64,000 bases of DNA from the NCBI GenBank assembly GCA_017305195.1, contig JAFKMU010000050.1, positions 1 through 64,000 on the forward strand, written 5' to 3'. Positions within the stretch are counted from its first letter, which is position 1. Every line of letters begins with the position of its first letter. The stretch is from Verrucomicrobiota bacterium (GTDB taxonomy: Bacteria > Verrucomicrobiota > Verrucomicrobiia > Chthoniobacterales > Terrimicrobiaceae). Under the pieces are notes generated by a model. The model was not told the DNA's origin and did not search any database. It worked only from the letters and a program-made list of their open reading frames with translations. Both the position numbers and the translations under genes were made by a program. Shown here piece by piece: positions 1 to 64,000 of the stretch.

Positions 1-60
1 CGCCTCGACCATCAAGGCTCGACTGCGGGGCAAAAGCCGTGCGTTATTGTGGACGTTCAT
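1..60 (-). CDS. IS481-type transposase, N-terminal fragment cut by window edge
   Basis: Reading the minus strand from an ATG at 60 gives MNVHNNARLLPRSRALMVEA and then runs off the window. This closely resembles the conserved opening of IS481-family transposases (MNxHKNARLTPxxRxxLV), which lead into a helix-turn-helix and an rve/DDE integrase core. Only 20 residues are visible, so intactness cannot be judged. The assignment rests on this N-terminal pattern alone. Confidence 0.65.
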   Translation of the reverse strand, partial: MNVHNNARLLPRSRALMVEA

Positions 61-119
61 GTGAGTGGTGGAGTCGAGGTTGGTTCTTCACAAACCCATC
101 CTCTCAACTCTCCCTCACA
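1..119 (-). mobile_element. Probable end of an IS481-family insertion sequence
   Basis: The partial transposase starts 60 bases from what could be the element's terminus. On the minus strand the stretch 119-100 begins TGTGAGGGAGAGTTGAGAGG, and IS481 elements commonly begin with TGT. The adjacent transglutaminase gene ends at 145 and is intact, so the element lies just behind it. The exact boundary is inferred, because the other inverted repeat and the target duplication lie outside the window. Confidence 0.4.
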
Positions 120-144
120 TGAACAACCTCCTGAAACTTCACAC

Positions 145-996
145 CTAGGCGGGGAAGACCTGCACGGAAACCTCCATGCGATCAAAGGCATCGGAGGGCC
201 CGGACCACGAGCCTGCGAGCGGGTTCGCGCCTTCATGGTCGCGGGCGACAGCGACCGAGACATGCTCAAAGCCGCAGAGCTTGTTGTTCGTCGGATCAAA
301 CCCGCGCCATCCCGCGCCCGGGATGTAGATTTCCGTCCACGCATGGGTCGCGCCATGCTGGCCCTCGCCCATCAGGATGTAGCCGGTGACAAAACGCGCG
401 GCCAGCCCGAGGTTGCGCGCGGCTTCCATCATGAACACGGCAAAGTCCCGGCAGGACCCCGAGCCAAGTGCGAGCGTCTTGCAGGGAAGCTGCACCCCTG
501 TCTCCTCGCGGCGGGAATACTGGAACGTCTCAAAGATGCGCGTGTTGAGCTGCTTCAGCAGGTCGAGCGTCGGCACGAGGTCGCCCGGTTTGTAAATCGG
601 CGCGAGCCAGCTTTGCACGGCGTGGCTGTCGTGCGGATAGCTGGGCAGGCGGTAGGGCAGCGTGTCGATCTGCTCGTTCGCGGAATATTGAAAGGGATAG
701 GACCGCGCGTAAGGCGTGATGATGCCGGTCCGCGCTTCGTCATCATAGATCGTGACGAGGCACTCGCTGAAGACGCGCAGCTTTTGCGACGGCTCCTGAA
801 ATTCGATGACGGAAATGCAGTTGCCGTAAATGTCGCGCAGCCAGCGGGTCGAGGCCCTGGGCTCGATCTCCAGCCGGGCATCGTCGATGTGCAGGTCGTG
901 GCCCTCACGCGGGCGCAGCATCGCGGTGTGCTCGCCGAAGGTCACGGGAGTTTTGTAATGATAGGTCGTCTCGTGAATGATGCGCAGGCTGTGCAT
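145..996 (-). CDS. Transglutaminase-like cysteine peptidase family protein
   Basis: This 283-residue protein has the bacterial transglutaminase N-terminal beta region (about 1-90, opening HSLRIIHETTYHYKTPV) and a transglutaminase core. The triad is visible: Cys182 in GSGSCRDF, His218 in THAW and Asp234 in FDPTN. In bacteria this family usually acts as a protease or amidase rather than a crosslinking enzyme, and the substrate is unknown. There is no signal peptide, so it is probably cytoplasmic. It is the last gene of a minus-strand run, 19 bases behind glutaminase. Confidence 0.85.
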   Translation of the reverse strand: MHSLRIIHETTYHYKTPVTFGEHTAMLRPREGHDLHIDDARLEIEPRASTRWLRDIYGNCISVIEFQEPSQKLRVFSECLVTIYDDEARTGIITPYARSYPFQYSANEQIDTLPYRLPSYPHDSHAVQSWLAPIYKPGDLVPTLDLLKQLNTRIFETFQYSRREETGVQLPCKTLALGSGSCRDFAVFMMEAARNLGLAARFVTGYILMGEGQHGATHAWTEIYIPGAGWRGFDPTNNKLCGFEHVSVAVARDHEGANPLAGSWSGPSDAFDRMEVSVQVFPA

Positions 997-1015
997 GGCG
1001 GGAGATGGGTGAGGG

Positions 1016-1990
1016 TTAGGCGCGGAAGGGTTCGGAGGCGAAGAGGTTCAACCCGAGGCGCTCGGAGAGATGGCGGGCGGAGAGCTGACCGCGCACGCTG
1101 TTGCCAGCCTCGTCCAGCGGGGGCGAGAAGGTGGCGAGGCCACCCTTGCCCGGCGCCACGGTGATCATGCCGCCGCTCACGCCGCTTTTTCCCGGCAGGC
1201 CGGTCTCGTAAAGCCAGTCGCCGGAGTTTTCGTACAGCCCCGCCGTCACCATCACGGCGAGCACATGCTGGCAGTGGATCGCCTCGACCACGACTTCCCC
1301 GGTTACGGGATTGACTCCTCCGTTGGCCAGGGTCGCGGCCATGATGGAAAGATCGCGCGCCGTGACATGGAGCGAGCATTGCCGGGTGTAAATGTCAGTC
1401 GCCTCCGCCGGGTCCCAGTACATCCTCTGGTAGCTCCCGAGCAGGCTGGCGATGCCTTGGTTGCGCTGGTTCGTCGCCATTTCAGACTCGTACACCACGG
1501 GGTCGAGCTCCAGCGTGCGCCCGGCGAAGCGGGACAGCCCATCGCGGAGAAAGGTCCACTTCTCCTCGGCGTTTCCGCCCGGGGCGAGGCTTGCGGCGGC
1601 AATCGCTCCGGCATTCACCATCGGATTGGTCGTTCCATCCTTCGACCGCTCGATGGCGAGGACGGAATTGAAGGGCAGCCCGGTACTGTTGGCCCCGAGT
1701 TTCTCCCGTGCGGCATCTTCGCCGATGGCCTGGCAGATGAGGGCAAAGACAAAGGGCTTTGACACGCTCTGGATCGAGAAGGGGACATCCGTATCCCCCG
1801 CCTCATGCACCACGCCGGAGACCTCCGTCAGGCAGATGCCGAAAAGCTCCGTCGGTACTGCTGCCAGCGCCGGGATGTAGTCGGCGTTGGCTCCCGTGCC
1901 GACTGTGCGGAATTCTGCGTGGGTTTCCTCGATAAGGGTCTGGACGCACTCCGGCGAGGGCAGGCGACCGTTGGAGACATGGCAGGCCAT
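1016..1990 (-). CDS. glsA: Glutaminase
   Basis: Glutaminase hydrolyses L-glutamine to glutamate and ammonia. The 324-residue protein matches the serine-dependent (beta-lactamase-like) family, with the S-x-x-K motif in PFSIQSVSKPF (Ser75, Lys78) and conserved blocks NPMVNAGAI and GKSGVSGG. I chose the ATG at 1990 because a longer frame to 2083 adds only low-complexity sequence that overlaps gltS. It lies 7 bases after gltS and is probably co-transcribed with it, so glutamate uptake and glutamate production are coupled. Confidence 0.93.
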   Translation of the reverse strand: MACHVSNGRLPSPECVQTLIEETHAEFRTVGTGANADYIPALAAVPTELFGICLTEVSGVVHEAGDTDVPFSIQSVSKPFVFALICQAIGEDAAREKLGANSTGLPFNSVLAIERSKDGTTNPMVNAGAIAAASLAPGGNAEEKWTFLRDGLSRFAGRTLELDPVVYESEMATNQRNQGIASLLGSYQRMYWDPAEATDIYTRQCSLHVTARDLSIMAATLANGGVNPVTGEVVVEAIHCQHVLAVMVTAGLYENSGDWLYETGLPGKSGVSGGMITVAPGKGGLATFSPPLDEAGNSVRGQLSARHLSERLGLNLFASEPFRA

Positions 1991-1997
1991 GGGAGGT

Positions 1998-3194
1998 TTA
2001 GCGGAACCAGGAGATGAACTGGTTGATGACGACGGCGTTGCTGATGTCGACGAAGAACCCGGAGACCAGCGGCACGATGACAAAGGCCTTGTGCGCCTGG
2101 CCGTACTTCTGCGCCACGGCGGTCATATTGGCCATGGCGGTCGGCGTGGCTCCCAGCGAGATGCCGCCGAAGCCCGCGCTGACCACCGCCGCCTCATAGT
2201 CTTTGCCCATGACCCGGAAGATCACGAAGATCGAGAAGAGGAAGGCGAGGAGGAACTGTGCGCCGAGCATGGCGAGCAGCGGCCCCGCGAGACTGGCTAT
2301 GGTCCAGAGTTGCAGGCTCATCAGCGACATGGCGAGAAACACACCCAGCGAGACGTCGGAGATCAGCGCCAGCGAACGCGATCCCGCCGGCCAGGGCGCT
2401 CCCTTGAAGATGCGAGGCACCGTGTTGGTCAGGATGATCGCGCCGAAGAGCGAGCAGACGAAAAGCGGCAGGCTGATGTCGAGATACCCCAGGCCGTCCT
2501 GGATGAGCTTGCCGAGGGCGAGGCTGATGTTCAGCCAGAAGAGCGTGCGCAGAAAACCGAAGTAGTCGATCTCTTCCTTCGTCTTGTCATGAGTCACGCC
2601 GATGTCGGGCTGTTCGACCTTCGCCGGCTGCAGCTTGTTCTTTGTGATGAGCATGCGGGCGATCGGGCCGCCCATCAGCGAGGAAAGCACGAGTCCGACC
2701 GTGGCACAGGCAATACCGATCTCCGTGGCGTTGGCGATGCCGTGCTCGTTCATGAATGTCGGTGCCCACGCGATGGTGGTGCCGTGTCCGCCGAGCAGCG
2801 AGACCGATCCGCCCACGAGGCCGACCAGCGGATTCTGTCCCATCAGCGAGGCGACTCCCACGCCGACGAAGTTCTGCAGGAACATGAAGATCAGCGTCGT
2901 GATGACGAGAATCACGAGGGGCTTGCCGCCGGAGAGCAGGGTCTTGAAGTCCGAGTTCAGCCCGATGCTGGCGAAGAAATAGAGCAGCAGGAAATCGCGC
3001 GTCGCCAGATTGAATCCGATCTGCACCCCCGCCACCACATGCAGGATCGCGGTGATGAGGCAGACGAGGAGGCCGCTCGTGACAGGCTCCGGGATGTTGA
3101 ACTCGCGCAGGATGGAGAATTTGCGCGTCAGCCATTTGCCCAGGGCGAGGACGATGATGGCGAGATTGAACGTGGCAAAGCTGTCGATTTGCAT
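1998..3194 (-). CDS. gltS: Sodium/glutamate symporter
   Basis: This 398-residue, multi-span inner-membrane protein matches the GltS family. It has an N-terminal span followed by the FNIPEPVTSGL segment, the re-entrant GGSVSLLGGHGTTIAW loop, and a second repeat ending in GFGGISLGATPTAMANM. The family imports L-glutamate with Na+. It lies 15 bases after pyruvate kinase and 7 before glutaminase on the same strand. Length is normal for the family. Confidence 0.93.
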   Translation of the reverse strand: MQIDSFATFNLAIIVLALGKWLTRKFSILREFNIPEPVTSGLLVCLITAILHVVAGVQIGFNLATRDFLLLYFFASIGLNSDFKTLLSGGKPLVILVITTLIFMFLQNFVGVGVASLMGQNPLVGLVGGSVSLLGGHGTTIAWAPTFMNEHGIANATEIGIACATVGLVLSSLMGGPIARMLITKNKLQPAKVEQPDIGVTHDKTKEEIDYFGFLRTLFWLNISLALGKLIQDGLGYLDISLPLFVCSLFGAIILTNTVPRIFKGAPWPAGSRSLALISDVSLGVFLAMSLMSLQLWTIASLAGPLLAMLGAQFLLAFLFSIFVIFRVMGKDYEAAVVSAGFGGISLGATPTAMANMTAVAQKYGQAHKAFVIVPLVSGFFVDISNAVVINQFISWFR

Positions 3195-3209
3195 GAGGGC
3201 GGCGAGGGC

Positions 3210-4646
3210 TTAGTTGGTGACGTCCTGGTCGTCGCAGACGAGGAGCTCCAGGCGGCGGTTGATGTCTGGATGAACCTTCGACGGCCCGGTGATGATCAGG
3301 ATGCGGCGATGCGGGAGATGGAGATCGGTCAATACCTGTCCGGCCCAGGGACGCCAGTCCTGCGGGTATTCTTCAACATCGATCGGATGCACGCCGTAGG
3401 AAAACGCGAGTGCCTGGCAGGTGGCGGGATTTTCGCTGGGCGCTACGATCCAGAAGGGCATGCGAAACCGCGCGACCGCGCGGGCCGTGGCCCCGGACAA
3501 GGTGGGCGCGATCACGGCGTCGCAGGTCGCCGCCTCAAAGGCCGCATCCACCAGCCGCGCCATCACGTCGAGCGCGGAGCCGGAACGGCGGAGCTTTGTG
3601 CGCTGAAGGTCGAGGAAGTCGCCCGGGCGATTCTCCTCGGTAAAGGCCGCGATGCGTCCCAGCATGGCGACGGCCTCCTCGGGGAATTTCCCCACGGCGG
3701 ACTCGCCCGAGAGCATGACGCAATCCGTTCCATCCAGGATGGCATTGGCCACGTCGGTGGTCTCCGCCCGCGATGGCAGGCGCGTCGTCGTCATCGACTC
3801 CAGCATCTGCGTGGCCGTGATGACCGGTTTGCCCGCCATATTGGCCCGGGCGATGAGCTGCTTTTGCACGATGGCGATTTCCTCGATGGGAATCTCCACT
3901 CCGAGGTCGCCGCGCGCCACCATGATGCCGTCGGCGGCCTCGAGGATTTCGTCATAGCGATCGACCGCTTCCGTGCGCTCGATCTTGGCGATGACAAAGG
4001 GATCGTATCCCATCTCGCGGGCGGCGGCGCGCACGGCCTCGATATCCTTCGCGCTTTCGACGAAGGACTGGCTCACCGCATCCACGCCATGCTCCAGGGC
4101 AAACTTCAGGCAGGCGCGGTCGTGTTCGGTGAATGCACTGATCCCGAGATTGATGCGGGGCAGGTTCAGCCCCTTGCGGGAGCGCAGTTCGCCTCCCACT
4201 GCGACGATGCAATGCACGTCGTTGCCCGCGATGTGATCCACGATGAGCTGGGAAAGACCATCGTTGAGAAAGAGCCGGTCGCCCGCTTTCACCACCTCCG
4301 GGAGCTGCTCAAAGGTCATCGAGACCCTGCGGCTGTCACCGACCACATCCTCGGTCGTGAGAATGAAGGGAGCGCCGGGTTCGAGTTCGATCGGCTCCGG
4401 GTCGATCTTGCCGAGACGCATCTTTGGCCCCGGCAGGTCGGCCATGATGGCGACCCGGGCGCCGAGTTCCCGGGATACCGCGCGAATGCGCTCAATGACT
4501 TCGGCGTGTTCTTCAAATCCGCTGTGGGAAAAATTCAGCCGGGCGACATTCATCCCCGCCTGGATCAACCGGGACAACATTTCCGGGGATCGCGAGGCTG
4601 GACCGATGGTTGCGACGATCTTCGTTTTGTGCTTGGGCAGAGGCAT
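3210..4646 (-). CDS. pyk: Pyruvate kinase
   Basis: The enzyme makes pyruvate and ATP from phosphoenolpyruvate and ADP. The 478-residue protein shows KTKIVATIGPASRS at the N-terminus, the NFSHSGFEEH substrate loop, the catalytic-lysine block FVIAKIERTEAV, the MVARGDLGVEIP metal-binding motif and ATQMLESM. The C-terminal allosteric-type domain is present. It is the first gene of the run with gltS, glsA and the transglutaminase-like gene. Its clustering with glutamate genes is unusual. Confidence 0.95.
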   Translation of the reverse strand: MPLPKHKTKIVATIGPASRSPEMLSRLIQAGMNVARLNFSHSGFEEHAEVIERIRAVSRELGARVAIMADLPGPKMRLGKIDPEPIELEPGAPFILTTEDVVGDSRRVSMTFEQLPEVVKAGDRLFLNDGLSQLIVDHIAGNDVHCIVAVGGELRSRKGLNLPRINLGISAFTEHDRACLKFALEHGVDAVSQSFVESAKDIEAVRAAAREMGYDPFVIAKIERTEAVDRYDEILEAADGIMVARGDLGVEIPIEEIAIVQKQLIARANMAGKPVITATQMLESMTTTRLPSRAETTDVANAILDGTDCVMLSGESAVGKFPEEAVAMLGRIAAFTEENRPGDFLDLQRTKLRRSGSALDVMARLVDAAFEAATCDAVIAPTLSGATARAVARFRMPFWIVAPSENPATCQALAFSYGVHPIDVEEYPQDWRPWAGQVLTDLHLPHRRILIITGPSKVHPDINRRLELLVCDDQDVTN

Positions 4647-4733
4647 GGCGGTGACTTGCAGTTTCGGTTAAGAAAACGCGGTCACAAGCTCATTGTTGTC
4701 ACGTTTCCCCTCATCGACGGACGGCTTGGACAC

Positions 4734-4761
4734 AAAAAAACCGGGCGCGCATGCGGCCCGG
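4734..4761 (-). terminator. Rho-independent terminator of the 4792-6244 minus-strand genes
   Basis: The arms CCGGGC (4741-4746) and GCCCGG (4756-4761) form a GC-rich hairpin. On the minus strand it is followed by seven T residues (complement of A 4734-4740). It lies about 30 bases past the stop of the gene ending at 4792 and upstream of the pyk start. Confidence 0.8.
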
Positions 4762-4791
4762 CTTTGCAAACGGTTCCCCTGGTTCCGGGCG

Positions 4792-5310
4792 CTACCGCCG
4801 CTCGATGATCTCTCCCGTCGTCGCGAGCGCCGAGAAAAACCCGACGTAGCTGCCGCGCTTGTTGTAGCACCATACCGACCAGATCGGGGTGGCGTTAGCG
4901 CCGCGCTGCTGGAGCTGGAGGCTGAGCGAGCCGAGGCTCTGGCCGCGCTTCCCGGCGAACCGGCCGGCCTCTTTCCAGAGATCGGTCGAGTTGAACCGCA
5001 CGTTCCGCAGGTTGATCGGCGACAACTGGCGCGTGATGGCGCGCGGGCTCAGCGTGGGGCGCTCCGAGATGATGCGGCCGCGGGCCACGATGATGTTCAC
5101 ATGCCCGCCGCCCCGTCCGGAGTTGCGCGCGGTGATGTACCACTGCGCGGGATTCGGATTGGCATTGTCGGCGGAAACCCAGACCACGCCGTTGCGATAG
5201 GCCGCGGGCAGGGCGTTGAGCGCTTGCAGCGCGGAGCCCGGCTCTGCCGAGCGAGCTCCGAGCGCGGTCAGGAAAATGGCGACGACGGAGAGGAGGAGCG
5301 AGCGGGTCAT
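4792..5310 (-). CDS. Secreted protein of unknown function
   Basis: A 172-residue protein with a clear signal peptide (MTRSLLLSVVAIFLTALGARSAEP, cleavage probably after ARS-A), hence exported. The mature part contains WYITARNSGRGGGHVNIIVARG, a short pattern suggestive of a PepSY-like or small beta-sheet fold, but I do not recognise the family. It lies 6 bases after the EF-hand lipoprotein gene on the same strand and is probably co-transcribed with it. A terminator follows. Confidence 0.75.
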   Translation of the reverse strand: MTRSLLLSVVAIFLTALGARSAEPGSALQALNALPAAYRNGVVWVSADNANPNPAQWYITARNSGRGGGHVNIIVARGRIISERPTLSPRAITRQLSPINLRNVRFNSTDLWKEAGRFAGKRGQSLGSLSLQLQQRGANATPIWSVWCYNKRGSYVGFFSALATTGEIIERR

Positions 5311-5316
5311 GGCCGT

Positions 5317-5739
5317 TTAGCGGGTCGGGATGCGCAGCACGGTGATGCCGCTGGAGTTGCGGAACTCCCGCGGGGTGAGCTGGGCGTCCTTGTTGGCATC
5401 CGAGTAGCGGCGGACGAAGTCAAAGACCTGCACATTGTTCCCGACACGGATGAGCTCCGTGCGCTCGAGCTTTCCATCGCGGTTCTGGTCAGCCAGGAGG
5501 AAGGTCCGCTGGTCGCCGCCCGCATTGGTCCACTCGACCATCGTTACCTCGCCGTCATGGTTCGTATCGGTCACCTCCAGCACCTTGTCCGCGTAGGCGG
5601 GTGGGAAGGTCTGGAGGGTCAGCGGCACCTGCCAGTCCGCCGGATTCTTCGGCTCGGTCTGGCAGCTGGAAAAGATCGCCGCCGTGAAAGCCGCGGAGCC
5701 TGCGAGAAATGCGGTGCGCACGGGTGATGGGGTCGCCAT
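5317..5739 (-). CDS. EF-hand lipoprotein
   Basis: This 140-residue protein has a signal peptide ending in a lipobox (IFSSC, Cys26) and three calcium-binding-like EF-hand loops: DTNHDGEVT, DQNRDGKLE and DANKDAQLT. It is probably membrane-anchored and binds calcium; its partner is unknown. I used the ATG at 5739; an in-frame TTG at 5781 would add 14 residues ahead of the signal peptide and is less likely. The third loop has Ala in place of Gly at its centre, so that site may be weaker. Confidence 0.8.
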   Translation of the reverse strand: MATPSPVRTAFLAGSAAFTAAIFSSCQTEPKNPADWQVPLTLQTFPPAYADKVLEVTDTNHDGEVTMVEWTNAGGDQRTFLLADQNRDGKLERTELIRVGNNVQVFDFVRRYSDANKDAQLTPREFRNSSGITVLRIPTR

Positions 5740-5782
5740 GGACTCGGGATACTGGAAACGCTTTGCTTCGGGCAACTGCAAT

Positions 5783-6244
5783 CTAGCCGTTGGCGTTGCC
5801 TGCCTGCTGAGCCACCTGCTTCAGGATCGGGCCAAACTGGCCGGCCCAGAAGCCCGCCATCCGGGTCTTGCTCTCGAAGCCCGCGCTCCCAGCATTGCTG
5901 ATGCGAGCCACTTTCGGGATCAGGCGGTAATCGTTCGTTCCCGGGATCTGCACGATCTGTACGTGGACGCGGAAGGTCGTTTTCTGACCGTAACTGCCGT
6001 ACATCAACTCTCCAAAAGCTCCTGCCGGTTTGTCATAGGCCAGTGTATCCATCGAACTGCTCGGGGCCGGAGTGTAGCCATGCTGGGCAAAAGCCGCATT
6101 CGCCGCGGCGGAAATGGAAACCCAGTTGCTATTGGGAACAGTGACGGAACCTGGTCCGCCGGAATCCGCGACAGTGGTGGTGAGGCAACCGGCAAACGAA
6201 AGAGCCACGGCCAGCGCGGCGAGACAGGAAAGGAGGGATCGCAT
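5783..6244 (-). CDS. Putative lipoprotein of unknown function
   Basis: A 153-residue protein with a lipoprotein signal (MRSLLSCLAALAVALSFAGC, Cys20). The mature part has no motif I recognise; it contains a beta-rich middle (TTFRVHVQIVQIPGTNDYRLIPKVARI is split by turns) and an amphipathic C-terminus. It is the first gene of a three-gene minus-strand group of exported proteins ending at 4792. Confidence 0.75.
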   Translation of the reverse strand: MRSLLSCLAALAVALSFAGCLTTTVADSGGPGSVTVPNSNWVSISAAANAAFAQHGYTPAPSSSMDTLAYDKPAGAFGELMYGSYGQKTTFRVHVQIVQIPGTNDYRLIPKVARISNAGSAGFESKTRMAGFWAGQFGPILKQVAQQAGNANG

Positions 6245-6290
6245 GGCGCGATGCTGCCGGATTCCATGCCACGCTCAAGCCGATATTTAC

Positions 6291-6312
6291 GGGAATTTCG
6301 TCACGAATTCCC
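6291..6312. promoter_or_regulatory. Inverted repeat between divergent genes
   Basis: GGGAATTTCG (6291-6300) and CGAATTCCC (6304-6312) form an inverted repeat with one bulged T, located between the divergent genes at 6244 and 6428. The position suits an operator, but a chance palindrome is possible. Confidence 0.3.
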
Positions 6313-6427
6313 CGGGAACGGAACCCGTCTGGTTTTGGATATTGTGTTTTCCGCACAGAGATCAGCTTATGCTGGACGAAATCACCTTCACTCATTGGTG
6401 CAGTGAAAAACGGAAGCATTTCTATGT

Positions 6428-6769
6428 ATGTCTAGATCGACGGTTTTAACTCATGCCATCTATCTGATGGCGATAGCTGCCATTATCTTTATGTTGAGAG
6501 GCGATATTTTGAGCCGGTATATTCAGGGGCGGCTTTCCAGTTCTGGAAAGGTCGATGTGCTGGAGACTGTGGTGCTCTACGACAAGGGAGGTAAAAAGGT
6601 CGGCGAGCTGTATCCTGGCATCGAATTGATGCCTCCAGACATTGGGGATCTGGATGACACCGATCTTTCGGATAATCAGAGATTTAAGCTTTTGATCGAC
6701 TTGGCTGAGGTCGATTACAATCGGCTCAAGGAACGGAGCTATTCGGTTTACTCTGGCCGGGGAAAATAA
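6428..6769 (+). CDS. Small single-span membrane protein, unknown
   Basis: A 113-residue protein with one N-terminal hydrophobic helix (about 8-25, AIYLMAIAAIIFML) and a soluble acidic C-terminal part rich in Asp and Leu (DIGDLDDTDLSD). I do not recognise a family. Base composition is visibly more AT-rich than the neighbours, and synonymous positions end in A or T more often, suggesting recent acquisition or a fast-evolving orphan. It stands alone between divergent and convergent neighbours. Confidence 0.6.
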   Translation: MSRSTVLTHAIYLMAIAAIIFMLRGDILSRYIQGRLSSSGKVDVLETVVLYDKGGKKVGELYPGIELMPPDIGDLDDTDLSDNQRFKLLIDLAEVDYNRLKERSYSVYSGRGK

Positions 6770-6791
6770 GCGCGACCGGCTTTTTGCTCAC

Positions 6792-6812
6792 AGGGAAATT
6801 CTGAAATTCCCT
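6792..6812. terminator. Possible bidirectional hairpin between convergent genes
   Basis: AGGGAA (6792-6797) pairs with TTCCCT (6807-6812), with further partial pairing inside. It lies between the stop of the small gene at 6769 and the porin stop at 6811, overlapping the latter. There is no T-tract, so termination is tentative. Confidence 0.3.
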
Positions 6813-8097
6813 AGAAAGTGTAGGTGTAGTTCAGGATCACGCGAAAGTCCTGCACCGGCACTCCGCTGCCCGGCTCGTTGAAGGCATAGCGCAGGCGCAG
6901 CCAGAGATTGTTCAGCGGGCCCTTGAGGATGCGATAGTCCACCGTGGCGTTGATCTCCTGCTCCCAGTCGCCCTGCGGCAATGCGCCATAAACATAGTTG
7001 GAAAAGGCCGTCAGGCCAGAGAGGCCGATCTTGGCAAAGTTATAGCTGACTCCGAAGCCATAGGATTGCTCGCCCGCCTGGGCAAAGTCGGAAATCATCA
7101 GCATGTTGAAAGCCGGGTCCGCGCCGAAGGGGTTGCGCAGGTTGGAGTCTCTCGCGGTATTCGTATAGGCTAGGGAGAAGAGCGCCCCGCCGTAGCTCGC
7201 GCTCAGCCGCCCGCCATAGAGCTGCGTGGCGAAGCTTCCGACGTACTCCGCCCCGACGCTGCGCTGGTCGGCAATTTGCAGGTCGCCTCTCAGCTCGAAA
7301 AGCTCGCTGACGTTCCAGGTATACCCTGTCTGCACATAGCTGGTGCAAAAGAGATCGGGCGTGAGCTGGCTCATCGCGCCGAGATAGGCGTCGGTTTCCT
7401 TCCCGGCGACGAATCCGGCGAAGGCCGTCCCGCGATCCACCTGCGGCGCACCCGCGATCTCCGACATGGGTGCGAAGTCCGGCGTGTCGCGCCCCTTCAT
7501 CTGCGTGATGTACCCGGCATTCACCTGCACATCCCGCCAGACCTCGGCTTTGACCTGATAGGCCTCAAAGGTGTTCGGAATCATCCGGGCGTCGTTCATG
7601 TTGATGAATGGCAGATTCAGCGTCTGCCGGTAGAGCGTGGCCGTGGCCGGGCCGGTGCGGAGCTTCACCCAGGCCTGCCCGAGAGTGAAAAAGCCGTCGC
7701 CGTCGGATTCCACCAGCCCCGAGCGGTTGTTGTTCTTTACGGCGACCAGGGGCTGGGTGGTATAGCCCGTCACCCCGATGCGGAGAAACCCCTTCCACCA
7801 TCCCGTCGTCAGGTCCACCGCACCGCCTCCCGCAAAGGTATCCTGCACACCCTGGCTGTTACGTACCGACCGGTAATAGAACCTCGGGCGAAGGCTAAGC
7901 GACGTGTCGCGAATAAACGAATCCTCGGAAAGCCCTTTCAATGCTGTGCCCGGCTCCACCTCGCTCAGAGGCGAGAAGGGCGTGGGCAGGTCGCTGGCCT
8001 CCTCCGGCGGCTCGCTGTCATCAAAGAGAAAGCTCTGCGCCCGCGCAAACGAGACGCTAAGGGCCGTTGCCAGCAAAACGGCCGCCAGCCTCCTCAT
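6811..8097 (-). CDS. OprD-family outer-membrane porin
   Basis: A 428-residue protein with a signal peptide (MRRLAAVLLATALSVSFARAQ) and beta-barrel alternation throughout, ending with the aromatic C-terminal residue typical of outer-membrane barrels (...NYTYTF). Motifs such as ARMIPNTFEAY, FNMLMISDF and the closing NNLWLRLRYAF repeat match OprD-type specific channels, which take up small substrates such as amino acids or organic acids. The start at 8097 overlaps the stop of the upstream gene by 4 bases (ATGA), so translation is probably coupled. A longer frame to 8199 is rejected because it would put sequence ahead of the signal peptide. Confidence 0.8.
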   Translation of the reverse strand: MRRLAAVLLATALSVSFARAQSFLFDDSEPPEEASDLPTPFSPLSEVEPGTALKGLSEDSFIRDTSLSLRPRFYYRSVRNSQGVQDTFAGGGAVDLTTGWWKGFLRIGVTGYTTQPLVAVKNNNRSGLVESDGDGFFTLGQAWVKLRTGPATATLYRQTLNLPFINMNDARMIPNTFEAYQVKAEVWRDVQVNAGYITQMKGRDTPDFAPMSEIAGAPQVDRGTAFAGFVAGKETDAYLGAMSQLTPDLFCTSYVQTGYTWNVSELFELRGDLQIADQRSVGAEYVGSFATQLYGGRLSASYGGALFSLAYTNTARDSNLRNPFGADPAFNMLMISDFAQAGEQSYGFGVSYNFAKIGLSGLTAFSNYVYGALPQGDWEQEINATVDYRILKGPLNNLWLRLRYAFNEPGSGVPVQDFRVILNYTYTF

Positions 8098-8618
8098 CGC
8101 GCCCGGAGTTTGACCGCAGCCTGCGACAAGGCGTGGGCGATGGCGCGCTTGCGGCGAATGGGGAAGCGGGCAAAGAGCAGCGTCTCGGCCGGTCCCCACA
8201 GCGTCACCCAGGCGACAATGATCAGGCTTTCGCTCAATACGGAGACGATGCGCCCTTCCCCGAGCCGCAGCACGGCCTCGCTCAGGCAGACAAAGATCGC
8301 GACCACCAGCAGGGCGACGAGGACGTTCCAGAAACCCTTGCGGCCGAGTTCGCGCAGTTCCTCGCTCGCGTCGATCTCCTCCTCGTGGAAGTGCCAGTGA
8401 ATGGCCTCCGCCGCCTCGGCCTGGCGGGAAAGATCCTCCGCGGGTGTCACCACCTCGATTTCCAGCGGAGCCTTGGAGTGCACTCGCTCCGCGTGGCTGC
8501 GCAAAGATCGCGCCACGTCCGGGTGGATGCGGAGTTCCAGGAGCGGAGAACCGTCGGCATCCAGCATTTCATCAAGGGAACGGACGTTGATACTCAGGAT
8601 TGCCGGGGCTTCACTCAT
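8094..8618 (-). CDS. Two-span membrane protein, unknown
   Basis: A 174-residue protein with a soluble acidic N-terminal domain (1-95), two membrane helices (about 97-115 and 126-145), and a basic C-terminus (RFPIRRKRAIAHAL). I do not recognise the family. It overlaps the porin gene by 4 bases, so the two are probably made together. The N-terminal half could be a small alpha/beta domain, but no catalytic motif is visible. Confidence 0.7.
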   Translation of the reverse strand: MSEAPAILSINVRSLDEMLDADGSPLLELRIHPDVARSLRSHAERVHSKAPLEIEVVTPAEDLSRQAEAAEAIHWHFHEEEIDASEELRELGRKGFWNVLVALLVVAIFVCLSEAVLRLGEGRIVSVLSESLIIVAWVTLWGPAETLLFARFPIRRKRAIAHALSQAAVKLRAR

Positions 8619-8705
8619 GGTTGGAAAAGGTGGATGCGGCGCGAGAGTAGGGCGGACCCGGCGAGGAAAACAAGCCGCTTGCTATTCCACATCCCCCCGG
8701 ACAGC

Positions 8706-9275
8706 ATGCGGCTCATGTCCGACTCCACTGTTTCCTCTCCCGTGCAGGCACTTTCGAAAAGCCGGGGGTGGCTGATCTTTGCCGGGTTCCTTTCGGTCTT
8801 CGTCGGCTTCTTTGCCATGGGCTCGCCGTTCCTTTTTTCCATCGTGCTTGCCCAGTTTCTTGCCGCGTTCATCCTGATCAGCGGGTGCATCTCCCTGGGG
8901 CTCGCGATCTTTGGTAAACATGTGGCTCATCGCGTGCTCGATGGTTTTCTCGCCCTGCTGCGCATCGCGGCGGGCATCGTGCTCCTCGCCTGTGTCGCCT
9001 CCAGCGTGGCGGTGATCACGCTCATCCTGGCGGTTTTCCTCATTATCGAAGGCATCACGGTCATCATCGGCGCGTTCAAGATGCGCGAGCATGCCGGCTG
9101 GGTCTGGACTCTGATCAGCGGTCTGGCCGCCCTGGTGCTCGGTGTGATGGTTTACTCCCACTGGCCCAATGACTCGGCCTGGGTGATCGGTCTGTTCTAT
9201 GGAATCAACTCGCTCTTCTGGGGCATTTCGCTGCTTTCCATGGGATTCGCCGCTCCCAAGTCCGCCGCCGCCTGA
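8706..9275 (+). CDS. HdeD-family membrane protein
   Basis: A protein of about 189 residues consisting almost wholly of six membrane helices, with the internal symmetry of the HdeD/DUF308 family (blocks such as GIVLLACVASSVAVITLILAV are read across turns, and IIEGITVIIGAF). HdeD in Escherichia coli is linked to acid resistance; the function here is not shown by sequence. ATG at 8706 or 8715 (MSDSTVSS) are both plausible starts. A much longer frame to 8067 overlaps divergent genes and is a shadow. Confidence 0.8.
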   Translation: MRLMSDSTVSSPVQALSKSRGWLIFAGFLSVFVGFFAMGSPFLFSIVLAQFLAAFILISGCISLGLAIFGKHVAHRVLDGFLALLRIAAGIVLLACVASSVAVITLILAVFLIIEGITVIIGAFKMREHAGWVWTLISGLAALVLGVMVYSHWPNDSAWVIGLFYGINSLFWGISLLSMGFAAPKSAAA

Positions 9276-9389
9276 TTCGGGACGCTATTTTCAGGCCTTT
9301 CGGGCCGGATTGGCCCGACGCAATCCTGCGGGCAATTTAGCTGGCGCACCCAGGGCGATTCGGCAAGAGTGACGCGGAATTTTCCCGCC

Positions 9390-10505
9390 ATGCTTCCGTC
9401 GTCCACTGCTAATCTCTTAAAAACAGGGCCTTTGGTCGCCGCATTGCTCTTGGCGGTGACCGGATGCCAGAAACGGGCTGAAACTCCGGTCAGCGCGACG
9501 CCCCCGGTCAAGATCTTCTCCCTGCCGGAAGCCGACGAGACGCCGTTCCGCAGTTTCCCGGGCGAGGTTACCCCGCAGGACAATGTCCGCCTTTCCTTCG
9601 ATGTCTCGGGCCGCCTGATTGATTTCCCGGTCTTCGACGGGCAGGTCGTCCGCCAGGGCGATCTGGTCGGCCAACTCGATCCCGCCGACTTCCGCGCTGC
9701 GCTCGACGCCGCCCAGACGACCTTTCGCACCGCCCAGCAGGAGTTTGAGCGCCAGCGCACCCTGCGCCAGCGCAATGTCATCGCCCAGAGCGAGCTCGAC
9801 CGCCAGCGCGAGGCGTTTGAACGCGCCGAGGCCAGTCTCCGCACCGCCCAGCGCGCCTTTGACGACACGCGGCTGGTGGCTCCGATCAAGGGCCGCATCT
9901 CCCGCCGCTTCGTGCGCAATCACCAGAATGTCCAGGCTCGCGAGCCGGTCGTGTTGCTTCAGAACATTGCGACTCTCGACATCGACGTGCAGGTCCCCGA
10001 GGCCCTCATGGCCATCGTGAATCGCAACGCCACCGCCGAGGAGGCCAACCGCCTCATCGAGGCCTACGTGGAGTTTGCCGCCGTCCCCGGCGAGCGCTTC
10101 CCGCTGACCCTGCGGTCCTTCGCCACCCAGGCCAACCCCGCCTCCCGCACGTTCCTTGTCTCGTTCAATCTCAACCCGCCGGAGGATCGCAACATCCTCC
10201 CCGGCATGACCTGCACGGTCTCCCTGCGTTTCCGCAATCCCGACGGCACGCCGGTCGTGCAGCCCGGCCTCTTCCAGATTCCGCTCCGCGCCTTGCTGAC
10301 CTCGGAAGGCAAGACCTGGGTGTGGCGGTGGAGTGAGCAGACCGGCCAGGTCTCCCGCATCCCGGTCGAGATGGTGGCTCTCACGGGCGACTCCGTGCAG
10401 GTGCGCTCGACGGATCTCAAGGCGGGCGACGAACTCGTCGCCTCCGGTGTTCGCTTCCTCGATGAAGGCATGACCGTGCAGCGCTTCGAGACTCACAAGC
10501 CTTAA
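9390..10505 (+). CDS. RND efflux periplasmic adaptor (membrane fusion protein), lipoprotein
   Basis: A 371-residue adaptor with a lipobox (AVTGC, Cys26), a lipoyl/barrel-sandwich half (FDVSGRLIDFPVFDGQVVRQGD), a coiled-coil hairpin (about 95-155, repeated Gln/Glu/Arg heptads) and the second lipoyl half (DTRLVAPIKGRISRRF). It bridges the inner-membrane pump at 10523 to an outer-membrane channel. An in-frame GTG at 9369 adds 7 residues; I prefer the ATG at 9390 because it fits the signal peptide. No outer-membrane factor is adjacent. Confidence 0.9.
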   Translation: MLPSSTANLLKTGPLVAALLLAVTGCQKRAETPVSATPPVKIFSLPEADETPFRSFPGEVTPQDNVRLSFDVSGRLIDFPVFDGQVVRQGDLVGQLDPADFRAALDAAQTTFRTAQQEFERQRTLRQRNVIAQSELDRQREAFERAEASLRTAQRAFDDTRLVAPIKGRISRRFVRNHQNVQAREPVVLLQNIATLDIDVQVPEALMAIVNRNATAEEANRLIEAYVEFAAVPGERFPLTLRSFATQANPASRTFLVSFNLNPPEDRNILPGMTCTVSLRFRNPDGTPVVQPGLFQIPLRALLTSEGKTWVWRWSEQTGQVSRIPVEMVALTGDSVQVRSTDLKAGDELVASGVRFLDEGMTVQRFETHKP

Positions 10506-10522
10506 CGGCGGAAAGCACTCGC

Positions 10523-13500
10523 ATGAATCTCGCCGAGGCATCCATCCGCAATCGTACCATCACCTGGGTCTTCACCGTCCTCATGGTGGTGCTGGGCGTG
10601 GGAGCGTATCTCAATCTCTCCCGGCTCGAAGACCCCGAGTTTACCATCAAGGACGCTCTCATCATCACGCCGTACCCCGGCGCGACGGCGCAGGAGGTGT
10701 CCGATGAAGTCACCGACCTGATCGAGCGCGCTGCCCAGCAACTCGGGCAGGTCGACCGCGTCGTTTCGCGCTCCGAGCGCGGACGCAGCACGGTGACCGT
10801 CATGATCAAGGACCAGTACGGCGCGAAGGAACTCCCCCAGGTGTGGGACGAGCTTCGCCGCCGCGTCAACGACGTGCAGCGCCAGTTGCCGCCGGGAGCG
10901 GGGCCTTCGCTGGTCCTCGATGACTTCGGCGATGTCTTTGGCGTGTTCTACGCCATCACGGGCGAGGACTATTCCTACGCCCAGCTTTACGAGGTGGCCA
11001 AGCTCCTCCGTCGCGAACTGCTTCTCGCCAAGGATGTGCAGAAGGTCGAGCTCTTCGGCGTCCAGCAGGAGACGATCTACGTCGAGATTTCCCGCGACCG
11101 CAGCGCCCAGCTCGGCATCAGCCCGGAGCAGATTCACGCCGCCCTGCGTGAGCAGAATCTCGTCGTTCCCAGTGGTCAGGCCGATGTCGGTTCGTTCCGC
11201 GTCGCCCTGAGCCCGACCGGCGAGTTTCAAAGCGTGGAGGATTTCGAGAATCTCATCGTCCGCCACGGCACCGAGGAGAATGCCCTCGTCCATCTGCGCG
11301 ACATCGCCACCGTTCGTCGGGGCTACAGCGAACCGCCGGACACCATCCTGCGCTATGATGGCAAGCCCGCCATCGGCTTCGGCATTTCCACCGTCAGCGG
11401 CGGCAATGTCGTCACGATGGGTGCCGCCGTGCAGGAGCGCATCCGCCAGCTCGGTTCACAGATTCCGCTCGGCGTGCAACTGCACAAGGTCTCGTTCCAG
11501 GCCGACACGGTCACCGAGTCGATCAATGCCTTCGTGGCCAATCTCGGCCAGTCGGTCGTGATCGTCATCGTTGTGCTGCTTCTCGCCATGGGCTTGCGCA
11601 GCGGCCTCATCATTGGCTCGATCCTTTTGATCACCATCTGCGGCACCTTCATCGTGATGAAGTCCCAGGGGCTCATCCTGGAGCGCATTTCGCTCGGGGC
11701 GCTCATCATCGCCCTCGTGATGCTGGTGGACAATGCCATCGTCATCACCGAAGGCATGCTCATCGCCATTCAAAAGGGCGTCGACCGCATGAAGGCCGCG
11801 AAGGACATCGTGAAGCAGACCGCCGTGCCGCTGCTCGGCTCCACCGCCATCGCGGTGCTCGCCTTTGGCGCGATCGGCCTCTCCGATGACAAGACCGGCG
11901 AGTATTGCCGCTCCCTCTTTGACGTGCTCCTGATCTCGCTCCTCCTGAGCTGGATCACCGCCATCACCATCACGCCGCTCTTCTGCTTCCTCTTCCTCAA
12001 GGCGGGCAAGAAAGTCGACGGCGCGCAGCCAAAGGACCCCTACGCGGGTGCGATCTATCAGGGATACAAAAAGATCCTCGTCCTATGCCTGCGCTTCAAG
12101 TGGGTCACGGTGATCGTGATGGTCGCCATGCTCGCGCTTTCCGTGTGGGGCTTTGGATTCGTCGAGAACAGCTTCTTCCCCAACTCCACCCGCACGCAGT
12201 TCATGATCGATGCGTGGTCGCCGGTCGGCACCCGCCTCGATGCGACGGAAAAGACCGCCGCCGAGATGGAGGAATATCTCAAAACCGTTCCCGGCATCAC
12301 GCATGTCACCACCTGTGTGGGGCAGGGCGCGCTGCGTTTCCTCCTCACCTACGCGCCGGAGCGTTTTGACTCCGCCTACGCGCAGTTCATCGTCGATGTC
12401 GACCAGCACTCGACCATCGACCGCGTGCAGCCTGAGGTGCAAAAGGCGCTGAGCGCGAAATTCCCCGACTCGCTCATCATCACCAAGCGCTTCCTGCTCG
12501 GCCCCGGCGAGGGCGGCCGCATCCAGATCCGCTTCTCCGGCCCGGACTACGCGGAACTCCGCAAGCTCTCCGACCAGACCATGACCATCCTGCGCGCCGA
12601 TGGCGGTGCGATGGGCGTGCGCATCGACGCCCGGGAGGAAGTGCCCGTCATCCGCCCGCAGTTCTCCGAGGCCCAGGCGCGGCTCGTCGGCCTCACCCGC
12701 TCCGATCTCGGCGCAGCCCTGGCCTCCGCCACGAGCGGCCGCCGCATCGGCGTCTATCGCGAGGGCGACGACCTCATTCCCATCGTCGCGCGTGCTCCCG
12801 AGAGCGAACGAAGCAACCCCGATGCCATTCGCGACATCCAGATCTTCAGCCCCACCGTGGGACGCGGCATCCCGATCCGCCAGATCGTCTCGGAGTTCAA
12901 GACCGAGCTGGAGGACCCCATCATCATGCGCCGCAACCGCATGCCGACCATCACCGTTCACGCCGACCAGAGCAGCGGACTGGCCAGTACGTTGTTTGAC
13001 CGCATCCGCCCGCAGATCGAGGCGATCAAGCTGCCGCCCGGCTACAAGATGGAGTGGGGCGGCGAGCACGAGGACTCCTCCAAGGCCCAGGCGGCACTCG
13101 CCGGCACCCTGCCGATCTTCGTCCTGCTCATGGTGCTCATCGTGGTCTGCCTCTTCAACTCGCTGCGCATCACCGCGATCATTTGGCTGACCGTCCCGCT
13201 TTCCCTCGTCGGCATCGTCGTGGGTCTGCTGACCTTCCAGCAGCCCTTTGGCTTCATGGCCCTGCTGGGCGCGCTCAGTCTCTCCGGCATGCTGATCAAG
13301 AACGGCATCGTGCTCATCGACGAGATCAACGCCCAGCTGAAGTCCGGCAAGGACCAGTGGGACAGCGTCATCGACGCCTCGGTCAGCCGCGTGCGCCCTG
13401 TCCTCATGGCGGTCCTTACCACCGTCTTTGGCCTCATCCCGCTCACCGTGGATGTGTTCTTCGGAGCCATGGCGGTCACGATCATCGTCGGGTTGCTCTT

Positions 13501-13573
13501 CGCCTCGGTCTTGACGCTGCTCGTCGTGCCGACCCTGTACGTGATCTTCTTCCGTTTCCGTCCGGCGGAGTGA
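10523..13573 (+). CDS. RND efflux pump, inner-membrane permease
   Basis: A 1016-residue permease with the duplicated RND layout: a span at 15-35, a large periplasmic loop, six spans, a second periplasmic loop from about 540, and the closing helices (GALSLSGMLIKNGIVLIDEIN). It should export small hydrophobic compounds using the proton gradient. The helix-4 proton-relay site reads MLVDNAIVITE, with a single Asp where AcrB has Asp-Asp, as in TriC/VexF-like pumps. It follows its adaptor by 17 bases. The substrate cannot be read from sequence. Confidence 0.92.
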   Translation: MNLAEASIRNRTITWVFTVLMVVLGVGAYLNLSRLEDPEFTIKDALIITPYPGATAQEVSDEVTDLIERAAQQLGQVDRVVSRSERGRSTVTVMIKDQYGAKELPQVWDELRRRVNDVQRQLPPGAGPSLVLDDFGDVFGVFYAITGEDYSYAQLYEVAKLLRRELLLAKDVQKVELFGVQQETIYVEISRDRSAQLGISPEQIHAALREQNLVVPSGQADVGSFRVALSPTGEFQSVEDFENLIVRHGTEENALVHLRDIATVRRGYSEPPDTILRYDGKPAIGFGISTVSGGNVVTMGAAVQERIRQLGSQIPLGVQLHKVSFQADTVTESINAFVANLGQSVVIVIVVLLLAMGLRSGLIIGSILLITICGTFIVMKSQGLILERISLGALIIALVMLVDNAIVITEGMLIAIQKGVDRMKAAKDIVKQTAVPLLGSTAIAVLAFGAIGLSDDKTGEYCRSLFDVLLISLLLSWITAITITPLFCFLFLKAGKKVDGAQPKDPYAGAIYQGYKKILVLCLRFKWVTVIVMVAMLALSVWGFGFVENSFFPNSTRTQFMIDAWSPVGTRLDATEKTAAEMEEYLKTVPGITHVTTCVGQGALRFLLTYAPERFDSAYAQFIVDVDQHSTIDRVQPEVQKALSAKFPDSLIITKRFLLGPGEGGRIQIRFSGPDYAELRKLSDQTMTILRADGGAMGVRIDAREEVPVIRPQFSEAQARLVGLTRSDLGAALASATSGRRIGVYREGDDLIPIVARAPESERSNPDAIRDIQIFSPTVGRGIPIRQIVSEFKTELEDPIIMRRNRMPTITVHADQSSGLASTLFDRIRPQIEAIKLPPGYKMEWGGEHEDSSKAQAALAGTLPIFVLLMVLIVVCLFNSLRITAIIWLTVPLSLVGIVVGLLTFQQPFGFMALLGALSLSGMLIKNGIVLIDEINAQLKSGKDQWDSVIDASVSRVRPVLMAVLTTVFGLIPLTVDVFFGAMAVTIIVGLLFASVLTLLVVPTLYVIFFRFRPAE

Positions 13574-13604
13574 ATGGACTGATCCCCGGGCCGCCTTTTC
13601 GGAA

Positions 13605-14597
13605 ATGAAAAAAGTCCTCAACGTCCTTCTGCTGCTCCTGGCGTGGCCGGTCGTGCTGCTCTGCCTGCTCTGGACGGCTGGCGCGCTGTACTTTGACCTG
13701 CCCTGGGCCGCGCTGCGCACCCCTGCCGCGATCCTTTATCCTATCGCAGCCATCGTGATCGCATGGCGTACGCGCGGGGCCTGGAGGAAGGTCGGGGTGA
13801 TTTTCGCCGCCTTCGCCCTTGTCACCGCCTGGTGGCTCACGCTTCAGCCCAGCAATGACCGCGACTGGCAGCCCGAGGTGGACCGCACTGCCTGGGCGGA
13901 GATCAATGGCGACGTGGTGACGATTCACAACGTCCGCAACTTCGAATACCGCACGGCCACGGATTTCACCCCGCGCTGGGAGACGCGCACCGTGCGCCTT
14001 TCCCAACTGACCGAGGGCGACATCTATGTCAACTTCTGGGGCTCCGAACTCATGGCGCATCCCATCGCCAGCTTCCAGTTTGCCGACGGCCCGCCGATTG
14101 CCATCTCCATCGAGATCCGCCGCGAGGTTGGGGAGGGGTTTTCCGCCCTCGGCGGCCTGTACCGGCAGTTTGAGCTCGTCTACGTCGTGGGCGACGAGAA
14201 GGATCTCATCAGAGTCCGCACCAATTTCCGCCCCGGCGAAGATGTCTATCTCTACCGCACGACGCTCACGCCGGACGAGGCTCGCGAGCGGTTCCTCGAG
14301 TACATCACCGTGCTGAACTCTCTCCACCAGCGCCCGCGTTGGTACAATGCCGTCTTTGCCAACTGCACCACGGCCATTCGCTCCCAGCGCGAGCGGGCGT
14401 TACGTTCCGTGTGGGATTGGCGCATGCTGATCAATGGCCGGGGCGACCAGATGCTCTTTGAACGCGGGGCCATCGTGACCGACGGGCTGCCCTTCGACCA
14501 GCTCCGCGCCCAGGCTCTGATCAACAAGGCCGCTCAACAGGCCAATGACTCCCCGAGCTTCTCGCAGGATATCCGCAAGGGCCGGGTGGGATTCTAG
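13605..14597 (+). CDS. DUF4105 (Lnb-type periplasmic domain) membrane protein
   Basis: A 330-residue protein with three N-terminal membrane helices (about 5-30, 40-55, 63-82) and a periplasmic domain with the NCTTAIRSQ signature of DUF4105. That family includes the N-terminal domain of the lipoprotein N-acyltransferase Lnb, with a conserved cysteine in this segment. A role in lipoprotein or lipid acyl transfer is therefore possible but unproven. It is 31 bases after the RND pump gene, and the next gene begins 6 bases after its stop. Confidence 0.8.
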   Translation: MKKVLNVLLLLLAWPVVLLCLLWTAGALYFDLPWAALRTPAAILYPIAAIVIAWRTRGAWRKVGVIFAAFALVTAWWLTLQPSNDRDWQPEVDRTAWAEINGDVVTIHNVRNFEYRTATDFTPRWETRTVRLSQLTEGDIYVNFWGSELMAHPIASFQFADGPPIAISIEIRREVGEGFSALGGLYRQFELVYVVGDEKDLIRVRTNFRPGEDVYLYRTTLTPDEARERFLEYITVLNSLHQRPRWYNAVFANCTTAIRSQRERALRSVWDWRMLINGRGDQMLFERGAIVTDGLPFDQLRAQALINKAAQQANDSPSFSQDIRKGRVGF

Positions 14598-14603
14598 ATC
14601 GCG

Positions 14604-16244
14604 ATGGGCGGGAAGGCTGCATTCCAGGCATGGGCGGGAGTGAGATTGCTCGCTCCGATCCTCGGGGTTTTTGCTTTTGTTTCGCCCTGCTGGTCTGCGG
14701 GAAATGGTAATACGACAGAAATCCCAACCCTCCGCGCCCAGGAGCTGCTTCTCCGCAGCCAGCCCCGCAGCGTGCGCCCGGCCGAGCGGCTGTCGCTTGC
14801 GCTGGGGTCTGCCCAGGCCGCCTTCCCGGGCATGGTCGCGGGCAACCGTCGCGATATCGAGATTTACTCCGCCGCCGTCGATCAGGTCGTCAGGACCTTG
14901 CAGGACGGGGGTTATTCCAGCCGCGAGGTTACGGGCGCGGGCGGGACCTTCCGCCTGGTGGTGGACCGGGAAGGAAAGAACCTCCTCGATCCCGCCGAGG
15001 CCAGCTCGATCCTGCTCGCCAGCACGGTGCGCCTGAGCGGATTGCGCGCTCGCACCACGGAGGCGGGCGTGGGGGTTCCCTACGTCTTTTGCTATTTTCA
15101 GGGATCGCCGTTCCTCAAAAATCAGCCCGGCGTCTCGCGTGCGGGCATCTCGGTTCCCGTTACCGCGCTTCTTGTTTTCGACAAGGGCGAGGCCCGGCTC
15201 AGCTTCATCAACCGCCTGAACGAAAATCGCGCCGAGGTCGACGGACAAAAGCGCACGCTCGCCGCCGATTTCTCCGCCGCCATCGCCCAGACCCTTTCCC
15301 GCACTCCCAATCGCCCCTTCGACATTCCCGGGCTGCTTTTTACCCGTCACTTCCTCCCCAATGCCGGGCTCTTCCAGTTCCAGCTCTACGATCCGAATCG
15401 CATTCCCGTCATCCTCGTTCACGGCCTGTTCTCCCGGCCCGAGGCCTGGACCCCGGTGCTTAACGGCCTCCTGGCTGATCCGCAGATTCGCAAACGCTAT
15501 CAATTCTGGTTCTTCTTCTACCCCACCGGCCTGCCGATCTGGCAGTCGTCGATGCTGCTCCGCCGCGACCTCGACCGCTACCACGCGGAGTTGGAGAAAA
15601 ATGGCCGCCAGCCGAATCTCCATCGCATCATCCTCGTCGGCCACAGCATGGGCGGACTCATTTCCAGCCTCACCGTGCGCGATCCGGGCCGGAGCTTCTG
15701 GGCCTCGCTCTCTGACAAGTCGCTGGAGGATCTGGAACTCAGCCCCGAGGCGCGCAGCCTCGTGAAGGACATGGTGAAGTTTAAGCCGCGCGAGGACATC
15801 GGCCGGGTGGTCTATGTGACCACGCCGCATCGCGGCAGCCCCATCCCGCACAATCCCGTCATCGTCCAGGCCATCCGCTTCATCCAGATGCCGCGCACCT
15901 TCAGTCGCCGGGATCGCGAGGTGCTGGTCGACGCGATGAATGAAGACCTTGAGGGGCTTTTTACTCTCCCGGCCAATAGCATTCGTTTCCTGAAATCCGG
16001 CTCTCCCGTTCTCGAGGCGGTGGAAACGCTGCCCTTCGCTCGGGATATTCCCCAGCACTCCATCATCGGCGACCGCGGCAAGGGAGACTCGCCGGACAGC
16101 ACCGACGGCGTCGTGCCCTACTGGTCTGCGCATCTGCCGACGGCTATCTCGGAAAAGATCATTCCTTCCGATCACAGCGCCCCGCAGAATCCCGAGACCA
16201 CAAGGGAAATCCGGCGCATCCTGCTGGACGACGTTAAGCAGTAG
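14604..16244 (+). CDS. Secreted alpha/beta hydrolase (lipase/PGAP1-like)
   Basis: A 546-residue protein with a signal peptide (ending SPCWSAG), an all-beta N-terminal half of unknown function and a C-terminal alpha/beta hydrolase. The oxyanion segment VILVHGLFSRPEAW (about 271) and nucleophile elbow LVGHSMGGL (Ser about 351) are clear. A late His in SDHSAPQNPE is the probable catalytic base. The family includes lipases and esterases; the substrate is unknown. Confidence 0.85.
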   Translation: MGGKAAFQAWAGVRLLAPILGVFAFVSPCWSAGNGNTTEIPTLRAQELLLRSQPRSVRPAERLSLALGSAQAAFPGMVAGNRRDIEIYSAAVDQVVRTLQDGGYSSREVTGAGGTFRLVVDREGKNLLDPAEASSILLASTVRLSGLRARTTEAGVGVPYVFCYFQGSPFLKNQPGVSRAGISVPVTALLVFDKGEARLSFINRLNENRAEVDGQKRTLAADFSAAIAQTLSRTPNRPFDIPGLLFTRHFLPNAGLFQFQLYDPNRIPVILVHGLFSRPEAWTPVLNGLLADPQIRKRYQFWFFFYPTGLPIWQSSMLLRRDLDRYHAELEKNGRQPNLHRIILVGHSMGGLISSLTVRDPGRSFWASLSDKSLEDLELSPEARSLVKDMVKFKPREDIGRVVYVTTPHRGSPIPHNPVIVQAIRFIQMPRTFSRRDREVLVDAMNEDLEGLFTLPANSIRFLKSGSPVLEAVETLPFARDIPQHSIIGDRGKGDSPDSTDGVVPYWSAHLPTAISEKIIPSDHSAPQNPETTREIRRILLDDVKQ

Positions 16245-16368
16245 CCTGCTTCGGAAGGCTGCCGTCGCGCCTTCTTTCGTGCGGTGAAATCGCCTTTTGC
16301 GAAATCAGGGCCGTTCCCCGATGTCGGAAATTCCGGAATGCAGGATGGTGCGTCAGGGTTTACTTCCG

Positions 16369-17607
16369 ATGAGGGTATCAAGGTTTATTGGAATCTGGGT
16401 TGTTGCAGGCGTCCTGATCACTGACGGACGCGCCGGGAGTCCATCGGAAAAAATCAACCGCATCGTCGACTTTCAGGGCGACGGCGTCACCATCACGAGC
16501 AACTTCGAGGGCGGTCGCCTGAACGCGGTCACTTCGAACGGCCAGGGGAGCTTCACTGCTCTGGTTGCTCCAGAGGTTAGGCCCATGAGCAACGACCAAG
16601 CCTGGTACGCTTTCAAGATTTCCTCCCAGAGCAAGAGGCGCGTCACAGTCGCCCTCACCTATACGGATGGCAAAAGCCATCTCTTTGCACCCAGGCTCAG
16701 CCATGACCGGCGGACCTGGGCGTTACTGCCCGAGACCTCGATAAGCAAGGCCTCCGATGGCCGGGGCGTGGTGTTGCGTCTCGATGTCGGACCCGAGCCA
16801 TTGTGGGTCTCGGCGCAGGAGCTTTTCACGGAAACCGATTTCAACGAGTGGATCGATGGTCTGGCAAAGAAGCCCTTCATCACCACCGCGCAAATCGGCG
16901 AATCCACCCAGGGCCGCCCGATTCGCAAGCTGGAGATCACCGAGGCTCCGGCGGACGCTCCGCTGGTTGTTGTCCTCGGTCGCCAGCATCCGCCGGAGGT
17001 CACGGGAACGCTTGGTCTCAAGTCCTTCATCGAAACCCTCGCCGGGGATTCCGTGCTGGCTCAATCCTTCCGCAAACAATACCGCGTCCTCGTCATGCCG
17101 CTGGCCAACCCCGATGGCGTGAATGCCGGGCACTGGCGCTTCAACGTCAACGGCGTCGACATCAATCGCGACTGGGGCAGCTTTGAGCAAAAGGAGGATA
17201 TCGTCCTGCGTGATGAAATCCTGCGCGCCCGCACCGCCGCGAAGGACCAGATGCCTTTCTTCATCGACTACCACTCGACCCGCAAGGATGTCTTCTATCC
17301 CCGCCCCGCGGTGACGAGCAGGAAGCCGGACTCCGACCTCGAGGAACCCGATCGCTTTATGCGCAAGTGGCTCGCCCGGGTGAAAGAGCTCACGCCCGGC
17401 AAGCCGGTGCCGCTCGAGGTGAGCCCTGCCACCCGCGACAAGAAGCTCAACGCCTCCACCTGGATGCGCGACCTCGGCGCGGCCAGCGTCACCCACGAAT
17501 TTGCCCACGACACGGATCGCGAGGTCATCCGCAAGGCCGGGGAGGCCGATGCGGTGGCTCTCATGGAGCTGCTCCCACGGGAGTCGGCTTCGCGCCTGGG
17601 GGATTAG
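16369..17607 (+). CDS. M14-family zinc carboxypeptidase, secreted
   Basis: A 412-residue exported protein (signal around MRVSRFIGIWVVAGVLITDG) with a beta-sandwich front and an M14 peptidase domain. Zinc ligands are His and Glu in RQHPPE and a later His in DYHST. NPDGVNAGHWRFN and INRDW are substrate-binding blocks, and the general-base Glu is in THEFAHD. It should trim amino acids from peptides or cell-wall fragments. Starts at 16321 or 16345 are also possible. It is followed by threonine synthase after only 4 bases. Confidence 0.88.
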   Translation: MRVSRFIGIWVVAGVLITDGRAGSPSEKINRIVDFQGDGVTITSNFEGGRLNAVTSNGQGSFTALVAPEVRPMSNDQAWYAFKISSQSKRRVTVALTYTDGKSHLFAPRLSHDRRTWALLPETSISKASDGRGVVLRLDVGPEPLWVSAQELFTETDFNEWIDGLAKKPFITTAQIGESTQGRPIRKLEITEAPADAPLVVVLGRQHPPEVTGTLGLKSFIETLAGDSVLAQSFRKQYRVLVMPLANPDGVNAGHWRFNVNGVDINRDWGSFEQKEDIVLRDEILRARTAAKDQMPFFIDYHSTRKDVFYPRPAVTSRKPDSDLEEPDRFMRKWLARVKELTPGKPVPLEVSPATRDKKLNASTWMRDLGAASVTHEFAHDTDREVIRKAGEADAVALMELLPRESASRLGD

Positions 17608-17611
17608 ATTT

Positions 17612-18778
17612 ATGAGTATGACTGGTTTGTATTGCTCGGCTTGCGGATTGGATCACGACATGACGGTGCCACAGAATCTGTGCACCTCCTGCGGCAAGCC
17701 CCTGTTTGCCCGCTATGATTTGAAAGAGGCCGCCCGCACGCTCACGCCGCAGTCGCTCGCCACCCGTGGCAAGTCGCTCTGGCGTTATCGCGAGGTGCTC
17801 CCCGTGCACAAGGATGAGGACATCGTCACGCTCGGCGAAGGCTGGACTCCCATGCTCCACGTGCCGCGTCTCGGCGCGAAGCTTGGGATGGAACGCCTCT
17901 ACATCAAGGACGAGGCGCAGAATCCCACGCAGAGCTTCAAGGCGCGCGGCATGACCGGCGCCGTGTCGATGGCCAAACAGTACGGCATCAAGAAACTCGC
18001 CGTCCCCTCCGCAGGTAATGCCGCCGGCGCTCTCGCCGCCTACGCTGCACGAGCAGGCATCGAGGCCCACATCTTCATGCCTGCAGACACGCCGCAGGCC
18101 AACATCATCGAGTGCCGCGAAACCGGTGCGCACGTCACGCTCATCAACGGCCTCATCACAGATTGCGGCGCAGAGGTCGCCAAACGCAAGGCTGCCGAGG
18201 GGTGGTTTGACGTGTCCACGCTCAAGGAACCTTTCCGCGTCGAGGGCAAAAAGACTCTCGGCTACGAACTCGCCGAGCAGTTCGATTGGAAACTGCCAGA
18301 CGCGGTTCTTTATCCCACCGGCGGAGGCACCGGCCTCATCGGCATGTGGAAGGCTTTTGACGAAATGCAGCAGATGGGCTGGATCGGCTCCGAGCGCCCG
18401 CGCCTTTACACCATCCAGGCCTCCGGCTGTGCGCCCATCGTGCGCGCCTTCGAGGAGGGCAAGCGCTTCGCGGACGAGTTCCCCAACGCGGCGACAAAGG
18501 CCTCCGGACTGCGCGTGCCGAAGGCCATCGGAGATTTCCTCATGCTTGACGCTCTGAGGGCATCGGGTGGCGGAGTGGTTGCCGTACCCGATGAGGAAAT
18601 GATCCAGGCCGTGCGCGAACTCGGCTCTGCCGAGGGCATCTTCGCCGCGCCGGAGGGAGCCGCCTGCTACGCCGCGCTGAAGCACCTGCGCGCTCAAAAC
18701 GTGATCCGTGCCGACGAACAGGCCGTGATCTTCAACACTGGAGCCGGGGTGAAATACCTCGAGTGCTTCCATGACTGA
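17612..18778 (+). CDS. thrC: Threonine synthase, zinc-ribbon N-terminus
   Basis: This PLP enzyme converts O-phosphohomoserine to threonine. The 388-residue protein opens with a four-Cys zinc ribbon (CSACG ... CTSCG), typical of one ThrC branch, followed by the PLP-lysine block [10 protein letters not shown] and the phosphate loop [10 protein letters not shown]. It overlaps the next gene by 8 bases. A related function in the same fold (another beta-replacement on an amino acid) cannot be excluded because it sits with a transporter and peptidases rather than other threonine genes. Confidence 0.85.
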
Positions 18779-20066
18779 TGCGGAATTGACAATTCCCTCC
18801 GTGCGCAGCTGGCGCAGGCCATCGCTGAGCACGCAGATCTTCATCGGTCTGATCCTGGGCGGCGTCTTCGGCTGGGCTTTCCCCGCCATCGCCGTCCACG
18901 GGGAATTGCTCAAGGATATCTTTCTCAACCTGATCAAGATGATGGTCGGGCCCCTGGTCTTCGCCAGCATCGTCCAGGGAATCGCGGGCGGCGGTGATCT
19001 CAAGCGCGTCGGCCGCATCGGACTCAAGTCCATCATCTACTTTGAGGTCATCACGACTCTCGCTCTCCTGGTCGGCCTGGTCTTCGCCAATGTCATTCGT
19101 CCCGGCCAGCACGTCGCCCTGCACTCCAGCGCCGCGGTTGCCGGAGTTCCAGCGGGCAAGCCCCAGACCGTCGCCGAGATGGTCCTGCACGCCGTGCCCA
19201 CGAGCGTCTTCGATGCGCTGGCTCGCGGAGATGTACTCCAGATCGTGACGTTCTCGGTCATCTTCGCCATCGCACTCTCCCTCGCGGGCAAGGCGGGCGA
19301 GCCGATCCTGAAATTCACCGAGGGCCTCACGCAGGTGATGTTCAAGTTCGCCGGGCTGGTGATGCTCTTCGCCCCTCTCGGCGTGGCCGGAGCCATGGCC
19401 TTCACGATTGCGAAAAACGGCACGGGCATCCTCCTCAGCCTCGGCGCGCTGGTCGGCACGGTCTATCTCGCATTCATCGCCTTTCTCGCCCTGGTGCTCG
19501 GTTCGGTCATGCTGGTCTTCCGCATCCCGGTGATGCCTTTTCTCCGTGCGGTGAAGGAGCCGTGCCTCATCGCCTTTGGCACGACGAACAGCGAATCCGC
19601 CCTGCCCAAGGCCTTCCAGGCCATGGAGAAATTTGGCGTGCCCAAGGGTATCGTCGGTTTTGTCCTCCCCACGGGCTACACCTTCAATCTCGATGGCGCG
19701 GCGGTTTATCTCACGGTCGCCATCATCTTCATCTCGCAGGCCGCCGCCAATGTCACCGGCGTCACCCTCACCTGGTGGCAGCAGGTGTTAATGGTATTGA
19801 CTCTTATAGTGACCTCCAAGGGTGTCGCTGCCGTGCCTCGCGCCGCCATCGTCGTCCTTGTCGCCGCCCTGCACACCTTTGGCCTGCCTCTGGAGGGAGC
19901 GGCGCTCCTCATCGGCATCGACGCCATCCTCGACATGGGGCGCTCCGCCGTGAACGTCTTTGGCAACTGCCTCGCCACCGTCGTCGTCGCCAAGTGGGAG
20001 GGTGAGTTCAATCAGGAACAGGCCCTCTCCGCCTACGGCCCGCAATCTTTATCCCAGTCCACATGA
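18771..20066 (+). CDS. Dicarboxylate/amino acid:cation symporter (DAACS family)
   Basis: A 431-residue inner-membrane carrier of the GltP/DctA/SstT type, with eight helices and two re-entrant hairpins. The first hairpin reads TTNSESALPKA (usual form TSSSEATLP) and helix 7 reads GYTFNLDGAAVY. The family imports glutamate, aspartate or C4-dicarboxylates with Na+ or H+. The start overlaps thrC by 8 bases and its end overlaps the cyanophycinase gene by 4 (ATGA), suggesting a coupled operon for acidic amino acids. Confidence 0.9.
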   Translation: MTDAELTIPSVRSWRRPSLSTQIFIGLILGGVFGWAFPAIAVHGELLKDIFLNLIKMMVGPLVFASIVQGIAGGGDLKRVGRIGLKSIIYFEVITTLALLVGLVFANVIRPGQHVALHSSAAVAGVPAGKPQTVAEMVLHAVPTSVFDALARGDVLQIVTFSVIFAIALSLAGKAGEPILKFTEGLTQVMFKFAGLVMLFAPLGVAGAMAFTIAKNGTGILLSLGALVGTVYLAFIAFLALVLGSVMLVFRIPVMPFLRAVKEPCLIAFGTTNSESALPKAFQAMEKFGVPKGIVGFVLPTGYTFNLDGAAVYLTVAIIFISQAAANVTGVTLTWWQQVLMVLTLIVTSKGVAAVPRAAIVVLVAALHTFGLPLEGAALLIGIDAILDMGRSAVNVFGNCLATVVVAKWEGEFNQEQALSAYGPQSLSQST

Positions 20067-21616
20067 GAAACCTCATCGCCAGCATTCTGATCATATCCTC
20101 CGCCAGCGTCTTTGCAGCGGAGACAGACACCGCCGCTCCCGTCACCGGGCCCAAGGCCGGTACGCTCCTCGTCGTCGGGGGCGGGGACAAAACCAGCATC
20201 TGGCCTGCCTTTCTCGATCTCGCCGGTGGAAAGGACGCGCCGATCGTCGTCATCACCACAGCCAGCCCGAAGAGCGGCACGGATAACAAGGACTTCACGG
20301 AACTCCAGGCTCTTGGCGCCACGCACCTTACACTCCTGCACACCGAGGACCGCACCAAGGCAAACTCCACCGATTTTACCGCGCCCCTCCGCGAGGCAAA
20401 GGCGGTCTGGATCACCGGCGGTCGCCAGTGGAGGCTGGTGGATTCCTATCTGAACACGAAAACGGAGAAGGAAATCTTCAACCTTCTGGATCGCGGCGGC
20501 GTCGTTGGAGGCAGTTCGGCGGGAGCATCCATCCAGGCATCCTATCTTCTGCGCGGAGCCCGCTCTGGCAACGGCGTCCTCATGGCGGCCGGATACGAGG
20601 AGGGCTTCGGGTTTCTCCGCAATACTGCCGTCGACCAGCATGTGAATACCCGGGACCGGGCCGACGACATGCTGAAAGTCCTGGAGGCGCACCCCGCCCT
20701 CCTCGGCATCGGCCTCGATGAGTCGACCGGCATCATCGTGCGCAAGGATCGCGCCGACGTGATCGGCGCCGGGTACGCTCATTTTACCGCCCGGGAGGTG
20801 GGCAAGGATCGGTCCTTCGAGTTGCAGGCTGGCGGCGCGTTCGATCTCGCCAGCCGCCATCCCATCGATCTCGTCTCCGAGCAGTCGGGCGACCAGGGGC
20901 TGACCACGCCGAAAGACCCCGGCTCCGTGAGGGTTGCGATCTATGCCGACGAGGGCAGCCCGAAGGCTCCGGATCTGATCGAGGGATGCCTTGGCACTCT
21001 CCCCGATAAATTTCACCTCGAGCGGGTAACCGCCGAGCAGATCCGCCAGGGAGCGCTGGCCAACTTCGACGTCATCGCGCAGGGCGGGGGACGCGCCTCC
21101 CTCCAGGCCGACGCTCTCGGTGACGACGGCAGGGAAAAGATTCGCGAATTCCTCCGCAAGGGCGGCGGTTACGTCGGCATCTGTGCCGGGGCCTATCTCG
21201 CCGCCGCCGACCGGCCTTATTATCTTCGCATCATCAACGCTCGGGTCGTTGATCGGGAACATTGGGCTCGCGGAGGCGGCGACGTGCAGATTCGCTTCAC
21301 TGATGAGGGCAAGGTAAACCTCCGCCAGGAGTCTCCGGTGGTCCAGATCCGCTACAACCAGGGACCGCTTCTCGCCCGGGATTCCCACGCCGATCTACCC
21401 TCCTATACGGAACTCGCAGTTTACGAGACAGAGATTGCAAAAAAAGGTGCGCCTGAGGGGGTTATGAAAGGGACTTCGGCCATGGTCAGCGCGCCTTTCG
21501 GGAACGGAAGGGTGTTCCTGAGCAGCCCTCACCCGGAGCGGACACCGGGTTTGGAAAGCATTTTGCAGTCAGCTGTCCTCTGGGTCGCAAAAAGGGATAC
21601 GCCGCCGAATCCGTAA
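20063..21616 (+). CDS. Secreted cyanophycinase-like protein fused to a BPL_N domain (paralogue 1)
   Basis: A 517-residue exported protein (signal MRNLIASILIISSASVFAAE). The N-terminal half matches cyanophycinase of peptidase family S51: LLVVGGGDKTSIW, TGGRQWRLVD, and the nucleophile block GGSSAGASIQ (Ser about 151). The C-terminal half matches the biotin-protein-ligase N-terminal, glutamine-amidotransferase-like fold, with GICAGAYLAA (Cys about 374). Cyanophycinase cleaves Asp-Arg polymer into dipeptides. A close paralogue of equal length lies at 32576. It is coupled to the amino-acid symporter upstream. Confidence 0.85.
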   Translation: MRNLIASILIISSASVFAAETDTAAPVTGPKAGTLLVVGGGDKTSIWPAFLDLAGGKDAPIVVITTASPKSGTDNKDFTELQALGATHLTLLHTEDRTKANSTDFTAPLREAKAVWITGGRQWRLVDSYLNTKTEKEIFNLLDRGGVVGGSSAGASIQASYLLRGARSGNGVLMAAGYEEGFGFLRNTAVDQHVNTRDRADDMLKVLEAHPALLGIGLDESTGIIVRKDRADVIGAGYAHFTAREVGKDRSFELQAGGAFDLASRHPIDLVSEQSGDQGLTTPKDPGSVRVAIYADEGSPKAPDLIEGCLGTLPDKFHLERVTAEQIRQGALANFDVIAQGGGRASLQADALGDDGREKIREFLRKGGGYVGICAGAYLAAADRPYYLRIINARVVDREHWARGGGDVQIRFTDEGKVNLRQESPVVQIRYNQGPLLARDSHADLPSYTELAVYETEIAKKGAPEGVMKGTSAMVSAPFGNGRVFLSSPHPERTPGLESILQSAVLWVAKRDTPPNP

Positions 21617-21618
21617 AA

Positions 21619-21637
21619 ATCAGGGAGCCTTCCTGAT
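21619..21637. terminator. Hairpin after cyanophycinase paralogue 1
   Basis: ATCAGGGA (21619-21626) pairs with TTCCTGAT (21630-21637) with one G-T pair, 2 bases past the stop. On the minus strand it is followed by T-rich sequence; on the plus strand it is not. The core GGAGCCTTCC also occurs just after paralogue 2 (34138-34147). Confidence 0.45.
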
Positions 21638-21651
21638 GGCAAAAAAAGGGC
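21637..21651 (+). promoter_or_regulatory. Candidate sigma-54 promoter for the PEP-CTERM gene
   Basis: TGGCA (21637-21641) followed by GC at 21650-21651 gives the diagnostic GG-N10-GC spacing of a -24/-12 promoter. The -12 box (GGGCT) is weaker than the consensus TTGCW. The predicted start is near 21663, about 48 bases before the ATG at 21711. In other bacteria PEP-CTERM genes are controlled by RpoN with the PrsK/PrsR pair, which fits. The element overlaps the preceding hairpin by one base. Confidence 0.45.
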
Positions 21652-21663
21652 TGGAATTTAATA

Positions 21664-21680
21664 ACGATCTAAATGATCGT
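21664..21680. promoter_or_regulatory. Perfect 6-bp dyad in the PEP-CTERM leader
   Basis: ACGATC (21664-21669) and GATCGT (21675-21680) are separated by TAAAT. It lies at the predicted transcription start and 31 bases before the ATG, so it may be a repressor site or a small leader hairpin. Confidence 0.35.
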
Positions 21681-21710
21681 GATTAACAATAAAGGGAAAA
21701 CCAACCGAAA

Positions 21711-23561
21711 ATGACACACACGCTGCAAAAAACCTCCCGAGGGAAAGTGGGGGGACAACTCACCCGGCTCTTGGCGATCGCTGCCATCGCCGGAGGTTTA
21801 TCTGAATCGATCAACGCAGCCACGTATACGTGGGACGGCGGTACGGGTTCTACAAGTGCCTGGAACACTGCGGCCAACTGGACGGATGACACGGTTAGTT
21901 TTGGTCCGAGTTCTATTCTGTATTTTTCGGCTCCGGGGACTGTCTACAACACCGTTCAAATCAATTCCTATGTCGTAAGCAATGGAAATGCAGCCACGCT
22001 GATCTTCGGATCGGAGACATCTGGAAGCGGTGGGATTTCCATTATTGGAAACAATAACACCATCACGCTCGTGGGAACTCTCGGATCGAGCCTCGGATTT
22101 ACCGGCGATCTCGCTTCTGCGAATATCGGCCTCTGGGTTCAGGCAGGCGCGGGCGTCAATGGCCTGTATGCCAACGACACCTCGACTAACACTGCGACAA
22201 AATCCAAGGTTGGGGTGCCGATAAGTGTTGGCTTGAACACCACCTTCCTCAACGAATCTGGAAGCGATTTCTATCTGGATTCGAGGTTGCGTAGTAATAG
22301 TGGAGGTTCGCTCATCCTGCGCAAAGGATCGTGGGTGATCGATTACGCAGACGTTGTAAACGGCAGCGGAGAAAGTAGTGAAATCAAAGGCATTACCATT
22401 GAGGACGCCAAGTTAACACTCAATGTTTCTGGAGGAACGACTGGAACGAATTCGAACAGTCCTCTTGGACGAGGAGCGTTGAATCTCGGCTTGGCGGGCT
22501 CGGACAAGGACGCTGTATTTGTGTTCACCTCACTGCAGCGAGCTTCCGACGCAGACAGCAATCGACTGACTCCCACCTCTGGCAATGTGGTCAATGTTGG
22601 AGAGGGAACCGGGAAGCGAGTGATTCAAAACGGCAGTGCTGCGAATAAGGAGCTTTATTCGTCCCTCACCATCAACGGGTCTGCCACCTTGACGCTGGAC
22701 AATAACAATATCGACGGCGCTTCTATGGAGATCAGCGCGGACGCGTCGGGAGTTAGTAGCTCGAACGACGCTCTGACCGGAGTCCGGGGTACCGGAAACC
22801 TCTACCTGACGGGCGGCGGTACATATTTTACCAAAGCCGGAGTAGTCGATGTTACCAAGGGCGTTCGCAACAGCTTCACCGGAAAAACGACGGTTAACCA
22901 GGGAACACTGCAGTTCATCGAGAGCGGCGGATTTCAGAAGTCTTCCGTCATCCAGGTCGACAAGCAGGGCGTGCTCGATGTCAGCCAGGCGACCAGCGGA
23001 TACATCGTCGGCGACAGTGCCTATCTCAGCGGTTCCGATACGCAGACTCTCTCGGGTACGGGCCACGTCGTTGGTACGCTCTTGCTCGGCAGCCAGTCCG
23101 TCCTGCGAGCAGGCGGCACAGATGCCGGCAGCTATCGGGCGTCGCTCTCCTTTGATAGTGATCTTTCGCTCGGACCATTAACTGTCGCAGATTTGTCAGG
23201 TGTCTATTATGGAGCAGTAGATACGACAGGAGTTCTTTCCTATGCGGGTGAACTGCGTGTGACCCTGGCACAGGGATTCACGGCAGACGGTATTTACGAT
23301 TTGTTTGGGTTTGGCTCGGATGCCGGAGACTTTGCCGCGATCACGGTATATGCGGGTGAGACGCTGCTGGGCAGCCTCGCGCAGGGCGTGGGCGAGTTCG
23401 CCACGCTGTGGACGGGCTCAGTCGCAGGGCAGGATTATTCCTTCGACCAGCTGAGCGGCGACCTCACCGTGAGTGCGATTCCCGAGCCCGGCACGATGGT
23501 GCTGCTCGGGTTGGCCGCATTCTTGCTTATTGTTAACAAGCGCCGGTTCGCCCGGCACTAA
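21711..23561 (+). CDS. PEP-CTERM surface protein with autotransporter-associated beta-strand repeats
   Basis: A 616-residue exported protein with an extended signal peptide (about 1-36), then TYTWDGGTG ... WNTAANW, the hallmark opening of the autotransporter-associated beta-strand repeat family, and a long Gly/Ser/Thr/Asn-rich beta-helix-like body. The C-terminus is a PEP-CTERM sorting signal: IPEPGT (about 590), a hydrophobic helix, and KRRFAR. It should be cut and anchored by an exosortase, none of which lies in the window. The gene is less GC-rich than its neighbours. It directly precedes the pseudopilin cassette. Confidence 0.9.
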   Translation: MTHTLQKTSRGKVGGQLTRLLAIAAIAGGLSESINAATYTWDGGTGSTSAWNTAANWTDDTVSFGPSSILYFSAPGTVYNTVQINSYVVSNGNAATLIFGSETSGSGGISIIGNNNTITLVGTLGSSLGFTGDLASANIGLWVQAGAGVNGLYANDTSTNTATKSKVGVPISVGLNTTFLNESGSDFYLDSRLRSNSGGSLILRKGSWVIDYADVVNGSGESSEIKGITIEDAKLTLNVSGGTTGTNSNSPLGRGALNLGLAGSDKDAVFVFTSLQRASDADSNRLTPTSGNVVNVGEGTGKRVIQNGSAANKELYSSLTINGSATLTLDNNNIDGASMEISADASGVSSSNDALTGVRGTGNLYLTGGGTYFTKAGVVDVTKGVRNSFTGKTTVNQGTLQFIESGGFQKSSVIQVDKQGVLDVSQATSGYIVGDSAYLSGSDTQTLSGTGHVVGTLLLGSQSVLRAGGTDAGSYRASLSFDSDLSLGPLTVADLSGVYYGAVDTTGVLSYAGELRVTLAQGFTADGIYDLFGFGSDAGDFAAITVYAGETLLGSLAQGVGEFATLWTGSVAGQDYSFDQLSGDLTVSAIPEPGTMVLLGLAAFLLIVNKRRFARH

Positions 23562-23573
23562 TGAATCGTTAGG

Positions 23574-24131
23574 ATGTTGCTGCCTGATCCCATACGAAAC
23601 ACGTCGCACGTCCGCCCGTCCCCGGGCGGGCGTGAGGCTGGTTTTTCTCTCGTGGAGGCCTGCATGGCGATCGGCCTGGTGGCCTTTTGCCTTGTGGCCC
23701 TGCTGGGGCTGTTTCAGATCGGCCTGAGCCAGGAGCGCCAGGCCGTGGATCAGGTGAGGGCGACGCATATCCTGGCCGCTGTCTCCGATGAGTTTCGCGG
23801 CCTCGGCCGCCTCCCGGATGGCTCCAGCAGCACGCAAACCCGGGGCGTCCGGTACAAGCTCCAGCTTCCCTCCTCGGGGGCCTCCGTGCTGCAGCCGTCG
23901 GCCTCGCTCAAGGTCGATGAACAGGGCGAAATCGCGACGGCCAACGAAGCCTATGTCATTCATTACTGGATCACTCCGCCGAGCGTCACTCAGGGCATCT
24001 ATGCGCCCTATAAGTTGAGAGTCATCGTGGCCTGGCCGGGCAGCGCAAGCATCAAGGGCGCCGTCGAGTCGCCGGAGCTGAAAAACATCCGCGGATACGT
24101 GGAGACAACCCTGGAGTTCAATCGTGGATAG
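23574..24131 (+). CDS. Prepilin-like protein, Verru_Chthon cassette protein B
   Basis: A 185-residue protein with a type IV prepilin cleavage motif, G|FSLVEACMAIGLVAFCLVAL, at about residue 23, including the conserved Glu at +5. It would be processed by a prepilin peptidase and assembled in a pseudopilus-like structure. Size, position and neighbours match cassette protein B, known mainly from Verrucomicrobiota. It follows the PEP-CTERM gene by 12 bases and overlaps the next gene by 8. Confidence 0.85.
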   Translation: MLLPDPIRNTSHVRPSPGGREAGFSLVEACMAIGLVAFCLVALLGLFQIGLSQERQAVDQVRATHILAAVSDEFRGLGRLPDGSSSTQTRGVRYKLQLPSSGASVLQPSASLKVDEQGEIATANEAYVIHYWITPPSVTQGIYAPYKLRVIVAWPGSASIKGAVESPELKNIRGYVETTLEFNRG

Positions 24132-24924
24132 ACGCAGGCAACAGCGCGCCTTCACGCTCATCGAACTTCTCGCCGCCACCGCCGTCTTCGTGCTTCTCAT
24201 GGGCCTGCTCATGCAGGTGCTGGGATCAGTCAGCAGCACGAGCGATCTCTCCCAGCGGCGGATCGAGATTCTCCGCCAGGCCATCAGCGCCCTCCAGCGG
24301 GTCGAGTTTGATCTGCGCGACACCATCCGTACGGGAGGATCGGGAATCTTCGTGGTCAAGGGGGGATCGGGCAATATCAACGACTCGCTCTACTTTCTCG
24401 CCCCCGTTTCGGCAAGCATCGGCCCCTCGGGCGATCCGCGCAAGCTGTCGCTCGTGAGGTACGGGGTCGCCTCCCCGGCAACCGGCCAGCCCTCGTTCGG
24501 CCAGTGGCCGGAAATGCCGGCGCTTTCGCGCACGGTGAAGCCATTCGGATGGGATGACGACATCGGCACGCTCCTGCCGCTCACCGCCAGCGGCGCGGAG
24601 GACGTCTTGTCCAAAGGTGACATTCAACAAATCTCCCCCGGCATCATCAGGTATGAAATCTGCTTCCAGCAATGGGACGGATCGATCACCAGCCAGCCGC
24701 CGTCGAGCTGGAGCAGCGTACGCGCTCTGCTTATCGGCGTGGTGGCGATCGACAGGAAGGCGGCGTCGCGTTTGACGCAGGGGGAGAGGGATTCCCTGGC
24801 TTTGAAGTTCGACAAGCCAGGAAACAACGATCGCCCTTCGGCAAAATGGAACGGCGTCATAGGGAACCTCCCCCAGAGCGTTCGGGAAGGAATTCGCATC
24901 TATGAACAAACCATATCAATCTAA
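24124..24924 (+). CDS. Prepilin-like protein, Verru_Chthon cassette protein C
   Basis: A 266-residue protein starting at GTG 24124 inside the end of gene B. The prepilin motif is RA|FTLIELLAATAVFVLLM, with Ala rather than Gly before the cleavage point. The remainder is a GspJ-like soluble domain, including VEFDLRDTIRTGGSG. Functions of these cassette proteins have not been worked out to my knowledge. The 23-base overlap with D points to a single transcript. Confidence 0.85.
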   Translation: MDRRRQQRAFTLIELLAATAVFVLLMGLLMQVLGSVSSTSDLSQRRIEILRQAISALQRVEFDLRDTIRTGGSGIFVVKGGSGNINDSLYFLAPVSASIGPSGDPRKLSLVRYGVASPATGQPSFGQWPEMPALSRTVKPFGWDDDIGTLLPLTASGAEDVLSKGDIQQISPGIIRYEICFQQWDGSITSQPPSSWSSVRALLIGVVAIDRKAASRLTQGERDSLALKFDKPGNNDRPSAKWNGVIGNLPQSVREGIRIYEQTISI

Positions 24925-25525
24925 TCGCTCCGCCTTTTCGGTGGTGGAGCTGCTCACGGTGATCTCGCTGATCTCCGTGCTCACGGTGATCGCCACGCCT
25001 GCCGTCTCCTCCATCATGGGAGCCAGCGGCACCACCCGTGCGGTCAACGACGTCTCCAGCGTGATGGAGCACGCCCGCCAGTCCGCCATGAAGCTTAGCA
25101 CCTGGGTCTGGGTCGGCGTGGCCGACGTCACCGCCGACAATAATGGCTCGCCGCAGATCTGCATCGTGGAGCTTGCCAGCAAGGACGGCTCCTCCGATGC
25201 GTCCCCGGCAAACCTGATGCCGCTCCGGCGCAATGTGAACGTGCAGGGGGTGAAGTTCTCGCCGGCGGCGGATCCCTCCGCCACGATCATTGGATCGGCG
25301 AGGCCCGTATCGAGCCTCAAGTGGACGGTGACCACGACGAGTGGCCGGCAGGATATTGACTTCGCCGACAAGGCGATCGGCTTTTCCCCGAAGGGCGAGG
25401 CCATGCTGGACGGAGACGTCGCCCCGGCCTGGATCAAGGTTCCCTTTGTCGCGTCCAATAACAGCGCCGATTCCAAATCCGTGCTCGTATCCGGGCCGTC
25501 CGGCCAGGTCGTTGTCGTACACTAG
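24902..25525 (+). CDS. Prepilin-like protein, Verru_Chthon cassette protein D
   Basis: A 207-residue protein with the prepilin motif SA|FSVVELLTVISLISVLTVI at about residue 11, again with Ala at -1 and Glu at +5. Its soluble part resembles a GspH-type minor pseudopilin. The stop is followed after one base by the ATG of protein A, so translation is likely to be sequential. Confidence 0.85.
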   Translation: MNKPYQSNRSAFSVVELLTVISLISVLTVIATPAVSSIMGASGTTRAVNDVSSVMEHARQSAMKLSTWVWVGVADVTADNNGSPQICIVELASKDGSSDASPANLMPLRRNVNVQGVKFSPAADPSATIIGSARPVSSLKWTVTTTSGRQDIDFADKAIGFSPKGEAMLDGDVAPAWIKVPFVASNNSADSKSVLVSGPSGQVVVVH

Positions 25526-25526
25526 G

Positions 25527-28500
25527 ATGAAGGGGCGTTTTCTCCGGCGTTTCCAGCGGGGCGGAGCGCTCCTTGTGACGCTGGCCTTCGTGGTGCTCGT
25601 GACGGTGGCGATCCTCGCCTTCGTCGCTCATACCCAGAGCGCCCTCCTCGCCGCCCGCGCCACGGTGTCGCGGATGGAGAGCGACAATCTCATGACCAGC
25701 GCCCTGGAGTCGACCCTCAGCGACCTCCGGATGGAAATGCTCGCGGGCGCCCTGAAGGACTCCGCCCGCACGAACTTTGACTCTCTCGATCCGCTCGTCG
25801 TTCGGCGCAGGTGGGCCATGGTCCCGTCGCGGCTGGTTTCCGCCAACCTGCCCGCCAACGGATTTGAGAACCTCGTGAAGCAAAGCCTTTACCGGAAGAA
25901 CTTCTATCCCGGCGCCACCGCGACCACCAATTTCATCTCCTATGGCCCGGCGTCCTCCGTGGGCTCGCGGCGGGCGACCTCAGTCAATACTATCACACCC
26001 TCGGCTGACGGGCGCATGCTCTCCGCCGCCCGCTGGGACCAGGTTGCTCTCGCCTCCCAGTCCTTCCCGGACAACGCTCTGCCCGACTGGATCTACGTCA
26101 CCCGCGGCGGCGTCCCCTCCGACGGTTCCACCCTCGTGGCTTCCAACGCCTCCAGGTCGGCCCTGGACAACACCAACTACGTCGTCGGCCGGTATGCCTA
26201 TCAGATTTATGACGTGGGCGGATTGCTGGATCTGAACACCGCCGGGCTTCCCTCGTCGTCTGCCTCCAAGGCCCCGGCCAAGGGGGGCGTGCAGTGGGCG
26301 GACCTCGCCGCCATCGGGTTTTCCACCAATTCCATCAAGGACTTGATGGATTTCCGCTTCTCCGCGACGAAGTCGTATTCCGATCTGCCCGACAAGATCC
26401 GGTACATATCCGAGCGCGCCGGATTTCTTTCTCCGATGAAGGCCGGAGCCGATTCCGACGGCTTTTTCTATACCAGGCAGGATTTACTGCGCTTCTTGCT
26501 GCGCTTGTTCGGCCGGACGAACCTGAAGTCCTGCGATCCGGCTGAGCGCCAGATCCTGGCCTCGGTGACCCAGGACTCGCATTTTCTGACGTCCCCCTCG
26601 TGGAACCCGCCTACGTTGGGAACCGCCGAGCGCCCGGCCATCCTTGCCGAGACCAAAGGAGGAAACAACGCACGGAGTGACTACGATGAATTCAATCCGG
26701 TCATCGTTACAAATACCGTTCTTCCTGGAAAAACCTTTAACCGGCGTGTGTACGACAACCCCCAGAACTTTTCGGGGGCGAAGGATGTCCCAGCCAAGGT
26801 CGGCGAGCCGTTTGTCCTCAACCGCTTTCCCCTGGATCGCCTGCGCCTGATCACGAGGACGGCCACGGCAGATACGAAAAGCGACATCTATCGCTTCTTT
26901 GGCATCACCCGCGCGTCTCCCGATGAGCCCTGGGTCTACAAGCACGGTACCGTGGATCGTATCCTTCGGCTCAACGAAATTCAGAGCGGCAATAACACCG
27001 ATGATGGAAAACCTCGCGAGCCGGACTTCCTTGAGATTCTCAAGATGGCTCTTTCCACCGGAGCTTTGGGCAAGAGCGCCGGTCTTGCGACTGGCGGCGA
27101 CTCCAGTGTGAACGCGGATGACCAGCGGGTGAACTACCAGCTCATTCAGATCTTTGCCAATCTGGTGGACCAGTTTGACGAGGATGGCTTTCCCACTGAG
27201 GTCCAGAATGAAGACATGGTCTTTTACGGAGTCGAAAATCTGCCCTATCTGCAGCGGATCAAAGGTTTCGCCGCGAGATTATTGTCCGACTCGGAGCCTG
27301 CCTTGAAGGATGGAAAGCCAATAGTCAGGCAGCCCTACTCGCTGGTCTGGATTCCCGAGGTGTGGAATCCCCATGATTCCAGGAGCCAGTTTCTGCCCTC
27401 CAGTCGTCCGACGAGGTTCCGGGTTGTTGCCGAGTCGCGATCTGCTTCCCAGCTCCAGTGCCGGGTGGCGGATGATTCCACCGTGAACAAAGGCACGGCT
27501 GATTTCCAGTACATCGCGGATAATTTCAATGTGGAACTCAAGCCTGCTGCCCTCGCGGCAAGCTATGATCCAGTGACCCTGAACACCACGGAGTACGGAA
27601 TTCCCTCCCAACCGCTGGAGGATATCAAGCGGCCGCCGAAAATTACTGGCGATCCGGATTGGGACGCCTCGTATGCAAAGTTGGATAGCGGGCTTGTTGG
27701 CATCGCCAGTCCGATAGTTTACGCGGACACCGACGCGGCTTTGATAAGGTTTCGCTATTACAACGGCGAAGGGGATGATTCGGAAGAGGAGGAAAAGAAA
27801 AATCCGGTGGATTTCGCGATGGAGTATTTTGATGAAGGTTCGAAAAAATGGAAACGATACTCCCGGCAGCGGAATTATCACGCTGGCGCCTGGATCGAGA
27901 CTGGCTCTCAACGGGGCCGATCTGGGGGGGGCTATTACAAACAGCAAAACACAGTCCGGTTTCTTTGGTTTGATCCTCGGAGCGAGCGCTTTTCGATCTA
28001 TCGTCTGAAAGAGGCTGAAGCCGATGCCAATGGAATTGCCATTGCCAATGCCTATGTCGATAACGCAAGCCTGAGGCCGGACTCCGCTGCCGGATACGGG
28101 ATGTACTACGAGGACGGCAATGCCGAGAGACCGGCGACGGGATACGGGTGGACGCTGGGCAGTCCGAACCGCGTTTCTCGAACCGGTGCGGGCACTCCGT
28201 ACGCGATGGCTACCATCGTGCAGAATACGGGTTCGGGCACGCGGTACACCGATCCCGACGGGATTGTGCGTCCGGGAGATGGGTATCTCGCCAGCGGCAC
28301 CGACCCGGAAGGCCAGATGTATTGGGCGACGGATGCGTCTGGAAACAGGAACGATGCCAGCCGCCCGATCATTTTGAATCGCCCGTTCCGCTCCGTGGCG
28401 GAGGCCGGTTATGCTTTTCGCGGCACGCCGGGCAGGAGCCTGGATTTCTTCTCCGACAAGAGCGGCGATTCCAACTTCCTCGATTTCTTTTCCATCGATG

Positions 28501-28988
28501 AGGTGCCGGACGACGCCGTCACGTCGGCCCGCATCTCCGCCAATACGAGGAATGTGAATGTCCTGAAAAGTCTTCTCAGGGGCAGTCTGCGGGATCCTGC
28601 GACCGGAGCCACGCTTTCAAATGCCCGGGCCGATGAGGTGGCGCAGGCGCTCGTTAATATCACGACCGATCCGGCCAAAGGCCCGCTGCTCAATCGCTCC
28701 GAACTGGTCACGCGGTTTCTCGGAGTATTGCCAGTGCCTTCCGGCGACAAACTGGAGCGCATCAAGCGGCAGCGGGAGGTCTTTATCCGCGCGCTGGCGG
28801 ATTCCCTGGAGACGCGATCGTGGAACCTCTTGATTGATCTGATCTCCCAAACCGGGCGGGTGCCCAACGGCAAGTTGCTGCTTACGGACTTTCGCGTGGA
28901 ATCCGAGCGCCATGTCTGGGTGCACCTGTCTGTCGACCGGGTCACGGGGAAAGTACTGAACCTGAATATTGAGAATGTCCATGAATAG
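25527..28988 (+). CDS. Large GspK-like protein, Verru_Chthon cassette protein A
   Basis: A 1153-residue protein whose N-terminus (RRFQRGGALLVTLAFVVLV) resembles the GspK-type opening of type II secretion tip proteins: a basic stretch, Gly, then a hydrophobic helix without the +5 Glu. The rest is a large soluble domain with helix-hairpin-like elements (DLNTAGLPS) and no enzymatic motif I recognise. It fits cassette protein A, the largest member. I take the start at 25527, because the frame open back to 25341 is the shadow of gene D. Confidence 0.85.
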   Translation: MKGRFLRRFQRGGALLVTLAFVVLVTVAILAFVAHTQSALLAARATVSRMESDNLMTSALESTLSDLRMEMLAGALKDSARTNFDSLDPLVVRRRWAMVPSRLVSANLPANGFENLVKQSLYRKNFYPGATATTNFISYGPASSVGSRRATSVNTITPSADGRMLSAARWDQVALASQSFPDNALPDWIYVTRGGVPSDGSTLVASNASRSALDNTNYVVGRYAYQIYDVGGLLDLNTAGLPSSSASKAPAKGGVQWADLAAIGFSTNSIKDLMDFRFSATKSYSDLPDKIRYISERAGFLSPMKAGADSDGFFYTRQDLLRFLLRLFGRTNLKSCDPAERQILASVTQDSHFLTSPSWNPPTLGTAERPAILAETKGGNNARSDYDEFNPVIVTNTVLPGKTFNRRVYDNPQNFSGAKDVPAKVGEPFVLNRFPLDRLRLITRTATADTKSDIYRFFGITRASPDEPWVYKHGTVDRILRLNEIQSGNNTDDGKPREPDFLEILKMALSTGALGKSAGLATGGDSSVNADDQRVNYQLIQIFANLVDQFDEDGFPTEVQNEDMVFYGVENLPYLQRIKGFAARLLSDSEPALKDGKPIVRQPYSLVWIPEVWNPHDSRSQFLPSSRPTRFRVVAESRSASQLQCRVADDSTVNKGTADFQYIADNFNVELKPAALAASYDPVTLNTTEYGIPSQPLEDIKRPPKITGDPDWDASYAKLDSGLVGIASPIVYADTDAALIRFRYYNGEGDDSEEEEKKNPVDFAMEYFDEGSKKWKRYSRQRNYHAGAWIETGSQRGRSGGGYYKQQNTVRFLWFDPRSERFSIYRLKEAEADANGIAIANAYVDNASLRPDSAAGYGMYYEDGNAERPATGYGWTLGSPNRVSRTGAGTPYAMATIVQNTGSGTRYTDPDGIVRPGDGYLASGTDPEGQMYWATDASGNRNDASRPIILNRPFRSVAEAGYAFRGTPGRSLDFFSDKSGDSNFLDFFSIDEVPDDAVTSARISANTRNVNVLKSLLRGSLRDPATGATLSNARADEVAQALVNITTDPAKGPLLNRSELVTRFLGVLPVPSGDKLERIKRQREVFIRALADSLETRSWNLLIDLISQTGRVPNGKLLLTDFRVESERHVWVHLSVDRVTGKVLNLNIENVHE

Positions 28989-29661
28989 GTTTTACATCGC
29001 AGCGGTTGCCTTGCTGATCGGCGCCATTGGCGCCGGAGCGGACCCATTGAGCCCGGAGGCGCTCGCCGAGCTGGCGTTGAAGCAGAAGGTTCTGCCTGCG
29101 GCTGCGGCCTGGGAGGTGAGTTTTCAAGTTGTCGATGGCACGGAGGTTCCTGCCGATTCCGCGCAGAAGATCGTTTCCACCGTCATCGGAGGAGTGCAGA
29201 GAGACCAGATCAGCTGGCGGGACGGGCGAGTGACGGAGGCATGGTGGTTCTCCGGCGGTTACTTTGCCGAGACACCTGCCACCGGGGACATTATTTCGCT
29301 GAGGGAGAACAAACCCGCTGAGGCGTTCAGCTGGCTCTCCTGGATTTCCAAGAGCAACTTTCGGGGAGTCGACAGTCGGGGAGGTGCGCGATTCGCTGTC
29401 TTTAGTGACAGCATGCCATGGAGAGACCGCTGGCCGGGCTACTATGTGCTCACGCGTGAAAGGGATAAGATTTCAGTCGAGGCATTTTTTTCCGAAGCTG
29501 ATGGTCACCTGGACCACCTGAGGTACGGCGATTGGATTATTCGGCTGAAAATGCTGCCTCCGCCGACCAGCGCTCTCGAGATCCCTCCCAAATTTGCCGA
29601 AGCCCGGGCGAAGCAGGAGGTATGGATTTCCCGGGCCGCCAAAAAAGGGAAAAAGGACTGA
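28981..29661 (+). CDS. Secreted protein at the end of the pseudopilin cassette
   Basis: A 226-residue protein with a signal peptide (MNRFYIAAVALLIGAIGAGAD) and a mature part with Trp-rich strands (WWFSGGYF, MPWRDRWPGYYV). I do not recognise a family. The ATG at 28981 (or 28975) lies inside the end of protein A, so it belongs to the same operon and may be a cassette accessory. The C-terminus is very basic (SRAAKKGKKD). It ends 8 bases from the convergent kinase stop. Confidence 0.75.
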   Translation: MNRFYIAAVALLIGAIGAGADPLSPEALAELALKQKVLPAAAAWEVSFQVVDGTEVPADSAQKIVSTVIGGVQRDQISWRDGRVTEAWWFSGGYFAETPATGDIISLRENKPAEAFSWLSWISKSNFRGVDSRGGARFAVFSDSMPWRDRWPGYYVLTRERDKISVEAFFSEADGHLDHLRYGDWIIRLKMLPPPTSALEIPPKFAEARAKQEVWISRAAKKGKKD

Positions 29662-29669
29662 TATCGCGA

Positions 29670-31439
29670 TCAACCCGGGAACCGGCAGCGCACGATCACG
29701 CCTGATGGTGTGTTCGGCAGAAATTCGGCCGTTCCATGCAGTTCACGCACTCGCGTGGCGATCATCCGGAGTCCGAGCCCCCCGGCGATGTCGCTCTTGG
29801 GCAGTTCGCCATTGCCGTTGTCGCGGATTTCAAACTGCCATCCCGAGCCGTTGCGGTGGAGGTCGAGGCTCACCACCGAGGCATTGCCATGCCGGATGGC
29901 ATTGTGCACCGACTCGCGGGCGATCTGGAGGAGGGCGTGGTTCGTTTCCTCGGGGAATGACGGCATCTCTCCCGGGAGATCGAGCGTGCATTGAATCTCG
30001 AAGAGCCGCTGCGTATTCGCCGCCAGCCACTGGAGTCCCCCTCGCAGTCCGCCGCTCTTGAGCGCGGGCGGGATCTGGGCAAACGCGATGGCTCGCGCCT
30101 CGCCCACCGCGTCGGTGAGCATGCGGGCAAACTCTCCCGCGTCCTCCGCATGGCGTCCCTCCATGCCCCGGGCGAGCGCCCGCGCGCGATACGCCAGCCC
30201 GGTGAGCGTCTGCCCCAGGCCATCATGCAGGTCGCGGGCAAACCGTTCGCGCTCCGAGATGACCAGCGCGAGCTTTTCCCGCTCCGAGGCCCGCTCGATC
30301 TCGATGCCCAGCACCCAGCTGTAGCAGGCGGTGACGACCAGCACCGCGAGGAAGGTCGCCGCGATGATCTGCAAGCGTGCCTCGGTGATGGCATCGAGCC
30401 ACGAGCTGAGGTCAAAATCCAGCGCCAGCCACGCGTAGGGCTGCTTGTCCGTGGGATTGACGATATGCTGGTGCGCCGTGGCCAGCCGCTGCTTGGGCGA
30501 CCATGTGACATATGGCCCGATGTCAGACTTCGTGTGGCCGTCGAGCAGCAGGCGCTCCGGGTTTTCCGTTCCCTCGTACGCCAGCAGGATCGGCGCGGAA
30601 TCCTGGAAGGTCCAGATATACGCGTTCTGCGCATCGGCATTGGCCTGGAGGATCTTTTTCAACTGCTTCGTCACCGCCGAGTAGGCGGGCATCTTCTGGT
30701 CGCTCGGCTTTCCGGAGAGCCGGAGCAGCGAGTCGAGGTTCAGGCTGAGCGCGGCGGTATTCACCCGCCATCCCAACCGCTCGGCCTGCCCGGTGATGTA
30801 TTGGCGCTCCCGCCAGAGGCTCACCGTCACCCCCATCAGCAGCACGAGCACGATCGCGGTCGCGTAGATCATGAGCTTCCTCAGAAACGGCGCGCGATTC
30901 TCCCGGTATCCCGGCAGCGATGCCAGGTGGCGCAGGTTGATCCAGACGCACAACGCGACGCCCACGGCGGTCGCACTCGCAGCCGCGACCGTCGGCCAGA
31001 TGGGGGACAGGGATTCTCGCGGACCCACGCTCCCTCCCAAGGGGAGGAGCGGTCCATAAACCACGCAAAGCCCGACCGCGCACCAAAGGCCGGCCGAGAG
31101 CAGGATGATGAGGCTCATCGCGAGTGCGCCTATGCCCAGTCCGCGCGCCATGAGGATCAGGAGAGCCGTGCCTGCGATCCCGAGGAGGATCGTGAGGGCA
31201 AAGATCGCCCCCATGGCTCTTGCCTCAAGGTGGCCGATGAGCGGCAGCGTCATTCCCACAGCTGAGAGAGCGGCTGATCCCGCCAGGAGCAGCCAATTCA
31301 CCTGCCGCGGTTGGCCCAGTCGCGGCGAACCAATGCGAATGGCGATCAACGCAGCCAGGGTAAATGCCACGGCCCCCGAGAACAGTATCCAGTCCAGAAA
31401 CGCACCCCACCGCGCGATGCTCAAAAAATCCCCCATCAT
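29670..31439 (-). CDS. Membrane sensor histidine kinase (HisKA_3/NarX-LiaS type)
   Basis: A 589-residue kinase with about six membrane helices in residues 1-185, another at about 190-210, a periplasmic-type sensor region (about 215-345) and an eighth helix near 350. The phosphoacceptor is in RFARDLHDGLGQTL, followed by a GHKL ATPase with N-box ESVHNAIRHG, G1 IRDNGNG and G2 GGLGLRM. It pairs with the response regulator 26 bases upstream. Its gene converges on the pseudopilin cassette, which makes that operon a reasonable but untested target. Confidence 0.9.
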   Translation of the reverse strand: MMGDFLSIARWGAFLDWILFSGAVAFTLAALIAIRIGSPRLGQPRQVNWLLLAGSAALSAVGMTLPLIGHLEARAMGAIFALTILLGIAGTALLILMARGLGIGALAMSLIILLSAGLWCAVGLCVVYGPLLPLGGSVGPRESLSPIWPTVAAASATAVGVALCVWINLRHLASLPGYRENRAPFLRKLMIYATAIVLVLLMGVTVSLWRERQYITGQAERLGWRVNTAALSLNLDSLLRLSGKPSDQKMPAYSAVTKQLKKILQANADAQNAYIWTFQDSAPILLAYEGTENPERLLLDGHTKSDIGPYVTWSPKQRLATAHQHIVNPTDKQPYAWLALDFDLSSWLDAITEARLQIIAATFLAVLVVTACYSWVLGIEIERASEREKLALVISERERFARDLHDGLGQTLTGLAYRARALARGMEGRHAEDAGEFARMLTDAVGEARAIAFAQIPPALKSGGLRGGLQWLAANTQRLFEIQCTLDLPGEMPSFPEETNHALLQIARESVHNAIRHGNASVVSLDLHRNGSGWQFEIRDNGNGELPKSDIAGGLGLRMIATRVRELHGTAEFLPNTPSGVIVRCRFPG

Positions 31440-31465
31440 GATCGCATCCCTGCAAGACTACCGTC

Positions 31466-32107
31466 TCAGGCTGTTCTTAATCCATTTTGCAGGCTCCATC
31501 GTCTCGCCTCGGCTTGCAGCTGCGACATCTGGTGGAGCGAGAGCTTGTTCTTGATGTGTTCCTTGTGCGTTTCGACGGTTTTGATGCTGAGGAAAAGCTG
31601 CTGGCTGATCTCCTTGTTCGACAATCCTTCGCCGACGAGTCGGAAAATGTGCCGCTCTCTCTCACTCAGGGGCGAGATGTCGATCGTCTTCTTGTCAGAC
31701 TCGAAGAGGTCGCGAATCGTCTTCCCCAGGTGCGTTTCCCCCTCGGCCGCCGCGCGGATGGCGTCCAGGATTTCCGCAGGATCATCGCTTTTGCAGACGT
31801 AACCGGAGGCCCCTTTTTCAAACAGGCTCTTGGCCACTCCGGGATCGGCGATCATGCTCAGGATGATAAATTTCGTGCCGGGATGTTCGCGACGCCAGCG
31901 GGGAAGGTGCTCGCTCGCCTCGCTCCGCCCGAGAATGAGATCGCTCACAAACACATCCGGCTTCGTGTTCGCGAGCACCTGCTCGATGGCGAGGACGTTG
32001 CGCGCCGTGCCGCATACTTCAAAATCCCGCTCCGACCGGATGAACATCTCCAGCCCGGACAACGCGACGGGATGGTCGTCTGCTATGGCTACTCGGATGG
32101 TCTTCAT
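31466..32107 (-). CDS. LuxR/NarL-type response regulator
   Basis: A 213-residue regulator with a receiver domain (acidic pair IADDHP, phosphoacceptor Asp56 in VFVSDLILG, and Lys in VCKSDD) and a C-terminal LuxR helix-turn-helix (LSERERHIFRLVGEGLSNKEI, about 150-205, broken by turns). It should be phosphorylated by the kinase encoded 26 bases downstream. I use the ATG at 32107; the open frame to 32827 lacks regulator-like sequence. Confidence 0.92.
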   Translation of the reverse strand: MKTIRVAIADDHPVALSGLEMFIRSERDFEVCGTARNVLAIEQVLANTKPDVFVSDLILGRSEASEHLPRWRREHPGTKFIILSMIADPGVAKSLFEKGASGYVCKSDDPAEILDAIRAAAEGETHLGKTIRDLFESDKKTIDISPLSERERHIFRLVGEGLSNKEISQQLFLSIKTVETHKEHIKNKLSLHQMSQLQAEARRWSLQNGLRTA

Positions 32108-32575
32108 CGTTCGGCGGCGTGGCGCACTCCCGGCAGGAGCACGATGACTAATAACTAACATTGCAGGCACCTTATTCAAGGGATAGTTCTTCCCGGTGAG
32201 CGGAATGTCCGCACGCTTTTTTGTGACCCCGCGCCAGGCGGATCGCTCACATGGTTTTGGGGCATCATCGGGATGTATGCACTGACCCGTCCGCGGTCCG
32301 TCGCTCCGCCCGGACCGCAGAGGCCGGGCCCACTCGCTTTTCAGGTGAAAAAGGAGTATTGGATTTATAGACGATTGATTGTATCGTATATCAATGATGA
32401 GGATGCCGTCGTGGTTCTGTCTGGATCTTCCAGACCCGTCCTTGCTGCTCAGGAGCGATCCCGTGCTGGACATGGCGTGTGCTCCGGTCAATCTTTCCCT
32501 CCACGGCGCCGCTGCCGCAGAGGGATCGCATGGAAAAGTCGCGATGCTTCCTGTCGTCAGGGAGCCGGATCTTGC
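32108..32575. other. Long structured intergenic region between divergent units
   Basis: This 468-base gap holds the promoters of the response regulator (minus) and cyanophycinase paralogue 2 (plus). It contains a small hairpin GCGGA/TCCGC (32200-32212) followed by six T (32217-32222), a perfect 8-bp GC hairpin GCGGTCCG/CGGACCGC (32293-32300, 32311-32318), and a dyad ATTGAT-N10-ATCAAT (32374-32379, 32390-32395). A small possible ORF lies at its right end. Confidence 0.5.
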
Positions 32576-32579
32576 ATGA
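32394..32579 (+). CDS. Possible 61-residue leader peptide or small protein
   Basis: An ORF opening MMRMPSWFCLDLP and ending with a TGA that overlaps the paralogue 2 ATG (ATGA, 32576-32579). Its third codon positions are mostly G or C, as in neighbouring genes. There is no recognised family and no strong ribosome-binding site. It could be a coupled leader or chance. Confidence 0.25.
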   Translation: MMRMPSWFCLDLPDPSLLLRSDPVLDMACAPVNLSLHGAAAAEGSHGKVAMLPVVREPDLA

Positions 32580-34129
32580 GAAAGGTCTTCGCCAGTTTCA
32601 TGGTGTGGGGGCTCGCGCTTGCGATCGTGTCGCAGGTGTCGGGAGCCGAGCCTGTCGTCGGACCTCGTGATGGGACCCTTCTGGCCGTGGGAGGCGGGGA
32701 CAAAACCAGCATCTGGCCGATTTTCTTCGACCTCGCTGGCGGCAAGGATGCTCCGATAGTCGTCCTGACCACGGCCAGTGCCGCGAGCGACCAGACCAAT
32801 GGGGACGTGATGGAACTCAAGGCCCACGGCGCGACCAATCTCACTGTCCTGCCTACGGACAGTGCCGAGTTGGCCGACTCAGACTCCTTCATCGAGCCAT
32901 TGAGAAAGGCGCGGGCCATCTGGATCGCGGGAGGCCGCCAGGGGCGTCTGGTCGACGTTTATCTGGGTACAAAAGCCGAGCAGGAGATGCACGCGCTTCT
33001 CGCGCGCGGCGGAGTGATCGGAGGGAGTTCCGCCGGGGCTTCGATTCAGGCGTCCTATCTCGTCCGGGGTTCCAAGTCGGACAGCAAGGTCATGATGGCC
33101 CCGGGGTATGAAAAGGGATTTGGCTTTTTGAGGAACACTGCGATCGACCAGCATGTCAATACGCGCAACCGAGTCGATGACATGCATGACGTTCTCGTGG
33201 CGCATCCCTCCTTGCTCGGCATCGGGCTCGACGAGGCCACTGCGATCGTGGTGAAGGGCGACCGGGCCGATGTCGTGGGAGCGGGATTTGTCCATTTTTC
33301 TACCCTTGAGGAGGGAAGGGACAGGGTCTTCGATATCCCGGCGGGTTCCTCCTATGACCTGACTGCACGCAGGCCGGTTGATTTTGTGGCCGAGCGCACG
33401 GGAGGCGCTGGCGATCATGCCGGGGAGGAGGGCGGCGCCATTCGCGTCGCGATTTATGACGACGAGGGCAGCCCGAAGGCCCCGGACCTCATCGAGAATT
33501 GCATGACCGCGCTCCCTGCAACGTTTCAGGTTCAGCGGGTGTCGGCGGAGCAGATCCGCCAGGGTGTGCTGGCCGATTTCGATGTGCTCGCGCAGGGTGG
33601 GGGACGAGCCTCCATCCAGTCCGACGCGCTCGGCGACCTCGGGAAGGAAAAGATCCGCGAGTTCGTGCGCGATGGCGGCGGCTACGTTGGCATCTGCGCC
33701 GGAGCCTACCTGGCTGCGTCGGATCGCCCGTACTATCTCCGCCTCGTCAATGCCCGCGTGGTGGATCGTGAACACTGGGCTCGTGGCGGAGGTGATGTGC
33801 AGATCCGTTTTACTGAGGAAGGCCGGCGCAATCTCCAGCAGAGAGCGCCCGTCGCCCAGATCCGCTACAACCAGGGGCCGCTTCTCGCCCGGGATTCCCA
33901 GGTCGATATGCCTACCTACACCGAGCTCGCGATCTTTGAGACCGAGATCGCGAAAAAAGATGCCCCTTCCGGCGTGATGAAGGGTACCTCGGCCATGGTC
34001 AGCGCCCCATTCGGCAAGGGCCGTGTGTTCCTTAGCAGTCCGCATCCGGAAAGGACGGCCGGCATGGAGCGGCTCCTTCAATCCGCCGTCCTCTGGGCGG
34101 CTGGGCGCGATATTTCTCCCAATCCCTGA
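32576..34129 (+). CDS. Secreted cyanophycinase-like protein fused to a BPL_N domain (paralogue 2)
   Basis: A 517-residue protein, exactly as long as paralogue 1 at 20063 and, by eye, roughly two-thirds identical, rising in the C-terminal half. It has a signal peptide (MRKVFASFMVWGLALAIVS), the S51 block GGSSAGASIQ and the amidotransferase-like GICAGAYLAA. Both nucleophiles are kept, so neither copy looks degenerate. The start at 32576 is chosen because it gives a signal peptide aligned with paralogue 1. It is separately transcribed, behind a long regulatory gap. Confidence 0.85.
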   Translation: MRKVFASFMVWGLALAIVSQVSGAEPVVGPRDGTLLAVGGGDKTSIWPIFFDLAGGKDAPIVVLTTASAASDQTNGDVMELKAHGATNLTVLPTDSAELADSDSFIEPLRKARAIWIAGGRQGRLVDVYLGTKAEQEMHALLARGGVIGGSSAGASIQASYLVRGSKSDSKVMMAPGYEKGFGFLRNTAIDQHVNTRNRVDDMHDVLVAHPSLLGIGLDEATAIVVKGDRADVVGAGFVHFSTLEEGRDRVFDIPAGSSYDLTARRPVDFVAERTGGAGDHAGEEGGAIRVAIYDDEGSPKAPDLIENCMTALPATFQVQRVSAEQIRQGVLADFDVLAQGGGRASIQSDALGDLGKEKIREFVRDGGGYVGICAGAYLAASDRPYYLRLVNARVVDREHWARGGGDVQIRFTEEGRRNLQQRAPVAQIRYNQGPLLARDSQVDMPTYTELAIFETEIAKKDAPSGVMKGTSAMVSAPFGKGRVFLSSPHPERTAGMERLLQSAVLWAAGRDISPNP

Positions 34130-34239
34130 AGATTTAAGGAGCCTTCCCGACGCCTGAGTTCCCGGCTAACAGGAACAGGCGGACTCGTTTTGCAAATGGA
34201 GCGTGGGGATGGCCTTGCTCGGTCTGGCCCGGCAAACCG

Positions 34240-34788
34240 TCAGGCCTCGATCTCCGGCGGGCGGCTGGGTTTCTCGGGTTCCGGGGGAGTGAGCGTCCGG
34301 GACAGAAGCTCCCGCGCTCGGGAAAGCAGCTCGCGCAGCCATCTCTGCTCGGTGACTGAGAAGGTCGCGCGCATTTCGTCGATCCAGGCAAATTTCTCCA
34401 GCTCCATCTGCCGGAGCAGCGAACACCCTTTTTCCGTGATCTGCACACAGCAGGCCCGCCGATCGCCAGGATTGTCCGTGCGGACGAGCAGGCCGGAGTG
34501 CTCCAGCGTGTCGAGCAGCCCCGTCATGGTTGCCGGTCGCACACCAGCGGATTCGGAGAGATCGCCGGAGCGCAGGCTGCCCGTCGGCGAATGATCCAGC
34601 AGCGTAAGAATGACGTAGCGGGTTTCATTGAGTCCGTACTGTTCCAGAAAAGTCCCGCCGCATCGGTCGGCCAGATCACCGACCTCCAGCAGATCGATGA
34701 AAACTTCAAACGCAGCCAGATTTTCATCCGACATCCGGGAGGTGATCGCTTCCCGGAGGCTGCTGTATCGGTTGGGCCGTGCGCGCAT
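34240..34788 (-). CDS. MarR-family transcriptional regulator
   Basis: A 182-residue winged-helix regulator. The recognition region reads LSESAGVRPATMTGLLDTLEHSGLLVR and the wing reads NPGDRRACCVQITEKG (both longer motifs lie at about residues 78-125). MarR proteins usually repress efflux or stress genes until a ligand binds. It starts 4 bases after the RND pump stop and is the last gene of the efflux operon, so it may feed back on it. Confidence 0.88.
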   Translation of the reverse strand: MRARPNRYSSLREAITSRMSDENLAAFEVFIDLLEVGDLADRCGGTFLEQYGLNETRYVILTLLDHSPTGSLRSGDLSESAGVRPATMTGLLDTLEHSGLLVRTDNPGDRRACCVQITEKGCSLLRQMELEKFAWIDEMRATFSVTEQRWLRELLSRARELLSRTLTPPEPEKPSRPPEIEA

Positions 34789-34792
34789 CGCC

Positions 34793-37700
34793 TTAGGCCG
34801 CGGAGGGCTGCTCGGGTTTGTCTGGCGAGGGCGCGTTCTTTGGCTTCGCCCGGAAGAGGCGCTGGATCACCACGAAGAAGAGCGGAACCAGCAGGATGCC
34901 GAGGAAGGTCGAGGCCAGAGTGCCGCCGATCACACCGGTGCCGATGGCGTTCTGTCCGCCTGATCCCGCCCCAGTCGAGATGGCGAGCGGCACGACGCCG
35001 AGGCCGAAGGCGAGCGAGGTCATCAGGATCGGGCGCAAGCGCTGCCGGGCTGCCTCCAGTGCAGCCGTGACGAGATCCATGCCCTCCTCAAAGTTGGCCT
35101 TGGCGAACTCTACGATCAGGATCGCGTTCTTCGCCGACAGGCCCACGATCGTCAGGATGCCGACCTGCAGGAAGACGTCGTTCGACAATCCTCGTCCCCA
35201 TGTCGCGAGCACCGCGCCAAAGACGCCCAGCGGCACGGCCAGCAGCACGGAGATGGGGATGGCCCAGTTCTCATAAAGTGCCGCGAGGCAGAGAAAGACG
35301 ACGATGAGCGAGATGATATAGAGCGATCCTGCCTGCGCGCCCGCGGCGCGTTCTTCGTAGGACAGGCCGGTCCATTCGAAGCCGACGCCCGGGGGCATCT
35401 TGGCCGCGATGCTCTCCATCGCTGCCATGGCATCGCCCGTGCTCAGGCCCGGCGAGGCGTTGCCCTGGATCTGCATCGACGGGCGCCCGTTGTAGCGCTC
35501 CAGGCGCGGCGATCCATAGGTCCAGTGCCCGGTGGCAAAGGCGGAGAAGGGCACCATCTGGCCCGACGCATTGCGCACGTACCAGGTGCCGAGGTCGTCC
35601 GGTTTCATACGGGACTCCGGCCGGCCCTGGATGAAGACGCGCTTCACGCGGCCGCGATCGACGAAGTCATTCACGTAGGAGGAACCCCATGCGGCCGAGA
35701 GCGTCGAGTTGATATCCGCGATGGTCAGACCGAGAGCGCTGGCTTTTTCGCGGTCGATTTCGACTTGGAATTGCGGTTCGTCGTTGAGTCCGTTGGGGCG
35801 CACGCCGACGAGCGTCGGGTCTTTCGCCGCCATGCCGAGGAGCTGGTTGCGGGCGTTCATCAGGGTCTCGTGACCGACATTGCCCACATCCATCAGCTGG
35901 AAATCGAAGCCGCTCGCGTTGCCGAGCTCCATCACGGCCGGCGGGGCGATAGGGAATACCATCGCCTCGCGGATCGCCATGAAGCGCCCCATCGCCCGTT
36001 GCGCGATGGCCTGCACTTTGTTCTCCTTGCCCGGGCGCACGGCCCAGTCCTTCATGCGGACGAAGGCGAGGCCGGAGTTCTGGCCGCGTCCGGCGAAGCT
36101 GAAGCCCGCCACGGTGAAGACGCCCTCGACGTTTTTGCCCTCGTCCTTGAGCAGGTAGTCGCGCACCTTGGCCAGTACGCTCTCCGTATTTTCGATCGTG
36201 CTGCCGGGCGGCAAAGTCACGAGCGCAAACATGCGGCCCTGGTCCTCCTCGGGCAGGAACGACTTCGGCAGGCTCTGCATGATGATGACCATCGCGCCGA
36301 CCACCGCACCGTAGATGACGAGGTAGCGTGCGGACCGCTTCAGGATGTGCTGCACTGTCAGGCCGTAGCGATGGGTGCCGCGGTCAAACATGCGGTTGAA
36401 CCACCCGAAGAATCCCTTGCGATGCAGCGAATGCCCCTTCTCCACCGGCTTGAGCAGCGTGGCGCAAAGGGAGGGCGTCAATACGATGGCCACGATGACC
36501 GAGAGCATCATCGCCGAGACGATCGTGATGGAAAACTGGCGGTAGATCACACCCGTCGATCCGCCAAAGAACGCCATCGGGATGAACACTGCCGACAGCA
36601 CCAGGCCGATGGCGATGAGCGCGCCCGTGATCTGGTCCATCGATTTTCGCGTGGCTTCCAGCGGGGACAAACCTTCCTCCGACATCACACGCTCGACGTT
36701 TTCCACCACCACGATGGCGTCGTCCACCAGCAGGCCGATGGCCAGCACCATGCCAAACATGGTCAGCGTGTTGATGGAGAACCCAAATGCGGCCAGCATG
36801 CCAAAGGTGCCGAGCAGCACCACGGGCACGGCGATTGTCGGAATGAGCGTCGCACGGAAATTCTGCAGGAACAGGTACATCACGCAGAAGACGAGGAAGA
36901 TCGCCTCAAAGAGCGTTTTCACCACCTCCTCGATCGACAGCTCGATGAAGGGCGCGGTATCCAGCGGGTAAATGACCTCGAGACCGGCGGGGAAGTTGGG
37001 CCGCAGCTTTTCGATCGTGTGCTTCACGTTTTCCACGGTCGTGAGCGCATTGGCTCCCGTGGCGAGACGGATCGCCATGCCCGAGGCCGGCTTGCCGTTG
37101 TACTTCGCCGTGATGGAGTAGCTTTCCGCACCCAGCTTGACCTCCGCCACGTCGCGGAGGCGCACCTGGCCGCCGTCGGCATTCACCTTGAGCAGGATGT
37201 TGCCAAATTCCTCCGGCGTCGTCATGCGCGTGGGGCCGATGACGGTCGCATTGAGCTGCTGGCCCTGCACCGAGGGCAGGCCGCCGAGTTCGCCCGCCGC
37301 CACCTGCACGTTTTGCGCGGCGATGGCCGCGCGCACATCGCCGGGCGTGAGCTGGTAGTTGTTGAGCTTCGCGGGATCGAGCCAGATGCGCATCGCGTAT
37401 TGCGACCCGAAGACCTGGAAATCACCCACCCCCTCCGTGCGGCTCACCGGGTCCTGTACCGTCGAGACGATGAAATCCGCGACGTCCTTGTCGGTCATCT
37501 TGCCGTCTTCCGAGACAAAGCCCACCACGAGCAGGAAGTTGCGGGTCGACTTGGCCACGCGGATGCCCTGCTGCTGCACCTCCTGCGGGAGGAGCGGCGT
37601 GGCGAGCGCGAGCTTGTTCTGCACCTGCACCTGGGCCACATCAGGGTTCGTCCCCTGGCGGAAGGTGAGGGTGATCGTCATCTGGCCGTCCTTCGTGCTC

Positions 37701-37948
37701 TCCGAACTGAAGTAGATCAGGTTGTCGATGCCGTTCATCTGCTGCTCGATCACCTGCACGACGGAGCTCTGCACCGTCGCCGCCGAGGCGCCGGGATAGT
37801 TCACGGAAATCGCAATCGCCGGAGGCGCGATGTTCGGGTACTGCGCGATGGGCAGCTTCGTCAGCGCGAGGCCGCCTGTCAGCATGATGACCAGCGCGAT
37901 CACCCAGGCGAAAACCGGGCGATCGATGAAATACCGGGCCAGGTTCAT
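34793..37948 (-). CDS. HAE1-type RND efflux pump (AcrB-like)
   Basis: A 1051-residue pump beginning [16 protein letters not shown], the standard AcrB/MexB opening. The proton-relay pair is present ([17 protein letters not shown]), as are the second periplasmic domain and the terminal helices with [15 protein letters not shown]. It exports a broad range of drugs or hydrophobic compounds in a three-part complex. The start overlaps the adaptor stop by 4 bases. I reject the longer frame to 38068, which is a shadow of the adaptor. Confidence 0.94.
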
Positions 37949-39111
37949 TCGCCCTCCTTGCCGCCCTTGGCGATTTCGGAGGGAACGACCTTCGCCCCCG
38001 GAGCCGTCTTTTGCAGGCCCTCGACGATCACCCGGTCGCCGGGTTCGATGCCCTTGGTCACGAGCCATTTGTCGCCCACAATGCGGTCAGTCTCGAGGAC
38101 GCGCGCTTCGACCGTGTTGTCCGCCTTGACCACGAGCGCCACGGGCTGGCCCTTGGCATCGCGGGTCACTCCGCGCTGCGGGACGAGCAGCCCCTGGTCA
38201 TTGACACCCTCGGTGATGAGGGCGCGCACAAACATTCCCGGCAGCAAGGCCTGTTCAGGATTAGGAAAGACGGCGCGAAGGGTCACCGACCCGGTGCCCT
38301 GGTCCACGCTGACCTCGGAGAATTGCAGCGTGCCGGGATGCTCGTAGGTCGTGCCATCTTCGAGGATCAGCCTGGCTTGCGCTGCTTTTCCGCCGACGCC
38401 CTTGAGGTCGCCCTGCTGAAACTGCTTCCGCAGCCGCAGGATTTGCGCGCTGGATTGCGTGACATCCACGTAGATCGGGTCCAGTTGATACACTGTTGCC
38501 AGCGGAATGGTCTGCCCTGTGGTGACGAGGGCTCCCTCAGTCACCGAGGATCGGCCGATCCTTCCGGAAATGGGCGACATCACCTTGGTGTATTCCAGGT
38601 TGATCCGGGCGGTCTCTGCATCGGCCTTGGCGGCGGCGACATTGGCGTCGGTCTGCTTGAGTGTGGCGGAGGCATCGTCGTAGTCCTGCTTGCTGATGAC
38701 GCTGGAGGTTACGAGCTTGGCCCGGCGCTGCATGATCAGCCGAGCCACGTCGGCAGCGGCTTCAGCTCGCGCGACATTGGCCTCGGCGCTGTCGTAGGCG
38801 GCCTGATAGCGCGCCGGGTCGATCTGGTACAGTTGATCGCCTTCCTTCACATCGCTGCCTTCCTCGTAAAGGCGCTTTAATATGATGCCTCCCACCTGCG
38901 GGCGGACCTCCGCGACGCGAAAGGCCGAGGTGCGCCCGGGCAGCTCGGTGACGATCTCCACCTGCTGGGGATTGATAGTTACCACCCCGACATCCTGCGG
39001 AGGCATCTGGGGCATGCCCTTGCTGCCGGGTTTGTGTTTGCCGCAGGCTGCGAGGCCAAATCCCACACCCAGGGCGGTGGCGGCGTAGAGAAAGGTTCTG
39101 ATGTTTAGCAT
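37945..39111 (-). CDS. RND efflux periplasmic adaptor (AcrA-like lipoprotein)
   Basis: A 388-residue adaptor with a lipobox (GLAACG, Cys23), lipoyl halves ([25 protein letters not shown] around 65-90 and [18 protein letters not shown] around 165), a coiled coil between them, and a beta-barrel plus membrane-proximal domain. It pairs with the AcrB-like pump through a 4-base ATGA overlap. The start is 5 bases after the TetR stop. No outer-membrane channel gene is adjacent. Confidence 0.93.
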
Positions 39112-39116
39112 AGGAG

Positions 39117-39758
39117 TCAGTGGGAAGTGAGTGATTCGGAAGGCGGTAGGGAGGCGGTTTCTTGGCATTGCTGAAGCGCCTTGGCCACGAAGCGGAGCTG
39201 GGCGTGCACACTTTCCTCGTTGCAGTCGTGCACGTGGCCGTAACGGATGTGCGGATGCAGGGCGACGCTGAGGCAATCGAGCAGCGCCTGCGCGGTTTCT
39301 GCCACGTCCGTGGGACGAAACTCCCCGCTCGCCATGCCCTCCGTGATCAGCTGGCGAAATATATCCTGCACGAAAAGGTCGTATTCCTGGATGCACGGCC
39401 ACACTTCCTCGACCGCCGTCGCCACCAGTTTAAAGGTCTGCCGCTCGTTCCGAAGCATCTCCGTGTGAAAATGAAAAATGCTCAGTACGCACAGGGAAAG
39501 ACGTTCCATCGAGTTCCCCGGCAAGCCGACGATTTCGGTTAATTTCCCCTTCAACGTCGCGATATTCCGCTCGGCGCAGGACTCCAGGATGGCGTTCCGG
39601 GAGGGGAAAAACTTGTAAATGTTTGCCGTCGACATTCGAAGCTCCGCCGCGATGTCCGCCACCGTGGTCTTCATAAACCCATATTGGCGAAAGAGTTCAT
39701 CCGCCTTTGTCATGATTCGAAGGCGTGTCTCTTCCTTGCTGGAGCGGGTCGAAGTCAT
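39117..39758 (-). CDS. TetR-family regulator of the efflux operon
   Basis: A 213-residue protein with the TetR helix-turn-helix (TTVADIAAELRMSTANIYKFF, about residues 30-52) and an all-helical ligand domain. It is the first gene of a tetR-adaptor-pump-marR run with gaps of 5, -4 and 4 bases, so it very likely represses its own operon. I use the ATG at 39758; another start at 39815 would add 19 residues in an AT-rich stretch. Confidence 0.88.
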   Translation of the reverse strand: MTSTRSSKEETRLRIMTKADELFRQYGFMKTTVADIAAELRMSTANIYKFFPSRNAILESCAERNIATLKGKLTEIVGLPGNSMERLSLCVLSIFHFHTEMLRNERQTFKLVATAVEEVWPCIQEYDLFVQDIFRQLITEGMASGEFRPTDVAETAQALLDCLSVALHPHIRYGHVHDCNEESVHAQLRFVAKALQQCQETASLPPSESLTSH

Positions 39759-39803
39759 TGGGTGATGAAAAGCGTAACTCGTCACAAACTGCTTCACAAG
39801 ATT

Positions 39804-39827
39804 ATTTATTAACATGATTAAATAAAT
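39804..39827. promoter_or_regulatory. AT-rich inverted repeat upstream of tetR
   Basis: ATTTATTAA (39804-39812) faces TTAAATAAAT (39818-39827), an imperfect palindrome with one extra base in one arm, 46 bases upstream of the tetR ATG and upstream of the divergent hydrolase gene. It is a plausible TetR operator or a promoter core. Confidence 0.4.
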
Positions 39828-39898
39828 GGAGGCTAAATGTCGGTAAGGGTCTTCGCGGATTGCGGCGCTGCCGGGTTTTGCCTATACGAGATGTTCCC

Positions 39899-40669
39899 AT
39901 GAATCTCAGATTCGCTCGACTCCCCGGCGCCGTTCTCGCGGCATCCCTTCTCTCTGTTTCATTCGCCTCGGCTCAGGAAGTCTGGCCGATGCCCAAAGTA
40001 TTGCCGGCTTTGCCGCCCGGCGTGACGCAATCCACGTTCCCTTTGCCCCGGGTGGAATGGGTGACGCGAGTCTCCGCCACCAATGAAAAGGCCCAGAAGG
40101 TCAAGGACTCGGTCAACCTGATCTTTGACGGAGATTCCATCACCGATGGCTGGCAGTCGGGCGGTCAGCAGGTCTGGGCGGAGCATTACGGAAAGCTTGG
40201 CGCCTTTGATTTCGGCATCAGCGGAGACCGCACCGAGCATCTCCTCTGGAGGCTTTCCAGTGGTCAGGTGGACGGCTTCAAACCCAAGCTCGTTGCCATC
40301 ATGATCGGGACGAACAACCTCGGCGCCCGCCAGTCGGTGGAAGACACCATCGCCGGGGTGAAGGCGGTCGTGGCCGAGTACCGCAAGCGTCTGCCGGATT
40401 CCGTGATCCTGCTCCAGGCCATCTTTCCCCGTGGAGCGAAACCCGAAGACCCCTATCGCGCCAAGATCAAGGCGGTGAACGCGGAAATCGCCAAGCTCGC
40501 CGACGGTGACAAGGTGATCTACGTCGATTTCGGCGACAAGTTCCTCGAGCCCGACGGCTCCCTGAGCCCGAAGATCATGCCCGATGCGCTGCATCCGAAT
40601 GCCGCCGGTTACCAGATCTGGGCCGAGGCGATCCAGCCGATCATCGACAAGTACTTCCCTGCGAAATAA
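39899..40669 (+). CDS. Secreted SGNH/GDSL hydrolase
   Basis: A 256-residue exported esterase-like protein (signal ending SVSFASAQ). The SGNH blocks are clear: LIFDGDSITDGW (block I, nucleophile Ser), GISGDRTEHLLWRL (block II, Gly), GTNNLG (block III, Asn) and DALHPNAAGY (block V, Asp and His). It resembles the platelet-activating-factor acetylhydrolase/sialate-esterase-like branch, often linked to carbohydrate deacetylation in Verrucomicrobiota. The start at 39899 gives a normal signal peptide. Confidence 0.88.
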   Translation: MNLRFARLPGAVLAASLLSVSFASAQEVWPMPKVLPALPPGVTQSTFPLPRVEWVTRVSATNEKAQKVKDSVNLIFDGDSITDGWQSGGQQVWAEHYGKLGAFDFGISGDRTEHLLWRLSSGQVDGFKPKLVAIMIGTNNLGARQSVEDTIAGVKAVVAEYRKRLPDSVILLQAIFPRGAKPEDPYRAKIKAVNAEIAKLADGDKVIYVDFGDKFLEPDGSLSPKIMPDALHPNAAGYQIWAEAIQPIIDKYFPAK

Positions 40670-40684
40670 CGACCTAAGCCGCCC

Positions 40685-40710
40685 GCGCGCCCCCGCAGAG
40701 GAGGGCGCGC
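40685..40710. terminator. Bidirectional hairpin between convergent genes
   Basis: GCGCGCCC (40685-40692) and GGGCGCGC (40703-40710) form a perfect 8-bp GC stem with a 10-base loop between the SGNH hydrolase (+) and ilvD (-). The plus-strand side has a short T-run at 40732-40735 only, so termination is likely but not classic. Confidence 0.6.
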
Positions 40711-40725
40711 AGACGGCAAACTTTT

Positions 40726-42414
40726 CTAAAGCTCCGGGGTCCGGAGCACCGCGCCGGTGTCGGCGCTCGTCACCATCGACGCGTAGCGCGCGAGGTAGCC
40801 GTGCTTCACTTTCGGCTCCGGGCGTTTCCAGGCGGCCTTGCGCCCGGCCAGCACTTCATCGCTCACCAGCAGTGAGATTTTCCGATTCGGGATGTCGATT
40901 TCGATCTTGTCGCCCGCTTCCACAAAAGCCAGCGGACCGCCCGCTGCCGCCTCTGGCGAGATATGGCCGATGGCTCCGCCACGCGTCGCGCCGGAGAAGC
41001 GGCCATCAGTAATGAGCGCCACGCTTTCCCCGAGTCCGCGTCCTGCGATGGAGGCCGTCGGTGCGAGCATTTCCTGCATGCCGGGACCGCCGCGCGGCCC
41101 TTCGTAGCGGATCACCACCACGTCGCCCGCCTTCACCTGGCCGGTGAGGATGCCGACATTCGCGTCGTCCTGGGAATCGAAAATCACCGCCGTGCCGGTG
41201 AATTGCATCATCGACGGAGCCACGCCCGCCGCCTTCACCACGCAGCCATCTGGAGCGAGATTGCCGAAGAGAATCGCCAGTCCGCCGCGCTCCGAGTAGG
41301 CGCGATCCCACGGGCGGATCACCTCGAGGTCTTTCACCTCCGCCTCCGAGATCACCTCGCCGAGCGTGCGGCCCGTGACGGTGATCGCCTCGCGGTGCAA
41401 CTGCCCCTCGCGCTCATCCAGCGTCTTGAGGATCGCCCCGATGCCGCCCGCGCGGTCGATGTCCTCCATATGGTGGATGCCCGATGGCGCGACCTTGCAG
41501 ATCTGCGGAGTGCGCGCCGCGATGGTGTTAAAGTCCTCCATGCTCAGCGGCACCCCGGCCTCGCGGGCGATGGCCAGCGTGTGCAGGATCGTATTCGACG
41601 AACCTCCCATCGCCATGTCGAGGGCGAGTGCATTTTCAAAGGCCTGCCGCGTCAGGATGTCCGACGGGCGGATGTTGTCGCGCACGAGGCGGATGATCGC
41701 CCGGCCCGCCTCGGCAAAGAGCGCGTCACGCGCTGGGTCGGTTGCCAGGATGGAACCATTGCCCGGCAGAGCCAGACCCAGCGCCTCGCAAAGGCAGTTC
41801 ATGGAATTCGCCGTGAACATCCCCGAGCACGACCCGCAGGTGGGGCAGGCCAGCCGCTCCATCGAGTCGAGCTGGTTCTCGGTGATCTTGTTGGCGGAAA
41901 GCTGGCCGACGGCTTCAAAGACCGAGGCGAGGTTGAGCGCCTTGCCCGTCTCGGGATCGCGTCCCGCCGCCATGGGGCCGCCGGAGACGAACACGGTGGG
42001 GATGTTTACCCGCGCCGCCGCCATCATCATGCCGGGCACGATCTTGTCGCAGTTCGGAATGCACACCATGCCGTCGAAGCAATGGGCGCGCAGCATCGTC
42101 TCGACGGAATCCGCGATCAGCTCGCGCGAGGCGAGCGAGTACTTCATGCCCGCATGACCCATGGCGATGCCGTCATCCACGCCGATCGTGTTAAACTCAA
42201 ATGGCACGCCGCCCGCCGCGCGCACGGCCTCGCGCACCTTTTGCCCCACGACATCGAGATGCGCGTGGCCGGGGATGATCTGCACGAAGGAATTGGCGAT
42301 CGCGATGAAGGGCTTGTCCCAATCCTCCTCGGATTGAAGGACGCCCGTGGCGCGTAAAAGACTGCGGTGGGGAGCGCGGTTTGCGCCTTTTTTGATGGTG
42401 TCGCTGATGGCCAT
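40726..42414 (-). CDS. ilvD: Dihydroxy-acid dehydratase
   Basis: This iron-sulfur enzyme dehydrates 2,3-dihydroxy-isovalerate and -methylvalerate in valine, leucine and isoleucine synthesis. The 562-residue protein has cluster and active-site motifs [11 protein letters not shown] and [18 protein letters not shown], plus GRFSGATRG near the C-terminus. Length is normal. It is divergent from a LysR gene 86 bases away, which suggests control by that regulator. No other branched-chain genes are near. Confidence 0.95.
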
Positions 42415-42473
42415 GTTTGCGGTTGCTTGCCCCGGAGTATCGCGGATTTGTGGTATATGATGGAATGACTTGT

Positions 42474-42495
42474 TTTGATCGCATATGATATCAAA
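42474..42495. promoter_or_regulatory. LysR-type dyad between ilvD and lysR
   Basis: TTTGAT (42474-42479) and ATCAAA (42490-42495) are perfect 6-bp arms with a 10-base spacer, just before the LysR start at 42501. The T-N11-A style dyad and its location fit LysR self-regulation and control of ilvD. Confidence 0.5.
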
Positions 42496-42500
42496 TCGGT

Positions 42501-43394
42501 ATGGATTACACCCTGCGCGAACTCGAGTGCTTCACCGCCGTGGCCGAGGAGCTTTCTTTCACCCGCGCCGCGCGGCGTCTCCATCTCGCCCAGCCGCCGC
42601 TTTCCCGGCATATCCGCACCCTGGAGGAGAGGCTCGGCGCTCAGCTCTTCGACCGGCAGGGCCGCACCGTGGCCATGACCCCCGCCGGGCGGCTTTTTTA
42701 TGAGGAAAGCCGGGGCATCCTTGCCCAGCTCGTGCGGGCAGGGGAACTGGCTCGACGCTCCGCCATGGGCGAAAGCGAACGCCTGCGCATCGGCTTCGTC
42801 AGCGCGGTCCTCGGGCCGGAGATTGCCCGCGTCCTGCGCGTCTTCCGCGAGACGCATCCCACCGTGCAACTCATGCTCCACGATCTGCCGCCCGCCGAGC
42901 AGATGCGCCTTATCGCGGAGGGGCGTCTCGATGCGGGCTTCGTCGGCCTGACTCCGGTCGAGCGCCCGACTGGCATTCGCTTCATTCGCTGGCGCAAGGA
43001 GCGCGTTCTCGCCTACGTGCCCTCGGGTCATCGGCTCGCCCGACAGGCAAAGATCGACCTTGCGGAGCTGACGGGCGAGCGGTTCGTCGCCGTCTCCAGC
43101 GAGGCTGCGCCCGCCTTTGCCGTCTTCATCCAGGACATCTGCCGCAAGGCCGGCTTCCGTCCCCGTGTCGTCCTCGAGTCCGCCCGCGCCCAGGCCGTCG
43201 CGGTCATGGTGGCTGCTGGCTCCGGCGTGGCCTTGCTCCCCGAGTCGCTGTCGGAGTTTACCGGCGGCTCGGCGGTGGCGATTCCCTTGAAAAAGCCCGT
43301 CGACATCGAACATGTCTTTGCTGTTTCGTCGGCCCGCTTATCCGCAGCGATGGATGATTTTCTCGCCGCCTTGAAAAAAACCTCCGAGACGTAA
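42501..43394 (+). CDS. LysR-family transcriptional regulator
   Basis: A 297-residue regulator. The N-terminal winged helix reads [20 protein letters not shown] with [15 protein letters not shown], followed by a periplasmic-binding-protein-like effector domain (about 90-290). The closest appearance is the CbbR/BenM/CatM group that senses small acids. Divergence from ilvD suggests it controls that gene; the effector is unknown. Confidence 0.9.
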
Positions 43395-43489
43395 CCTGAC
43401 GCATCAAGCAACTGGACAGGCCCGGAGAAAACCGGAAGGCTCAACCATGGACTTGGAAGGCCGCTCCCCATGTTGTGTTCCACGTCAGG
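43395..43489 (+). other. Possible structured leader spanning the FGE start
   Basis: CCTGACG (43395-43401), immediately after the LysR stop, is complementary to CGTCAGG (43483-43489), enclosing a smaller CCGG/CCGG hairpin (43421-43434 region) and the FGE ATG at 43447. The right arm lies within coding sequence. It could form an RNA structure affecting translation; a 7-base match over this distance may also be chance. Confidence 0.25.
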
Positions 43490-44409
43490 AGCCTCGGGGC
43501 CTGCCGCTTTCCACCGCCGGGATCGTTTCCTGCGGCTGCAAGGTCTCGCATTTTGCCGCAAACCTCATCCAGCTTCCCGGCGGCAGGTTTCTCATGGGCA
43601 CGGATTCGCCCGAGCGCTGGGAGGCCGATGGCGAGGGACCGGTGCGCGAGGTGGAGCTTTCCCCCTTTTCCATCGACGCCGCCACGGTTTCAAACGATGA
43701 GTTCGCCGCCTTCGTGCGGGACTCCGGCTACGTCACCGAGGCGGAGTGTATCGGCTCATCCTTTGTCTTCTGGAAACAACTCCCCAAGGCCTGGCAGCGG
43801 CGCGGCCTGCCGGGACGAAGCATGCCCGGGGCGGACTGGTGGATTCTGGTCAAGGGCGCCTCGTGGAAGCATCCGGAGGGCCCGGGTTCCGACCTGCGCG
43901 GAAAGAACGATCATCCCGTCGTTCATATCTCGTGGAATGACGCCGCCGCCTTTGCCCGATGGGCGGGAAAACGCCTGCCGACCGAGGCAGAGTGGGAATA
44001 CGCCGCACGCGGCGGGTTGGAACAAAAGCTCTACCCGTGGGGAGACGAACTGACGCCCGGCGGCAAACACCGCTGCAACATCTGGCAGGGAAAATTCCCG
44101 GATGAGAATCGCCCGGAGGATGGTCATTTATGGACTGCTCCCGTCCGGAGCTACGAGCCCAATGGCTTCGGACTCTACCAGACCTCCGGCAACGTCTGGG
44201 AGTGGTGCTCCGATTTCTGGGGCACGCGCTGGCCGGCAGGCCCTCTGCGCAATCCCCGGGGAGCTTCGTTCGGAGAAGAGCGAGTGATCCGGGGCGGCTC
44301 CTTTCTCTGTCACGCTTCGTACTGCAATCGCTACCGCGTCGCAGCCCGCACCCGCATCACTCCCGACTCGGCGACGAGCCACTGCGGGTTTCGCTGTGCC
44401 GCGGACTAA
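43447..44409 (+). CDS. Formylglycine-generating enzyme (sulfatase-activating)
   Basis: This 320-residue enzyme is expected to oxidise a Cys in sulfatases to formylglycine. It has a CC-P N-terminal motif (SPCCVPRQEP) seen in some bacterial members, the fold block LPGGRFLMGTD, HPVVHISWNDAAAFARWAGKRLPTEAEWEYAARG (split over about 150-185), NVWEWCSDFW and the catalytic pair GGSFLCHASYC (Cys287, Cys292). Both active-site Cys are present, unlike many FGE-fold relatives. It converges on the sulfate-binding gene. Confidence 0.9.
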   Translation: MDLEGRSPCCVPRQEPRGLPLSTAGIVSCGCKVSHFAANLIQLPGGRFLMGTDSPERWEADGEGPVREVELSPFSIDAATVSNDEFAAFVRDSGYVTEAECIGSSFVFWKQLPKAWQRRGLPGRSMPGADWWILVKGASWKHPEGPGSDLRGKNDHPVVHISWNDAAAFARWAGKRLPTEAEWEYAARGGLEQKLYPWGDELTPGGKHRCNIWQGKFPDENRPEDGHLWTAPVRSYEPNGFGLYQTSGNVWEWCSDFWGTRWPAGPLRNPRGASFGEERVIRGGSFLCHASYCNRYRVAARTRITPDSATSHCGFRCAAD

Positions 44410-44431
44410 GGAGAGAAAAGTCCGCGGCACA
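44395..44431. terminator. Perfect 13-bp hairpin overlapping the FGE stop
   Basis: TGTGCCGCGGACT (44395-44407) and AGTCCGCGGCACA (44419-44431) are exactly complementary with an 11-base loop. The left arm contains the last codons of FGE, and the TAA stop begins at its end. It lies between two convergent genes and is probably a shared transcription terminator, though it lacks a long T-tract. Confidence 0.6.
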
Positions 44432-44451
44432 ACGATGCTACCCAATCCAGT

Positions 44452-45483
44452 CTACTTGCCGGTAGGCTGATAAATCTGGTCAAACACGCCGCCGTCGGCG
44501 AAGTGCTCCTTCTGCGCCTTCTTCCAGCCGCCGAAGGTGTCGTCGATCGTCACGAGGTCCACCTTGGCAAACTTGTCGGCGTACTTCTTGAGGATCTCGG
44601 GATTCGACGGGCGGTAGAAGTTCTTAGCCGCGATCTCCTGTCCCTCGTCGCTGTAGAGATACTTCAGGTACTCCGTGGCGACTTCACGCGTGCCCTTTTT
44701 ATCCACCACCTTGTCGACCACCGTCACGGGCGGTTCGGCCAGGATGCTGAGCGAGGGCGTCACGATCTCAAACTGGTCGGGCTTTTCCTTCAGCGAAAGA
44801 TAAGCCTCGTTTTCCCAAGCGAGCAGCACGTCGCCGAGACCGCGCTCGGTGAACGTGATCGTCGCGCCCCGTGCGCCGGAATCGAGCACCGGCACGTGCT
44901 TGAAGAGCTCCGCCACGAAGGCCTTGGCCTTCTCCGGGTCGCCGCCGTTTTTCTTCAGCGCATCGGCCCAGGCCGCGAGGTAGTTCCAGCGCGCTCCGCC
45001 CGAGGTCTTCGGGTTTGGCGTGATGACTTCGATGCCCGGCTTCACCAGGTCGCTCCAGTCCTTGATGCCCTTGGGGTTTCCCTTGCGGACGAGGAAGACG
45101 ATGGTCGAGGTGTACGGCGAGCTGTTGTTGGGCAGGCGGCTCTGCCAGTCGGCCGGGATCAGGTCGCCCTTGTCGTGCAGGGCGTCGAGATCAGCCGCCA
45201 GCGCGAGCGTGGCCACGTCGGCGTTGAGTCCGTCGATGATGGCGCGGGCCTGCTTGCCCGAGCCGCCGTGGGACTGGTCGACCTTGACCGTATCGCCGGT
45301 CTTGCCCTGCCAGTATTTGGCAAAGGCCGCGTTGTACTGGTCGTAAAGCTCGCGGGTCGGGTCGTAGGAGACGTTGAGCAGGTTGATATCCTTGGCGATG
45401 CCAGCGGAGATTCCCGCCGCGAGGGCGAGAATCGGGACCGCGATGCGCAGGGCCTTGGCCGGAGAGGTGAGACGAATCTTCAT
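44452..45483 (-). CDS. sbp: Sulfate ABC transporter substrate-binding protein
   Basis: A 343-residue periplasmic binding protein with a signal peptide (ending GISAGIAKD). The diagnostic opening [17 protein letters not shown], the [10 protein letters not shown] loop and [16 protein letters not shown] match Sbp/CysP sulfate or thiosulfate receptors. The permease and ATPase genes (cysT, cysW, cysA) are not adjacent, so partners must be elsewhere or the protein may serve another transporter. It follows the porin gene by 39 bases. Confidence 0.93.
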
Positions 45484-45522
45484 GGTGTTATGAAGTGATG
45501 TGTTTTTTGGATGTGGTAATAC

Positions 45523-46968
45523 TTAGAAGGTCACGCCCAGCTGGAAACCCAGCACGGTGGCGTTGGCGATGTTGCCGGTGGCTCCGGGGCGGATGATGTA
45601 CTGGAGGTCGGGCTGCACATAGGCCCACTGGTTGACCTGGATGCGATAGGAGAACTCCAGCACGCCCTCGTAGCTCTGGATCGCGCGTCCGCGGCTCTCG
45701 TCGACGTCGGCTTTGACATCGCTGTAGTCGCCGTAGGCAAAGGCAATACCCAGCTGGTCGTTGTCCCGCGTCGGGATGAGGCCCTTGTAGGCGAGTCCCG
45801 TCTGGAAGTAGAAGGGCACGCTGGCCTGGAAGGCCGGAGCGACGTTGAACAAGCTGAAGAAGTACAGGCCCTGCTCGCTCAGCTTCGGCTTCTCCGCCTT
45901 GAAGTCCTTGCCATCGGCCACGCTCTTGCCATCCGACGGTCCCTTGCCCAGCACTGGTGCGGGAGCTTCAGGCGAAGGCTCGCGGAACAGCTGCTGGTCG
46001 ACCTGGAAGTACACCAGCGTGCGCTGGTCATATGGCGTGCCGCGGAACCCCGTATTCTCTACTCCCCAGTAGATGAAGCCCGCGGCGTACTTGCCCGGCA
46101 GCTTCGACGAGCCGATCTTCGGTGTGAATCCGGCCTCCGTCAGCCAGTACAGGCCGTTCAGCTCGGGATCGATCTGGTAACCGGCGAAGTTCAGGCCGTG
46201 GTTGCTCGTATTGGTCGCATTCGGGATCGCAAGGTAGAGACCCGACTGGGCGTAAAACCAATCCGCCGGGCTGATCTTGCCATAGCCGCCCCAGGCGCCA
46301 TAGCTGCCACCCCACGGGATGCCGTTTGCGCTGATGCCCTTGCCCGAGGTGTAGGTGTTGTTCAGGAAGAACTTGCTCAGCGGCTGGTTGATGAAGATAT
46401 CCGTCGGGTTCTGCCAGCCACCCGAGAGGGTGAGGAATTTCTTGATGCCGAAGAGCTCCGGCGTGGTGTAGGTCGCGTACGCATTCTGGAAACGCCAGAG
46501 ACGACCGCCCTGGAAGGTGCTCGGTGCGAAGTTGCCGCTCGCGCCGACCCATTTGTTCACGCCTGCGCCGCCGCGATACCGGATATCCGAGTACAGCGAG
46601 AGCCCTTCAAGCGCTTCCCATCCGGTCAGCTTGGCCACGTCGAGCGTACCCTTGAATTTCCACTCGTCATCGTAGCCGAAGCGCTGCTGCAGGCCGCCGT
46701 CGACGTTCCAGAGGAAGTTGGCCTTCCACTCGACCCCGAGCTTCAGTCCGTGCTCCTCGAGCGTGTCGCGCACGCCGAACCAGTTGCCCGTGGCGTATTT
46801 TCCGTTCCACCACTCGGCGAGCAGCGACTTGCTGTCGCTGAGAGATGCGTCACTGGTGGAAATGACGGATTTGTTTTCGATGGATTGCGCCAGGGTTTCA
46901 CCGGACGTGAGCCCCACCGCTGTGGTCGCGACCGCTATGGCCGCCGAGAGAGTTTGAATGCGTTTCAT
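45523..46968 (-). CDS. OprB-like outer-membrane porin
   Basis: A 481-residue protein with a signal peptide (cleaved near GETLAQS), the OprB-family start WWNGKYATGNWFGVRDTLEEHG, and a long beta-barrel alternation ending in an aromatic C-terminus (GVTF). OprB-type porins pass carbohydrates. Here it sits between a YezD-type gene and a sulfate-binding protein, so it may pass sulfate esters, sulfated sugars or sulfonates instead. That is inference from context. Confidence 0.85.
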   Translation of the reverse strand: MKRIQTLSAAIAVATTAVGLTSGETLAQSIENKSVISTSDASLSDSKSLLAEWWNGKYATGNWFGVRDTLEEHGLKLGVEWKANFLWNVDGGLQQRFGYDDEWKFKGTLDVAKLTGWEALEGLSLYSDIRYRGGAGVNKWVGASGNFAPSTFQGGRLWRFQNAYATYTTPELFGIKKFLTLSGGWQNPTDIFINQPLSKFFLNNTYTSGKGISANGIPWGGSYGAWGGYGKISPADWFYAQSGLYLAIPNATNTSNHGLNFAGYQIDPELNGLYWLTEAGFTPKIGSSKLPGKYAAGFIYWGVENTGFRGTPYDQRTLVYFQVDQQLFREPSPEAPAPVLGKGPSDGKSVADGKDFKAEKPKLSEQGLYFFSLFNVAPAFQASVPFYFQTGLAYKGLIPTRDNDQLGIAFAYGDYSDVKADVDESRGRAIQSYEGVLEFSYRIQVNQWAYVQPDLQYIIRPGATGNIANATVLGFQLGVTF

Positions 46969-47066
46969 TGTTTTTAGGCATTCCCGAACTCCAGCGGTCT
47001 GGTCGTTGGAAAAGAAGTGGTTCAGGCGGCCTCCAGAGAACTGGTCGGCAAAAGGGAATCGACTCG

Positions 47067-47246
47067 CTAGTCGATCAGGCGGGTCCGGCGCGTTTGCCGG
47101 ATTTCTGTGACACGGCGGTCGTGAACCACGATCTCGACGAACCCAAATTTGACCTCCCGCACCGCGGCGAGGATTTGTTTCTCGATTTCGCTCTGGGTCG
47201 ATTCCGTCGAGATATCCGGCTTTGATGTCGGGGTGGTCGCACTCAT
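47067..47246 (-). CDS. YezD-type (DUF2292) small protein
   Basis: A 59-residue gene. The ATG at 47246 is preceded by a strong ribosome-binding site (GGAAGGAG, 7 bases off). The translated core, ILAAVREVKFGFVEIVVHD followed by RRVTEI, matches the YezD family, short proteins often found beside sulfate or sulfonate uptake and cysteine genes. It lies 98 bases upstream of the porin and probably heads a yezD-porin-sbp operon. Its biochemical role is not established to my knowledge. Confidence 0.82.
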   Translation of the reverse strand: MSATTPTSKPDISTESTQSEIEKQILAAVREVKFGFVEIVVHDRRVTEIRQTRRTRLID

Positions 47247-47341
47247 CGGTGCTCCTTCCGTTTTGGGTGATGAAGAATGTTCAGCATGTCTGCCGTGTTG
47301 GTGGGGCGGATATAAACAGGATAATAACGACCAAACAAGTA

Positions 47342-47358
47342 GTTATTTGAAAAATAAC
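47342..47358. promoter_or_regulatory. Perfect 7-bp dyad upstream of the yezD gene
   Basis: GTTATTT (47342-47348) and AAATAAC (47352-47358) with loop GAA, in a notably AT-rich 140-base gap. A TTGTTT and TATATC pair lies closer to the yezD start and could be its promoter. The dyad may be an operator for a sulfur regulator or the terminator hairpin of the antiporter gene, which ends at 47391 on the same strand. Confidence 0.35.
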
Positions 47359-47390
47359 ACACCCGAGCTGAAATTTTAGCATCTTCGAAC

Positions 47391-49145
47391 CTACTTCGCC
47401 TCCTCGCCCTCGGCGAAGAACCCTTCGTTCATCTCGCCCCGCTCGGCGGCGAGGGCGGCCACCTGCTTGCGGATTTCCGGGAACCTCCGCAGGAACTGGC
47501 GGAAGTCGTTTTGGTTCAGGGTGACGAACTTGCTGTAATCCAGCGCGATCACATCGGCCGAGCGGGGCTTGCCGGAGAGCAGCGCCATCTCGCCGAAGTA
47601 ATCTCCCGCCGTGAGCGGAATCTTGCGATCCGCCACCCGCACCTCCACCTCGCCCGAGGAGATGAAGTACACATTGTCCGGCGCATCACCCGCGCGAATG
47701 ATGCGGTCGCCGGGCTGGGCGGTCCGGGTCTCAAAATGCAGCAGCAACACCTCGCGCTGTTCCGGCGTGAGATTGCTGAAAAGCGGGAACCGCTCGGCCA
47801 ACTCCTCCGGGGTGAAGGTCTTGTGCGCCGCGGCTTTCTCTGCTGCACGGAGACGCGCATCTTCCAACTCCTTCTCCAGAGCGTGGAAGCGCGTCTGGCG
47901 GCTGTCCTCAAAGCGGGCTTTCCGCCGGGGATCGGCCTTCACCCAATGGCAGGCGCGCTCCGTCACGGAAAACACCACGGGGTTCACCGTGATCGAGACC
48001 AGCGCCCCGGCCAGCACGAGATTCATGCCCTCCTGGGTGAAGATCCCATGCGAGATGCCCAGGGTGGCCAGGATGAAGGAAAACTCACCGATCTGTGCCA
48101 GCGACGCGGAGACCGTGAGCGCCGTGCTCAGCGGATACCCGAGCACCATCACGATGCCCAGCGCCGCGAGCGATTTGCCGACCAGGATCAGCGCCACCAC
48201 CGTCAATACCAGCAGCGGCTTTTGCCACAAGATCGCCGGGTCGAACATCATGCCGACCGACACGAAGAACAACACCGCAAAGGCATCCTGCAGCGGGAGG
48301 GAATTCGTCGCCGCCTTGTGGCTCAGGTCCGACTCATTCAGCACCATGCCCGCAAAAAACGCCCCCAGCGCATAGGACACGCCGAAAAGCGTGGCCGACC
48401 CGTAAGCCAGCCCGAGCGCGATGGCCAGCACCGCCAGGGTGAAAAGCTCCCGCGATCCCGTCCGCGCCACCTGCCGGAGCACCCAAGGCATCACCCGGGG
48501 CCCGATCAGCAGCGCGATCACGACGAACGCCGCCACCTTGGCCAGAGTGATTCCGAGCGTGACAAAGATATTCCCATCCGCCGCAGCCCCATGCCCTCCG
48601 CCATCGGAGACATGCCCGCCGAGCATGCCCGCACAAGCCGGCACCAGCACGAGGGCCAGCACCATGGCCAGATCCTCCACGATCAGCCAGCCCACCGCGA
48701 TGCGGCCATTGGGCGTCGCCACGCCATTGCGCTCCTCCAGCGCCTTGAGCAGCACCACCGTGCTCGCCACGGAAAGGCACAGGCCCATGATGATGCTCGG
48801 CCCCATCGCCCAGCCAAACAGATGAAACACCCCCGCCGTGACGGCGGTAGCCAATACGATCTGCCCGATCGCGCCGGGCAGCGCGATCCGCCGCACCGCC
48901 ATCAGGTCTCCCAGGGAAAAATGCAGCCCCACGCCAAACATCAGCAGCATCACCCCGATCTCCGCCAACTGGCTCGTCAGCGCCGGGTCCGCATCAAACC
49001 CCGGCGTATTCGGCCCCACCAGCACCCCCGCCACCAGATACCCCACCAGCGGCGGCAGATTCAGCCGGTTCGCCAGAAACCCCAGCACAAACGCCAGCGC
49101 GAACCCCACCGAAATGGTGGAAATCAGAGAAACATCGTGAGGCAT
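47391..49145 (-). CDS. CPA2-type cation/proton antiporter with cNMP-binding-like domain
   Basis: A 584-residue protein with about 12-13 membrane helices (1-385) of the KefB/YbaL class: LPPLVGYLVAGVLVGP, the FGVGLHFSLGDL segment and GLCLSVASTVVLLKAL. A charged linker (about 395-440) leads to a C-terminal cyclic-nucleotide-binding fold (LFSNLTPEQREVLLLHFE, GDYFGEMALLSGKPRSADV read at 440-560). Most KefB/YbaL proteins carry a TrkA-N domain instead. The phosphate-binding FGEMALL-x-KPRSA segment looks intact, so ligand gating is possible. Confidence 0.88.
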   Translation of the reverse strand: MPHDVSLISTISVGFALAFVLGFLANRLNLPPLVGYLVAGVLVGPNTPGFDADPALTSQLAEIGVMLLMFGVGLHFSLGDLMAVRRIALPGAIGQIVLATAVTAGVFHLFGWAMGPSIIMGLCLSVASTVVLLKALEERNGVATPNGRIAVGWLIVEDLAMVLALVLVPACAGMLGGHVSDGGGHGAAADGNIFVTLGITLAKVAAFVVIALLIGPRVMPWVLRQVARTGSRELFTLAVLAIALGLAYGSATLFGVSYALGAFFAGMVLNESDLSHKAATNSLPLQDAFAVLFFVSVGMMFDPAILWQKPLLVLTVVALILVGKSLAALGIVMVLGYPLSTALTVSASLAQIGEFSFILATLGISHGIFTQEGMNLVLAGALVSITVNPVVFSVTERACHWVKADPRRKARFEDSRQTRFHALEKELEDARLRAAEKAAAHKTFTPEELAERFPLFSNLTPEQREVLLLHFETRTAQPGDRIIRAGDAPDNVYFISSGEVEVRVADRKIPLTAGDYFGEMALLSGKPRSADVIALDYSKFVTLNQNDFRQFLRRFPEIRKQVAALAAERGEMNEGFFAEGEEAK

Positions 49146-49252
49146 GGCGCGTATTTAGCCTCCTCATCCTTCCCATGGCTAGAAATACCGCCTGCCCTTG
49201 GCCGGTCTAAAAGTCTCGAATTTGCCCGCGAAATTGAGAAGATTTCCGCCGA

Positions 49253-50512
49253 ATGGCAACGAACGCGCAAAACGCGGCTTCCCACGTCCACCGAATGACC
49301 TCGAACCTCCCCCCGGAGGAAGTCCTTGAGCGACTCCGCCCGGATCATGGGGCGCTTTCTCCGCGCGTCCCCGGAGCATCGCTGACCTCGGCCGAGGCCA
49401 TCCAGCGCCGCTGGGCGCTGCTTCACGGAGCGGAATCCGCCCGGGACTTGCTGTGGGACGGCGAAGACCTCGCGGCCTACGCGGGCAATATCGAGAACGC
49501 CATCGGCGAGATCCGCGTCCCGGTCGCCATCGCCGGACCTTTGCGGGTGAATGGAAGCTTTGCCCACGGAGACTATTACGTACCGCTTGCCACCACAGAG
49601 GCTGCGCTGGTTGCGTCCTACACACGTGGTTGCCAGTTGCTGAGCGAGGCGGGAGGGTGTTCGGCGCTGCTCCTCTCCGAGGGTGTCAGTCGGGCGCCCG
49701 GCTTTGTTTTCTCCGACCTGGTGGAGGTGGGGGCGTTTGTGAATTGGCTGCTCTCGCAAAAGGAATCATTCGCTCGCGTGGCGGAATCCACGACCAGCCA
49801 TGGCAAACTGCTCGATATGCGCCTGAACGTGGAGGGCAATCACGTCTACGCCATCTTTGAGTACTACACCGCCGATGCCGCCGGGCAAAATATGGTGACC
49901 ATCGCGACCCAGGCTGTCTGCGATTACATCGCGGAACATTCGCCGGTGCGCCCGCAGCATATCTTCGTCGAGGCCAATCTCTCGGGCGACAAAAAAGCCA
50001 GCGCCCAGTCGTTTCAGACTGTGCGCGGTCGCAAGGTGGCTGCCGAGTGTCTCATCCCCGCTGCCTCTTTGGAGAAGCGCCTGCATGCTCCCGCTGCGTC
50101 GCTGGAGGAATACTGGCGGATGTCTGCCCTCGGCGGCGTGCTGAGCGGAACCATCGGAGTGCAGGGTCACTTCGCCAATGGTCTTGCGGCTCTCTTCCTC
50201 GCCACCGGGCAGGATGTCGCCTGTGTCTCGGAGGCTGCGGTGGGGGTGACCCGATTCGAGGCACGCCCGGATGGCAGCCTTTACGCAACGGTCACATTGC
50301 CCAACGTCATCGTAGGCAGTGTCGGCGGCGGGACGAAACTTCCCACTCAGTCCGCCTGCCTCGATATTCTTGGCTTGAAAGGGGCGGGCCATGCGCGGGC
50401 TCTGGCCGAAGTCGCCGCCGCCCTGGCGCTGGCGGGTGAACTGTCCATCATCGGAGCGCTGGCCGCAGGGCATTTTACCCGGGCTCACCGCAAGCTGGCC
50501 CGTAACGATTGA
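49253..50512 (+). CDS. HMG-CoA reductase (class I-like)
   Basis: This enzyme reduces HMG-CoA to mevalonate with NADPH. The 419-residue protein keeps all catalytic residues: Glu in ENAIGEIRVPVAIAGPL (about 80), Lys in SGDKKAS (about 246), Asp in TGQDVACVSEA (about 320) and His in TRAHRK (about 412). VGSVGGGTKLPTQ is also typical. It heads a tightly spaced plus-strand operon; UbiA-like begins 4 bases past the stop. Starts at 49253 or 49295 are possible. No other mevalonate-pathway genes are in the window. Confidence 0.9.
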   Translation: MATNAQNAASHVHRMTSNLPPEEVLERLRPDHGALSPRVPGASLTSAEAIQRRWALLHGAESARDLLWDGEDLAAYAGNIENAIGEIRVPVAIAGPLRVNGSFAHGDYYVPLATTEAALVASYTRGCQLLSEAGGCSALLLSEGVSRAPGFVFSDLVEVGAFVNWLLSQKESFARVAESTTSHGKLLDMRLNVEGNHVYAIFEYYTADAAGQNMVTIATQAVCDYIAEHSPVRPQHIFVEANLSGDKKASAQSFQTVRGRKVAAECLIPAASLEKRLHAPAASLEEYWRMSALGGVLSGTIGVQGHFANGLAALFLATGQDVACVSEAAVGVTRFEARPDGSLYATVTLPNVIVGSVGGGTKLPTQSACLDILGLKGAGHARALAEVAAALALAGELSIIGALAAGHFTRAHRKLARND

Positions 50513-50516
50513 TCCG

Positions 50517-51440
50517 ATGAACGAGCAACCGGGAGGCGTTCGTCGGTGGTGGATTTATCAAAAGGAGCGGTTTCCTCTCTTCACCCACGGGCCGTTGATT
50601 CTCGCCTTCAGCCTTTGCGCATTGTGCTTCTCCTCGCTCCTTCGTGGAGCAGATCGCTTCCCCGCCATCCCGGCGATCCTGGTCGCATTCTTCTCCTCGC
50701 TCATCTCCTTTCTCCACCTGCGACTGGCTGATGAATTCAAGGACTATGAGGAAGATGCGCGGTATCGCCCTTACCGGGCAGTTCCGCGCGGACTGGTATC
50801 GCTCAAGGAACTGGGGGGGCTCTGGGCGTTGACCGGCCTGGTCCAGGTCGCGCTGGCTGCCGCGCTCAATATCCGTCTCATCCCCTTGCTGCTCATCACC
50901 TGGCTCTATCTCGGCCTGATGAGCCGGGAGTTCTTTTGCAAGGCCTGGCTGAAAGCTCATCCCTTTACCTACATGTGGACGCACATGTTCATCATGCCGC
51001 TGATCGATTTCTATGCCACGGCATGTGACTGGCTGATGGTTTCCGATCGTCCGCCGCAGGGGCTGATGTGGTTTGTCGTGGTGAGCTTCCTCAATGGATT
51101 CATCATCGAAATCGGTCGCAAGATTCGCGCCCCGCACGATGAGGAGCATGGGGTGGAAACCTACTCGTTTCTCTGGGGCCGGGCCGGGGCGGTGGGTGCG
51201 TGGCTGCTGGCCATGGCCCTCACGTTTTCCTTTGCCGTCGTGGCCGCTCTTCGCATTCATTTCCTGCCGCCGGTGGCTGTCGTCCTCGGTCTCGTGCTGG
51301 CTGTCGCCATTTTCAGGGGCCTCCGCTTCCTTAGCCAACCGCAGAGCGGCAAGGCGTTCGAAGCACTGTCCGGGCTATGGACGCTCTGCTTGTATCTGAT
51401 GCTCGGCGTCGTCCCCCTCCTATGGAAACTCCTAGCCTGA
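50517..51440 (+). CDS. UbiA-family prenyltransferase
   Basis: A 307-residue membrane protein with about nine helices and the two Asp-rich motifs of UbiA transferases: ADEFKDYEEDARYRPYR (about 70-85) and APHDEEHGVETYSFLWG (about 205-220). The family moves an isoprenyl chain from a diphosphate onto an acceptor. The first motif reads DExxDxxxD rather than the usual NDxxDxxxD. The acceptor is unknown. The stop overlaps the next ATG (TGATG) for coupled translation. Confidence 0.85.
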   Translation: MNEQPGGVRRWWIYQKERFPLFTHGPLILAFSLCALCFSSLLRGADRFPAIPAILVAFFSSLISFLHLRLADEFKDYEEDARYRPYRAVPRGLVSLKELGGLWALTGLVQVALAAALNIRLIPLLLITWLYLGLMSREFFCKAWLKAHPFTYMWTHMFIMPLIDFYATACDWLMVSDRPPQGLMWFVVVSFLNGFIIEIGRKIRAPHDEEHGVETYSFLWGRAGAVGAWLLAMALTFSFAVVAALRIHFLPPVAVVLGLVLAVAIFRGLRFLSQPQSGKAFEALSGLWTLCLYLMLGVVPLLWKLLA

Positions 51441-53926
51441 TGTTGATTTCCTCCTGGCGCGATACGGACTTTTCTCATCACCCGGTGGGCGGCAAGGCGC
51501 GCGCCCTTGGCGCTCTGAGCCAGACGGGCTTCCCGGTACCGGAGTGGATCGTGGTGCTTCCCTCTGCCTGTGAGGTCGCTGACGATGAGCTCCGCCGCGA
51601 ACTGGCCGCCTTTCTTTCCTCAACGCCTGGCCCCTGGGCCGTGCGATCCTCCGCCGTCGATGAGGATGGACAGGTGCATTCCTTTGCGGGCCAGTTGGAA
51701 AGTTTCCTCAATGTCGCGAGGGAGGATGTTCTCGAAAAAATCCGGGCGGTGTGGAAGTCCGGCTTCAGCGAGCGCATCATCGCTTATCGCAGTCAGGCGG
51801 GACTCAGCCTTCCACCGCCGGTGCCTGCGGTGATCGTGCAGCAGATGGTCGCCGCCGAGGCTGCGGGAGTTGCCTTTAGCGCGGATCCCGTCTCGGCACG
51901 CCGGGGGATCGCGGTAGTGGCCGCCGTGCGTGGGTTGGGGGAGGCGCTCGTTTCCGGGGAGGCCACGGGTGACAGCTTTCACGTGGATCGCTCCCGGCGG
52001 ATCGTGCATCGCGCAATAGTCAATGCATCTCAGCCCATCATTCCGGATACTTGCGTCGTGGCAGTCGCCGATCTCGCCCGGCGCGCCGAGCGATACTTCG
52101 GCCTTCCCCAGGACATCGAGTGGGCTGTCGCGGACTCGCGTCTATACCTGCTTCAATCTCGCCCGATCACCTCACTGACCGGAAAGGTTGATCCTGATGG
52201 GCTGTGGCAGCTCTGGGACAATAGCAATATCGCCGAGAGCTACAGCGGCGTGACCACTCCGCTCACCTTCAGCTTCGCCCGGCACGTTTACGAGGAGGTC
52301 TATCGGCAGTTCGTCAAAATCCTCCGCGTTCCGCTTTGGCGCATCGAGGCCAATCGCGATGTCTTTGGCCGCATGCTGGGCCTCGTCCGGGGTCGCGTAT
52401 TTTATAATCTCCTGAGCTGGTATCGCGTTCTCGCCATGCTGCCCGGCTTTGCCGTGAATCGTCGTTTCATGGAGCAGATGATGGGGGTGAAGGAACCTCT
52501 GCCCGAGGATGCCATCGCAGGAATCATCGGAAAGACTCAACAGACGCAATTCTCCGACTACGCGGAAATCGCGGGAACGATCCTCGGTCTCCTCGGCAAT
52601 CATCTGCTGCTTCCTGGCAAGATCAGGCGATTTTATCAGCGCCTCGACGAGGCTTTGGCTCTCGGCGATATCACGCTGGAGGAAATGCGCCCGGATGAAC
52701 TGGCCGCCGCTTATCGCCGGTTGCAGAACCAGCTCCTGACCCGGTGGGATGCGCCATTGATCAACGACTTCTTCGCGATGATTTACTTCGGCGTCTCACG
52801 CAAGCTGGTGGACAAATGGTGTGGCGATCCCGATGGAACGCTGCAAAATGATCTCATCGCCTGCCAGGGCGGCATCATCAGCGCGGAACCCGCCCATCGC
52901 ATGATGCGTCTCGCCGAAATGGCCCGCTCGGATGCGACCCTTCGCGCTGTGCTGGCCTCTGGTTCGCTGGCTGAGATCGAGCAAGTCATGCCCGCTGCGT
53001 TCCGCTCGGAATATCACGCCTATCTGGAGAAATTCGGCGACCGCTGCCTGGAGGAGCTCAAGCTTGAGAGCGCCACGCTCCACGACGACCCCTTGCTCCT
53101 GCTGCGCTCGGTCGCGCGACTGGCGGAACGCGACGCCTTGCCCGCCTCGCGCTCGGCTGATCTTTCCGCCTCTGCGGCCCAGCGCGTGGATGTCGCCTTG
53201 AAAGGACACCGGCTGCGACGATGGCTTTTCGATTTCGTCATCGGCCAGACTCGTGACCGGGTGCGTGATCGGGAGAATCTTCGCTTTGAGCGGACCCGTG
53301 TTTTTGGCCGCGTGCGGCGCATCTTTGTGGAACTCGGCAAACGCCTGCACTGCCTCGGCATCCTCGACGAACCTCGCGACATTTTCTTTCTCGAGGCCGA
53401 GGAGGCGATGGGCTTCGTCGAGGGAACTGCCGTCACGACCAACCTCCGGGCGCTCGCCCGGCTCCGTAAGGAGGAGTTTGCGGATTTTCCTGCCGAACCG
53501 CCTTCGGACCGCTTCGAGACGCTCGGCGTGGTCTATGTCGGCAATACGTTCCAGGCCGCGAGGGCTTCCGCCTTGGCCTCCGGCGACGAACGCAAGGGCA
53601 TCGGCTGCTGCCCCGGCTTGGTGCGTGGCCGCGTGCGGGTGATTCTCGATCCGCGAAACGCGGTGATTCATCCCGGCGAGATTCTCGTCGCTCCGCGTAC
53701 CGATCCTGGTTGGATCATGCTCTTCCCTGCCGCCGCAGGGCTGCTCGTCGAGCATGGCAGCCTCCTCTCGCACTCTGCCATCGTGGCCCGGGAAATGGGA
53801 ATACCCGCTGTCGCCTCGATCCCGGGTCTTACCGCCTGGCTCAAGACCGGCGACGAGGTGGAACTGGACGGCAGTACGGGACGAATCATCCGCGTGGCGG
53901 TCCCGGAGGTGTCTCATGCCGAGTGA
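51440..53926 (+). CDS. PEP-synthase/rifampin-phosphotransferase-like dikinase
   Basis: An 828-residue, three-part protein: an ATP-grasp half (1-260; GGKARALGALSQ, VRSSAVDEDG, QQMVAAEAAGVAFSADPVS, IEWAVADSRLYLLQSRP), a long helical middle (about 270-690), and a swivelling His domain (LVEHGSLLSHSAIVAREMGIPAV, His about 776). This order is that of rifampin phosphotransferase rather than true PEP synthase, which has the PEP site at the C-terminus. It may phosphorylate a small molecule or lipid. The ATG at 51422 is an alternative start. Confidence 0.8.
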   Translation: MLISSWRDTDFSHHPVGGKARALGALSQTGFPVPEWIVVLPSACEVADDELRRELAAFLSSTPGPWAVRSSAVDEDGQVHSFAGQLESFLNVAREDVLEKIRAVWKSGFSERIIAYRSQAGLSLPPPVPAVIVQQMVAAEAAGVAFSADPVSARRGIAVVAAVRGLGEALVSGEATGDSFHVDRSRRIVHRAIVNASQPIIPDTCVVAVADLARRAERYFGLPQDIEWAVADSRLYLLQSRPITSLTGKVDPDGLWQLWDNSNIAESYSGVTTPLTFSFARHVYEEVYRQFVKILRVPLWRIEANRDVFGRMLGLVRGRVFYNLLSWYRVLAMLPGFAVNRRFMEQMMGVKEPLPEDAIAGIIGKTQQTQFSDYAEIAGTILGLLGNHLLLPGKIRRFYQRLDEALALGDITLEEMRPDELAAAYRRLQNQLLTRWDAPLINDFFAMIYFGVSRKLVDKWCGDPDGTLQNDLIACQGGIISAEPAHRMMRLAEMARSDATLRAVLASGSLAEIEQVMPAAFRSEYHAYLEKFGDRCLEELKLESATLHDDPLLLLRSVARLAERDALPASRSADLSASAAQRVDVALKGHRLRRWLFDFVIGQTRDRVRDRENLRFERTRVFGRVRRIFVELGKRLHCLGILDEPRDIFFLEAEEAMGFVEGTAVTTNLRALARLRKEEFADFPAEPPSDRFETLGVVYVGNTFQAARASALASGDERKGIGCCPGLVRGRVRVILDPRNAVIHPGEILVAPRTDPGWIMLFPAAAGLLVEHGSLLSHSAIVAREMGIPAVASIPGLTAWLKTGDEVELDGSTGRIIRVAVPEVSHAE

Positions 53927-55019
53927 AGCCGCGGCTCATGCCGATTTTGCGACGATCCTTCGTTACGCCCAGGTCTGGGAGGATGCCGACATCCTGATCG
54001 AGGGCCTGGACATCCAGCCGGATGACATCTGCCTTTCCATTGCCTCCGCCGGGGACAATGCCCTGGCCATGCTGGCAAAAGGTCCGCGCAAGGTCGTGGC
54101 CATCGACCTGAATCCCTCCCAGCTCGCCTGTCTGGATCTCCGCGTCGCAGCCTTTCGCCATCTGGAGCATCGCGATGTCCTCACCCTCATCGGTTCGGTT
54201 CCAGATGGAGCACGAGCGCCGCGACTCTACTCCACGCTCCGCGAGTCCCTTTCACCAACAACGCGCGCTTTCTGGGATGCCCGTCCCGAGTGGATCGATC
54301 GCGGCATCGGCCATGCCGGAAAGTTCGAGAATTACTTTCGCCTCTTTCGTGAGCGGATCATGCCCCTCGTGCACTCGCGGAAAACCGTTGCCGAGTTGCT
54401 GCTGTCCCGCGACATCGAGGCTCGCCGCGTATTTTACTCGCAGCGATGGGACACCTGGCGGTGGCGCGTGCTTTTCCATGTCTTTTTTTCCCGAGCCATG
54501 ATGGGTGCACTGGGGCGCGACCCCAGCTTCTTCCGCTATGTGGAGGGAAGCGTGGCGGAGAAGATTCTCACCCGCACCCGGCACGCCCTTACAGAGCTCG
54601 CTCCAGCCGAGAATCCCTATCTGCAATGGATTCTCACCGGTCGCCATGGCTCCGCCCTGCCGTATTACCTGCGAGAGGAAAATTTCGAATCCATTCGGCG
54701 AAATCTTGACCGCCTCGAGTGGCACTGCGGCCCTCTGGAGGATTTCCTCGGGGGCCATCCGCCCGGCACATTCAGCAAGTTCAACCTCAGCGACATCTTT
54801 GAGTATCTGTCGGAGGAAACCAGCGACAGCGTCTTCCGGCTCATCGCGGACTCTGCGCGCCCCGGCGGCCGCCTCGCGTATTGGAACATGCTCGCTCCCC
54901 GGCAGGCTCCCGCCGCCCTGTCAGGTCGCGTCACGTCCTTGCACGACCTGGCCTCCCGGCTGCATGCCCGGGACAAGGCCTTTTTCTACAGCGCCTTTCA
55001 CGTGGAGGAGTTCCGATGA
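53916..55019 (+). CDS. BtaA-like (DUF3419) SAM-dependent aminocarboxypropyl transferase
   Basis: A 367-residue protein with the SAM site CLSIASAGDNALAMLA and VVAIDLNPSQLACLDLR (about 35-70) and the C-terminal FNLSDIFEYLSEE and ARPGGRLAYWNML blocks of DUF3419/BtaA. BtaA moves a 3-amino-3-carboxypropyl group from SAM to diacylglycerol in betaine-lipid synthesis. The methylating partner BtaB is not found here, so the product may carry an unmethylated homoserine-like head group. The start overlaps the dikinase gene by 11 bases and its end overlaps the next by 4. Confidence 0.82.
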   Translation: MPSEAAAHADFATILRYAQVWEDADILIEGLDIQPDDICLSIASAGDNALAMLAKGPRKVVAIDLNPSQLACLDLRVAAFRHLEHRDVLTLIGSVPDGARAPRLYSTLRESLSPTTRAFWDARPEWIDRGIGHAGKFENYFRLFRERIMPLVHSRKTVAELLLSRDIEARRVFYSQRWDTWRWRVLFHVFFSRAMMGALGRDPSFFRYVEGSVAEKILTRTRHALTELAPAENPYLQWILTGRHGSALPYYLREENFESIRRNLDRLEWHCGPLEDFLGGHPPGTFSKFNLSDIFEYLSEETSDSVFRLIADSARPGGRLAYWNMLAPRQAPAALSGRVTSLHDLASRLHARDKAFFYSAFHVEEFR

Positions 55020-56320
55020 ACTCCTGGTTCGGCATCCTCGCTGTCCTCGCCACGCTGGGACTGCTCATGGGCGTGATCCGGTGCGCTCAGTCCTGCCTCA
55101 GTGCGGAGCTGTCGCGCAAGGCGGTCCATATCGGGATGGGGTTTGTCTGTTTGTCCTTCCCGTGGCTTTTTCAGGAGAGGTGGCCGGTTGTGCTGCTGGC
55201 CGTGCTCGCTGTGGTGGGCCTCGGCGCGGTGAGGCTCCTTCCGTTTCTCCGCCGAAAGGTGGGAGGCGTGCTTGGCGGGGTGGAGCGTCACTCGCTGGGA
55301 GAGATCTACTTCCCGGTGGCCGTGGCCACGGTCTTCCTCCTCGCTGATGGAAAAACTCTTCTTTACGTCATTCCGGTATTGACTCTTACTCTGGCCGATT
55401 CTGTCGGCGCGCTGATCGGCATTCGCTATGGTCATGCCCGCTATCGTACGGACGAGGGTTTCAAAAGCGCCGAGGGTTCGGTGGCCTTTTTCACCGCCGC
55501 CTTCCTGAGCTGCCACATCCCGCTCCTGCTTTTTAGCGACACGGGACGGGCGGAGACGCTGCTCATCAGCCTGACTGCCGGGTTTGTCGTCATGCTCCTT
55601 GAGGCCATCTCCTGGCGGGGACAGGATAATCTCATCATCCCGATCGGGATGTATTTCCTGCTCAGCTTCTACCTCCCGCTGAACGAATGGCAGCTCTTGG
55701 GGCGCTTTCTCCTCATCCTCGCGCTGGTGGTGCTCGTCATGCTGGTGAGAAATCGCACTACGCTCAGCGACAGCGCCGTCCTGGCCGGAGCCTTGTCGGG
55801 ATATGCCGTGTGGGCTTTCGGTGGGCGCTTCTGGATTTTTCCCCCGCTCCTCCTCTTTGTCATCTACGTCTGGCTGCCATCGTTCCCGAAGTCCGCCCGT
55901 CCGGTGCAGAATCTTCACGCGGTCACCCGGGTCATGGCCGGCGGCCTTCTCTGGGTGGGCCTTTCACATGTCTATGAGCGCGATTTTCTCCTGCCTTATC
56001 TGCTCTGCATGGCCGCGCATACCGGCAACATTATCACCGCCCGGCTGCGAATCGTTCGCGCCCAACTGCCCATGGGAAAGATCGCCGTCATCGCTTTCCT
56101 GATCGCCTCGGCGGCGTTTCTCCTCCTTGGCTCCGGCGGCGTGGCCTTGGGTGTTCTTTCGTTTCGGAGCCTGTTCTGGCTTCCGGTGGCAGTTGCCGTC
56201 TCGATTGCGCTCTTTATCCCATTCTGGCCACCCGAGCATCGTGATGACCAGCGATGGCAGATCTGGCTTTCCGAGACCGGCATTGCCATCCTTGTCTCCT
56301 GCCTCGGCCTCCTTCCTTGA
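55016..56320 (+). CDS. Dolichol/phytol-kinase-like (CTP-dependent) membrane protein
   Basis: A 434-residue protein with about 12 helices. The first half has SRKAVHIGMGFVCLSF (about 31) and LTLADSVGALIGIRYG (about 125), the signatures of phytol and dolichol kinases and related CDP-transfer enzymes. The second half (after about 250) is another helical bundle of the DUF92-like kind (DSAVLAGALSGYAVWAFGG), so the gene may be a natural fusion. It overlaps the BtaA-like gene by 4 bases. It may phosphorylate a prenol or diglyceride-type alcohol. Confidence 0.75.
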   Translation: MNSWFGILAVLATLGLLMGVIRCAQSCLSAELSRKAVHIGMGFVCLSFPWLFQERWPVVLLAVLAVVGLGAVRLLPFLRRKVGGVLGGVERHSLGEIYFPVAVATVFLLADGKTLLYVIPVLTLTLADSVGALIGIRYGHARYRTDEGFKSAEGSVAFFTAAFLSCHIPLLLFSDTGRAETLLISLTAGFVVMLLEAISWRGQDNLIIPIGMYFLLSFYLPLNEWQLLGRFLLILALVVLVMLVRNRTTLSDSAVLAGALSGYAVWAFGGRFWIFPPLLLFVIYVWLPSFPKSARPVQNLHAVTRVMAGGLLWVGLSHVYERDFLLPYLLCMAAHTGNIITARLRIVRAQLPMGKIAVIAFLIASAAFLLLGSGGVALGVLSFRSLFWLPVAVAVSIALFIPFWPPEHRDDQRWQIWLSETGIAILVSCLGLLP

Positions 56321-56326
56321 CTCCGC

Positions 56327-57280
56327 ATGAACTTCCTCTCCTTCTCCCCGAATCAGGAACCGCCGGGTTTCGATCCCCGGCTTCTGGTGTCCCATCAGGT
56401 CGACGAACATCTCTCCGATGAGAGCGGAAAAAATCACTGCTCGCTCTGGTGGTCGGTCGTTCCCGGCATCCCCGGCGAACGACCCGGCGTGATCGGCCAC
56501 TTTGCCGCGACCAGTCTGGAGGAGGCCCTACCTCTCCTCGCCTTCGCCCTCGCTCGTCTGCGCGCCACCGGATGCACCATCGCTCTCGGGCCGATGGATG
56601 GAAATACATGGCGCCGCTACCGTGTGCTCACGGAACGCGGGGAGGAGCCGCCCTTCTTCATGGAGCCGGATAATCCCGACTGGTGGAGCGATGCGTTTCT
56701 CCTTTCCGGTTTTTCCTCCCTCGCTACCTACACATCCTCGCTAGTGGACGACCTTTCGCGGCGCGATCCCCGGGTGGAGCGCGCCCGCATTCGGCTGGAG
56801 GGTGAGGGAATTCAAATCAGGAATCTCGATCCCGACCGTTTTGAGGACGATCTGCGGCGCATCTATGCGGTGTCCGTCATCAGCTTTACGGGGAATTTTC
56901 TCTACACCCCGGTTCCGGAATCCGCCTTCATCGCGCAGTATCTCCCGTACCGGGACAAGATCCGGCCCGAGTTCGTTTACCTGGCTGAGGATCGCGGTGA
57001 GCCCGTCGGTTATCTCTTCGCCATTCCCGACTATGCCGAGGCGCAGCGTGGACTCCCGATGCGTACGCTTATCGGCAAAACTCTGGCCAGCGTCCCGGGG
57101 CGGCGCTATGGGGGGCTGGGCGTTGTCCTCACCGACCTGCTGCATCAACGTGCGCAAAGCATGGGATTTAGCCGCGTCATCCATGCGTTGCAATATGAGG
57201 GCAACAGCGTGCGCAATATGAGTGAGTTTTTCGGTCGCGTCATGCGTCGCTACACCCTTTTTTCACGCCGTCTGACATGA
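56327..57280 (+). CDS. GNAT-like acyltransferase, unknown substrate
   Basis: A 317-residue protein. The front contains GPMDGNTWRRYRVL, a motif of some GNAT-fold proteins. The second half has a beta strand and helix layout with EFVYLAEDRGEPVGYLFAIPD and RYGGLGVVLTDLLHQRA, which look like the acetyl-CoA-binding region, though the canonical Q/RxxGxG/A is loose (RRYGGLG). The gene follows the kinase-like gene by 6 bases and overlaps the ligase by 4. An acyl-transfer role fits, but is unproven. Confidence 0.65.
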   Translation: MNFLSFSPNQEPPGFDPRLLVSHQVDEHLSDESGKNHCSLWWSVVPGIPGERPGVIGHFAATSLEEALPLLAFALARLRATGCTIALGPMDGNTWRRYRVLTERGEEPPFFMEPDNPDWWSDAFLLSGFSSLATYTSSLVDDLSRRDPRVERARIRLEGEGIQIRNLDPDRFEDDLRRIYAVSVISFTGNFLYTPVPESAFIAQYLPYRDKIRPEFVYLAEDRGEPVGYLFAIPDYAEAQRGLPMRTLIGKTLASVPGRRYGGLGVVLTDLLHQRAQSMGFSRVIHALQYEGNSVRNMSEFFGRVMRRYTLFSRRLT

Positions 57281-58794
57281 GCACGATCCCAGAGATCCTG
57301 CGCAGCAATGCCGCCAGCTGGCCACGGCGCGACGCTCTCGTTGCCACACGGCTGGGTCAGGACATCGCGGTCACCTTTTCCCAGCTCGAAAATCAGGCGA
57401 ATCTCTTCGCCGACATGCTTTATTCACGCGGGATTCAGCCCGGCGATCCCGTGCTGGTTTTTGTCCCGATGTCGATCGAGCTTTACGTCGCCCTTCTCGG
57501 CATTTTCCGGCTGGGAGCGGGCGCTGTCTTTCTCGATCCCTCCGCCGGTCTCGGGCATATCGACGCTTGCTGCTCGCGCCTGCCGCCCCGCGCCCTTGTC
57601 AGCGTGCGGCCATTGCGGCTTCTGCGCCCGTTTGTCACTGGTCTCCGGAAGATTCCGCATGTGTTCGCTCCTCCCCGCGATCTCCATGGATCGCTGGGAA
57701 ATCTGCCTCCTCCGCCGGGTCCCGACGATGCGGCGCTCATTACTTTTACCAGTGGCAGCACAGGTCAGCCCAAGGCCGCCGCGCGCACGCATCGCTTCCT
57801 GATCGCTCAGCACGCCGCTTTGCGCGGCTCGATTAAACTCGAGGAGGGCGAGCGAGATCTCACGACGCTGCCGGTTTTTGTCCTCGCCAACCTCGCCTCC
57901 GGGATCACCAGCATCCTCCCGGATGCCAGGATCAGCCGCCCGGGATCAGTCAACGCCCGGCGCATCGCCCGTCAGGTGGCGCGCCTGCGCCCGGCACGCA
58001 CGGGCGGCTCGCCCGCATTTTATCAACGTCTGCTTTCCGAGCCGGCATGCCTCGCTGGATTTCGCAAGATTTACACAGGAGGTGCTCCGGTTTTTCCCGC
58101 GTTCCTTAAGGAGCTTCAGTCCGCGACTCCTTCGGCGGATGTTGTCGCCGTCTATGGGTCGACCGAGGCGGAGCCGATCTGTCATGTGTCCTGCCGGGAT
58201 ATCTCAGCGGAGGACTGGGAGGCCATGCGCTCGGGGCGGGGCTTGCTTGCGGGCTTGCCAATTCCGGAGATTCGCCTCCGCATTATCCCGGACCAGTGGG
58301 GGAATCCTGCGATTGATTTTGCGCCGCAGCCTTCCGGCTGTATTGGAGAGATTATCGTGGCTGGCGACCATGTCCTGAAAGGATATCTCCACGGCAGAGG
58401 CGACGCTGAAACCAAGGTGCGGCTGGACGGTGAGATCTGGCACCGTACGGGTGACGCCGGATATCTGGACGGAAATGGACGTCTGTGGCTGATGGGGCGA
58501 TGTTCCGCCCGGATCAGTGATGCCCTCGGCACGCTTTATCCCTTCGCTGTCGAATGTCTTGCGATGACCTTCCCCGGCATCCGGCGGGCTGCATTTATCC
58601 AGCTGGGCGGGGAACGGACTCTTGTGATCGAGACGCGCCCGGGTTTTCGGCAGTTCGGAGATATCGAGGCCGCCTGCGCTCAATTCCGCATTTCCCGCGT
58701 CTGCAAGGTTTCAATGATACCCGTCGATGCCCGCCATAATGCAAAGATCGACTACCCGGGGCTGGAGCGCCTCGTAAGGAAAATGGGCGGGTAG
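57277..58794 (+). CDS. AMP-forming acyl-CoA synthetase-like ligase
   Basis: A 505-residue ANL-superfamily enzyme. The phosphate loop is ITFTSGSTGQPKAA (about 157), followed by YGSTEAEP (about 293), the hinge region HRTGDAGYL (about 390), and a C-terminal NAKIDYPGL with the adenylation Lys (about 490). It would activate a carboxylic acid as an adenylate, then pass it to CoA or a carrier. It closes the seven-gene operon; its 4-base overlap with the GNAT-like gene suggests the two act in sequence. Confidence 0.85.
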   Translation: MSTIPEILRSNAASWPRRDALVATRLGQDIAVTFSQLENQANLFADMLYSRGIQPGDPVLVFVPMSIELYVALLGIFRLGAGAVFLDPSAGLGHIDACCSRLPPRALVSVRPLRLLRPFVTGLRKIPHVFAPPRDLHGSLGNLPPPPGPDDAALITFTSGSTGQPKAAARTHRFLIAQHAALRGSIKLEEGERDLTTLPVFVLANLASGITSILPDARISRPGSVNARRIARQVARLRPARTGGSPAFYQRLLSEPACLAGFRKIYTGGAPVFPAFLKELQSATPSADVVAVYGSTEAEPICHVSCRDISAEDWEAMRSGRGLLAGLPIPEIRLRIIPDQWGNPAIDFAPQPSGCIGEIIVAGDHVLKGYLHGRGDAETKVRLDGEIWHRTGDAGYLDGNGRLWLMGRCSARISDALGTLYPFAVECLAMTFPGIRRAAFIQLGGERTLVIETRPGFRQFGDIEAACAQFRISRVCKVSMIPVDARHNAKIDYPGLERLVRKMGG

Positions 58795-58835
58795 GGGGCT
58801 AGCGAAGTCCGGAATTAACTGGAAGCGATCGGGAT

Positions 58836-60182
58836 TCAAACCCTCTCCAGCGTGCTGGTCTCGCCGTCGTAGAGCGCGTATTCCGCGGAGCTGGTTCCGT
58901 GGTTAAGGCTGGTTCCTGCGATACCTTTTACCTCGCAGAGGTTCTCCCGGTTTTCCCTTCCTCCGAAAATGGCGATCCGGATTCTTTCGGAATGGGGCAG
59001 GATCGCGGCTGCCATCCGCGAGTTTCCCGCGAAGGCGCGGAAGAACGCATCGATGGCATTTCTGCCCTTCCGGTCGAGCCAGCTTTCGAATGGCACGGTT
59101 CCCGTCACCAGCAGAATGCCGCGGTCGGGTGGAACTTCCGCCAGTCGCCGGGAAAGTCCCTCCGACTGGCGCTGCGCCTCCTCCTCCAGGGTCTCCGCCG
59201 CGAAGGGGATCTGCCGGATGTCATTGGCCTCCAGGCCGCCCGCGGTTCCCGCCAGATAGGCTTCGAGGCTTACCTCCTCGCCGTCGATGGACAGGCCTTC
59301 GTCCCGGAATCCGAGGTCGAAGTGCCCGTAGGCTCCCACGATCGCGAGGTCTCCCAGCGGGAGGTTCTGAAAATCCAGCCCCACGACCCCGGTCTTTTCC
59401 AAAGCGGGCTGCCAGAAGTGCTTTCTCACTGCCTCGGGGGAGGGAAACTGCTCCCACCGGTCGCGCGGCAGCCAATGATCGCGCGGACCGAGGCAAATCG
59501 CCACGGGTACTCCCCCGCTGGCGGTCTTCAGCGCCTGCAGGCACTCCAGGGCCTGCTCCGGCCGCCCGATATTGCCTGCCACCACTACTGCCTGTGGCTG
59601 TGTTTTCAGCACCACTCCCCGGAGCTTCGCCAGCACGGCTTCGCGCCTCTCTGTCTCATGGAGCAAGAGGTTTGCGGTCAGCAGGATGCGTGATCTTCGC
59701 CGGGCTTTCTTGGCTGCACTCGCGGTTTTCGTGATCTCGATCGCCAGCGCGATCAGGATGCCCGCCAGGGCTCCTGAGAGGTTGATGAAGACATCGGTCA
59801 CGTTCGCCGTCCGGCTCCGGAAAAACGACTGGACGTACTCGCTCCCCGCCGCCAGAGCGAATGAGATCAGGAACACGAACCCCGCAAACCGGAGATCCGC
59901 CTTGGGAGAGACGAACTTCCACGATCCCCGCGTTCTCCAGATCAGCAGCGCGAGAATGAGGAACTGCGAGAAATGGCAGGCTTTCCGAAAGATCAGGTTG
60001 GCCTCGTACACCTGGGCTATCGGCATATCGGGACGGAACCAGCGCAGGATGGGCTGGATGATCTTGAACGTCGTGCCCCCCGAGGCCCAGTCCAGCGAGG
60101 CAAAGAGGATGAGGACCATCCAGAGTACGGCTGGCCACCAGCGCTCGACAGTCGGAGAAAAGGCTTTTAAGGCTTTGGCCAT
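58836..60182 (-). CDS. VanZ-like membrane domain fused to degenerate metallophosphoesterase-like domain
   Basis: A 448-residue protein. Residues 1-150 have four helices of the VanZ/teicoplanin-resistance type (LILFASLDWAS, KACHFSQFLILALLIW, LAAGSEYVQSFFRSRTANVTDVFINLSGALAG). Residues 165-448 look like a calcineurin-type fold, but the motifs are eroded: ILLTANLLLHE, VAGNIGRPE, LGPRDHWLP and LVTGTVPFES take the places of DxH, GDxx, GNHD and GHxH. Catalysis is doubtful. It is divergent from the Wza-like gene, so a role in polysaccharide export or cell-envelope sensing is possible. Confidence 0.75.
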   Translation of the reverse strand: MAKALKAFSPTVERWWPAVLWMVLILFASLDWASGGTTFKIIQPILRWFRPDMPIAQVYEANLIFRKACHFSQFLILALLIWRTRGSWKFVSPKADLRFAGFVFLISFALAAGSEYVQSFFRSRTANVTDVFINLSGALAGILIALAIEITKTASAAKKARRRSRILLTANLLLHETERREAVLAKLRGVVLKTQPQAVVVAGNIGRPEQALECLQALKTASGGVPVAICLGPRDHWLPRDRWEQFPSPEAVRKHFWQPALEKTGVVGLDFQNLPLGDLAIVGAYGHFDLGFRDEGLSIDGEEVSLEAYLAGTAGGLEANDIRQIPFAAETLEEEAQRQSEGLSRRLAEVPPDRGILLVTGTVPFESWLDRKGRNAIDAFFRAFAGNSRMAAAILPHSERIRIAIFGGRENRENLCEVKGIAGTSLNHGTSSAEYALYDGETSTLERV

Positions 60183-60258
60183 GAGGCTATTTACCTTTGC
60201 TGGAAGAGAGTTCGGCTTCGCAGGTAGGACGCAGGCGCATGTGGCTCTTCATTTCCTA

Positions 60259-60906
60259 ATGAAATCCCTCTCCATCTGCCAATGGTTTCCTCGCATCGGT
60301 CTCCGGACCGTGTTTTTTCTGGCCCTGACGTGCCTCACCCTGCTCTCGGGCTGTGGCGGTCCCATGTCCTCTGGCACGACCGAGGCTCCGGCGGGCTATA
60401 CGCCGCATAAAAAAGAGGAGGTCTACCGCATTCGCATCGGCGATGTTGTCCAGGTGGATATCTTTCAGGAGTCGGCCATGACCACCCGCCAGCGCGTGCA
60501 GGGGGATGGCACCGTCGCCGTCGCGCTCCTGGGCCGCGTGGACGTGCAGGGCCTGACCACAGCGCAGGCCTCGGAGAAAATTGCCGCCCTCCTCGACGCC
60601 AAACAAATCGTCAAGCCGCAGGTCAATGTCACCGTCCTCGCCTACGCTCCTCAGCGATTCACTGTCATGGGCCAGATCAAGACCGCCGGTATGTATGTCA
60701 TCCCGCCGGAGGAAAATATCTCCCTCCCGGAGGCGATCGCCATGGCGGGCGGCCCCACCATCATCGGCAACCTGAAAAAGGTCTTCATCAGCCGCAAGCA
60801 GGGCAACGAGGTCTCTCGCATCCGGCTGAACGCCCTCGCTCCCAGCTCCCAGTTTTTCCTCATCAAGGAAGGCGACGTGATTTTTATCAGCGAGACGGTT
60901 TTCTAG
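60259..60906 (+). CDS. Wza-type polysaccharide export lipoprotein
   Basis: A 215-residue outer-membrane lipoprotein (lipobox LLSGC, Cys32). The Poly_export domain starts YRIRIGDVVQVDIFQES, followed by an SLBB-type repeat (RFTVMGQIKTAGMYVIP) and KEGDVIFISETVF at the C-terminus. It is shorter than Escherichia coli Wza, having one SLBB unit. Wza proteins form the outer-membrane exit pore for capsule or exopolysaccharide. The stop is immediately followed by the Wzc-like ATG. Confidence 0.9.
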   Translation: MKSLSICQWFPRIGLRTVFFLALTCLTLLSGCGGPMSSGTTEAPAGYTPHKKEEVYRIRIGDVVQVDIFQESAMTTRQRVQGDGTVAVALLGRVDVQGLTTAQASEKIAALLDAKQIVKPQVNVTVLAYAPQRFTVMGQIKTAGMYVIPPEENISLPEAIAMAGGPTIIGNLKKVFISRKQGNEVSRIRLNALAPSSQFFLIKEGDVIFISETVF

Positions 60907-63513
60907 ATGTCGACCAGCCCGACAGATCCCACCGACCTTTTCTCCGGCTCAGGCGGAGGAGCACCCTTCGACGTGACGACGCTGCTCTTCACGGCGCGTC
61001 GCCTCTTCTGGCTGCCGCTCATCCTCGCGCCGCTCGCCGCCATCGGGGGATACATCTACGCAAAGACCTCCACTCCCGTCTATCGCGCCCTGGCGGAGAT
61101 CCGCCTCGAGAGTCGCTCAATGACGCCCGCGGCGTCCACCTCCGACCCGAATTCCGCCGGGACGACGAGCCCGGAGGATCAGAATACGATCATCCGCACT
61201 TTCGTAAACCCTGTCATGGCCCGGGAGGTGGTGAAAAAACTGAAACTCGCCGAGCGCCCGCATTTCACGGGAGGCAGCCGCCGCCCCTCCGAGGACGACC
61301 TTGTGGCCTTCGTCATGGAGCACACGAAGGCCAATATCGTCGTCGGCACCCGCCTCCTGCAGATCGCCGTGGATTATCCCGACCCGTACATCGCCATGGA
61401 ACTGGCCAATGCCATGGCCGAGGCTGGCATGAAGTACGAACGGGACCAAAGAGCGATCGCCCTGCGCGAAAACGTCCAGTACCTCGAGGACGAAGCTAAA
61501 AAACTCGAGGCCAACCTCGTCGCCTCCGAGATGCGCCTCAACGACTACACCCGCACACTCGGCAGCATCTCCATCGACCAGGATGTCAACATCGCCGCCG
61601 ACAAGCTCAAGGACCTCAACATGCGCTCGACCGAGGCGCGTTCGAAGCGCCTCCAGCTCGAGAGCTCCTATCGGGAGATCCAGGCCTATCGTGAGAATTC
61701 CGACGCACTTCTCGGCATCGAGAGTATTCGCTCGGCTCCTGGTGTGGCCTCGCTGATCTCCAAGAGCAACGATCTCAAGGGCAATCTCGCCAAGCTCCTG
61801 CAGCGCTACCGCGAGGGCAATCCCTTTGTCATTCAGGCCAAGACCGAACTCGCCGAGGTGGAGAAAACTCTCCGCCAGCAGGCTCTCGATGTCGCCAAGG
61901 GTATCGAGGCCGATCTGGCCGCCGCCCGTAGAAATGAGGAGGATGTCGCTGCCGAAAAGGCGGAACAGGAGGAAAAGGTCATCAAGGTCAAGGAGGAGTC
62001 CATCAAGTCCAATGTCCTCCGCCGCCAGATCGATGCCGACCGCCTTGCGTACGAGGCGGCGCTGAAGCGCCTGAACGAAAATCTGTCCGAGACCCGCAGC
62101 CAGCTCGTCATGATGCAGATGTCCGGCCCCGCCGGCCCCGGGTACATGGTCTCCATGAGCACGGGCAAGACGGTCGGCGTGGCCGGGCTCGCCGGTCTTT
62201 TCCTGGGCCTGGGGCTCATCGTTCTCGTCGCGCAGTTTGACAAGTCCATCAAGTCCGTCGAATCGGCCGAGTCGGCTCTCGGTCTATCCGTGCTCAGCGC
62301 CGTGCCCCGATACGGTCCGGCCAGCGCCGATCCGGCCCTGTCTTTCCGCGACTACCCGGTTGTGCTCGATCGCTGCTGCGCGGCCGCCGAGGCGTTTCGC
62401 ACCCTGCGCGTTGCCATCGAGCCTCCCGTGGGTGGCGAGGAAAACGCCGTCATCCTCCTCGTCGGCGCCGCCGGCCAGGAAGGCGCCTCCTTCTGCGCGG
62501 CCAATCTCGCCGTGGCTCTCGGGCAGAGCGGCCAGCGTACGCTCCTGGTCGACGCCGACCTCCGCCGCAGTTCGCTCGAGCAGCGCATCTTTGACTCCGT
62601 CGGGCAGTATGGTCTGAGCGATTATCTGACTGGCAGGGTTTCGTTCCCGAACATCATCCGATCCACCCCGGCGGAGAACGTCGATGTCGTCACCGCCGGC
62701 ACTCCGCATGCTCATCCCGCCGAGCTGCTTTCCAAGGACGCCTTTGCCACCTTCCTGGAGGAGGCCCGCCTTCTTTACGATCGCGTGGTTTTTGATGCCG
62801 CTCCTGTCGGCGCCGTGAGCGACACGCTGCGGTTTGCCCACCTGTGCCAGACGATCTGCTTCGTGCTCCGGTTCGGCAAGACGACGCCCGCAGTGGCGCG
62901 GCGAGCCTTCGAACTCCTCGGTCGCGGCGGGGTGAAGGTCACGGGCGTCGTCCTGAATAACGTCTCCCCGGCGTTTCCCATCAAGCTCGGCCACCAGGAT
63001 TTCCCCGAGGAGGTCTTTTCGAACCATGGAAAATTTGAGTTCCCGGTTCACTGCCCGTCCTGCAACCGCACCTACGAATCCCCGGAGGACTTCGTCCGGC
63101 AGACCGTCCCGCCCGGCCCCGAGTGGACTTCGCATATCTCGGGCTGGAACGAGCACAGCGAGCGCATCGTTCGCCGCTGCAACTGCAACACTCTCATCGT
63201 CCTCCCGCCCGTCATGCGCCGTGATAACTCCACCGCCGGAGCGAAGCGCCGCGAGGCCTTCGCCGAGCTCATGGCCACTCTGGAGAAATCCGGCCTGTCC
63301 CGCGACGAGGCGCGCACCAACTTGCTGCTCACTCTCAAGATGTGGCGCAGCGAGATGCATGGGGAGTCCCATCGGGAGAACTCCGATGCCAGCCAGCAGC
63401 GCCGCAAGCTTTACGATGAAGTGCTGGAGCGCCTGGCTGCCGGAGGGATGTCCCGTTCCTCCGCCGAGGCCAAGCTTCTCCACGCGATCAGGATCTGGCA
63501 AAATGCGCCATGA
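60907..63513 (+). CDS. Wzc-like polysaccharide co-polymerase, tyrosine-kinase-like domain with zinc-ribbon tail
   Basis: An 868-residue protein: first helix about 35-55 (LFWLPLILAPLAAIGGYIY), Wzz periplasmic region with long coiled coils (about 150-420), second helix about 428-445, then a BY-kinase fold from about 490. The Walker A equivalent reads VGAAGQEGAS (about 519), with Ala where the nucleotide-binding Lys should be; Walker A' reads LLVDADLRRSS. No Tyr-rich tail follows. Instead there is CPSCNRTY (about 714), CNC (about 758) and a helical end. It is probably inactive as a kinase but still regulatory. Confidence 0.82.
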   Translation: MSTSPTDPTDLFSGSGGGAPFDVTTLLFTARRLFWLPLILAPLAAIGGYIYAKTSTPVYRALAEIRLESRSMTPAASTSDPNSAGTTSPEDQNTIIRTFVNPVMAREVVKKLKLAERPHFTGGSRRPSEDDLVAFVMEHTKANIVVGTRLLQIAVDYPDPYIAMELANAMAEAGMKYERDQRAIALRENVQYLEDEAKKLEANLVASEMRLNDYTRTLGSISIDQDVNIAADKLKDLNMRSTEARSKRLQLESSYREIQAYRENSDALLGIESIRSAPGVASLISKSNDLKGNLAKLLQRYREGNPFVIQAKTELAEVEKTLRQQALDVAKGIEADLAAARRNEEDVAAEKAEQEEKVIKVKEESIKSNVLRRQIDADRLAYEAALKRLNENLSETRSQLVMMQMSGPAGPGYMVSMSTGKTVGVAGLAGLFLGLGLIVLVAQFDKSIKSVESAESALGLSVLSAVPRYGPASADPALSFRDYPVVLDRCCAAAEAFRTLRVAIEPPVGGEENAVILLVGAAGQEGASFCAANLAVALGQSGQRTLLVDADLRRSSLEQRIFDSVGQYGLSDYLTGRVSFPNIIRSTPAENVDVVTAGTPHAHPAELLSKDAFATFLEEARLLYDRVVFDAAPVGAVSDTLRFAHLCQTICFVLRFGKTTPAVARRAFELLGRGGVKVTGVVLNNVSPAFPIKLGHQDFPEEVFSNHGKFEFPVHCPSCNRTYESPEDFVRQTVPPGPEWTSHISGWNEHSERIVRRCNCNTLIVLPPVMRRDNSTAGAKRREAFAELMATLEKSGLSRDEARTNLLLTLKMWRSEMHGESHRENSDASQQRRKLYDEVLERLAAGGMSRSSAEAKLLHAIRIWQNAP

Positions 63514-64000
63514 AGACGCGCCTGCGCTGGCGGTTGTCTCCAGGCGTCTTCTTTCTGCCCCTCCTGGCCGCCTCCCTTCTGGGACTTGTGCCGTGTAGGG
63601 CGCAGGCGCCCTTCCTTTCCCGCACGGCCAACCAGCCCGAGGCGTTCGACACCGTCTATCCGGCGAACTACGCGCTGGATTTTCCCAATCTCCCGGAGGC
63701 TGATCCCATGAATAACGTGCAGGAGGAAATCCCGCCCGGCATCGACGTTCTCACCAATCCCGAGATCCTTGATTACCAAGCCGCGCTGAAGTCGGACATG
63801 CCGTCCCGCACGCCGGGCGATTATGATCCCGAGGAGAATAATCGCACCACGGATTTTCAGAATACCCCCCAGTCGATGGCCCTTTTCGGCAACGACTATG
63901 CCTCCAATGCCGAGGTCGTGCTCAGCAATGCCGGGCATCCCATTTTCTACGATCTCAGCCGCACCGTCGCCTCCTTCGGCCTGAATGAGACGCCGCTGGT
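63510..64000 (+). CDS. Secreted protein of the exopolysaccharide cluster, cut by window edge
   Basis: The ATG at 63510 overlaps the Wzc-like stop by 4 bases and the frame stays open to the window end (163 residues visible). A signal peptide (hydrophobic stretch ending VPCRAQAP) is followed by an Asn/Pro/Asp-rich region without recognised motifs. It may be an outer-membrane or periplasmic part of the export system. The rest of the protein lies beyond the window. Confidence 0.75.
   Translation, partial: MKTRLRWRLSPGVFFLPLLAASLLGLVPCRAQAPFLSRTANQPEAFDTVYPANYALDFPNLPEADPMNNVQEEIPPGIDVLTNPEILDYQAALKSDMPSRTPGDYDPEENNRTTDFQNTPQSMALFGNDYASNAEVVLSNAGHPIFYDLSRTVASFGLNETPL

Follow-up and report, generated by a model that had tools for sequence, protein, structure and literature searches.

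What does a bacterium make with an operon that joins an HMG-CoA reductase to a UbiA-type transferase, a dikinase-like protein, a BtaA-like protein, a putative lipid kinase, an N-acyltransferase and an acyl ligase, and does this reductase supply isoprenoids? Few enzymes have been studied as thoroughly as HMG-CoA reductase, which statins inhibit in the cholesterol pathway, and finding it in a genome is usually taken as a marker of the mevalonate pathway. Here, we analyse seven such genes in a 64,000-nucleotide stretch of Verrucomicrobiota DNA (the window), which an earlier note had read as a possible pathway to a polar lipid with an isoprenoid part.

The seven-gene operon and its distribution

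All seven genes lie on the plus strand, and their ORF coordinates reproduce every spacing that the earlier note had listed (+4, -1, -11, -4, +6 and -4). The first, HMGR (49253..50512), encodes an HMG-CoA reductase-like protein (PF00368, 368 bits, E 5e-110) of an E240/M290 subtype, in which the residues at human positions S684 and K735 are replaced. UBIA (50517..51440) encodes a UbiA-superfamily membrane transferase (PF01040, 47 bits, E 1.9e-12). PPS, whose start we set at 51440 (51440..53926; an alternative in-frame ATG lies at 51422), combines an ATP-grasp domain, an acceptor domain and a C-terminal phosphohistidine domain in the order of rifampin phosphotransferase (PPDK_N and PEP-utilizers, 165 and 83 bits). 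BTA (53916..55019) belongs to the DUF3419/BtaA family, with PF11899 spanning residues 8-364 of 367 (261 bits, E 2.3e-77). KIN (55016..56320), assigned by its conserved motifs, is an integral-membrane protein resembling CTP-dependent lipid-alcohol kinases; GNAT (56327..57280) is a tandem-type GNAT N-acyltransferase, as judged from the PF00583 matches of its relatives and its predicted structure; and LIG (57277..58794) is an AMP-forming acyl ligase of the PRK09274/OleC-like branch (AMP-binding, PF00501, 180 bits, E 6e-53).

Pfam thus backs the earlier names for the reductase, the UbiA protein, the BtaA-like protein and the ligase; the name "dikinase" needs qualification, the domain order being that of rifampin phosphotransferase (RPH) and not of PEP synthase. 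The labels "kinase-like" and "GNAT-like" draw their support from relatives: at E 0.1 the window's own KIN and GNAT have no Pfam match, but CTP_transf_1 (PF01148) is matched by 3 of 22 aligned KIN members and Acetyltransf_1 (PF00583) by 18 of 19 GNAT members, the window protein being the exception. A promoter and terminator scan gave a single promoter-like site, on the minus strand, and terminator-like sites (19, versus 9.5 with sd 3.0 in shuffles) were almost all intragenic; both results were set aside.

Using KIN or BTA as bait, we collected 43 related loci, from some members each of the Verrucomicrobiota, Planctomycetota and Gemmatimonadota. All seven genes are found in 17 of these loci and six in another 6. 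Because 23 of the 43 carry six or seven genes, chance grouping is excluded, and in these 23 the scattering among relatives that would have spoken against a common system is not seen. Strain LR76 also has the operon. Gene order is conserved in part: it is shuffled in blocks from locus to locus, but three pairs are always neighbours wherever both members occur, namely GNAT-LIG (23/23 loci), UBIA-PPS (25/25) and BTA-KIN (28/28). When the seven operon proteins are compared two by two, among themselves alone, their distances between loci are correlated in each of the 21 combinations (r 0.77-0.97), which is consistent with co-inheritance. A seeming occurrence in Gammaproteobacteria (locus L024) was dropped, as the genome that carries this locus came out in the same phylum as G390, a Gemmatimonadota genome.

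The operon is also present or absent as one block within a genus. In the same-genus genome G788 both flanks are present and the cluster between them is absent; BTA has no match anywhere in that genome. By blastn of window positions 44000-62000 against the corresponding locus (L139), window position 49160 equals L139 position 6185 and 58963 equals 6390, so that about 9.8 kb (49161..58962) stand here against about 0.2 kb there.

The HMGR-like reductase

The window protein retains catalytic E81, K247, D321 and H412. Their human equivalents, Glu559, Lys691, Asp767 and His866, are present in all 26 operon-type rows, and the equivalents of Arg590, Asp690 and Lys692 are kept too. Two further positions are altered in every operon-type sequence: Ser684 is replaced by Glu (26/26; Glu240 in the window protein) and Lys735 is lost (26/26; Met290 in the window protein), while the 21 other HMGRs examined all have both. 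The operon-type proteins form their own group, on one side of a 100/100 branch in the tree, and the window protein scores 314 bits against TIGR00533, under the cut-off of 442. In human HMGR, as described in PMC9500038, Lys735 forms a salt bridge with the HMG carboxylate and Ser684 also contacts the HMG part. To judge from their sequences, the operon-type enzymes very likely reduce a different acyl thioester.

This bears on the isoprenoid supply for which the earlier note had taken the reductase as a sign. We surveyed 27 KIN-bearing genomes for DXR, HMG-CoA synthase and HMGR. Twenty of them have DXR and lack HMG-CoA synthase; the reverse holds in 7, and 6 of these 7 have a second, ordinary HMGR. 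HMGR itself is found in 21 genomes, 14 of which have DXR and lack HMG-CoA synthase. This pattern implies that the operon's HMGR is not there for IPP supply, and its use as a sign of isoprenoid supply is further undercut by the separate tree group, by the loss of two HMG-contact residues and by the 6 genomes of 27 that have no HMGR. That the enzyme boosts IPP flux for UBIA, as in ordinary isoprenoid supply, is a reading which the HMGR fold and the intact catalytic residues favour, but the survey and the residue swap leave it largely refuted and scarcely credible.

In 4 of the 6 HMGR-less genomes the remaining six genes stay together. The ORF lists read for four HMGR-less clusters showed no recognisable substitute for the reductase. 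We had also considered LIG as the maker of HMGR's thioester substrate. This idea is weakened because LIG occurs without HMGR (L036, L038 and L042, which retain both LIG and GNAT, and L122, where the locus itself was searched) and an operon-type HMGR with BTA but without LIG (L129).

Could HMGR still yield mevalonate, destined not for IPP but for use as a building block that LIG would activate and GNAT transfer? Fungal siderophore pathways transfer (anhydro)mevalonyl groups, and OleC-like ligases act on beta-hydroxy acids; the catalytic residues and Arg590, Asp690 and Lys692 are in place as well. However, Lys735, the partner of the HMG carboxylate (PMC9500038), is gone and Ser684 is Glu throughout, HMG-CoA synthase, the one source of HMG-CoA looked for, is lacking in 20 of 27 genomes, and LIG and GNAT persist in three genomes devoid of HMGR. 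We regard a mevalonate building block as quite improbable, and return to a reductase with a different thioester substrate.

A candidate route to a polar lipid

We propose, at about an even chance of being right, that the operon is a dedicated, exchangeable biosynthetic route of four modules to an undescribed polar lipid, its HMGR acting on another acyl thioester. The substrates and step order that we infer are as follows. In the first module, the HMGR-like enzyme would use NAD(P)H to take an acyl thioester that is not HMG-CoA down to the alcohol, a four-electron reduction. In the second, UBIA and the RPH-like PPS would add a prenyl or lipid chain and place a phosphate on a hydroxyl, forming AMP. 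In the third, BTA would move the 3-amino-3-carboxypropyl group of SAM onto a hydroxyl to give a homoserine-ether head group, and KIN would phosphorylate a lipid hydroxyl with CTP. In the fourth, LIG would activate an acyl group, which GNAT would transfer to the head-group amine. On our best reading, the product would be a prenyl or ether lipid with an amino-acid head group, phosphorylated and N-acylated.

The conserved gene set supports the single pathway of the earlier note, and the DUF3419 protein and two membrane enzymes suggest that its product is probably a polar lipid. DUF3419/BtaA proteins are predicted to carry out SAM-dependent 3-amino-3-carboxypropyl transfer, and BTA (aligned in 16 sequences) has this predicted function by family membership; many DUF3419 proteins occur outside the cluster. 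We also count in favour of a lipid that BTA stands with lipid-phosphate enzymes in two variant loci: in L129 with a CDP-alcohol phosphotransferase, next to which an operon-type HMGR occurs in the locus, and in L127 with a protein resembling diacylglycerol kinase, alongside a GNAT-like ORF that is distant in sequence type and itself without a Pfam match.

Such a BTA also invites comparison with a variant betaine-lipid (DGTS-type) pathway, in which it would act on diacylglycerol. Betaine lipid synthesis has no need for UBIA, PPS, KIN, GNAT, LIG or HMGR, and in a survey of 22 loci, where ORF picking was imperfect, no methyltransferase gene such as one for a BtaB-type N-methyltransferase was seen repeatedly near the clusters. 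This alternative, for which BTA's place in DUF3419 speaks, is very improbable. More generally, apart from ORFs antisense to the seven genes, no further family was shared by at least three of the 22 loci; long antisense ORFs disturbed the picking, and some true genes, even operon genes, were missed.

A secreted, prenylated and N-acylated small natural product, and not a structural membrane lipid, is a stronger contender. PPS would here resemble the condensing ligases PigC and RedH, against whose models it scores 278 of 1300 and 290 of 1350 bits, far under the cut-offs, and the operon's patchy, island-like distribution would fit. Set against this are the DUF3419 and kinase-like membrane proteins, which suggest lipid substrates, and the failure to see a shared PKS/NRPS or tailoring gene within the limited sensitivity of the 22-locus survey. 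We consider the natural product unlikely overall. An RPH-like dikinase and an OleC-like ligase would, on the other side, suit a small diffusible metabolite too, which we count against a lipid; against the polar-lipid pathway as drawn we count the lack of a PDB match and scant Pfam support for KIN, the HMGR-less genomes, the many DUF3419 proteins outside the cluster and the missing Pfam match of the L127 GNAT-like ORF.

A bolder version of the polar-lipid proposal is possible, if doubtful: a new bacterial lipid class with an N-acylated, SAM-derived homoserine-ether head and an isoprenoid chain, together with an HMGR clade that would be, to our knowledge, the first of its superfamily to give up HMG-CoA for another acyl thioester. 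In it, Glu240 would take over from part of the carboxylate clamp and bind a group that is cationic or neutral. A clade that keeps HMGR chemistry without the HMG clamp would mislead mevalonate-pathway calls, and would offer a reductase that carries out four-electron chemistry on thioesters with a new specificity. The operon suggests an uncharted membrane lipid common to some members of three phyla. Since the same-genus genome without the block is a natural control, the question can be approached by comparing lipid extracts.

Relation to known systems

Literature searches on the gene set turned up no paper describing it, in agreement with the earlier note, which knew of no pathway with this combination. 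The lipocone paper (PMC12419801) mentions an HMGR/GHMP-kinase neighbourhood, which differs from the present operon.

LIG has its best NCBIfam relatives among OleC-type/PRK09274 acyl-AMP ligases but scores under the curated cut-offs (NF006754, 336 bits against 478; the OleC beta-lactone synthetase model NF045786, 209 against 900); its C-terminal lid is present, as read from the alignment. The GNAT model (pLDDT 88, pTM 0.85) finds its best PDB match by Foldseek in the tandem GNAT 7q3a (E 7.6e-12), in keeping with a GNAT fold. KIN, predicted to be almost entirely helical (pLDDT 88; no significant match in a PDB fold search), has E31, R34, K35, H38, D128, E153, G154, S155, E196, G202, D204, N205 and P209 invariant in 22/22 rows. 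We take these motifs to be of the VTE5/SEC59/DGK1 type, CTP kinases of phytol, dolichol and diacylglycerol whose E..RK..H, D-x3-A-x2-G and EGS...DN motifs likewise lie in a membrane protein; KIN differs in the rarity of PF01148 matches and in an extra, weakly conserved C-terminal membrane half, largely missing in L042.

BTA shares its full-length PF11899 match with BtaA of betaine lipid synthesis but sits in a seven-gene set, with no recurring methyltransferase partner seen at its clusters. PPS shares its domain order with rifampin phosphotransferase (which we take PDB entries 5fbs and 5hv1 to represent), with the swivel His conserved in 19/19 rows and the His domain at 744-814 of 828, but scores well under the RPH models (NF041857, 256 bits against 999; NF000283, 178 against 1700) and is linked to a biosynthetic operon. 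Among NCBIfam models it scores highest with one that carries the name PEP synthase (757 bits, cut-off 883); a PEP synthase role was rejected on domain order, the His domain being C-terminal and not central, and PF02896, the pyruvate-binding C-terminal barrel of PEP synthase, has no match in PPS. UBIA has the fold family and first Asp-rich motif (D72-D76-D80, invariant in 17/17 aligned sequences) of UbiA prenyltransferases, its nearest solved relatives being, by weak matches, DGGGP synthase (6m31) and chlorophyll synthase (9sas). It differs in the second motif region, where an E..RK.R.P.DE pattern appears to place basic residues (R201/K202, invariant in the same alignment) at the position of the first Asp. 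Lastly, the operon-type HMGR has the fold, the catalytic Glu/Lys/Asp/His and the Arg590/Asp690/Lys692 equivalents of class I HMG-CoA reductase (6hr7, human 1dq8), but it stands apart in the tree, carries Glu for Ser684, has lost Lys735, and occurs mostly in genomes without HMG-CoA synthase.

A gene set conserved as neighbouring blocks

Open reading frame coordinates agree with the earlier note, which described seven same-strand genes at 49253–58794 with gaps or overlaps of +4, −1, −11, −4, +6 and −4 bases. In order, they encode an HMG-CoA reductase-like protein (HMGR), UBIA, a dikinase (PPS), a DUF3419 protein (BTA), a kinase-like protein (KIN), GNAT and an AMP ligase (LIG). Five of the seven proteins match Pfam families (HMG-CoA reductase, UbiA, PPDK_N plus PEP-utilizers, DUF3419 and AMP-binding), with BTA spanning almost the entire DUF3419 model. 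Support for KIN and GNAT comes through relatives: KIN has invariant motifs and weak CTP_transf_1 matches in 3/22 members; Acetyltransf_1 is found in 18 of 19 GNAT members, and a confident predicted model of GNAT resembles tandem GNATs. UBIA, whose first Asp motif is kept in 17/17, has DGGGP and chlorophyll synthases as its nearest, weakly scoring relatives, and LIG is closest to PRK09274 and OleC-type ligases, with scores below their cut-offs. At 58836–60182 the minus strand encodes a VanZ-like domain (residues 18–147) fused to what may be a phosphoesterase half at the C-terminus, for which a Pfam search gave no match.

A KIN-bait search of 387 genomes from the phylum, the source genome among them, gave matches in 23 (two weak), and a pattern-based scan for close relatives (84,980 species, one genome each) yielded 6 loci, all with the seven genes. 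BTA matched in 24/200 and 40/199 genomes in the phyla of the Gemmatimonadota genome G390 and the Planctomycetota genome G388, respectively (names as given in record titles), many matches being distant DUF3419 proteins. Larger regions, fetched for a subset of all matches (16 for KIN, 20 for BTA), were pooled with the 6 scan loci and L141, a locus of the same-order genome G816. All seven genes are present in 17 of these 43 loci, six in 6, and fewer in 20; L033, L034, L039, L040, L043, L110 and L124 are truncated by contig or region ends. A lone DUF3419 protein stands in another setting in L112, L114–L118, L121 and L128, and L041 has KIN alone. Only a UBIA-PPS-BTA trio is present in L141, where the 19 kb examined gave no match to KIN, GNAT, LIG or HMGR. 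In G159, another and more distant LIG-like match (26%; L035:1414-2205) lies close to the cluster. The record of L024 (VXNP01000123.1) is titled Gammaproteobacteria, probably wrongly, because its genome, G389, came up within the phylum of G390.

The expectation of a gene set with conserved order in relatives and other phyla holds for the set; the full order varies block-wise. GNAT-LIG comes first in L024–L027 and L123, L035 and L037 read HMGR-BTA-KIN-GNAT-LIG-UBIA-PPS, and in L124–L126 the cluster forms two divergent halves. Two genes were scored as adjacent when they follow each other within the set on one strand with a gap of <600 bases. In every locus holding both partners, GNAT-LIG (23/23), UBIA-PPS (25/25) and BTA-KIN (28/28) are adjacent. 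PPS-BTA (22/27), HMGR-UBIA (17/20) and KIN-GNAT (15/24) are less constant, and LIG-HMGR (6/18) and HMGR-BTA (5/23) are rarer. Inter-locus protein distances correlate in all 21 pairs (r 0.77–0.97), as compared among the seven operon proteins alone. The seven genes are one conserved unit.

This unit is also exchangeable. A DUF3419 match occurs in 5 of 39 relatives (own included; two weak) and in one of the two other genomes of the genus. The latter has antiporter coordinates identical to those of LR76, a same-genus strain with the operon, and is probably the same assembly. A genome-wide search of the same-genus genome G788 gave no BTA match; G788 keeps both flanks (89% and 79% identity), with ~0.2 kb between them versus ~9.8 kb in the window.

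A separate group of HMG-CoA reductases

HMGR occurs in 72/387 genomes of the phylum. Best scores are split between 335–383 bits in 15 genomes (operon type) and ≤306 bits in the rest; the ordinary type is present in 63 genomes of the survey. In a tree, 22 operon-type and 15 other HMGRs fall on opposite sides of a 100/100 branch, with a program warning that the variant locus L129 is a long branch, possibly misplaced.

Human residue numbers are used here, with their placement on the motifs partly presumed. We aligned 26 operon-type rows (the window plus 25 loci, including L070, where HMGR stands alone, and L129, and leaving out duplicate L058 and a contig-end fragment in L110) with 21 other HMGRs (all 6 second copies plus the 15 loci that scored best among genomes not in the KIN set). 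Ser684 and Lys735 contact the HMG part (PMC9500038; residue roles also draw on PMC3875450). The Ser684 position is Glu in all 26 operon-type rows, and the Lys735 position is Met in 10, Val in 12, Ile in 3 and Glu in 1. Both residues are kept in 21/21 other HMGRs, and Ser-Gly-Asn and the Lys are present in the aligned solved HMGRs 6hr7 and 8ecg. The catalytic Glu, Lys, Asp and His, together with Arg590, Asp690 and Lys692, are kept in 26/26 operon-type rows. The Glu559 column is unaligned in the 21 others because the five shown (L071, L077, L143, L145 and L147) start downstream of the segment with ENxIG and catalytic Glu559, a feature of other class I HMGRs. Open frames of these ordinary Verrucomicrobiota HMGRs are mostly ~350–400 aa. 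From sequence, the operon type reads as an enzyme with its chemistry kept and its acyl pocket changed, and very probably it has been neofunctionalised.

The earlier note suggested that HMGR could supply an isoprenoid part, which is not borne out. We searched 27 KIN-bearing genomes (the KIN-bait matches minus the two weakest, G046 and G320, plus the six pattern-scan genomes). HMG-CoA synthase is found in 7 and DXR in the other 20, with no overlap; most therefore use the MEP pathway. HMGR is present in 21/27 and gave no match in G004, G006, G084, G117, G230 and G275. The other six genes lie together in G004, G006, G117 and G230; G084 and G275 are known from short loci only. No replacement reductase was recognised beside the four HMGR-less clusters read (L036, L038, L042 and L043). 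Two HMGRs are found in 6 of the 7 genomes with HMG-CoA synthase; the seventh, G350 (89% complete), has one, of the operon type. G189 has KIN on one contig and HMGR on another, without other cluster genes.

A candidate lipid pathway and its known relatives

Two variant loci bear on the role of BTA. In L129 (8888-15141), BTA stands with an HMGR of the operon type but without LIG; the locus also encodes a protein resembling ornithine/DAP decarboxylases and a CDP-alcohol phosphotransferase, which scores 26 bits against a cut-off of 22. L127 (8093-13600) has a DAGK-like kinase, BTA, a GNAT-like ORF (24% identity, 4e-18; no match in a Pfam search) and, in raw translation only, a decarboxylase-like ORF similar to that of L129. 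Translations also suggest ABC-transporter-like ORFs near both clusters. This gene content ties BTA to phospholipid chemistry.

From the adjacency of modules, we infer three functional pairs plus an optional HMGR. LIG and GNAT would form an acylation pair, UBIA and PPS a transfer/phosphorylation pair, and BTA and KIN a head-group pair, with HMGR as an optional alcohol-making reductase. On this reading, the pathway would yield a homoserine-ether prenyl lipid carrying a phosphate and an N-acyl group. What the comparisons show directly is the conservation of the gene set, the adjacency of the pairs and the HMGR residue swap; the rest is proposed.

The earlier note knew of no described pathway with this combination. 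Our search covered open-licence PMC full text; among the matches listed, none describes the set, and DUF3419 with gene cluster gave no match. Co-mentions of set members, among the matches listed, are mostly mammalian UBIAD1 and HMGR work, and a further match concerns an unrelated operon. The pathway is conserved and, within these searches, undescribed.

Among individual enzymes, PPS, whose swivel His is present in 19/19 rows, has as its top NCBIfam model one named PEP synthase (757 versus a cut-off of 883 bits). Its best solved relatives, 5fbs/5hv1, were deposited as PEP synthase and are, we presume, structures of rifampin phosphotransferase (RPH). According to PMC4844700, RPH homologues are frequently misannotated as PEP synthase, and RPH has a C-terminal His domain; the His domain of PPS likewise sits at the C-terminus.
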